DNA from: Campylobacter sp.
GTDB taxonomy: Bacteria; Campylobacterota; Campylobacteria; Campylobacterales; Campylobacteraceae
Assembly: GCA_022775765.1 (NCBI GenBank)
Contig: JALFKC010000038.1
Coordinates: forward strand, 1 to 33,310
Length of the DNA: 33,310 nucleotides
Direction: 5' to 3'
In this document: piece by piece, positions 1 through 33,310 of the stretch
How the letters are laid out: the number at the start of each line of letters is the position of its first letter
Numbering within the stretch: the first letter of the stretch is position 1
The notes under the pieces: generated by a model
What the model was told of the DNA's origin: nothing
The model's database searches: none
The model's input: only the letters and a program-made list of their open reading frames with translations
Translations under genes and position numbers: made by a program

Positions 1-1
1 T

Positions 2-253
2 ATTGGCAATGATTTTTTGGTTAAAAACCCTGGTTTTGACTTTTTTATGGATATAAGTTCCAAAAAAACCATTAGCCTTAGGGCAAATAACAAAATCGAT
101 GTCTCAAAGATGGCAAGCGATATCTTTGGTGGTGGTGGTCACGCAAACGCAAGTGGCGGGGTAATGCCAAGTTTTAAAGAGGCGTATGCGTATGAAGCGG
201 TCAAAGACCAAGTCCAAGCCTATATTAACCAAAAATTAAATGAAACCAAATAG
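2..253 (+). CDS. DHH/DHHA1-family phosphoesterase, C-terminal part (partial at left edge)
   Basis: The reading frame is open from the first complete codon at base 2 to TAG at 251-253, so the gene begins outside the window. The visible 83 residues contain the glycine-rich DHHA1 motif GGGGHANASGG, the substrate/nucleic-acid binding signature of the RecJ/NrnA/GdpP superfamily. Members are manganese-dependent phosphodiesterases that cleave short oligonucleotides, pAp or cyclic dinucleotides. The catalytic DHH half is not in the window, so nanoRNase (NrnA-like), pAp phosphatase or another activity cannot be separated. A TTG at 17 is an internal Leu codon, not a start. The next gene begins 9 bases after the stop with AGAGGAAA before its ATG, so the two are probably co-transcribed. 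Confidence 0.8.
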   Translation: MGNDFLVKNPGFDFFMDISSKKTISLRANNKIDVSKMASDIFGGGGHANASGGVMPSFKEAYAYEAVKDQVQAYINQKLNETK

Positions 254-262
254 AGGAAAACT

Positions 263-487
263 ATGCAAGACAAAGCGACAAATGAGGATTTGATGTATGA
301 GATAAGCGTGCTGCTTGAGACGGTATTGATACTATCTGGCGTGAAAAAAGATTGCCTTGAAAAAGCAGTCGATCTATACATAGACAATATTGATGAGATT
401 TTAGATGATAGCGACCTTGATGGGTATGAAAGTGTATTAGAGGTGGTGAAATTTCTCAAAGCTAATCATAGTGAGCTTTTTGCTTAA
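263..487 (+). CDS. small acidic protein of unknown function
   Basis: This is a 74-residue ORF that I do not recognise as a named family. It starts with ATG 9 bases after the DHH gene, behind a good ribosome-binding site (AGAGGAAA at 252-259). It is strongly acidic, has no signal peptide or membrane segment, and looks helical throughout. There is one Cys, around residue 31. The tight spacing suggests an operon with the upstream phosphoesterase. A real gene is likely because of its start signals and because it ends just before a long inverted repeat, but no function can be assigned. Confidence 0.7.
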   Translation: MQDKATNEDLMYEISVLLETVLILSGVKKDCLEKAVDLYIDNIDEILDDSDLDGYESVLEVVKFLKANHSELFA

Positions 488-501
488 TCTAAAATATTTT
501 T

Positions 502-537
502 TAGTTTGAATTTACTAAATTTAGCAAATTCAAACTA
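502..537 (+). terminator. long inverted repeat, probable transcription terminator
   Basis: A perfect 12-bp stem (TAGTTTGAATTT at 502-513 pairing with AAATTCAAACTA at 526-537) encloses a 12-base loop. The loop itself contains the palindrome CTAAATTTAG (515-524). It lies 15 bases after the stop of the small acidic ORF. There is no long T-run after it, so it may be a weak intrinsic terminator or an RNA 3'-end stabiliser. It separates the first operon from hrcA. Confidence 0.5.
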
Positions 538-655
538 TGTAAATTTAATCATTTTATAAATTAAACTCTCACGCAAAAATTTATACTTTAAATTCCAAAT
601 TTTTACAAAAATTCCATCGTAAATTCAAATATCATAAATTTTACACTAAAAAAAC

Positions 656-684
656 TTGACATTGTTACACTCATATTGTATAAT
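656..684 (+). promoter_or_regulatory. sigma70-type promoter of hrcA-grpE-dnaK
   Basis: TTGACA (656-661) and TATAAT (679-684) are separated by 17 bases, a full match to the housekeeping consensus. This is unusual for Campylobacter, whose promoters often lack a recognisable -35 box. Transcription would start near 691, inside the CIRCE-like operator, so HrcA binding would block the promoter. Confidence 0.85.
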
Positions 685-688
685 CATC

Positions 689-715
689 CTAGCAATTTGA
701 AATAGAGAGTGCTAA
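689..715 (+). promoter_or_regulatory. CIRCE-like HrcA operator
   Basis: The right half GAGTGCTAA (707-715) is identical to the CIRCE consensus. The left half CTAGCAATT (689-697) matches TTAGCACTC at 6 of 9 positions, and the spacer (698-706) is exactly 9 bases as in the canonical element. The site covers the expected transcription start and overlaps the Shine-Dalgarno region of hrcA, which suits autorepression by HrcA. Confidence 0.75.
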
Positions 716-717
716 GA

Positions 718-1509
718 ATGAAAATAAACAAAAAAAGAGATTTGATACTAAAATCAATCATAGAAGCTTATCTAAGCGATAGTGAGCCGATTGGCTCAAA
801 CGAGCTTATGCTTAGGATGGATGATATGATTCCTGCTTCTACCATTAGAGTTTATTTCAAAAAACTAAGTAATGAGGGAGCTATCAAACAGCTTCACATT
901 AGTAGTGGCAGAATTCCTACGATACTTGCTATGGTTGATTATTGGAAAAAGGTGCTTAATTTTGATGAGCCTTTAGTGATAAACGACGCAGAGATTTTTG
1001 AGAGAATTTGCAGTAAATTTGAGATTTATTGTATGATTTTTAACTCTGAAGATGAGTTTTTAAATGAAGTTATCAATCACAACGATAGATTTTTGATACT
1101 TGTATTTGATAATACTCACTTTATTATGAAATTTGACATTAGAGTTTATGAGTTTTTAAACAATCTCATCGGCTCAAGCATTAAAGAGTTAGAGCAAATT
1201 TCTATGCAAATCGGGCTTAGTGAACTTAGGCAAAATATCAGCAATTACAAAAAATCCAAGATAAAATTTGTAGCAAATGAAGTAGTAACATTTGAAATTT
1301 TCAAAGATGAGAGATTTAAATTGCTATTAAACCCAGACTTTTCAAACACCTTTTCAAAAGATATCTTGTTCTCACCATTTTTTGAAGATGGATTTATGGG
1401 GATAAAAAGAGATGTTTTGTTTGAAAACTCACACTCTACGATGATTTGTGCGGGAAGCGTGTATGAGAATTTTGGTAAATTTTTTGATTTGATAATGGAG
1501 GTAGCATGA
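718..1509 (+). CDS. hrcA: heat-inducible transcription repressor HrcA
   Basis: HrcA represses the class I heat-shock genes by binding CIRCE elements. The N-terminal winged-helix region is visible (IGSNELMLRM, then IPASTIRVYFKKLSNEGAI and the GRIPT segment), followed by the GAF-like dimerisation region. ATG 718 (263 residues) is preferred over GTG 709: AGAGAG at 704-709 sits 8 bases upstream, and GTG 709 lies within the CIRCE right half. At about 263 residues it is shorter than Bacillus HrcA (around 340), as usual for epsilonproteobacteria as I recall. The stop overlaps the grpE start (ATGA), so the genes are translationally coupled. The operon is probably autoregulated through the operator directly upstream. 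Confidence 0.93.
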   Translation: MKINKKRDLILKSIIEAYLSDSEPIGSNELMLRMDDMIPASTIRVYFKKLSNEGAIKQLHISSGRIPTILAMVDYWKKVLNFDEPLVINDAEIFERICSKFEIYCMIFNSEDEFLNEVINHNDRFLILVFDNTHFIMKFDIRVYEFLNNLIGSSIKELEQISMQIGLSELRQNISNYKKSKIKFVANEVVTFEIFKDERFKLLLNPDFSNTFSKDILFSPFFEDGFMGIKRDVLFENSHSTMICAGSVYENFGKFFDLIMEVA

Positions 1510-2102
1510 GCGAAAAAGATTTAAAAGAGACGCAAAATTTGCAAGAGAATTTAACAGATGAAATTTCAAGCGAAGAAAAAGACAAAAAAGAGAAGCAAAT
1601 TTGCGAAAATGATACTCAAACAAACAGAGTTAAATTTGACGAAGAGAGCTATATCAAACAGATTGACGCGTTAAATGATGAAAATGCAAAGTTAAAAGAT
1701 ACTCTTTTAAGAGAAATCGCAGATTTTGAAAATATCAAAAAACGCCTTGAAAAGGATAATCAAACCTCTTTAGCTTATGCTAATGAGAGATTTGCAAAAG
1801 ATATGCTTCAGGTTGCAGACGCACTAGACGCAGCTATTGCTCTTGAAGTAAGCGATAACGAACTGGCCCTAAAGATAAAAGATGGTATGCAAAAATGCTC
1901 AGATATGCTTCACTCTATTTTTGATAAATATGGCATAACCGTGATACCAAATGATGGTAAATTTAACCCAGAAATTCACAACGCCATAAGCGTAGTAAAA
2001 AAAGAGGGTAAGGAAAGTGGCGATATAGTTGAGGTGTATCAAAAAGGATACAAGTATAATGATAGAGTCCTTAGGGCCTCTATGGTTGTGATAGCAAAAT
2101 AA
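1506..2102 (+). CDS. grpE: co-chaperone GrpE
   Basis: GrpE is the nucleotide-exchange factor of DnaK; it opens the ATPase domain and acts as a thermosensor. The 198-residue protein has the expected parts. There is a charged, poorly conserved N-terminus (about 1-50), a long helical dimerisation segment (about 50-110, with [17 protein letters not shown]), and a C-terminal beta domain containing NPEIHNAI and [20 protein letters not shown]. It overlaps hrcA by 4 bases and precedes dnaK by 19 bases, as in the usual hrcA-grpE-dnaK order. Confidence 0.96.
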
Positions 2103-2121
2103 TTTAATAAAAGGAAAGAAA

Positions 2122-3996
2122 ATGGCAAAAGTAATTGGAATTGACTTAGGAACTACAAATTCATGCGTTGCAGTGTATGAAAGAAATGAGTCAAAAATCA
2201 TACCAAACAAAGAGGGTAAAAACACAACTCCATCAGTTGTAGCATTTACTGATAAGGATGAAATTTTAGTCGGCGATAGTGCAAAACGCCAAGCTGTAAC
2301 AAACCCACAAAAAACTATCTATTCTATCAAAAGAATTATGGGCTTGATGATGAATGAAGAAAACGCTAAAGAGGCTCAAAAAAGGCTTCCATACAAAGTC
2401 GTAGATAGAAATGGTGCAGCCGCAGTTGAGATAGCTGGCAAGGTCTATACTCCACAAGAGATCTCAGCTAAAGTTTTGATGAAGCTAAAAGATGACGCAA
2501 GTGCGTATTTGGGCGAAGAGGTGGTGGATGCAGTTATCACTGTGCCTGCGTATTTTAATGATAGCCAAAGAAAAGCTACCAAAGAAGCTGGAACTATTGC
2601 TGGGCTAAATGTGCTAAGAATAGTCAATGAACCAACCGCAGCAGCCCTAGCATATGGACTTGACAAAAAAGAGGCTGAGAAAATCGTAGTTTATGATTTG
2701 GGCGGTGGAACTTTTGATGTGACTGTGCTAGAAACTGGCGATAATGTAGTAGAGGTTTTATCAACTGGTGGTGACGCGTTTTTAGGTGGTGATGACTTTG
2801 ATAACCGCTTGATTGACTGGCTAGTCAATGAGTTTAAAAGCGAAAGCGGAATTGATTTAAGAGGTGATGTTATGGCTATGCAACGTCTCAAGGAGGCTGC
2901 TGAAAATGCCAAAAAAGAGCTATCAAGTGCGATGGAAACAACTATAAATTTACCATTCATCACAGCTGATCAAACAGGACCAAAACACCTTATGAAATCT
3001 CTAACAAGGGCTAAATTTGAAAGTATGATAGAAGATCTTGTCGCAAAAACTATCACTACTTTAAACAAAGTGCTAAAAGACGCAAATTTAAGCACAAGCG
3101 ATATTAAAGATATTGTTATGGTTGGTGGTTCAACTAGGGTTCCTTTAGTTGAAGCTGAAGTTAAAAAAGCATTTGGCAAAGATCTAAACAAATCAGTCAA
3201 TCCTGATGAGGTTGTAGCAGTTGGTGCGTCAATTCAAGGTGCAGTGATAAAAGGCGATGTAAAGGATGTATTGCTTCTTGATGTTACACCACTTAGCTTA
3301 GGAATCGAAACTCTTGGTGGTGTGATGACAAAAGTTATCGAAAAAGGAACTACTATTCCAACAAAAAGATCTCAAGTTTTCTCAACCGCAGAAGATAATC
3401 AAAATGCAGTTACTATTAATGTATTGCAAGGTGAAAGAGAGTTTGCAAAAGATAATAAAAGTTTAGGAAACTTTAACCTTGAAGGAATTATGCCAGCTCC
3501 AAGAGGTGTGCCTCAAATTGAAGTTGAGTTCGACATAGACGCAAACGGAATACTAACAGTTTCAGCCAAAGACAAAGCCACAGGTAAAGCCACAGATATT
3601 CGTATTACCGGTTCAAGTGGACTAAGTGAGGCTGAAATTGACAAGATGGTAAAAGACGCTGAGGCTCACAAAGAAGATGACAAAAAGAAAAAAGAGCTGA
3701 TAGAAGCTAGAAATAACGCTGATACTATGGCTTATCAAACTCAAAAAACATTAGATGAGATGGGTGAGAAAATCCCTAGCGATCAAAGAGCAAAAATTGA
3801 GGCTGCACTAAATGATCTAAAGGCTGTATTAAAAGATGAAAACGCTAGCAAAGATCAAATCGATGCTAAAGTTAGTGCTCTAAGCAAAGCTGCTGAAGAG
3901 ATGTATAAATCCGCAACTCAAAACGCTTCAAGTGGCTCAAATCAAAGCTCACAAAACAAAAAAGATGATGATGTAATCGACGCGGAAGTTGAGTAA
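2122..3996 (+). CDS. dnaK: molecular chaperone DnaK (Hsp70)
   Basis: This ATP-dependent Hsp70 folds and protects cytoplasmic proteins together with GrpE and DnaJ. All key parts are present in 624 residues: phosphate-1 motif IDLGTTNS near the N-terminus, the phosphate-2 segment [16 protein letters not shown], the adenosine motif [13 protein letters not shown], the linker [19 protein letters not shown], the substrate-binding beta domain, the helical lid, and the acidic tail [10 protein letters not shown]. The start follows AAAGGAAAGAA. No dnaJ follows, in keeping with the epsilonproteobacterial arrangement. The gene ends at a GC-rich terminator. Expression should follow the HrcA-controlled promoter at 656-684. 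Confidence 0.98.
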
Positions 3997-4000
3997 AATA

Positions 4001-4021
4001 AAAGGGGCACTTTGCCCCTTT
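4001..4021. terminator. bidirectional terminator between dnaK and the lipoprotein gene
   Basis: An 8-bp stem (AAAGGGGC at 4001-4008, GCCCCTTT at 4014-4021) with a 5-base loop lies between two converging genes. On the minus strand it is followed by a T-rich run (TTTTATTTTACTC), so it is a good intrinsic terminator for the lipoprotein gene. For dnaK the U-tract is weak, but the stem is strong. Confidence 0.8.
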
Positions 4022-4031
4022 GCAAGGAAAA

Positions 4032-4376
4032 TCAATCTTTTTTAACTGTGACTGGGATCTCTTTTCCATCGATTGTCACAAACGCAGTATCGCCTCTAAA
4101 AAATACCTCAGTATCACCATCGACAAGTCTTATTCCGTTGGCAGATGGCTCTCTTTTTAGAGAGTAAATTTTGCCCTTTGTGTCTGTGAGTTTGGCAGTT
4201 TCGTAAAGATCTGTTGTGTTTAAGGTGTAAATTCCACCCTCTTTATCTACAAAAACACTCACGGCAACTTGGTCTGCAACGACGATTTGATCCTTGTCTT
4301 TGCTTACTTTGTTGGTTGTAGAACATCCTACAAGTAGTGCTGCGATGCCTAAAGCTAATAATGCTTGTCTTAACAT
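4032..4376 (-). CDS. small lipoprotein, MliC/PliC-like (putative lysozyme inhibitor)
   Basis: The 114-residue protein begins with a lipoprotein signal peptide ending in the lipobox LLVGC (Cys18), so it is likely lipid-anchored and faces the periplasm. The C-terminal half reads like the MliC beta-barrel pattern (a lysozyme-inhibitor family): AKLTDTKGKIYSLKREPSA, then NGIRLVDGDTEVFFRGDTA and a final GKEIPV strand. The paired cysteines of classical MliC are missing, and the usual SASG segment reads PSANG. Lysozyme inhibition is therefore an inference from pattern resemblance. A ribosome-binding site AGAAAGGATG precedes the ATG, and TATAAT lies at 4410-4415 on the minus strand. Confidence 0.75.
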   Translation of the reverse strand: MLRQALLALGIAALLVGCSTTNKVSKDKDQIVVADQVAVSVFVDKEGGIYTLNTTDLYETAKLTDTKGKIYSLKREPSANGIRLVDGDTEVFFRGDTAFVTIDGKEIPVTVKKD

Positions 4377-4409
4377 AGCTCATCCTTTCTAAAAAAATTA
4401 TCATCTTAT

Positions 4410-4415
4410 ATTATA
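4410..4415 (-). promoter_or_regulatory. -10 box of the lipoprotein gene
   Basis: TATAAT on the minus strand lies 34 bases before the ATG. No convincing -35 box is seen, which is common for Campylobacter sigma70 promoters. Confidence 0.5.
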
Positions 4416-4499
4416 CTAGAAATTGATAAATTTGTTTAAATATTTATTTGTAGCAAAATAGTGTTAAATTTACTTGGGAATTTGAGATGAGAATTTTAT

Positions 4500-4522
4500 T
4501 ATGGCTTCTAAAAGAAGCCATA
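4500..4522 (-). terminator. hairpin after ppk2
   Basis: A 10-bp perfect stem (TATGGCTTCT at 4500-4509, AGAAGCCATA at 4513-4522) with a 3-base loop starts a few bases past the ppk2 stop codon. The following U-tract is short and interrupted, so termination may be partial. Confidence 0.65.
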
Positions 4523-4525
4523 AAT

Positions 4526-5353
4526 TTACTCTATCTTATAATCTTTTTTAAGAGTTTCAAGATCTGGGATATTTGGCAATATTTTCGCCATTTCAAGCCC
4601 TTTTTCTTCTACTGATTTTACTATATCTTCATCAGTTTTTAGATACTTTTTATCGCATTTATCTTTGTAGTCAATGCTATTTAATATACATTTGATAGTG
4701 TTTATTCTAGCTTTTTTCTTATTGTTTGCGTCGATTATAGTCCAAGGAATTTTGTCTGTATGCAAAAACATATTGTATTGAGCGACTGAGTATTCATTCC
4801 AAAGCTCTTGAGCTTTTTCATCCACTGGCGAGAGCTTATAGTTTTTTAGTGGATTTTTCCTGCGCTCTTCAAAGCGTTTTTCTTGAGTTTTTTTGTTAAT
4901 ATCAAGGAAAAATTTATAGATTTTTATCCCAGATCTAGAAATAAGCTCTTCAAAAAATGGCACCTCTTCTAAAAATTCCTTGGTTTGTTCTACTGTGCAA
5001 AAGCCCATAACAGGCTCAACCACAGCCCTGTTATACCAACTTCTATCAAAAATCACTATCTCACCAGCACTTGGTAAATATGAAGTATATCTTTGAAAAT
5101 ACCACTGGGTTACTTCCACATCGCTAGGTTTTGGAAGCGCTATGACATTGCAACCGCGTGGGTTTAGGTGCTCTCTTATGCGTTTTATGGTGCCACCTTT
5201 GCCAGCTGCGTCTCTACCCTCAAAAAGTATTAAAATCTTAAGACCTTCTTGTTTGACATAATACTGCAATTTAAGTAGCTCAATTTGCAAATTTCTAAGC
5301 TCTTCTTTGTAGCTTAACTTTTTAGCTTTTTTGTCATTTTTTTTCTCTGACAT
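4526..5353 (-). CDS. ppk2: polyphosphate kinase 2
   Basis: PPK2 uses inorganic polyphosphate to phosphorylate nucleoside diphosphates (class I; the GTP-forming direction is favoured in characterised enzymes). The 275-residue protein has the family Walker A GRDAAGKGG (residues 46-54), the lid/Walker B region FDRSWYNRAVVEPVMGF, and the basic EERRKNPLKNYKLSPVDEKA stretch. The one-domain length fits class I. Start ATG at 5353 follows AAGGATGAG. It is transcribed divergently from dsbD. As I recall, C. jejuni keeps dsbD, ppk2 and an amidohydrolase side by side, and the same trio occurs here. The charged N-terminal tail (KKNDKKAKK) is not conserved in the family. Confidence 0.95.
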   Translation of the reverse strand: MSEKKNDKKAKKLSYKEELRNLQIELLKLQYYVKQEGLKILILFEGRDAAGKGGTIKRIREHLNPRGCNVIALPKPSDVEVTQWYFQRYTSYLPSAGEIVIFDRSWYNRAVVEPVMGFCTVEQTKEFLEEVPFFEELISRSGIKIYKFFLDINKKTQEKRFEERRKNPLKNYKLSPVDEKAQELWNEYSVAQYNMFLHTDKIPWTIIDANNKKKARINTIKCILNSIDYKDKCDKKYLKTDEDIVKSVEEKGLEMAKILPNIPDLETLKKDYKIE

Positions 5354-5431
5354 ATCTCATCCTTTAAAGTGTAATAATGTTTACATTCTATAGTTATTTA
5401 TTTTAAAATTTGATTATATTTAGATATTTTA

Positions 5432-5437
5432 TATAAA
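5432..5437 (+). promoter_or_regulatory. candidate -10 box of dsbD
   Basis: TATAAA lies 32 bases before the dsbD ATG, in the AT-rich intergenic region (5354-5469) that must also hold the divergent ppk2 promoter. No -35 box is evident. Confidence 0.4.
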
Positions 5438-5469
5438 ATTGCTACAATTTTACACAAAAAAGGTGCTTA

Positions 5470-7203
5470 ATGCTCAAAAAATTACTACTATTGCTGTCAA
5501 TTTTTGTCTTTTCTTATGGTGAGTATATTGAACCGACTGAAGCTTTTAAGATAAGTTCAAATATACAAAATGACAATATAATTTTTGATTTTCAGATAAA
5601 TGAGAATGTCTATATCTACAAAAAAGATCTAAGTTTTAGTATAAATGGCTCAAAAAACTTGGTTGAATTTGTGAATTTACCAGAAGCAATTTTAAAAGAT
5701 GAGTATAAAATTTACCGAGATGAGCTTGAAATTTCTTTGCCACTTGGGCTTGTGATGGGATACTCTTCGCTTGATAAATTTGAGATCGTCACGGGATTTG
5801 GTGGGTGTGCAAATGATGGATTTTGTTATCCACCACAATTTTATAAATTTGAGTTTTCAAAGTCGCTAAATGGCTATGAAATTCAAAAAATCAAACTTAA
5901 AAATTTACCAAGACAATCTAGTTCAAATTTAGCCCAATCCAGTTCAAATTCCCAAGAAATTATTGCCAAAAATATCAGCTCAAAAAGCATTTGGATAGTG
6001 ATTTTGACATTTTTTGGATATGGAATTTTACTCTCATTCACACCTTGTGTATTGCCGATGATTCCGATACTCTCATCCATCATAGTTTCTAAGTCAAACA
6101 CGCCAAAAAATAGTGCTTTTTTGATAAGTCTCATTTATGTTTTGGGGATGGCTTTGACATATGCTTTAACTGGGGTTGGGGCTGCACTTTTGGGGGCGAG
6201 CCTTCAGGCTATACTTCAAATTCCTATCGTTATAGCACTTTTTTCTTTGATTTTTGTATTTTTGGCATTTAGTATGTTTGGATTTTATAGCATTAGTGTG
6301 CCAGCAGTTTTTCAAAATCGTCTAAAAAATAGCACAAAAAGTGGCTATATAGGCGTATTTGTGATGGGTATTTTATCGGCTTTAATAGTTGGTCCTTGCA
6401 TCGCTCCGCCACTAGCTGGGGCTCTGCTTTATATCGCTCAAAGCAATGATATAATTAGTGGTGCTTTGGCACTCTTTGCGATGGGGCTTGGAATGGGGGT
6501 GCTACTTTTGATGGTTGGAGCTGGATTTAAAAAGTTCGTCCCAAAACCAGGATTTTGGATGAATGAGATTAATAAATTCTTTGGATTTGTGCTTTTATAT
6601 ATGGCAGTTTGGATGATTTCAAGGGTTATTTCACCAAATTTAACGCTTCTTATATACGCACTGCTTTTGTTTGTTTTCGCAAGTTCATTTGGGCTTTTTG
6701 AGAGTGTAAAAGGCGAGTATGACAGGGTCAAAAAAGGCATTTTAGCGTTTATTTTTGTCTATGCGATTTTGCTTATGCTAGGTTTTGCAAGTGGATCAAA
6801 AAGCGTCTTAAAACCGCTTGTTAATTTAAATCTTGGCTTTAATACCGCTCAAACCTTAAATCCACAATTTAAATATATCTCAAATTTAAAAGAGCTCGAT
6901 AAATTTGTCAAAAGCTCTCAAAAACCTGTGATGATAGATTTTTGGGCGACTTGGTGTGTTGAGTGCAAAAAGCTTGATGGTGTAATTGAGAGTAGTGAAG
7001 TGGCAAAAGAGCTTGCTAGATTTGAGCTTGTTAAAGTTGATGTGAGTAAAAATTTACCAGATGACAAGGAGTTGATGAGTAGATTTAATATTTATGGACC
7101 ACCTGCACTAGTGTTTTTTAAAGATACAAAAGAGCTAAAGAATTTGCAAATCACAGGTGCGATTAATAGGGATGAGCTGTTACAAATTCTCTCACAAATT
7201 TAA
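5470..7203 (+). CDS. dsbD: thiol:disulfide interchange protein DsbD
   Basis: DsbD carries electrons from cytoplasmic thioredoxin across the inner membrane to reduce periplasmic thiols (DsbC/DsbG, cytochrome c maturation). All three redox modules are visible in 577 residues. After a signal peptide (about 1-17) comes the N-terminal periplasmic immunoglobulin-like domain with Cys113 and Cys119 (GGCANDGFC). The eight-helix membrane domain follows (about 170-435), with Cys193 in FTPCVLP and Cys310 in GPCIAPP. The C-terminal periplasmic thioredoxin domain has WCVEC (Cys496/Cys499). The start follows AAAAGGTG. A Ser/Asn-rich linker joins the first two domains. The downstream amidohydrolase starts 59 bases later with its own strong Shine-Dalgarno. 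Confidence 0.96.
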   Translation: MLKKLLLLLSIFVFSYGEYIEPTEAFKISSNIQNDNIIFDFQINENVYIYKKDLSFSINGSKNLVEFVNLPEAILKDEYKIYRDELEISLPLGLVMGYSSLDKFEIVTGFGGCANDGFCYPPQFYKFEFSKSLNGYEIQKIKLKNLPRQSSSNLAQSSSNSQEIIAKNISSKSIWIVILTFFGYGILLSFTPCVLPMIPILSSIIVSKSNTPKNSAFLISLIYVLGMALTYALTGVGAALLGASLQAILQIPIVIALFSLIFVFLAFSMFGFYSISVPAVFQNRLKNSTKSGYIGVFVMGILSALIVGPCIAPPLAGALLYIAQSNDIISGALALFAMGLGMGVLLLMVGAGFKKFVPKPGFWMNEINKFFGFVLLYMAVWMISRVISPNLTLLIYALLLFVFASSFGLFESVKGEYDRVKKGILAFIFVYAILLMLGFASGSKSVLKPLVNLNLGFNTAQTLNPQFKYISNLKELDKFVKSSQKPVMIDFWATWCVECKKLDGVIESSEVAKELARFELVKVDVSKNLPDDKELMSRFNIYGPPALVFFKDTKELKNLQITGAINRDELLQILSQI

Positions 7204-7262
7204 TACTTTTCTTTAAGTTTAAACTAAATTTGTGTAAATTTAGTCATAAAAAAGGAGATATT

Positions 7263-8615
7263 ATGCAAAGCTTGAATTTTGATGAGTTAAACGAAGATAG
7301 CTTAGACGAAATAGCAAAAACCGCTATCAAATTCAAAGACGAAATGATAAAAGATAGAAGGCTTTTGCACTCTCATCCTGAGAGCGGTTGGTTTACATTT
7401 TTTACTACCGCATTTATTGCTAGGCGTTTGGAGAGCTTAGGATATAGCCTAAAAATGGGCAAAGAAGCGGTAAGCCCTAAGGCTAGATATGGGTTTGGAA
7501 GCAAAGAGGAGTGCCAAAAAGCACTAAATCGTGCAAAGTCCTTGCTAGCCAAAGATGATATGAGATTTCTTACGAAGATGGAAGATGGATTAACCGGCCT
7601 TGTAGCTACCATTGACACCAGTAGAGATGGCAAGACGCTTGGATTTAGGTTTGATATTGATGGTGTAGATGTGAGCGAAAGCTCTGAAATCTCACATCGC
7701 CCATTTAAAGATGGCTTTAGCTCTGATATCAAAGGTATAACCCACGCTTGTGCTCACGACGGACACACTAGCATTGGGCTTGCTCTAGCAAAATTTATAG
7801 CTAAAAATTTAGATAAATTTAGTGGTAAATTTGTCTTTATATTCCAAACAGCAGAAGAGGGCACAAGGGGTGCAGTAGGGATGGAGGCAGCCAGTGTGCT
7901 TGAAGGCATTGACGCACTTTTTGGGGCTCATATTGGAGTTGGGGTAAAGCCCATTGGTGCTATAGTTTGTGCGGTGAATAAATTTATGGCTACGACTAAA
8001 TTTGATCTATTTTTAAAGGGCAGATCTGCTCACGCAGCAGGTGCACCACAAGATGGCAATAACGCTCTTTTGGCAGCTTCTAAGATCGCCCTTGATCTTC
8101 ACGCTATATCAAGGCATTCAGGTGGCGAAACTAGGGTGAATGTGGGAGTTTTGAATGCTGGTGAGGGACGAAATGTAATAGCACCAAATGCGTATTTGGC
8201 GTGCGAAATCAGAGGCGATACAACTAAGCTCAATGAATATATGTGGCAAAATGCGATGAATATTGTAGATGGTGTTTGCAAGATCTTTGGCGTAGAAAGC
8301 AAGGTAGTCAAAGTTGGTGGAACCGCTGGTGGTGATAGTAGCAAAGAAGTTGGCGAGATATTTTATGAAAGTGCGATTAAATCGCCATTTATCAAAAATG
8401 AGCTCATCCAAAAAAGTCGTGAGCTTAGTGGGTGTGATGATTTTTCGCATTTTATGTATAATTTACAGCAAAAAGGCAAAATAGCAGGTTATGCACTACT
8501 CGGGACGAATCTTAAAGCAGGTCATCACAACTCTTGCTTTGATTTTGATGAAAATGTGATGGTTGTTGGACTTGATCTGTTTATAAGAGTGGCTTTTAGA
8601 CTTAACAAAAAGTAA
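7263..8615 (+). CDS. M20-family amidohydrolase, AbgA-like
   Basis: This is a zinc-dependent M20 peptidase/aminoacylase of 450 residues. It closely follows AbgA (subunit A of p-aminobenzoyl-glutamate hydrolase): HSHPESGWFTFFTTAF near the start, metal-binding HACAHDGHTSIGLA (about 161-174), catalytic Glu pair in QTAEEGTRGA (about 197), SAHAAGAPQDGNNALLAA in the dimerisation domain, and AGHHNSCFDFDE near the end. It may act alone on folate breakdown products or other N-acyl amino acids; no abgB is adjacent. The start is ATG 7263, behind AAAAGGAGAT; an in-frame TTG at 7230 is too far from that site. It lies directly after dsbD and next to ppk2, a grouping I recall from C. jejuni. Confidence 0.88.
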   Translation: MQSLNFDELNEDSLDEIAKTAIKFKDEMIKDRRLLHSHPESGWFTFFTTAFIARRLESLGYSLKMGKEAVSPKARYGFGSKEECQKALNRAKSLLAKDDMRFLTKMEDGLTGLVATIDTSRDGKTLGFRFDIDGVDVSESSEISHRPFKDGFSSDIKGITHACAHDGHTSIGLALAKFIAKNLDKFSGKFVFIFQTAEEGTRGAVGMEAASVLEGIDALFGAHIGVGVKPIGAIVCAVNKFMATTKFDLFLKGRSAHAAGAPQDGNNALLAASKIALDLHAISRHSGGETRVNVGVLNAGEGRNVIAPNAYLACEIRGDTTKLNEYMWQNAMNIVDGVCKIFGVESKVVKVGGTAGGDSSKEVGEIFYESAIKSPFIKNELIQKSRELSGCDDFSHFMYNLQQKGKIAGYALLGTNLKAGHHNSCFDFDENVMVVGLDLFIRVAFRLNKK

Positions 8616-8623
8616 AAGAGATA

Positions 8624-8645
8624 GGTTGCAAATTATATTGCAACC
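8624..8645. terminator. hairpin between abgA-like gene and adhesin pseudogene
   Basis: GGTTGCAA (8624-8631) and TTGCAACC (8638-8645) form a perfect 8-bp stem with a 6-base loop, placed between the converging amidohydrolase and adhesin reading frames. T-rich sequence follows on the minus strand. It probably served both genes. Confidence 0.6.
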
Positions 8646-8654
8646 CAAGATAAT

Positions 8655-11495
8655 CTAAAAATGAAATCCTATAGAGGTTTGTAAGGTTGCATTGTTTTGA
8701 CTATCATAGCTAGCTCCAGCTTTAAAAACCCATTTGCCATTATCACTCATTTTAGAAATTCTCAAAGCCATCGCAGACTCACTCTCAAAATATCCCCTAC
8801 TTAGTGAAAGCATACCTTTTCCAGGAATTGTGGATTATATGATCCCACCCAAAGCCACCGCAGAAGCCACGTCCGCTCTTGCTTCGTCTCTGAGCTCTTT
8901 GATATTTTCATTTGTTACACGCATTGCTTGGTTTAATTGGTTTAGATTTACCGAATCCGTGCCTTGAGTGGCTGAGGCGAGATTTGTGATTTTGGTGCCA
9001 TTCATATTTATGCATCTGCAGTGATAGCTGGGTCTGCTTTGCCATTTTTGCCTGTGATTTTGATACCATCTGATGAAATTTCAGTTGAGGCTTGGCTATT
9101 TTTTACAATAATGCCATTTTGATTTAGAGTTGTTAAGCTAGTTTCATCGCCAAATTTAACATTATCAGCCAAAGAGACTCTTATGCTATCACTTCCTTTT
9201 CTATCAAGTCTAACATTTTCTCCGGCGATAAATTTAATCTTTTTATCTTTTATATCACTATCATCGCCTTTTATGATTTTTTTGCCATCCGCAACTGTTT
9301 CACCACCATCATTTCATACGCCAATAGTGGTTATAAAATCTTTCGCAGAGTCATTGATTTGATTTCTTACATATTGATACACATCCGCCTCACTTACCGC
9401 ATTTGAGCTATTTTGAGTGATTTTTGTATTGTCACTTTGGATATTGCCATCTATATCAGTAGTGATATATACTCTCCTAAATTTACGCCATCTTTATCCA
9501 TTTTGACTTCGCTATCTTTTATGGAAATTTCAGTCGTTGCAGTTAAGCTAGTGGCTTTAAACATTTGCTGTAGCAATTCTTAAAACACCATCATCATCAA
9601 AATATGTCATAATATTTTTGCCACCGTCAAAATTTTTGTTTTCTGTATTTTCATCCGCACCTTTAATTTGCAAAGTTTCGCTGATTAGTTTTTCATTGCC
9701 GATATTAGTCCTGACTTTTATTTTGCCACTTTTTTCCGCGATTGTGCTTTCTAAATTTGAAATTTTTTCATATAGTTGCGAACCATTTATAGCGTCTGTG
9801 CTAGTTTCAGAAATTTCACCATCAGCTAAATTTGTGATTTGTTTCCCGCCCATATCAAGCTTTTCATTTGTCATCTCAACAAAGCCAACTTTTATGCTTT
9901 CTTTAGTTATTTGTGGTGAATTTTTTAATGGTATTATCTTTATCTACAAATTGAAGTCCGGTTGAATTTAATAAAACTTTGTTTTTATCATTACCAACAA
10001 GTTCAACGCTTGATAAATTTTTAAAATCACTATTTAGTGAGTAGGTTATATTATTATCTTTGGCATTATATGAGACAAAATTTTCATCTGATATATCTTT
10101 TTCTGCTAGAAAGGTTATTTTATTATCATCAGCTTTTATCTCATCAAATGTGCCATTAGAATTTGCTCTTATGCTAAATAGGGTTGCGTCCTTGTCGAGT
10201 TTTTGATCAACTTGGCTAAATGCACTTTTGAGTTGGGCGACATTGACCGCGTCTGCATCATCTGAGTCTGCTGCTACACTTGTGATTTGGCGAGTGACAT
10301 TGTGCTCTTTGCTTCCTTTGACAAAGTTACCCACTGAAACTGTTGCAGCCATAAAATACCACTCTCCACCTTTTGATGGAGTATCTTGATTGAAGTTATA
10401 TCCAGCTACGCCTTTGTCTCTATTGGATAGAGAGTTTGCACCCAGGGCTAAGCTGTTTTGTATAGTAGCTTTAGTATTGTAGCCAATAGCGTTGAGGTTA
10501 TTTGCTGTGGCTTCAGCCTCCATTCCTATGGCAGCAGAGTTTTGCCTCTTGGCAAACGCTCTTGTTTCTATAGCAGTAGCGTAGGAATTGCTTAGACTTT
10601 TACCTGTGGCAAATTCTGCTTTTCCTTCTAGATTGTTAAAAATTGCTATTTGGCTTGGATTGCCAGCTATAGCTCTTGCACCAATGGCAGTAGAGCCGTT
10701 ATTATAGCTTGAGAGTGAGTTTTATGACAACCACACCACATTACCTTTGGCAAAAGATGGTGCGTATGTTGGGCCGCCTTTTGCTTCGCTTCTTGGCTTT
10801 AGCCCACCACTAGAATCATCGCCACCTATAACGATAGAACCTATGCCATCTACAAAGGTATCATTTCCTATGGCTGTAGAGTTGTATTGCATAGATTTAG
10901 CCCTTGTGCCGATAGCAACAGACTAAGAGCCTTTGGCGTAGGAGTATGGTCCTATAGCAGTTGCACCCATATAGCTATTGCTTCCACCAAATGATTGAGA
11001 GCCTATACCTACGGCGATTGAACCAGGACTATAAGCTAGAGAATTTGTGCCTATGTTTATAGTATCTGACCAACTTGAGGTTTTAGCACCTATATCAATG
11101 TAGCCTTGTGCGGGACTAAGAGTTCCTTGTTTGCCAGCATTAGTTCCTAAAAATATAGAATTTGTTGAGTTTGTGCCAACTTCTATATCCTTGCCGATGA
11201 CTAAGGCGCTATTGCTTTTATTTTTGACATTTTTGCCAATAGCGATTGCATTCTCAGCACTAGCGTTTGTGTCGTTTCCGATGCCTATAGAGTATTTGCT
11301 TTTGGCATCTGCACCTTTGCCAATAGCCACAGCAGTATCTCGCCTTTTGCTACTTTAGGATTCTCCTCCATAGGCACCGTCAGCTAAGTAGGCTAAGAGA
11401 TTTGGCGTGGCTACACATAAAAGTGCACACACGAGACTTATTTTAATTTTGTTTTTGACAACACACTTGTTGTTTAATTTGAATTTTCTATCCAT
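8655..11495 (-). pseudogene. decayed trimeric autotransporter adhesin (YadA-like)
   Basis: Read from ATG at 11495 (ribosome-binding site AAGGAA), the remains show a complete trimeric autotransporter. There is an extended signal peptide (KISLVCALLCVATPNLLA), YadA head repeats (AIGKG, AIGPYSYAKGS, SLALGANS units, about 10450-11330), and the neck ITSVAADSDDADAVNVAQLK (about 10230-10300). A second neck follows near 9800 (GGKQITNLADGE, DAINGSQLYE), then stalk, then the anchor domain ending in LQTSIGFHF and TAG at 8655-8657. It is broken many times. In-frame stops lie at 11355-11357, 10923-10925, 10722-10724, 9314-9316, 9008-9010 and 8835-8837. Frame changes occur near 9903, 9560, 9455 and 9005. 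Intact relatives form trimeric surface adhesins. No functional product is expected, though the piece at 10923-11330 stays open. Confidence 0.93.
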
Positions 11496-11588
11496 AAAAT
11501 TCCTTAGGATTGTAGTAAGATTGTTTATTTTGCAATATTATTAATTAATAATAAATTAAATCAAAAAATTAAATTTTTTAGATAAAAA

Positions 11589-12406
11589 TTAAAATCCTTG
11601 CAGATAGAGAGTTTTGTAGTTTTGGCAGCTAACACTATCTCCAAATTTACAGCCTTTGGCATAAAAATCTTTTGAAATAGTTAAATTTTGGTCTATAAAT
11701 TCATTATTTGCGTAAATTTTCCCTAAATTCTTGCAAGGGTTAGTCTCACCAAATTTACAAGCTTTTTTTAGATAGTCTATTTTTTCATCGCCAAAAAGTG
11801 TAGCCAACTTAAGGCAAGAAGCGGTGTGTTTTTTATTACAGGCAAAATCTAATATCTCTCTTGCTTTTGTTTGGTTTAGAGATATTTTTGGATTTAGATA
11901 AATCTCTGCTAACTCGGTGTAGTTTTCAAATACACCAATTTTGCAAGTTTCATCTAAAATTTCAATGCCTTTTTTGGTGTCAATTTTAACGCCTTGCCCG
12001 TTTAGATAGGTTTTGGCTAAATTTTTGCAGCCATTTGTTTCTGTGTAGGATTTTTTGTCTTTGATGCAACTTTTTTGAAGCATTGTGTAAGCTTTAAACT
12101 CATCTTTTTCCGTGCAACACCGTTTTCAAGCATAATTCCAGCATTCAAACAGGCATTTAAATACCCATTTTTGTAAGATAGAGTGAAGTAGTTGTAAGCT
12201 TTTGTTTTATTCATATCAACGCTGTCTGCATTTAAAAACATAGACCTAAAATATAGCAGCTCTTTGTATTGTTTTTAAAACAGCTATTTTTAAGCAAATT
12301 TAATGCTATATCATACTCGCTGACACTTTTTGCATTTACCGCTTTTTGTAAATCATCTGCTTTTATCAAAGAAAAAAATAAATAAAAATATAATAAAAAT
12401 TCTCAT
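11589..12406 (-). pseudogene. frameshifted Sel1-like/Hcp-type repeat protein
   Basis: Pieces in successive frames join into one secreted Sel1-repeat protein. A hydrophobic signal peptide starts at ATG 12406 (MRIFIIFLFIFF). Then come SLIKADDLQKAVNAK with SCYILGL, the segment FLNADSVDMNKTKAYNYF with ACLNAGIMLENG, and the long C-terminal piece starting near EKDEFKAYTMLQKSC. That last piece runs through several repeats (GCKNLAKTYLNGQGV, SCLKLATLF, PCKNLGKIYANN, SCQNYKTLYLQGF). Frame changes lie near 12370, 12236 and 12110. Paired cysteines spaced as in Helicobacter cysteine-rich proteins (Hcp) suggest a disulfide-locked periplasmic or secreted solenoid. The 164-residue C-terminal ORF (11589-12083) could still be translated but has no signal peptide. 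Confidence 0.82.
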
Positions 12407-12612
12407 TCGAAACCTTTAAATACAAAATAAATGCAAATTATAGTAATTTTTGATAAATTTGAGTAAAGATATAAATTTACCTTAAAATTTGATGATAAAT
12501 TTAAAAATATTATTTAAGTTGCTTACGCAGATATATTTTTATAAACCGTTTGCAAAATTTACCTAGATTACCAAAAAAACTGCTTTGCATCTTAAATCAA
12601 TAGATTAAAACT
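12407..12612. other. AT-rich non-coding gap
   Basis: This 206-base stretch lies between the Sel1 pseudogene start and the end of lptB. I see no open frame with start signals, no RNA gene and no convincing terminator. It is very AT-rich with repeated AAATTT words, and presumably holds the dead gene's promoter. Confidence 0.5.
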
Positions 12613-13341
12613 CTAAATTTGAAGTCTAAAATTTTCACCCAAATAATATTTTCTAACCAGTTCGTTTTCAGCGACCTCTTGTGAGTTTCCGCTAAACAAA
12701 ATTTCCCCATCTTTCATCACATACGCTCTATCACAAATCGCCAAAGTCTCTCTAACATTGTGATCTGTTATCAAAACACCGATATTTAGATTTTTAAGCT
12801 CTTTTACGATATTTTGGATATCGCCCACCGCGATAGGATCGACCCCAGCAAACGGTTCATCAAGAAGTAAGAAATTTGGCGTTATCACAAGACTTCTTGC
12901 AATTTCGCACCGCCTTCTTTCGCCACCACTAAGGCTTACTCCAAGTCGGTCTCTAATTGGTTCAATATTCAAAAGATTTAGCATTTCATCGACCTTTGCT
13001 ATCGCTTCATCTCTGTTTTTGTAATTTATCTCAGCAGCTAACAAGAGATTTTCTTCTACGCTTAGATCCTTAAAAACGCTACTTTCTTGAGGTAGATATC
13101 CTATGCCGTTTTGAGCTCTTTTGTGAAGTGGCATTTTGGTGATATTTTCGCTATTAAGCAAAATTTCACCACTTGTTACAGGGATTAGCCCACACACCAT
13201 ATAAAAAGTCGTCGTTTTCCCAGCACCATTTGCCCCAAGTAGCCCTACTATCTCACTGCTTTGAATTTCCATAGAAATTCCTTTGATAATTTGCGTTTTT
13301 TTGATAGTTTTTTTTAGATCTTTTACTTCAAGTTTATGCAA
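12613..13341 (-). CDS. lptB: LPS export ABC transporter ATP-binding protein LptB
   Basis: LptB is the cytoplasmic ATPase that powers LPS (here lipooligosaccharide) extraction by LptFG and transport along the Lpt bridge. The 242 residues contain Walker A GANGAGKTT (about 35-43), the Q-loop region YLPQESSVF, the signature LSGGERRR, Walker B with FLLLDEPFAGVDP, and the H-loop ITDHNVRE. The match to LptB rather than a generic ABC protein rests on GIGYLPQESSVFKDLSVEENL and the short length. The start is TTG at 13341, which overlaps the end of tsaE by 8 bases and has GAGG about 8 bases upstream inside tsaE. In C. jejuni I recall lptB being followed by rpoN; here decayed genes follow. Confidence 0.94.
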   Translation of the reverse strand: MHKLEVKDLKKTIKKTQIIKGISMEIQSSEIVGLLGANGAGKTTTFYMVCGLIPVTSGEILLNSENITKMPLHKRAQNGIGYLPQESSVFKDLSVEENLLLAAEINYKNRDEAIAKVDEMLNLLNIEPIRDRLGVSLSGGERRRCEIARSLVITPNFLLLDEPFAGVDPIAVGDIQNIVKELKNLNIGVLITDHNVRETLAICDRAYVMKDGEILFSGNSQEVAENELVRKYYLGENFRLQI

Positions 13342-13741
13342 GTTCTACCTCGTATTTTCGTTTATTATTTAAATTTGTTATGTTGATTGTGTTGCACTCT
13401 AGCCCTAAATTTTCAAGCCTAGCTTTCAAATCATCATTACCCCACTCAACAAGATGAAGTCCATCTTCAAAAAAGTTCTCAAAAAGCCCATTTTGCAAAA
13501 TTTCATCAATTGAAGTTTGATATAGATCATAGTGATAAATTTGCCCGTAATTTTGCATAATAGAAAAGGTCGGCGAAGTCACATTTGCACTGATTTCACG
13601 CGATTTTACTATCTCTTTTACGAGAGTAGTTTTGCCACTAGCTAAATTTCCTCTAAGCAAAATCACACCTTCATCTGGCAAGAGTTTTACAACGCTAGCA
13701 ATCTCACTCTCGCTAAGGATAAGCTCATATTTTTTTGACAT
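13334..13741 (-). CDS. tsaE: tRNA threonylcarbamoyladenosine biosynthesis ATPase TsaE
   Basis: TsaE (YjeE family) is the P-loop ATPase that, with TsaB and TsaD, makes t6A at position 37 of ANN-decoding tRNAs. The 135-residue protein has Walker A GNLASGKTT, switch ANVTSPTFSIMQNY, YHYDLYQ, and LVEWGND, all typical of the family. I use ATG 13741 (MSKKYELIL); the open frame runs further upstream to 13813, but that overlaps the S4 gene more deeply and reads unlike TsaE. It overlaps the S4 gene by 17 bases and lptB by 8 bases, so the three genes form one compact minus-strand operon. Confidence 0.93.
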   Translation of the reverse strand: MSKKYELILSESEIASVVKLLPDEGVILLRGNLASGKTTLVKEIVKSREISANVTSPTFSIMQNYGQIYHYDLYQTSIDEILQNGLFENFFEDGLHLVEWGNDDLKARLENLGLECNTINITNLNNKRKYEVELA

Positions 13742-13970
13742 ATTTATCCTGTTCGTTTTTGGGCGTATTTTTGATGGTTGGAATTTGCAAAACTTCATAA
13801 TTTTGCTCACCATTTAAAAACTTAATATTTATGATATCGCCCACTTTAACCTCTTTGGCTGGTTTGACTTGAGTGCCATTAATATAGACAACTCCGCTTT
13901 TACACATATCTTCGCTAACTGCACGCCTTTTTGTGATATTGACTGCATTTAAAAATTTATCCACTCTCAT
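13725..13970 (-). CDS. S4-domain RNA-binding protein, RqcP/Hsp15-like
   Basis: An 81-residue S4 protein. The fold is clear from MRVDKFLNAVNITKRRAVSED, followed by GVVYINGTQVKPAKEVKVGD and a beta-rich end. Small proteins of this type bind the large ribosomal subunit; RqcP helps RqcH add C-terminal alanine tails to stalled nascent chains, and Hsp15 acts on stalled 50S-peptidyl-tRNA. The size and the MRVDKFL/KRR pattern fit RqcP best. RqcH is not in the window, so the role is inferred. It is first in the operon with tsaE and lptB, and diverges from argG across a 118-base promoter region. Confidence 0.85.
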   Translation of the reverse strand: MRVDKFLNAVNITKRRAVSEDMCKSGVVYINGTQVKPAKEVKVGDIINIKFLNGEQNYEVLQIPTIKNTPKNEQDKYVKKI

Positions 13971-14024
13971 ACGCGTAATTTTATCAAAGCAATCTAAAAA
14001 TTTAGCTAAATTCAGCCTGTTTTA

Positions 14025-14053
14025 TTGTTTTTAAATCTCTAATAAGCTAAAAT
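14025..14053 (+). promoter_or_regulatory. candidate promoter of argG
   Basis: TTGTTT (14025-14030) and TAAAAT (14048-14053) are 17 bases apart, 36 bases before the argG ATG. A moderate match to the sigma70 consensus. The same gap (13971-14088) must hold the divergent promoter of the S4/tsaE/lptB operon. Confidence 0.45.
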
Positions 14054-14088
14054 ATTACCCATTTTAGAAATTTCTTAAGGATAAATTT

Positions 14089-15312
14089 ATGAAAAAAGAT
14101 GTAAAAAAAGTAGTTTTGGCATATTCGGGTGGACTTGATACTAGTATCATCCTAAAATGGCTTGGTGATGAGTATGGGTGCGAAGTTGTAACTTTTACTG
14201 CGGATATCGGACAGGGTGAAGAGGTAGAACCAGCTAGAAAAAAGGCTCTTAGTTTAGGTATAAAGCCTGAAAATATATTCATCGAAGACTTAAGAAATGA
14301 GTTTGTAAAAGATTATGTATTTCCAATGTTTAGAGCAAATGCACTTTATGAGGGTGAGTATTTGCTAGGAACTAGCATAGCAAGGCCACTTATCGCAAAA
14401 AGACTAGTTGAAATCGCTGCAAAAGTTGGCGCTGACGCGATAAGCCATGGGGCAACTGGCAAAGGAAATGACCAAGTAAGATTTGAACTAGGTGCTTACG
14501 CTCTAAACCCCGATATCAAAGTGATAGCACCCTGGAGAGAGTGGGATCTAAACAGCCGCGAAAAGCTCTTAGCTTACGCTAAAAATAATGGTATCGAAAT
14601 CAATACAAAGCCTGGCAAATCACCGTATTCAATGGACGCAAATTTACTTCATATATCTTATGAGGGACTTGTGCTTGAAGACCCAAATCACGCACCTGAA
14701 GATAGTATGTGGCGATGGACTAATAGCCCAAAAACTGCCCCTGATAGCTCTGAAGTGATCGAACTAACATTTAAAAACGGCGATATAGTTGCGATTGATG
14801 GTAAAAACCTTGAGCCTTATGAAGTGCTTACAAAATTAAATGAACTTGGTGCAAAGCACGGTATCGGTAGGCTTGATCTGGTAGAAAATAGATATGTGGG
14901 TATGAAAAGTAGGGGGTGTTATGAAACCCCGGGTGGAACTATTATCCTAAAAGCTCACAGAGCTATGGAAAGTCTAACCTTAGATAGAGAGGCTGCACAT
15001 CTAAAAGATGAGCTTATGCCACACTACGCAAGCCTAATCTACAATGGCTACTGGTTTAGTCCTGAAAGACTTATGCTTCAAGCTTTGATTGACAAATCTC
15101 AAGAGCATGTAAATGGCAAAGTTAGGCTTGAGCTTTACAAAGGCAATGTTATAATTCTAGGTAGAAGTAGCGATACTGACAATCTATTTAATACCGCATA
15201 TTCGACTTTTGAAGAAGATAGTGTGTATGATCAAAAAGACGCAAATGGCTTTATTAAGCTAAATGCACTTAGATTTATTATAGCTGGCAAAAACGGCAGA
15301 AAACTTGATTAA
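14089..15312 (+). CDS. argG: argininosuccinate synthase
   Basis: ArgG joins citrulline and aspartate with ATP to make argininosuccinate, the penultimate step of arginine synthesis. The 407-residue protein carries the N-type PP-loop AYSGGLDTS (11-19), [15 protein letters not shown], the citrulline/aspartate segment [20 protein letters not shown], and [12 protein letters not shown]. Length is typical. It has AAGGA before the ATG, and is first in a run argG-rplI-hslV-hslU-era that I recall from other campylobacters, where ribosome, protease and GTPase genes share a transcript with it. No ARG box was found. Confidence 0.97.
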
Positions 15313-15327
15313 ATTTAAAGGAGAGAG

Positions 15328-15771
15328 ATGAAAGTATTACTTATAAAAGATGTAAAAAGTTTGGGTAAAGCAGGGGAAATAAAAGATGTAAAAGATGGCT
15401 ATGGCAATAACTTTTTGATAGCAAAAGGTTTAGCAAAAGCTGCTACCAACGAAGTTATTAGACAGTATGAGGCAAATAAGAAAAAAGAGGCCGAAGAGCT
15501 TAGATACGAGATAGAAAATATCAAAAAATTAGCAAGTGAGCTTAATGACATAAGGGTTATTATCAAAAAACAAGTTGGCGTAAATGACGCACTATTTGGC
15601 TCAGTTACAAAAGATGAAATCTCAAATGCACTCAAAGAGCAAAAAGGCTATGATATCGATAAAAAGCTTCTTGATATAGAGACTGTAAAAACCATAGGAA
15701 TTTACGATGTCAAGGTGAAATTTAAACACGGAATTCAAGGTAAATTTGAGATAAAAGTTGAGGCTGAGTAA
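15328..15771 (+). CDS. rplI: 50S ribosomal protein L9
   Basis: L9 binds 23S rRNA near the L1 stalk and helps keep the reading frame. The 147 residues show the N-terminal RNA-binding domain with [18 protein letters not shown] and the [14 protein letters not shown] signature, a long connecting helix (about 40-75), and a C-terminal domain. AAAGGAGAGAG precedes the ATG, only 15 bases after argG. Its stop codon TAA overlaps the hslV ATG (TAATG). Confidence 0.97.
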
Positions 15772-16313
15772 TGTTTGAAGCGACAACCATACTTGCCTAT
15801 AAGGGCAAAAACGCTTCAGTTATTGGCGGAGATGGGCAGGTTACTTTTGGGCATACAGTTTTAAAAGGAACTGCTACAAAGATACGCAAAATCGGTCAAG
15901 ATGGTAAGGTTTTGGCTGGTTTTGCAGGAAGTACAGCAGATGCGTTTAATCTTTTTGATATGTTTGAGGGGTGTTTAAGCTCAGCCAAAAATGACCTTCT
16001 AAGGGCAGTTATTGAGTTTAGCAAAGAGTGGCGAAAGGATAAATATTTAAGAAAACTTGAAGCTATGATGATAGTCCTTGATAGAAAACATCTGTTTTTA
16101 TTGAGTGGAAATGGCGATGTAGTTGAGCCAGATGATGATAAAATAGTAGCTATTGGAAGTGGTGGAAACTACGCACTTAGTGCGGCTAGAGCACTTGATA
16201 AATTTGGGGCTTTGGATGAGGAAAATCTCGTTAAAGAGAGTCTTAAAATCGCCAGTGAAATTTGTATCTATACAAACTCAAATATCAAAACTTATGTGTT
16301 AAAGGATAATTAA
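15771..16313 (+). CDS. hslV: ATP-dependent protease subunit HslV
   Basis: HslV (ClpQ) is the proteasome-like threonine peptidase that pairs with HslU. The 180 residues match the family throughout: [19 protein letters not shown], the [12 protein letters not shown] helix, and [13 protein letters not shown]. The protein starts MFEATTI rather than MTTI, so the usual Thr nucleophile is residue 5. A short leader would have to be removed, or another residue used, as discussed for Bacillus CodW (MSSFHATTI). The stop overlaps the hslU ATG, so the two subunits are translationally coupled. Confidence 0.95.
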
Positions 16314-17629
16314 TGCTTCTTCCAAAACAGATAGTAAATGAACTTAATAACTATATAATAGGACAAGATGAAGCCAAAAAAGTCATAGCTGTTGCACTTA
16401 GAAACAGATATAGGCGAATGCAGCTTGATGAAAATATGCAAAATGAGATAATTCCAAAAAATATTTTGATGATAGGCTCGACTGGCGTTGGCAAAACTGA
16501 GATAGCTAGGAGACTCTCAAAGCTTTTTGGATTGCCATTTGTAAAGGTTGAGGCTAGTAAATACACCGAAGTTGGCTTTGTTGGTAGGGATGTTGAGAGT
16601 ATGGTTAGAGACCTTGCTATGGCGTCACTAAATTTAGTAAAAAATGAAGAAAAAGAGAAAAACAGAGACAAAATAGATGAGTATGTAGAAAAGATTATCC
16701 TAGAAAAGCTTCTTCCGCCACTTCCAAAAGGGGCGAGTGAAGAGAAGATGGCTGATTATGAAAAAAGCTATCAAAAAATGCTACAAAGGCTAAATAGCGG
16801 ACAGCTTGATAATCTAAATATTGAGATAGAGGTTTCGCAAAGTGCTTTTGAATCAAACCCAAATTTGCCACCTGAGATGGCGAATATGCAAGAGAGTTTC
16901 ATAAAAGTTATAGGAATTTCAAGCAAAAAAGTCAAAAAAGAGCTGCCTATAAAAGACGCTAAAATCGCACTTCAAAGTGAAGCAAGTGATAAAATACTAG
17001 ATATGGAACGAATAAAGCAGGATGCCTTAAAAAGAGCTGAAAATCAAGGCATAATTTTTATAGATGAGATCGATAAAATCGCCGTTGGCTCGTCAAACTC
17101 AAGACAGGACCCAAGCAAAGAGGGCGTGCAAAGAGATCTGCTTCCAATAGTTGAGGGAAGTAGCGTAAATACCAAGCTTGGTGTATTAAACACAGACCAT
17201 ATACTTTTTATTGCTGCTGGAGCTTTTCATATGAGTAAGCCAAGCGATTTAATTCCAGAGCTTCAGGGACGTTTTCCGCTTAGAGTTGAGCTTGATAGCC
17301 TTGATGAAAACGCACTTTTTGAGATACTTTTTAAGACCAAAAACTCACTTCTTAAGCAGTATCAAGCACTTCTTAGTGTTGAGAATATTGAGATTGAGTT
17401 TAGTGAAGATGGTATAAGAAAAATCGCTAAATTTGCAAGTCTTGCAAATGAAAAAATCGAAGATATCGGTGCTAGAAGGCTTCATACTATTATGGAAAAG
17501 CTTCTTGAAGATGTTGGGTATGATGTTGAAAAATACAGTGGCAAAAGTCTAAAAATTGATGCAGAGTTTGTAGAAAATAAGCTTGACGCTGTGGTTTCTA
17601 ATGAGGATTTGGCAAAATATATCTTGTAG
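16313..17629 (+). CDS. hslU: ATP-dependent protease ATPase subunit HslU
   Basis: HslU (ClpY) is the AAA+ hexamer that unfolds substrates and feeds them to HslV. Walker A is GSTGVGKTE (55-63), Walker B FIDEIDKIA, sensor/arginine-finger region ELQGRFPLRVEL, and the pore loop lies near GFVGRDVE. The variable I domain spans about 110-235. The C-terminal tail DLAKYIL is the part that inserts into HslV. 438 residues is normal. It overlaps hslV by one base and is followed 9 bases later by era. Confidence 0.97.
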   Translation: MLLPKQIVNELNNYIIGQDEAKKVIAVALRNRYRRMQLDENMQNEIIPKNILMIGSTGVGKTEIARRLSKLFGLPFVKVEASKYTEVGFVGRDVESMVRDLAMASLNLVKNEEKEKNRDKIDEYVEKIILEKLLPPLPKGASEEKMADYEKSYQKMLQRLNSGQLDNLNIEIEVSQSAFESNPNLPPEMANMQESFIKVIGISSKKVKKELPIKDAKIALQSEASDKILDMERIKQDALKRAENQGIIFIDEIDKIAVGSSNSRQDPSKEGVQRDLLPIVEGSSVNTKLGVLNTDHILFIAAGAFHMSKPSDLIPELQGRFPLRVELDSLDENALFEILFKTKNSLLKQYQALLSVENIEIEFSEDGIRKIAKFASLANEKIEDIGARRLHTIMEKLLEDVGYDVEKYSGKSLKIDAEFVENKLDAVVSNEDLAKYIL

Positions 17630-17638
17630 GATAAATTT

Positions 17639-18514
17639 ATGGAGACAAAAAGTGGTTTTGTATCTTTAATTGGTAGGACAAATAGTGGCAAAAGCAGTCT
17701 GATAAACTATCTTGTGAGGGAAAATTTATGTATGGTCTCTCATAAGATAAATGCCACTAGACGCAAGATTACTGGCATTGTAATGCATGATAAAACTCAG
17801 ATAATCTTTACTGACACACCAGGACTTCACAAAAGCTCTAAAATTATGAATCAAACTATGATCGAGCTTGCCATAAAGTCAATCGGTGATGCGGATTTAG
17901 TGCTTTTTGTTAGTTCGGTTAGCGATGATACTAGAGATTATGAAGAGTTTTTGTCTAAATTTAGCAGTGTTAATCATCTACTAATTTTGAGTAAAATCGA
18001 TACAGTTAATAAAGAATTTTTGTTTAAAAAGATGCAAAGTTATTCTAAATTTAGTAGTTATTATAAAGGTCTTATCCCACTTAGTATCAAAAAACAAGCC
18101 TATAGAAAAATTTTGTTAGGTGAGATAAGCAAATATATACCACAAAATGAGTATTATTACCCACCTGATTTGATAAGTGCGACAAACTCAAAAGAAATTT
18201 ATAGAGATTTAATCTTGCAAGCGGTGTATGAATCAGTAAGTAGTGAGATTCCATACTCAACAGATGTTATTATAAATAAAGTTGTAGAAAAACCAAATCA
18301 TATACTTATTGTAGCTGATATTATAACTGATAGTGATTCTAAAAAAAGCATACTGATTGGCAAAGATGGGGTAGCTATAAAAAGAGTTGGAATTAGGGCT
18401 AAAAAATTGATTGCAGCATTTGAGAATTTAAAAATTTCCATAAATTTACGCGTTTTAACAAAAAAAGGATGGAATAGTAATGAAAATTTAATAAAAAGAG
18501 AGTTTATATATTGA
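17639..18514 (+). CDS. era: GTPase Era
   Basis: Era is an essential GTPase that binds the 3' end of 16S rRNA and assists 30S maturation. The 291 residues show G1 GRTNSGKSS (12-20), the effector region HKINATRRKITGI, G3 DTPGLH, G4 in the form SKID instead of NKxD, and a C-terminal KH domain with ILIGKDGVAIKRVGIRAKK. The substituted G4 appears usual for Campylobacter Era (I recall TKVD in C. jejuni). AGGA precedes the ATG. It ends the argG-to-era run, 75 bases before the transformation genes; no strong terminator lies between, so read-through is possible. Confidence 0.95.
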   Translation: METKSGFVSLIGRTNSGKSSLINYLVRENLCMVSHKINATRRKITGIVMHDKTQIIFTDTPGLHKSSKIMNQTMIELAIKSIGDADLVLFVSSVSDDTRDYEEFLSKFSSVNHLLILSKIDTVNKEFLFKKMQSYSKFSSYYKGLIPLSIKKQAYRKILLGEISKYIPQNEYYYPPDLISATNSKEIYRDLILQAVYESVSSEIPYSTDVIINKVVEKPNHILIVADIITDSDSKKSILIGKDGVAIKRVGIRAKKLIAAFENLKISINLRVLTKKGWNSNENLIKREFIY

Positions 18515-18548
18515 TTTTTTTTCAAAATTTCAGTAATCTTACAAAAAA

Positions 18549-18586
18549 GAAGTTTTTTCAAACTTCAAAACTATAGGAGATAGTTT
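18549..18586 (+). promoter_or_regulatory. two leader hairpins, second with the Shine-Dalgarno in its loop
   Basis: Hairpin one: GAAGTTT (18549-18555) / AAACTTC (18560-18566), 4-base loop. Hairpin two: AAACTAT (18568-18574) / ATAGTTT (18580-18586), whose 5-base loop is exactly AGGAG, the ribosome-binding site for the ATG at 18590. This could present or restrict the site to ribosomes. It may equally be chance in AT-rich DNA. Confidence 0.5.
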
Positions 18587-18589
18587 CAA

Positions 18590-20119
18590 ATGGCAAAGGA
18601 AAATAAAAGTTTATCTATTGTGGTTATCAATAGAATAAAAGGCAAAGCGTATAAGTTGCAAAATAATAGGTTTTTTGCTTTTGACCTTGAGAAGGCAAAA
18701 AGCGATAGAGAGTTTTACATCTCTTATATAACTAATAAAGATGTAATGACTGCTAGTATTGTGGTTCCAAAGACAACGCCACCAGAAGAGATGGATGATG
18801 TTATTGTGGTTAAGACCTATGAAGAGTTAGGTCTTGATACCGCACTTGATTATAAGATAGTCTATTCTCAGTCTCAAAATGAGTCCCCAGAAAGTCTGTT
18901 TTTTAATGTTTTTGTTACCAATAATGATATAGTAGCAAATGACCTATCTCCAATAGTTGCCAACACCGAGTATATAGATTATTTAGCATATTCGCCATTT
19001 TTGATGAGAGCACTTTATCAAAGAGGAATTTTAACTGCAAATAATGTTGATGAGTGCTTTATATATTTGCAAAGAAATGACGCATTTTTGGTAGTTTATA
19101 GAAATGGTGAGTATTTTCAGTCTAGATCGCTTAGATTTAATCTAAAATATCTCTGCGATAAATTTTCTGAAATAAGTGGCAATAGAGTTACTGAAGATGA
19201 TTTTAATGCTATGCTTAAAAAAGATGGCATAAATCTTGAAAATCCGGCTGAGAGAGACTATATAATTCAAATTTTTGATGATCTGTTTTTTTATGTAGGT
19301 GATGTAATTACTAGTATTAATAAAATTTACAAAACAAATATCAAAAATATCTATTTTGGCACTGACATTGGCAATATTAAAGGTGTTGAAATTTTTATCC
19401 AAGATAGACTTGGGCTTGAATATAAATCATTTGAGTTCAATATAGCTCTAAACACTAAAGAATTTGATGATATTACTCAGCTTGATATGCTGATGGTGCT
19501 TACAGCTCAAGCTTATTTGAATGAGCTTGATGATGAGTTTAACTTCTCAATGTTTCTTAGGCCACCGCCATTTTCTCAAAGAACTAGTGGAAGGCTTTTG
19601 ATGGCAATGTTGGCAGGGGCTGCGATAGGCTTTGCATATCCAGGTTTTCAGTTTGCATATGGCTACATAAATGAGATGCAAACCAATAAAAAGACTGAAG
19701 AGTATAACATAGCTCACGCTGAAGAGACGAGAATTAAATCTGCTATTGAAGCTTTAGAAAAACAGATAGCTCAAACAAACGAAGACACTGCAAAACAAGG
19801 AGAGCTTTTGCAAGATAAAGAGAATAAACTTACAAGTATTTTCAATAAAAAAGTCAATTATCCTATGAAAGGATTTGCGATTTATGATATGACTAATTTT
19901 GTAAATAATCAAGATGGTAATCTTATAGCATTAAGTAGCAAGGATAATAATATAACTTTTACTGTCAATACCAAAACAGACAAAAAAATGACTGAGCTTT
20001 TAAAAGAGATAAGTACCTCTGGCAAATACTCTGTCGCTACTAAAATTATTCATAATAGTGACAAAAATGCCACTAGAAGTGATAAGTATGAGAGTAATAT
20101 TACATTGGAGATATTGTGA
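18590..20119 (+). CDS. PilM-PilN fusion (GspL/MshI-like) of the transformation system
   Basis: First gene of the DNA-uptake operon. The 509-residue protein reads as a fused assembly-platform component. Residues about 1-330 resemble the actin-like PilM/GspL cytoplasmic domain (EYIDYLAYSPFLMRALYQRG, DAFLVVYRNGEYFQSRSLRF, IYFGTDIGNIKGVEIF). A single membrane helix follows (about 338-360, LLMAMLAGAAIGFAYPGF). The rest is a periplasmic coiled coil (about 365-415) and a PilN-like ferredoxin-type domain. In type IV pili, PilM and PilN are separate; in type II secretion, GspL joins them. The role would be to couple the ATPase CtsE to the periplasmic frame. Assignment is by architecture and position; sequence similarity to named members is weak by eye. 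Confidence 0.75.
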   Translation: MAKENKSLSIVVINRIKGKAYKLQNNRFFAFDLEKAKSDREFYISYITNKDVMTASIVVPKTTPPEEMDDVIVVKTYEELGLDTALDYKIVYSQSQNESPESLFFNVFVTNNDIVANDLSPIVANTEYIDYLAYSPFLMRALYQRGILTANNVDECFIYLQRNDAFLVVYRNGEYFQSRSLRFNLKYLCDKFSEISGNRVTEDDFNAMLKKDGINLENPAERDYIIQIFDDLFFYVGDVITSINKIYKTNIKNIYFGTDIGNIKGVEIFIQDRLGLEYKSFEFNIALNTKEFDDITQLDMLMVLTAQAYLNELDDEFNFSMFLRPPPFSQRTSGRLLMAMLAGAAIGFAYPGFQFAYGYINEMQTNKKTEEYNIAHAEETRIKSAIEALEKQIAQTNEDTAKQGELLQDKENKLTSIFNKKVNYPMKGFAIYDMTNFVNNQDGNLIALSSKDNNITFTVNTKTDKKMTELLKEISTSGKYSVATKIIHNSDKNATRSDKYESNITLEIL

Positions 20120-20814
20120 TGAAAAATAGAATTTTAGATAAAATTGATGAGTATTTTTTAGGAAAAGCACCTAAAGAAATAAAAATGTATATAGGACTAG
20201 GTGGTCTTGTGTGTGCTGGACTTATGTATCTTGCTTTTTCAGCTCAATCACAGGATTATTTTGAGACTAGTCAAAGTAATCTCAATAATATAACTCAAAA
20301 ATTAAATGAAACAAATACCTATTTGTCAGACCCAAAAATAAGTGGCCCAAATGGTGACGATATGGAATTTGGTATTAATCAAAAAAAACAAGCCTTAAAC
20401 TCTGCTAAAATTTCACTTGAAGAGCATATTGATGCTAATAGGTATTTTGATGGAAAGTTGGCTGAAGTTTCGAGTGTAACATATAACGAAAAGAACTGGG
20501 CTAAATTTTTGGATATGCTTACAACTATTGCTCAAAGAGAAAATATTAAGGTTTTTGCTATAAAATCAGAGACAAAAGTTCCTGAAATAGGTAAAGTCCA
20601 GCAAGTTTTAAATAGTAGGGTTCAAATAGCTGGGAATTTTGCTAATATGCTAAGATATATTAATGGTATAGAGGAGTCAAATATGGTTGTGGATATTAAC
20701 GGCCTTGATTTAAACTCAACTGATGGTGAGCTTTTTGGAACTATAGATTTGACCCTGTGGGGCATAAGATATGGGTATAACTCAGGTAATGCTTCTGTAA
20801 GTAGTGTTAATTGA
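20119..20814 (+). CDS. PilO/GspM/MshJ-like inner-membrane protein
   Basis: The 231-residue protein has a short cytoplasmic N-terminus, one membrane helix (about 25-42, IGLGGLVCAGLMYLAF), a coiled-coil stretch (about 50-110), and a C-terminal alpha/beta domain. This is the PilO/GspM architecture. PilO pairs with PilN to form the periplasmic part of the alignment complex linking platform and secretin. ATG 20119 overlaps the previous stop (TGATG) and has GGAG 8 bases upstream; GTG 20116 is less likely. Position between the PilM/N fusion and the PilP-like gene supports the call. Confidence 0.75.
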   Translation: MKNRILDKIDEYFLGKAPKEIKMYIGLGGLVCAGLMYLAFSAQSQDYFETSQSNLNNITQKLNETNTYLSDPKISGPNGDDMEFGINQKKQALNSAKISLEEHIDANRYFDGKLAEVSSVTYNEKNWAKFLDMLTTIAQRENIKVFAIKSETKVPEIGKVQQVLNSRVQIAGNFANMLRYINGIEESNMVVDINGLDLNSTDGELFGTIDLTLWGIRYGYNSGNASVSSVN

Positions 20815-20824
20815 AAGGTTTAAT

Positions 20825-21217
20825 ATGAAAAAAATAGTATTTTCTTTGTTTGCTTTAAGTTTAGTTCTTTTTGGTGCTGAAATTATAGATAGGCAACATT
20901 ATGATAGGATATTTAATCAACTAAATGCAGGTAGAGTTGGTCTTAGTCCTGAACAGATTGCCTCTCTTAAAAATCCGTTTCCAATGTCTTTGAAAAAGTC
21001 TATTTCAGAGGATAGCAATTCAACTGGATATACTCTTTATGGAATTTTTGCAAATAGAGCAAAGATAAACGATGCGTGGTATGAGATCGGGGATGAGTTT
21101 GGTGGTTATGAGTTAAAAGAAGTTAAAAATAAAAGTGTGATTTTACAAAATGATACACAACAAATTGAATTAAAATTAAATCAAGGAAAGAAAAATGTTA
21201 CAGTTTCATATAAATAA
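20825..21217 (+). CDS. ctsR: PilP/MshK-like periplasmic protein, probable CtsR
   Basis: The 130-residue protein has a signal peptide (MKKIVFSLFALSLVLFGA) and a small beta-rich C-terminal domain (YTLYGIFANRAKINDAWYEI, then VKNKSVILQNDTQQIELKL). That matches the PilP/GspC/MshK homology region that links the inner-membrane complex to the secretin. It sits right before the secretin gene, as pilP and mshK do. The small C. jejuni protein before CtsD is called CtsR; I assign the symbol by position. ATG 20825 follows GAAAGG; the upstream in-frame GTG at 20804 would spoil the signal peptide. Its 3' end overlaps the secretin start by 23 bases. Confidence 0.7.
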   Translation: MKKIVFSLFALSLVLFGAEIIDRQHYDRIFNQLNAGRVGLSPEQIASLKNPFPMSLKKSISEDSNSTGYTLYGIFANRAKINDAWYEIGDEFGGYELKEVKNKSVILQNDTQQIELKLNQGKKNVTVSYK

Positions 21218-22823
21218 AAAACTAAAAATCTTTAGTATGGCTTTGGTTTTGGGTCTATGTGTTTCTTCATTGCAGGCTAACAATTGTGATAGAAGAGCTC
21301 TTAGTATGCAAATAGATAACGCAGCAACCATAAATGAGGTTTTAACTCAACTATCAAATGTTTGTAGTTTTAGCACGGTTGCAAAAGATGCTTTGGCAAC
21401 ACAAGAAATGGAAAGAGTTATTAGTGGGGTTAATATTAAAGACAAAACTCTAAATCAGATTTTTGAAATTATACTTACAAAAAATAATCTTAACTATGAA
21501 TTTCGCGACAATGTTTTAACTATCTCTGGTCTTTTTACAAAAACTTTTAAAATCGATTATATCCCATCTGTAAGAGAGGCTAGTGCAATTACTAGATCAT
21601 CAGTAACTTCAAGACCGATATCGATTGATGATGCTGAAACGACCGAAGGTGAAAAATCGGATAATGAGATTGTAACTACTGAGAATTTTGATTTTTGGAG
21701 TACCATTAGTGAAGAGATAACTTTGGTGCTAAATAATGGAACTGAAAATTATGCTGCAGTTGCACCTATTATCAATAGAAATGCTGGACTTGTCACGGTA
21801 ACAGCAACTAAATCACAACTAAATAGGGTAGAAAAGTATGTAAATGAACTTCATAATAGACTTCAAAAACAGGTTATGCTCGATGTTTCTATTATAGCTG
21901 TTGATCTTCACAATACTTACACTACAGGAATTGATTGGAGCAAATTTGAGCTTGGCTTTAATACATATTTAAATGGCAATCCAGATACACCAAGCAGATT
22001 TAGCTTTGGAAATAGATACGAGACTCCTCTTGTCAGCCAAGCTGCACAATATCAAGATTTTAAGATTGGTAAAGATGCTCAAGGTAATGATATTACAATA
22101 ACAAGGATGACAATGCCAGAGAGATATGAATGGGGTAATATCATGAGTACAAAAGCAAGCGATGCTCTTGGAACTTGGGCAATAGGAGCAAATCTTAATT
22201 TTAATATCAATGGTATGATAAATTTCCTTGAGACAAAAGGTAAAACAAAAGTTATCTCAAGTCCTAAAATTGTTACTTTACATAATCAGCCAGCTCTTAT
22301 CTCGGTAGGAACAAACCTAAATTATCTTCTTTTAGAATCTCAAAAAACTGGAACTGGAACAGATACAACTACAGATATTGACACAGAGCAATACACCTCT
22401 TTTGTTGGAATTTTGCTTAATATATTACCTCAAATTTCAGATGATGGTAAAATAATGCTTAGAGTTAATCCATCAATAAGTGAACTTGTTAACGAAGAAG
22501 ATAAATATATACCAAAAGGTGCTGCAAGAAATGTTGCTCCTGATACTTATGAGAAAAAATTATCAACCGTCGCTTATGTTAACGATGGAGACACTGTAAT
22601 TATAGGTGGTCTTATTAGTCAAAAAAATGGAAAGAACAATACAAATGTTCCGGTTTTAAGTTCTATACCGCTACTTGGAAAACTGTTTAAAAGTTCAGAA
22701 GATATACTATCGGTTACTGAACTTGTATTTGTTATAACACCAAGACTTGTTAACGCTCCTAAACCTATGAGTGAGTCTTTAAAAGAACTTGGATATTCTA
22801 AATCAACATATGAAGAATACTAA
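21195..22823 (+). CDS. ctsD: secretin CtsD (MshL/GspD-like), transformation system
   Basis: CtsD forms the outer-membrane channel through which the transformation pseudopilus and DNA pass. The 542-residue preprotein has a signal peptide (about 1-28). An N-terminal STN/N0 domain follows (GVNIKDKTLNQIFEIILTKN, NLNYEFRDNVLTI), then a domain with VTVTATKSQLNRVEKYVNEL. The secretin barrel domain has KVISSPKIVTLHNQPALISV, VNDGDTVIIGGLIS and TELVFVITPRLV. The long N-domain arrangement and the phrase KQVMLDVSIIAVDLHNTYTT are close to MSHA-type secretin MshL. No lipobox was seen, so a pilotin dependence is unclear. Starts inside the ctsR 3' end (GGAAAG upstream). Confidence 0.92.
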   Translation: MLQFHINKKLKIFSMALVLGLCVSSLQANNCDRRALSMQIDNAATINEVLTQLSNVCSFSTVAKDALATQEMERVISGVNIKDKTLNQIFEIILTKNNLNYEFRDNVLTISGLFTKTFKIDYIPSVREASAITRSSVTSRPISIDDAETTEGEKSDNEIVTTENFDFWSTISEEITLVLNNGTENYAAVAPIINRNAGLVTVTATKSQLNRVEKYVNELHNRLQKQVMLDVSIIAVDLHNTYTTGIDWSKFELGFNTYLNGNPDTPSRFSFGNRYETPLVSQAAQYQDFKIGKDAQGNDITITRMTMPERYEWGNIMSTKASDALGTWAIGANLNFNINGMINFLETKGKTKVISSPKIVTLHNQPALISVGTNLNYLLLESQKTGTGTDTTTDIDTEQYTSFVGILLNILPQISDDGKIMLRVNPSISELVNEEDKYIPKGAARNVAPDTYEKKLSTVAYVNDGDTVIIGGLISQKNGKNNTNVPVLSSIPLLGKLFKSSEDILSVTELVFVITPRLVNAPKPMSESLKELGYSKSTYEEY

Positions 22824-23652
22824 CAACGACTATACTCTTATAAAAGATATATTCATAGAAAATGGTGAATCTGGTGATTTTGTCAATCTTGATAAGTCAA
22901 GATTGGCTTATCATAGAATTGTGAGTGCACTTCAAAAACCACTCAAACTTATACTTTTTTATGGTAAGCCAGGAAGTGGCAAGACCTTTTTGCTCAATAA
23001 AATCAAGCTTGACCTTGATAAAAAGCTAAAAGTCGTATTTTTGCCACAACCATTTTTTGATGAAGAAGAGTTTTTTATGGAAGTTTATAGACAAATTTTT
23101 GCTACTATGCCAAAAACTAAACTCGCTGATTATGCGACATTTATTCGTATCTATAAACAGATGCTTGAACTTGATAGTAATAGTAGTCTCAATGTTGATA
23201 AGGTAGTGATTTTGCTTGATGAGGCTCAACTTTATCCTGTAAATTTGATAGAAAAAATTAGGCTTATGGCTGATACTAGACTTTTTAAATTTCTTTTTAC
23301 AGTTCATAAAACTGACGAAGAGGATGTATTGGCAAAAGATTATTTTAAAACTAGAATTTGGGAAAGTATTGAGCTTCCAAACTCTAATCTAAATGAACTT
23401 AAGCTTTATATAGAAAAAAAGCTTCTTTTTCATAAATTTCATAATTATTTTATGATGTATGATGATAAGAATTTTGATCTCATCTATGAACTTACGGATG
23501 GAAATTTAAGAAACTTAAATAAATTGCTGTATAAATTATACGAACTATTTGAATATTATGAATTATACCAACCTACAAATATTAATCCGGTTGGTATCAA
23601 TCATAAATATATAGAGATGGCGGCAATAAGTGCAGGATTAATCAATGCTTGA
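22810..23652 (+). CDS. ctsP: AAA ATPase CtsP (ExeA/MshM-like)
   Basis: The 280-residue P-loop protein has Walker A YGKPGSGKTFLLNKI and Walker B VVILLDEAQLYP, with a helical C-terminal lid (DGNLRNLNKLLYKLYELF). Family members ExeA and MshM are AAA ATPases at the inner membrane that help place or assemble the secretin. In C. jejuni, CtsP is required for natural transformation and was reported to work with membrane protein CtsX. I start at ATG 22810, which overlaps the secretin gene by 14 bases; an in-frame TTG at 22789 is the alternative and has no better ribosome-binding site. It lacks any peptidoglycan-binding domain found in ExeA. Confidence 0.88.
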   Translation: MKNTNNDYTLIKDIFIENGESGDFVNLDKSRLAYHRIVSALQKPLKLILFYGKPGSGKTFLLNKIKLDLDKKLKVVFLPQPFFDEEEFFMEVYRQIFATMPKTKLADYATFIRIYKQMLELDSNSSLNVDKVVILLDEAQLYPVNLIEKIRLMADTRLFKFLFTVHKTDEEDVLAKDYFKTRIWESIELPNSNLNELKLYIEKKLLFHKFHNYFMMYDDKNFDLIYELTDGNLRNLNKLLYKLYELFEYYELYQPTNINPVGINHKYIEMAAISAGLINA

Positions 23653-24514
23653 ACATTATGAAGTTGTAGAGCTTGAAAAAAAGTGGGAAAATTATACTAA
23701 ATCCAAAACTAAAGATGGTTTTTTACAAAAAATAAATGAATTTGCCAAGCAAAATATGGATAAAACAGTGATAATTTTACTTTGCATAATCGCTGTTGGT
23801 GCTGGGGCTATAGTTTGGTTGATGGGTTCAAAAGACGGCGAAGTTGCACAAGCTTTAGAAGCAAATTCAACTATAATATCTTCTGCACTAGAAGCAACCC
23901 CTGAAACGACAAAAAAGAGTGCTATTGTAGAGACAAATTTAACAGCAAATCAAGAGATTGGCGAATCTTTTTCATACCCTAGAGCCTCATTGCAACTCAA
24001 CGATATAGGTATCAGTTCAAGTGTCGATAGCGGTGGTTTTACTATAAATAATACATATAATGCAGATAGTGCTAACTCATCTCAAAACCCAGGCGTTATG
24101 TCAGATAGTGAGTTTATTGATTTTGGCAACGCCCCTAATCCACCAAGAACAAAAATAGGTTCTAATACGCCTAGAATTTCTAAACCAAATATTCAAATTA
24201 CCTCTAAAAATTTAAGTAGAGCCAATCAAACTTTAGAAGATAAATTTAATCAAACTAAAGATATAGCAATATCTTTAGAGCTTTCGCAACAAGCTTATGA
24301 TAGGGCTAATTATACTGAAGCAATAAAATGGGCTCTTGTATCAAATGAGATTGATAAAAACAATGTTAAAAGTTGGGTTTTGTTTGCTAAGTCAAATTAT
24401 AAATTAGGTAGAAAAAATGATGCGATAGTTGCACTTCGTTCACTCAATCAAAGGCTTCCAAATCCTGAAATTTTAGAACTTTTAAATCAAATGCAAACAG
24501 GAGCTTTCCAATGA
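23645..24514 (+). CDS. ctsX: bitopic membrane protein with TPR-like C-terminus (MshN-like, probable CtsX)
   Basis: The 289-residue protein has a cytoplasmic N-terminus (about 1-37), one membrane helix (about 38-60, TVIILLCIIAVGAGAIVWLM), and a long Ser/Asn/Pro-rich periplasmic linker (about 65-190). A C-terminal helical region looks like two or three tetratricopeptide repeats (YDRANYTEAIKWALVSNEID, SWVLFAKSNYKLGRKNDAIV). The same plan and position (after the ExeA-like ATPase) is found in MshN. C. jejuni CtsX is a membrane protein needed for transformation and encoded between ctsP and ctsE; the symbol is assigned by order and topology. It overlaps ctsP by 8 bases and the next gene by 4. Confidence 0.72.
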   Translation: MLEHYEVVELEKKWENYTKSKTKDGFLQKINEFAKQNMDKTVIILLCIIAVGAGAIVWLMGSKDGEVAQALEANSTIISSALEATPETTKKSAIVETNLTANQEIGESFSYPRASLQLNDIGISSSVDSGGFTINNTYNADSANSSQNPGVMSDSEFIDFGNAPNPPRTKIGSNTPRISKPNIQITSKNLSRANQTLEDKFNQTKDIAISLELSQQAYDRANYTEAIKWALVSNEIDKNNVKSWVLFAKSNYKLGRKNDAIVALRSLNQRLPNPEILELLNQMQTGAFQ

Positions 24515-25059
24515 AAAAACTATTTTTATTGACATTTATATTATTTGGTCTATCTTTTGGTGATGAAGTGAATGTTTATGATGTCAAAGATTGGCATAAT
24601 GCTGGTCAATACACTAGAATTTGTAGCGATAAAGTAAGAGACCTTTTTATAAAAGAGCAAAATGATTCAGTTGCTAATATGTATGCCTTTTCTTGTCTTA
24701 AGCTTGATAAAATAAACGAGCTTGTCATCCCTATAGTTATGCTTTACAAAGACAGAGCTAGCAGAGAAAATGCAAGTATCTATTCAACTATTCTTTTTCA
24801 AAAAAAGATGCTATATTACGCTCTTGTGGATGGTGCTGATATTAGTTATATAAGAACTCCAAAGGTTGAATATATACTCTCTTATATTTTTGATAAATTT
24901 GTTACTAAGGATTATGATAAAAAAGATGATAAATATCTTTTTGATTTAGGAGAAAATAACCGCTGTGAAGTTTATGTTAAAGATGACAATTCAACCAAGC
25001 AGATGGTGTTTGATATTTACAATGCCAATAAACTTATGGCGACAAAAATTTTTTGGTAA
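24511..25059 (+). CDS. uncharacterised periplasmic protein of the transformation operon
   Basis: I do not recognise this 182-residue protein. It has a clear signal peptide (MKKLFLLTFILFGLSFG), then a mainly helical mature part with three Cys (in TRICSD, FSCLKL and NRCEVY). It ends with a short beta-rich section (CEVYVKDDNSTKQMVFDIYN). No membrane helix, lipobox or known motif was seen. The start overlaps the ctsX stop (ATGA) and ctsE follows 16 bases later, so it is made with the transformation apparatus. It has no counterpart in the msh gene order. A guess is a periplasmic accessory of the machine. Confidence 0.8.
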   Translation: MKKLFLLTFILFGLSFGDEVNVYDVKDWHNAGQYTRICSDKVRDLFIKEQNDSVANMYAFSCLKLDKINELVIPIVMLYKDRASRENASIYSTILFQKKMLYYALVDGADISYIRTPKVEYILSYIFDKFVTKDYDKKDDKYLFDLGENNRCEVYVKDDNSTKQMVFDIYNANKLMATKIFW

Positions 25060-25075
25060 TTGGTAAGGTGTGAGT

Positions 25076-26827
25076 ATGGTTTTAGAAGAAAATGACAAAC
25101 ATATACTAAAAACTCTTATAAAACAGGGCAAACTAGAAAAAGCTCAAGTTCCTGAAATCGCTGAAAAGATTGAGATAGGACTTACTTTGTCTGAGGTGCT
25201 TATAGGGGATAACTATATATCGCAAGAAGAGTATGCAGGGTTATTTTTTGAAGATTATAGACGTTCAAGGATAACCCTTGAAGAGCTAAATGAAAATTAT
25301 AATTTAGACAAAAAGGTCTTTTTGAGTGCATTTGCAAAATCAAATAAAATGCTCTATATGGATATTGATTCTGAGAAAGTTGATTATAGAATTTCAGAAA
25401 AACTCTCAGCCGTCCAACTCAAAAAATTAGGAGCTTTTCCAGTTAGAGAAGATGAAATTTCAGTTTATGTAGCTTTTAAAAATCCATTTGACCTTGAAGC
25501 TCAAGATAGAGTTCAAACTATGTTTAGCAAAAAATTGCTAAAAGTAGTTATGTCTGAAGAAGATCAGATAGAAAAATATCTTTTAAAGCTAGAACTTGCT
25601 GAAAGTATAAAAGATGTGGTTGCTGAGATTAGAAAAGAGCTTACCGCCACAAGCGGTGGAGACCAAAATGAAAACTCAGGTATTTTGCAACTAATTGAGA
25701 TTATAGTCAAACAGTCAATCGTCTCAAGGGGAAGTGATATTCATATTGAGCCAACAGAGACCAACTGCGTAGTTAGAACTAGAATTGATGGCATGCTAAC
25801 AGAGATGTTTATCTTTGATAGGGATATCTATCCACCACTTGTTTCAAGGCTGAAACTACTATCAAATATGGATATTTCAGAACGCAGAAAACCTCAAGAT
25901 GGTCGTTTTACACTTAAAGTTGTGGATAAAGAGTATGATTTTCGTATTTCAACTCTACCTATATTAAATGGCGAAAGTATCGTTATGAGAATTTTGGATA
26001 AATCAAAGATTCTTATTACTCTTGAAAAGCTTGGAATGCACCCAAAAAGCTTTGAGAGATTTACTAAAGCGATGAAAGCCCCATATGGTATTATTCTTGT
26101 AACTGGCCCAACAGGTAGTGGTAAAACTACAACGTTATATGCCGCACTCAACGATATAAAAAGTGTCGCAAGCAAGATTATCACGGTTGAAGACCCAGTT
26201 GAGTATCAGCTAAATATGATTCAACAAGTCCATGTTAATGAAAAAGCTGGCCTTACATTTGCCTCAGCACTTCGTTCTATCCTAAGGCAAGACCCTGATA
26301 TTATAATGATTGGTGAGATTAGAGATCAAGAAACGCTTCGTATCGCTATACAAGCTGCACTTACAGGACACCTTGTGTTTTCTACGCTTCACACAAACGA
26401 CGCAATAAGTGCGATACCAAGGATGTCAGATATGGGGATTGAGAGCTATTTAATAAGTGGATCTGTTATAGCGATAGAGGCTCAAAGGCTTGTTAGAAAG
26501 CTCTGTCCGCACTGCAAAACCGCTACTGTTTTACCTAAGCATTTGCTAGAACAAGTCAAAGATTATCTTCCATCAACTTATACATTTTACAAGGCAAATG
26601 GTTGTGAGTATTGTTCTGGGACTGGGTATTCTGGGCGTGAGATGATAAGTGAGATTTTAACTATTTCAGATCATCTTCAAAGTCTTATAGCTCAAGGAGC
26701 ACCAAAAGATGAGATGAAAAGAGTAGCTTATGAAGAGGGCTTTATAGATATGTTTCACGATGGGGTGCTAAGGGCTGCAAAAGGCGTAACTAGTATAGAA
26801 GAAATTTATAGGGTGGCTAAAGAATGA
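25076..26827 (+). CDS. ctsE: assembly ATPase CtsE (GspE/PilB/MshE family)
   Basis: CtsE is the hexameric cytoplasmic ATPase that drives pseudopilus assembly for DNA uptake. The 583 residues include an N-terminal MshEN/GspE_N-type region (about 1-150), the Asp-box region, Walker A GPTGSGKTTTLYAAL (about 344-358), Walker B IIMIGEIRDQETL, the His box (TGHLVFSTLHTNDA), and a tetracysteine zinc site (CPHC about 477, CEYC about 515). ATG 25076 is chosen over GTG 25070 because AAGG (25065-25068) lies 7 bases before it. The next gene ctsF overlaps the stop (ATGA). Confidence 0.95.
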   Translation: MVLEENDKHILKTLIKQGKLEKAQVPEIAEKIEIGLTLSEVLIGDNYISQEEYAGLFFEDYRRSRITLEELNENYNLDKKVFLSAFAKSNKMLYMDIDSEKVDYRISEKLSAVQLKKLGAFPVREDEISVYVAFKNPFDLEAQDRVQTMFSKKLLKVVMSEEDQIEKYLLKLELAESIKDVVAEIRKELTATSGGDQNENSGILQLIEIIVKQSIVSRGSDIHIEPTETNCVVRTRIDGMLTEMFIFDRDIYPPLVSRLKLLSNMDISERRKPQDGRFTLKVVDKEYDFRISTLPILNGESIVMRILDKSKILITLEKLGMHPKSFERFTKAMKAPYGIILVTGPTGSGKTTTLYAALNDIKSVASKIITVEDPVEYQLNMIQQVHVNEKAGLTFASALRSILRQDPDIIMIGEIRDQETLRIAIQAALTGHLVFSTLHTNDAISAIPRMSDMGIESYLISGSVIAIEAQRLVRKLCPHCKTATVLPKHLLEQVKDYLPSTYTFYKANGCEYCSGTGYSGREMISEILTISDHLQSLIAQGAPKDEMKRVAYEEGFIDMFHDGVLRAAKGVTSIEEIYRVAKE

Positions 26828-28062
26828 AAAAGATAGAAGTTGATTACAAAAACAAAAACCAAAAACAAAGAATATATCTTAAATCAAGCAGTAGATATAG
26901 CAGTAGAAGTTTGCAAAAAAAAGGTTCTTTTGTAAAAGCTCAAGAGACTCAAAATTTAACTCTAGGTGAGCAATTTAGCGACCTTGGAGTTAAAGTTAGT
27001 AGGCTTTTGGGTGTTGGTGATAAGGTTAAAATTCCAAATTTAGTGGCTTCCATAAGGCAACTTTCAGTTATGACAAATGCTGGAATTTCTATCCACGATA
27101 GTATCAAAGAGGTCGCAGCTTCAACTGAAGATAGGGTTTTAAAAGGTATCTTCTCGACTATGAATGACGACTTAAATGCTGGTTTAAGTTTAACCGAATC
27201 TACCAATAAATTTAGAAATCAATTAGGTGACCTTACTATCTCGATGATAAGCCTTGGTGAAAACACTGGTAATATGGCTGAATCTTTGCAAAAGCTCTCG
27301 GCTATGCTTCAAGAGGTTTGGGATAATCAGCAAAAGTTCAAAAAAGCTATGCGATATCCGATAGTAATTTTGGTTTGTTTGGCTATAGCTTTTACGATTT
27401 TGATGCTTTTTGTTGTACCACAATTTAGAGAAATTTTTGAAGAGTTGGGAGCAAATCTGCCTTTGCCGACCAAGATTTTACTTAATATAGAGTATGTGAT
27501 GAGTCATTATGGACTTTATGTTTTGGGTGCTTTGATTTTGGGAATTTACCTGCTTGTTAGAGCATATAAAAATAGTGATAGTTTTAAGATGGGTTTTGAT
27601 AAAGGAATACTTAAAGTTTATCTTTTTGGCAAGATTGTCTACTATTCAACTATGGCAAGATTTAACCTAATATTCACTGAACTTGTAAAAGCTGGCGTTC
27701 CTATAGCTGACGCATTAGATACTGCGATAATGATGGTTGGAAACACTGAGATTAAGTTTAAACTCTCAACTGTCAAGGCTTCTGTTGAACAAGGTGTGAG
27801 TATAACTGACGCACTTAAAAATACTGGACTTTATGAGAGTATGCTTATTCAGATGGTAAGTGCTGGTGAGCAAAGTGGTAGCTTAGATAAAATGCTTGGA
27901 AATGTAAGTGATTATTTTAAGATGAGATTTGATGAGATTATTGATAATATCTCAAGCTATATTGAGCCTATACTTTTGCTTTTTATGGCTGGTATGGTTT
28001 TACTTTTAGCACTTGGTATATTTATGCCTATGTGGGATTTAGGAAGTGCTGTTAAAAACTAA
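26824..28062 (+). CDS. ctsF: inner-membrane platform protein CtsF (GspF/PilC/MshG family)
   Basis: CtsF is the polytopic platform around which the pseudopilus is built, in contact with CtsE. The 412-residue protein has the two repeated GspF domains: the first around 75-195 (LVASIRQLSVMTNAGISIHD, MISLGENTGNMAESLQKLS), the second around 285-400 (FNLIFTELVKAGVPIADALD, MVSAGEQSGSLDKML). Three hydrophobic helices lie near 175-200, 220-245 and 380-405. The N-terminal 40 residues are unusually basic and Ser-rich. It is the last gene before a strong terminator, which closes the operon. Confidence 0.95.
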   Translation: MKKIEVDYKNKNQKQRIYLKSSSRYSSRSLQKKGSFVKAQETQNLTLGEQFSDLGVKVSRLLGVGDKVKIPNLVASIRQLSVMTNAGISIHDSIKEVAASTEDRVLKGIFSTMNDDLNAGLSLTESTNKFRNQLGDLTISMISLGENTGNMAESLQKLSAMLQEVWDNQQKFKKAMRYPIVILVCLAIAFTILMLFVVPQFREIFEELGANLPLPTKILLNIEYVMSHYGLYVLGALILGIYLLVRAYKNSDSFKMGFDKGILKVYLFGKIVYYSTMARFNLIFTELVKAGVPIADALDTAIMMVGNTEIKFKLSTVKASVEQGVSITDALKNTGLYESMLIQMVSAGEQSGSLDKMLGNVSDYFKMRFDEIIDNISSYIEPILLLFMAGMVLLLALGIFMPMWDLGSAVKN

Positions 28063-28063
28063 A

Positions 28064-28095
28064 AAATGGGGTAGTATTCACCCCATTTATTTTTT
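28064..28095 (+). terminator. intrinsic terminator of the cts operon
   Basis: A perfect 9-bp stem (AAATGGGGT at 28064-28072, ACCCCATTT at 28080-28088) with a 7-base loop is followed by ATTTTTTAT. It is the best intrinsic terminator in the window and begins 2 bases after the ctsF stop. Confidence 0.92.
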
Positions 28096-28109
28096 ATCTG
28101 TGTAAATTT

Positions 28110-28118
28110 TGGTATAAT
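28110..28118 (+). promoter_or_regulatory. extended -10 promoter of ftsK-ftsW-murG
   Basis: TGG followed by TATAAT (28113-28118) is an extended -10 element without a clear -35 box, as is common in Campylobacter. The transcript would start near 28125, giving a very short leader before the AAGGA at 28131-28135. Confidence 0.7.
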
Positions 28119-28141
28119 TTCATTTTTTATAAGGATGCAAC

Positions 28142-30382
28142 ATTTTAAAAATTTTTATATATATATTAGTCGCTGCTCTGTTTGTATTTTTAGGAATTTC
28201 AACAATTTCATTAAACTATGATATGGTTGGAAGTGTTGGAAAACTAATAGGTGGTATAAATTTATCACTTTTTGGATATATTGCCTATATTTATCCGTTT
28301 TTAGGACTTTTTTTACTCTATCTATCATATAAAAATTTTGCTAAATTTAATATCAGAGTTGCTGAAATTTTACTCGGTGGAATTTTAACATTTTTTGCTA
28401 TTTTGATAATTCAAGCTTTTATATTTGGGGTAAATGGCGGATATATTGGAACTTATATCATTTTAGGGCTTAAAGATTTTATAGGAAATGCTGGAATTTT
28501 AGTTTTTGTATGTGTGCTTTTTTCACTTGCGTTCGTGCTACTATTTGAGAATAAATTTGCTCTTTTTGTATCAAAATTAAATTTCTTAAATAAAAAAGAT
28601 GATCAAACTATTGAGAGTGAATTTGAAGATATCAAACAAAATTTAGGCGAAAATCCTCAAAATTTGGATGAAATTCAAACTCTAAATTTGCAAAATGATA
28701 AAAATTCTCAAAATTTAGACGAAGAAAAACTTGACGAACCAGCCAAAATCATCACCACTAAGCCTGCAAAATTAGCCAAAATTATCACTGATAGTAGTTT
28801 GGATGATAACTTAGAGTTTAATGAACAAGACGATATAAAAAATGAAATCAAAGATGAGATTAAAAATGATGATATAGTAAAGCCTGATGAATTAAACAGA
28901 GTTGAACATTTAAAAGAGGTGGCTGAGAACAAAAAGCTTCTTGAAGCACTTGACAAAGGTGAGGTGCCAAAGGTTAAAGACTTTATTTTGCCACCTCTTA
29001 AATTTCTAGCCGATCCGCCCAAACAGAAAAAAAGTGTTGATGAGGGTGAAATAGACAAAAAAATTTATGATCTCTTAGAAAAACTTAGAATGTTTAAGAT
29101 AAATGGCGATGTGGTTAGAACATATTCAGGTCCGGTTGTAACTACTTTTGAGTTTAGGCCAGCAGCCGATGTTAAAGTCTCAAAAATCCTAAATCTTCAA
29201 GATGATTTGGCGATGGCACTTAGGGCTAAAACTATAAGAATCCAAGCCCCAATTCCTGGAAAAGATGTCGTTGGAATTGAAATTCCTAATCAAAACATTG
29301 AGACAATTTATCTAAAAGAGATCCTAGATAGTGAGATTTACAAAAACGCCTCAAGCCCATTAACTCTAGCTTTAGGCAAAGATATTGTAGGCCAGCCTTT
29401 TGTTACTGATCTCAAAAAACTTCCACACCTTCTCATTGCTGGAACTACAGGAAGTGGCAAAAGTGTTGGGATAAATGCTATGCTTCTAAGCCTTTTGTAT
29501 AGAAACTCACCAAAAACCCTAAGGCTAATAATGATAGATCCAAAAATGCTTGAGTTTAGTATTTACAATGACATCCCGCACCTTCTAACGCCCGTCATCA
29601 CTGAGCCAAAGCAAGCAGTTACCGCTCTTTCAAATTTAGTAGCTGAGATGGTAAAACGCTATAAAATGATGTCTGAAATCCAAACCAAAAATATAGAAAA
29701 TTACAATGAAAAAATAGTCAAAGAGGGCGGTGAAGAGTTTCCTTATATAGTGGTGATAATTGACGAGCTTGCGGATTTAATGATGACAAGTGGAAAAGAT
29801 GTTGAGTTTTATATCAATAGATTAGCACAAATGTCAAGAGCGAGTGGAATTCACCTCATTATCGCTACTCAACGCCCGAGCGTAGATGTTGTCACAGGGT
29901 TAATCAAGTCAAATTTGCCATCTCGTATAAGCTTTAGAGTGGGGCAAAAAATAGATAGCAAGGTTATCCTTGATCAAATGGGTGCAGACGCACTTCTTGG
30001 TAGGGGTGATATGCTATTTACCCCCCCAGGAAGCTCTGGGCTTATTAGACTTCACGCACCATTTATGACCGAAAGCGAGATTATAAAAGTGGTAGATCAT
30101 CTAAAAGCACAACAAACTGTAGAATACGACCCAAGCTTTTTAAGAGAAGAAGGCGATAGTAGTGAGATGAACAACACAACTATAACGCCAGATGGGATAG
30201 AGCTTGATGAGCTCTATGAAGAAGCTAAAGAGATAGTTTTGAGTGAAGAAAAAACTTCCATTAGCTATATCCAAAGACGCCTAAAAATCGGCTACAATAG
30301 AGCAGCTAGTATAATGGAGCAGCTAGAGCAGATGGGGGTTTTATCGCCTATCAATGCAAAAGGACAAAGAGAAATTTTATAG
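28142..30382 (+). CDS. ftsK: DNA translocase FtsK
   Basis: FtsK is the septal DNA pump that clears chromosome ends into daughter cells and activates dimer resolution. It has N-terminal membrane helices, an acidic/Asn-Gln-rich linker (about 140-290), the RecA-like motor with Walker A GTTGSGKSVG (about 434), Walker B YIVVIIDELADLMM, and the C-terminal winged-helix gamma domain (TSISYIQRRLKIGYNRAASI). The first ATG in frame is 28223, but codons upstream encode an obvious first helix (KIFIYILVAALFVFLGISTI). The frame is open only back to a TAA at 28130-28132 and holds no ATG, GTG or TTG. I place the start at ATT 28142, 6 bases after AAGGA. ATG 28135 is in another frame. Confidence 0.88.
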   Translation: MLKIFIYILVAALFVFLGISTISLNYDMVGSVGKLIGGINLSLFGYIAYIYPFLGLFLLYLSYKNFAKFNIRVAEILLGGILTFFAILIIQAFIFGVNGGYIGTYIILGLKDFIGNAGILVFVCVLFSLAFVLLFENKFALFVSKLNFLNKKDDQTIESEFEDIKQNLGENPQNLDEIQTLNLQNDKNSQNLDEEKLDEPAKIITTKPAKLAKIITDSSLDDNLEFNEQDDIKNEIKDEIKNDDIVKPDELNRVEHLKEVAENKKLLEALDKGEVPKVKDFILPPLKFLADPPKQKKSVDEGEIDKKIYDLLEKLRMFKINGDVVRTYSGPVVTTFEFRPAADVKVSKILNLQDDLAMALRAKTIRIQAPIPGKDVVGIEIPNQNIETIYLKEILDSEIYKNASSPLTLALGKDIVGQPFVTDLKKLPHLLIAGTTGSGKSVGINAMLLSLLYRNSPKTLRLIMIDPKMLEFSIYNDIPHLLTPVITEPKQAVTALSNLVAEMVKRYKMMSEIQTKNIENYNEKIVKEGGEEFPYIVVIIDELADLMMTSGKDVEFYINRLAQMSRASGIHLIIATQRPSVDVVTGLIKSNLPSRISFRVGQKIDSKVILDQMGADALLGRGDMLFTPPGSSGLIRLHAPFMTESEIIKVVDHLKAQQTVEYDPSFLREEGDSSEMNNTTITPDGIELDELYEEAKEIVLSEEKTSISYIQRRLKIGYNRAASIMEQLEQMGVLSPINAKGQREIL

Positions 30383-30403
30383 TTATGATTTTAGAGGGTA
30401 AAT

Positions 30404-31573
30404 TTGAGAGCAGATAGGAAGCTATTTTTTATAACCGTAATTTTAATAAGCGTTGGAATTGTTTTTTCTCTGTCGCTTTCGGTGTTTGATGCACTCAAAT
30501 ATGACTATGATAAGCTTCATTTTTTCAAAAGGCAGTTTGTGGTCGGTATGTTTGGAGTGCTTTTGATATGGTGTATGTCGCACCTAAAAAGCCAATTGCA
30601 AATTTCGATTTTATGTTTTAGTGCGCTTATTATCACGACTATTTTGATTTTTGCTATGCCTTTTATGCCCGCTTCAATGGTGACTGAGGTTAATGGAGCG
30701 AATCGCTGGATAAGGCTTCCTGGATTTTCATTTTCGCCAATAGAGTTTTTTAAGATAGGATTTATATATTTTTTGGCGTGGAGTTTTACAAGAAGGATCG
30801 GGGATCAAACAGCCACTCTAAAACAGCAATTAAAAGCAAATTTTCCATATTCGTTGCTTTTTTTAATTGTAATTTTTATAATTGCTACACTTCAAAACGA
30901 CATAGGGCAGGTTGTTGTGCTTGTAGGCGTGCTTTTGATGATGATTTTGTTAGCTGGAATTAGCTTTCGTTTGGTGCTGTTTTTTGCTATACCAATGAGT
31001 TTTTTTCTTGTAATTTTTTTGGCAACTAGCGAACATAGGATTAGGAGAATTCAATCGTGGTGGGCTGGTGGAGCTAGCGAGATATTTTCTAGAGTTTTAC
31101 CAGCTGGTCTGGCTAATAAACTAAAAGTAGAAGATGTGGAAGCACCATACCAAGTAGGGCATTCACTCAATGCTATTAATAATGGTGGCCTTTTTGGTGA
31201 AGGGCTTGGAGAGGGAATGTTTAAACTAGGCTTTTTAAGCGAAGTTCATACCGATTTTGTGCTCTCTGGTATAACTGAAGAGATAGGATTTGTGGGGCTT
31301 GGCGTGATAGTTTTTTGTTTTTACTATTTTTTAAAAAGAGTCTTTGCTATAGCTGCAAATTCAACCAACAAAGTGTATTTTCTGTTTTGTGGTGGGTTAG
31401 GATTTATGTTTTTGTTTTCGTTTTTGATAAACTCATTTGGAACTGTCTCTATCACGCCAGTTAAGGGGCTTGCTGTGCCATTTATAAGCTATGGTGGGAC
31501 CCATTTGATGGCAGCTTGTTTTGGGGTAGGGGCGATACTTATGATGTCCAAATTTTCAAATTATAAAGGATAA
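30404..31573 (+). CDS. ftsW: SEDS-family peptidoglycan glycosyltransferase FtsW
   Basis: FtsW polymerises lipid II at the septum together with its class B penicillin-binding protein. The 389-residue protein has about ten membrane helices and the SEDS hallmarks: NGANRWI...FSPIEFFKIGFI, LQNDIGQVVVL, the conserved loop IRRIQSWW and GHSLNAINNGGLFGEGLGEG, and the C-terminal PVKGLAVPFISYGGTHLMA. FtsW rather than RodA is preferred because ftsK precedes and murG follows. The start is TTG 30404, with AGAGGG 5 bases upstream; no in-frame ATG is suitable. It lies 21 bases after ftsK. Confidence 0.9.
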   Translation: MRADRKLFFITVILISVGIVFSLSLSVFDALKYDYDKLHFFKRQFVVGMFGVLLIWCMSHLKSQLQISILCFSALIITTILIFAMPFMPASMVTEVNGANRWIRLPGFSFSPIEFFKIGFIYFLAWSFTRRIGDQTATLKQQLKANFPYSLLFLIVIFIIATLQNDIGQVVVLVGVLLMMILLAGISFRLVLFFAIPMSFFLVIFLATSEHRIRRIQSWWAGGASEIFSRVLPAGLANKLKVEDVEAPYQVGHSLNAINNGGLFGEGLGEGMFKLGFLSEVHTDFVLSGITEEIGFVGLGVIVFCFYYFLKRVFAIAANSTNKVYFLFCGGLGFMFLFSFLINSFGTVSITPVKGLAVPFISYGGTHLMAACFGVGAILMMSKFSNYKG

Positions 31574-31575
31574 GC

Positions 31576-32589
31576 TTGCGTATAATCATCACAGGTGGCG
31601 GCACTGGGGGGCATTTAATAATCGCTAAAGTTTTTGCTAAGATTCTTAAAAATAGCGGTGCTAAGGTCGCATTTATCGGCTCAACCAATGGTCAAGATAG
31701 AGCGTGGTTTGAAAAAAGTGAGCTTTTTGATGAGAGATATTTTTTGCAAAGTGGTGGGGTGGTTAATAAAAGTGGCATTGCTAAAATTTATGCACTTTTA
31801 AATATCTTTAAGCTTAGCCTAAAATGCACTGGGATTTTTAAAAGCTTCAAGCCTGATGTGGTAATTAGCGTTGGTGGATACAGTGCCTCTCCCGCGTCAT
31901 TTGCTGCGATTTTAACTAGAGTGCCACTTTTTATTCACGAACAAAATGCACTCACTGGCAAGTTAAACCGCCTAATTAAGCCATTTGCCAAAGGATTTTA
32001 TAGCTCATATGAGGAGCTAAAATTTAGCTATCCTGTGGATGAGAAATTTTTTGATTTGGCTAGGGATAGAAGTGAGCTTAAAACTGTGATATTTTTGGGT
32101 GGATCACAAGGGGCGAGTTTTATAAACTCACTAGCTATCTCTTTGGTGCCAATGCTTACAAAAGATGGTATAAATATCATTCATCAGTGTGGCAAAAAAG
32201 AGTTTGAAAGCTTGCGAGAAATTTATCAAAAACTAGGAATTAGCGTAGATCTGTTTGCTTTTAGTGATGAAATTTACACTAAAATCGCCAAGGCTGATAT
32301 CTGCGTGGCTAGAAGTGGAGCGAGTTCGCTTTGGGAGCTTGTAGCAAACCGCTTGCCAGCTATTTTCATCCCATATCCATATGCGGCAAATAATCATCAA
32401 TTTTTAAATGCTAAGTTTTTGGCTGGGGAAAATTTAGCCAAAATTTGCCCTCAAAACGAAGCGAGTGCTGATAAAATTTACACTCTTATCAAAGAGTATG
32501 ATATCAAATCTACTAGCAAAGTTTTAAAAGGCCAAATCTCAAAAGATGGTGCAAATTTAATAATCAAAGATATCCTATCAAAGATCTAA
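31576..32589 (+). CDS. murG: UDP-GlcNAc:lipid I N-acetylglucosaminyltransferase MurG
   Basis: MurG adds GlcNAc to lipid I on the cytoplasmic face of the inner membrane, making lipid II for FtsW. The 337-residue GT-B enzyme starts with the glycine loop TGGGTGGHL, followed by SVGGYSASPASFAA, HEQNALTGKLNRL, FLGGSQGASFIN (second G-loop), and the donor-site segment ARSGASSLWEL with FIPYPYAANNHQ. The start is TTG 31576, 2 bases after the ftsW stop with AAAGGA 5 bases upstream, so ftsW and murG are translationally coupled. Confidence 0.95.
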   Translation: MRIIITGGGTGGHLIIAKVFAKILKNSGAKVAFIGSTNGQDRAWFEKSELFDERYFLQSGGVVNKSGIAKIYALLNIFKLSLKCTGIFKSFKPDVVISVGGYSASPASFAAILTRVPLFIHEQNALTGKLNRLIKPFAKGFYSSYEELKFSYPVDEKFFDLARDRSELKTVIFLGGSQGASFINSLAISLVPMLTKDGINIIHQCGKKEFESLREIYQKLGISVDLFAFSDEIYTKIAKADICVARSGASSLWELVANRLPAIFIPYPYAANNHQFLNAKFLAGENLAKICPQNEASADKIYTLIKEYDIKSTSKVLKGQISKDGANLIIKDILSKI

Positions 32590-32627
32590 TCCTAGCAGTG
32601 TTTGGTTGATTTATAATCGTAGATTAT

Positions 32628-33310
32628 TTAAAAATTATATAAATTTAGCTCTTTGATTTTTTTAAAAAATTCATTTTTGTTAGTTTCTAGCTCTAATTTT
32701 CTATTTATAGAGATATTTACAAACTCACTCTCTTTTTCAATACCTATAAATTTTCTACCTAGTAAATTTGCAGCGATTCCAGTGGTTGAACTGCCACTGA
32801 ATGGGTCACAAATTATAGAGTTTTTATCACTCGTCATTGCAATTAGTCTGACTAATAATTTTAGTGGTTTTTGAGTAGGGTGTTTGCCTTGTGTTTTTTC
32901 CCAAGGGGCGATGGCTGGAAATAGCCACACATCTTTCATCTGTTTATTGCCATTTATCTTTTTCATTAAGTCATAGTTAAAAATATGTTTGTGTTTTTCA
33001 CTCTTTCTAGCCCAGATGATCTGTTCGGTGCTGTGAGTCAGATATCTACAGCTGAAATTTGGCGGTGGATTTGTCTTTTGCCAAGTGATGATATTTAAGA
33101 TTTTATAGTTAAGTTTTTGTAGAGCTTTGCCGATTGAAAAGATGTTATGATATGTTCCGCTAACCATAATACTCCCATTGTCAGTTAGACTATTTTTGGC
33201 AATTTCTAGCCACTCTAAATTAAACTTATCTATCTCATCATCACCAAAACTTTTGTCCCATTTGCCTTTATTTACACTTACAATTCTACCACTTTGGATA
33301 CTAAGTCCAT
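32628..33310 (-). CDS. beta-class DNA methyltransferase, C-terminal part (partial at right edge)
   Basis: The frame is open from the window edge to TAA at 32628-32630, giving about 227 residues; the true start lies outside. ATG 33167 is internal, since family-like sequence (SLTDNGSIMVSGTYHN) runs through it. After the target-recognition region come the basic NPPPNFSCRYLTHSTE block, GKHPTQKPLKLL, and the SAM-binding motif I (CDPFSGSSTTGIAA) near the C-terminus. Motif I after motif IV is the beta arrangement of N6-adenine or N4-cytosine methyltransferases (M.HinfI/DpnA/CcrM type). The catalytic DPPY motif must lie just beyond the edge. Specificity cannot be read from the sequence, and no restriction gene is visible, so it may be solitary or part of a restriction-modification pair to the right. 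Confidence 0.9.
   Translation of the reverse strand, partial: GLSIQSGRIVSVNKGKWDKSFGDDEIDKFNLEWLEIAKNSLTDNGSIMVSGTYHNIFSIGKALQKLNYKILNIITWQKTNPPPNFSCRYLTHSTEQIIWARKSEKHKHIFNYDLMKKINGNKQMKDVWLFPAIAPWEKTQGKHPTQKPLKLLVRLIAMTSDKNSIICDPFSGSSTTGIAANLLGRKFIGIEKESEFVNISINRKLELETNKNEFFKKIKELNLYNF

Follow-up and report, generated by a model that had tools for sequence, protein, structure and literature searches.

Between ctsX and ctsE, in an operon of a Campylobacter sp. that resembles those of MSH pili and of natural transformation, lies a gene for a protein of 182 amino acids, here called Q182. The protein is widespread and unnamed, has a plausible partner, and belongs as a subunit to a machine of known type. 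The reading that we favour, with confidence that stands about midway, is that Q182 is the periplasmic third member of a CtsP-CtsX module and probably helps to place, assemble or hold the secretin CtsD. The partnership with CtsP and CtsX is read from gene linkage, while binding to CtsX, help to the secretin and a role in transformation are what we infer.

The Q182 gene and its operon

The window, that is the whole stretch of DNA that was analysed, comprises 33,310 nucleotides of contig JALFKC010000038.1. Q182 is encoded by the ORF at 24511-25059 (+), which starts with ATG and lies within the following cluster.

18590..20119, +, probable PilM-PilN fusion, assigned by position (Pfam gave nothing significant)
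20116..20814, +, PilO/GspM-like protein (weak T2SSM match, below cut-off)
20804..21217, +, CtsR, PilP/GspC/GspB-like (weak T2SSB and GspC matches, below cut-off)
21195..22823, +, CtsD secretin (NCBIfam MshL TIGR02519, 263.5 bits, cut-off 250.2)
22789..23652, +, CtsP, MshM-ExeA-like AAA ATPase of 287 amino acids (AAA_22, 39.1 bits)
23645..24514, +, CtsX, MshN-like, with a single membrane segment between its N-terminus and the TPR part (ANAPC3-type, 29.7 bits)
24511..25059, +, Q182, putatively exported protein of 182 amino acids: leader about 1-20, predicted TPR-like helical domain about 22-131 and curved beta meander 136-181
25070..26827, +, CtsE, MshE-type assembly ATPase (T2SSE 449 bits, MshEN 46.8 bits)
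26824..28062, +, CtsF, platform protein (T2SSF 174.6 bits)

The start of Q182 overlaps the stop of ctsX by 4 nt and is preceded by its own AGGAG motif, 7 nt upstream. The next gene 3' is ctsE, at a distance of 10 nt (listed GTG) or 16 nt (ATG 25076), in agreement with an earlier note on this DNA which had described the gene as translationally coupled to a CtsX/MshN-like gene and directly before ctsE. The listed start of ctsE is the GTG at 25070, and the ATG at 25076, with an AAGG motif 7 nt upstream, is the likelier one. Immediately upstream of the operon, at 15771-18514 of the window, are hslV-like (Proteasome), hslU-like (AAA_2) and Era-like (MMR_HSR1 and KH_2) genes.

Q182 is a real gene under protein-level constraint, because 12 other genomes of its genus conserve it at 52-60% identity, with an excess of third-position differences. 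It was matched at E ≤ 0.001 in 13 of 14 genomes of the same genus, the window's own included; internal stops are absent from the 12 other copies, and codon differences amount to 0.44-0.54 at third positions against 0.22-0.26 at second positions in all six comparisons. The sole genome of the genus without Q182 (G009) has probably lost the whole system, since CtsP was unmatched there and the secretin match was weak (E 2.4e-5).

With an MshL-type secretin, an MshE-type ATPase and a platform protein the cluster is of the MSH/cts type, and an ExeA/MshM-like ATPase and a TPR membrane protein stand between secretin and ATPase, in the order mshL-M-N-E. MSH systems have been reported earlier in Epsilonproteobacteria (in passages of PMC6668835), and in most pilMNOPQ clusters of Campylobacterota pilM and pilN are fused, as stated in part of PMC11870540. 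The order of secretin, ExeA-like ATPase, TPR protein, assembly ATPase and platform protein is the same in the Vibrio cholerae MSHA operon (mshL-mshM-mshN-mshE-mshG), where mshN and mshE carry, in the text available of PMC4624765, the consecutive numbers VC0404 and VC0405, which leave no place for Q182. The Campylobacter jejuni cts operon (ctsR, D, P, X, E, F) shares genes, order and a TPR-bearing CtsX with the window. The window operon can be called transformation-type by likeness and by analogy may serve in transformation; the functions of the C. jejuni cts genes should not be copied onto it.

CtsX and the operons resembling that of C. jejuni

The neighbour of Q182 had already been taken for a CtsX/MshN-like gene, and this is borne out by locus L078, which has the same gene lengths as C. 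jejuni, for which Table 3 in the portion available of PMC8308473 gives ctsP 202, ctsX (cj1472c) 195 and ctsE 519 amino acids under consecutive locus numbers. The single gene between CtsP and CtsE in L078 also encodes 195 amino acids and matches the window gene at 23645, not Q182. Since this gene is ctsX-sized, the gene at 23645 is, by sequence match, the CtsX/MshN-like one, and Q182 comes in addition to it, ahead of ctsE.

Four intact operons of the C. jejuni-like kind were read (L077-L080, their species deduced from gene lengths); in these CtsX stands directly against CtsE and there is no Q182, and operons of the G018, G031 and G039 types are likewise without it. The C. jejuni-like CtsE differs from that of the window (40-42% identity in the four loci) and occupies a long separate branch. 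A single-sequence search matched Q182 in 48 of 120 genomes of the family, none of which bears the genus code of the C. jejuni-like operons. Its absence from the C. jejuni-like operons read means that DNA uptake in Campylobacter does not in general require Q182, and the earlier proposal of a missing piece of the Campylobacter uptake machine is wrong or at least unsupported. The C. jejuni-like operons (L077-L080 and L187) also have a shortened CtsP and CtsX, CtsP being of 202 amino acids in L078 against 287 in the window; L187 gave no CtsP match, and two ORFs make up its secretin.

A constant place between CtsX and CtsE

An ortholog search at the same position gave CtsX before and CtsE after Q182 in 39 of 41 named loci, while in the other two (L112 and L129) the contig ends on one side of the gene; the named locus L138 has an extra ORF before CtsE. 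The earlier note knew of no counterpart in pilus or T2SS loci, yet numerous genera of the Campylobacterota carry Q182 in this very position. A scattered occurrence unlinked to cts genes, which the earlier note would have counted against a role in the machine, is not the pattern seen, and the minority of copies found elsewhere (8 of 38) comes from the order-level loci, which are biased towards oddity.

All 20 loci of the family that were picked for Q182 show CtsP, CtsX, Q182 and CtsE, L089 (genome G102) with an extra ORF before CtsE; in L089 CtsF is fragmented over three ORFs and CtsE has an ORF of only 464 amino acids, and this is probably a decaying operon. The order-level loci were chosen for spread and oddity, the second batch of 20 for oddity, and CtsX-Q182-CtsE was found in 24 of the 38 (14/18 in the first batch, 10/20 in the second). 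Six others carry a CtsP-CtsX-Q182 trio without adjoining secretin or CtsE (1/18 and 5/20) and eight copies lie away from cts genes (3/18 and 5/20).

Among 105 distinct operons extending from secretin to CtsE, 72 carry Q182 and 33 do not. Pieces without both secretin and CtsE, with CtsE below 480 amino acids, with runs of N or with a CtsE already seen are excluded from this set, and four loci with a secretin and no CtsE on the piece (L186, L191, L192 and L199) lie outside the operon counts. Each of the 72 operons with Q182 also has CtsP and CtsX, and in 71 the order is CtsX-Q182-CtsE with no ORF in between. Both CtsP and CtsX are present in 25 of the 33 operons without Q182 and one or both went undetected in eight, where absence means that no ORF matched the profile and a broken or diverged frame would look alike; an earlier count over 99 operons, five duplicate loci having been dropped, gave 66, 25 and 8. 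These company counts are non-random and give no rate, 20 family loci without Q182 having been fetched for CtsP and 20 for Q182. Where Q182 is missing, CtsX abuts CtsE with a gap of -11 to 113 nt (19/19 measured), and in L181, L182, L184, L185 and L189, from three groups, CtsE directly follows the secretin and CtsP, CtsX and Q182 are missing as a block, the other operon genes being retained. Of two genomes with two operons each, Sulfurospirillum sp. UBA6810 has Q182 in both copies (L119 and L140) and G122 in one only (L161, L194); in either genome the two cts-type operons belong to different branches.

Mapped onto a CtsE tree, Q182 has to appear or disappear 11 times, with at least 9 of these changes on well-supported, starred branches, against 28.2 for shuffled labels; the tree was made with FastTree and has long branches (L187, L077 and others), such that 11 is approximate and gain and loss are not distinguishable on it. 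Repeated loss is the simpler reading than repeated gain, because the place of Q182 is constant. This record of change speaks for a serious rival, to which we give a low but real probability, namely that Q182 is dispensable for building the filament and acts as an accessory, adjusting some use of it that is specific to a lineage (retraction, choice of substrate, or ligand sensing by a beta cup). Consistent with this, the C. jejuni-like, G018-, G031- and G039-type operons manage without the protein, V. cholerae keeps its pili without mshM or mshN (see below), and the beta meander of the Q182 model aligns with half of an FABP-type barrel (Z 5.8, rmsd 1.7, 48 aligned). A Z of 5.8 lies, however, in the range of common arrangements, Foldseek gave no match at E ≤ 0.001 to either the whole model or the beta domain alone, and there is no known ligand.

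Two comparisons bear directly on the choice of partner. Independent pairs on the CtsE tree, of which about two of nine go together and seven show no difference, include too few informative ones and are far from significance for a link with CtsP and CtsX. Distance correlation does not discriminate, the partial r given CtsE and CtsF being 0.23 for CtsX, 0.30 for CtsP and 0.22 for the secretin, and CtsX is not singled out.

A proposed third member of the CtsP-CtsX module

Because Q182 occurs always with both CtsP and CtsX in the operons read, it is probably the third part of this pair. Both ctsX and ctsP are reportedly required for natural transformation of C. jejuni, and their products are said to interact in a two-hybrid test, the N-terminus of CtsX being cytoplasmic and its C-terminus periplasmic. 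In the mechanism that we propose, the ATPase CtsP would act by way of CtsX, a membrane protein with a TPR domain that would lie in the periplasm, and Q182, exported beside CtsX, would most likely bind this periplasmic TPR region. Together the three proteins would probably place, assemble or hold CtsD in the envelope, as ExeA-ExeB do for ExeD.

Binding to CtsX and help to the secretin are proposed because ExeA-ExeB are needed for the assembly of ExeD, which ExeB binds directly (PMC4098917), and because MshN is homologous to TadD, itself needed for the Tad secretin (in passages of PMC6668835). GspA/GspB (ExeA/ExeB) of the T2SS are an ATPase and a partner acting on the secretin, as PMC4098917 describes, and CtsP and CtsX, which agree with MshM and MshN in place and type, may be their functional equivalents. 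The likeness is incomplete: ExeA binds peptidoglycan (same source), whereas the Pfam families of CtsP are of the ATPase type only, among the matches listed; CtsX is a TPR protein, unlike GspB/ExeB; and T2SSB (GspB/ExeB) neither matched the window Q182 at E ≤ 1 nor is among the 15 Pfam families matched by 35 members. Moreover, deletion of mshM or mshN in V. cholerae did not lower surface MshA pili, according to the text available of PMC4624765, and for this reason the CtsP-CtsX module may be dispensable for secretin assembly.

The role of the MshM-MshN or CtsP-CtsX pair is poorly understood, given that ctsX and ctsP are involved in C. jejuni transformation (stated in part of PMC10046745), whereas loss of mshM or mshN leaves V. 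cholerae able to make pili. Q182 is conserved in many Campylobacterota, has a confident predicted fold and does not occur in those C. jejuni-like operons that were read, and so offers a direct way to ask what the pair does.

The Q182 protein

The N-terminus of Q182 has an evident Sec-type leader, MKKLFLLTFILFGLSFG-DEV, read by eye, which suggests export to the periplasm. Of the secreted 182-residue protein with three cysteines described earlier, the length and the leader stand, and two of the cysteines at positions 38, 62 and 152 are conserved (C38 in 34/34 alignment rows that reach the site and C62 in 35/35), whereas the third is not. Across 35 diverse members the residues that never vary include C62, R85, N87, K98, K99, D107, P117 and S124, and C38 and C62 may form a disulfide. 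A class III leader such as type IV pilins and pseudopilins have (a G/E motif before the hydrophobic helix) was not found by eye in the alignment.

The protein is indeed uncharacterised, as had been noted, in that no Pfam or NCBIfam family matches the window Q182. Across the 35 members Pfam gave weak matches only, to 15 families, the commonest being ANAPC3 (6/35, best E 0.026), and no TPR match rose above the gathering score; a sequence search of the PDB with Q182 returned two chance rows only. The AlphaFold2 model (pLDDT 95, pTM 0.85) has helices up to residue 131 followed by a beta meander, which reached a pLDDT of 92 when modelled alone. In VIA the helical part aligned with Tah1 (Z 8.2, rmsd 2.9, 77 aligned) and with MamA (Z 8.1, rmsd 2.3, 75 aligned), both within the range of common arrangements. 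Most matches to the helices are TPR proteins, and most of those to the beta part are sheets of FABP-type, Pur-alpha and coat proteins; for the beta part the FABP-type half barrel is the best match and not a significant one. The predicted fold is a TPR-like helical domain joined to a curved beta meander, and its TPR likeness may be that of a common arrangement only.

The TPR-like model brings to mind the pilotins PilF/PilW and TadD, small TPR-like proteins of secretin machines, as Q182 may be too. Q182 could accordingly be the secretin helper itself, similar to a pilotin but soluble and without a lipid anchor; it would then bind CtsD directly and its linkage to CtsP and CtsX would be incidental, an alternative that we consider doubtful. 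Some pilotins contain a disulfide, which the conserved C38 and C62 could form, and the distance correlation of Q182 is about as strong for the secretin as for CtsX. Q182 differs from the TPR pilotins, however, in its additional C-terminal meander, in having no sequence-family match and in the absence of a lipobox pattern from all 34 rows with an N-terminus, one pattern match being a contig-edge fragment; pilotins are not among the fold matches listed. Furthermore, 33 of the 105 operons keep a secretin and have no Q182, and all six CtsP-CtsX-Q182 trios described below have no adjoining secretin.

As a small exported protein in a transformation-type setting Q182 also resembles a ComEA-type DNA receptor, and periplasmic DNA-handling was one half of the function guessed in the earlier note. 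ComEC is present in 120/120 genomes of the family, which has no discriminating value, and weak Pur-alpha and PC4-like fold rows occur for the beta domain, none of them significant. Against such a role, the net charge varies among the 35 members from -5 to +15 (0 in the window protein), a helix-hairpin-helix (ComEA-like) is not among the 15 Pfam families matched and no other DNA-binding family rises above chance in Pfam. Q182 is, besides, missing from the C. jejuni-like operons read and occurs where secretin and CtsE do not adjoin. That Q182 handles incoming DNA is, to our minds, the least probable of the explanations considered, and secretin gating or assembly is the closer half of the earlier guess.

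Trios without a secretin and copies elsewhere

The strongest hint that Q182 belongs with CtsP and CtsX, rather than with the secretin, may be seen in the trio loci. In 6/6 loci read (L167, at 4142-6616, and L201-L205), all from one Sulfurospirillaceae-like genus of family f20, CtsP, CtsX and Q182 lie together with no adjoining secretin or CtsE, and the genes overlap by 8-14 nt (CtsP-CtsX) and 4 nt (CtsX-Q182). The genus is so called because G138, from which L167 comes, has a CtsE that clusters on the tree with a Sulfurospirillaceae record (by title; support 90, not starred). The full operon of G138, elsewhere in the genome (L180), has CtsP and CtsX and not Q182.

Upstream of the trio, on the same strand, all six loci have a FliL-like gene, detected with a profile made from the single L167 protein, which alone was compared with Pfam (FliL 25.2 bits, cut-off 24.6). 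It lies within 74 nt of CtsP in four loci; in L202 and L203 about 470 nt and an opposite-strand ORF intervene, for which reason the FliL-like gene and the trio need not be one operon. An unnamed gene for 169-183 amino acids usually precedes the FliL-like gene (5/6 loci).

The trio could indicate that CtsP-CtsX-Q182 is a general envelope-placement unit, also at work at flagella or elsewhere, and that Q182 serves this unit and not the cts machine. The FliL-like gene and the copies away from cts genes in families f15, f16 and f23 agree with this; most Q182 copies read nevertheless sit inside a filament operon, the FliL-like gene may belong to a separate operon in view of L202 and L203, and any flagellar role of the locus is hypothetical. 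We find so general a unit highly improbable. A more tentative extension of our preferred reading of a third CtsP-CtsX member, possible in our view and still well short of probable, is that the three proteins form a portable envelope module, serving secretin filament machines across Campylobacterota as well as the FliL-associated Sulfurospirillaceae locus, perhaps at the flagellar motor. The trio near a FliL-like gene may then connect with the type IV pilus parts recruited into the Campylobacterota flagellar motor, as described in part of PMC11870540. If the module is portable, Q182 would be an unnamed type IV filament subunit whose repeated loss marks machines with a changed use, the DNA-uptake system of C. 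jejuni being an example.

The copies away from cts genes are L164 (f15), L175 and L214 (f16), and L206-L209 and L171 (f23), their neighbours named here by reading the sequence. In L164 Q182 adjoins a gene read as prfB, in L175 and L214 it is followed by a gene for 236-238 amino acids, read in L175 as cmoA, and in f23 by queC-like genes (L206-L209) or an mnmE-like gene (L171). In L171, and probably also in L208 and L209, the gene before Q182 encodes a long protein of low complexity; that of L171 has, by eye only, a CtsX-resembling start with a similar charged motif and then a membrane segment. At least G169, G181 and G205 (f23), together with G212 (f14), match Q182 without matching CtsX, and in G133 the operon (L191) has CtsP and CtsX, no Q182 and no CtsE on the piece, with Q182 copies at two places elsewhere (L164). 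Because of these genomes the link to CtsX is not universal, and some copies of Q182 seem to work without it.

Distribution across the Campylobacterota

Of 298 genomes sampled from the order, 158 matched an 18-row profile of Q182, spread over 41 of 81 genera, and a 35-row profile found it in 102 of 298 genomes of a phylum sample, every one inside the same order. CtsP was found in 90 of the 120 family genomes, in some through short weak stretches only. The scan of named genomes gave 41 Q182 loci, only in records titled as members of the Campylobacterota, by means of a single peptide pattern which does not exclude distant relatives elsewhere. The titles comprise Campylobacter (including C. concisus, C. 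gastrosuis and C. majalis), Sulfurospirillum, Hydrogenimonas, Sulfurimonas, Sulfurovum and Campylobacterota with less exact names. A search of plasmids gave no match, and no title or abstract start in the open-licence literature, among the matches listed, describes the gene.

One genome, the MAG of Campylobacter sp. RGIG8913 (G080, loci L098 and L101), is labelled as genus g5 and carries a cts operon very close to that of G010, which belongs to the genus of the window. Their Q182 proteins differ at 1 of 179 residues, and G080 is probably a mixed MAG or, otherwise, the recipient of a recent transfer.
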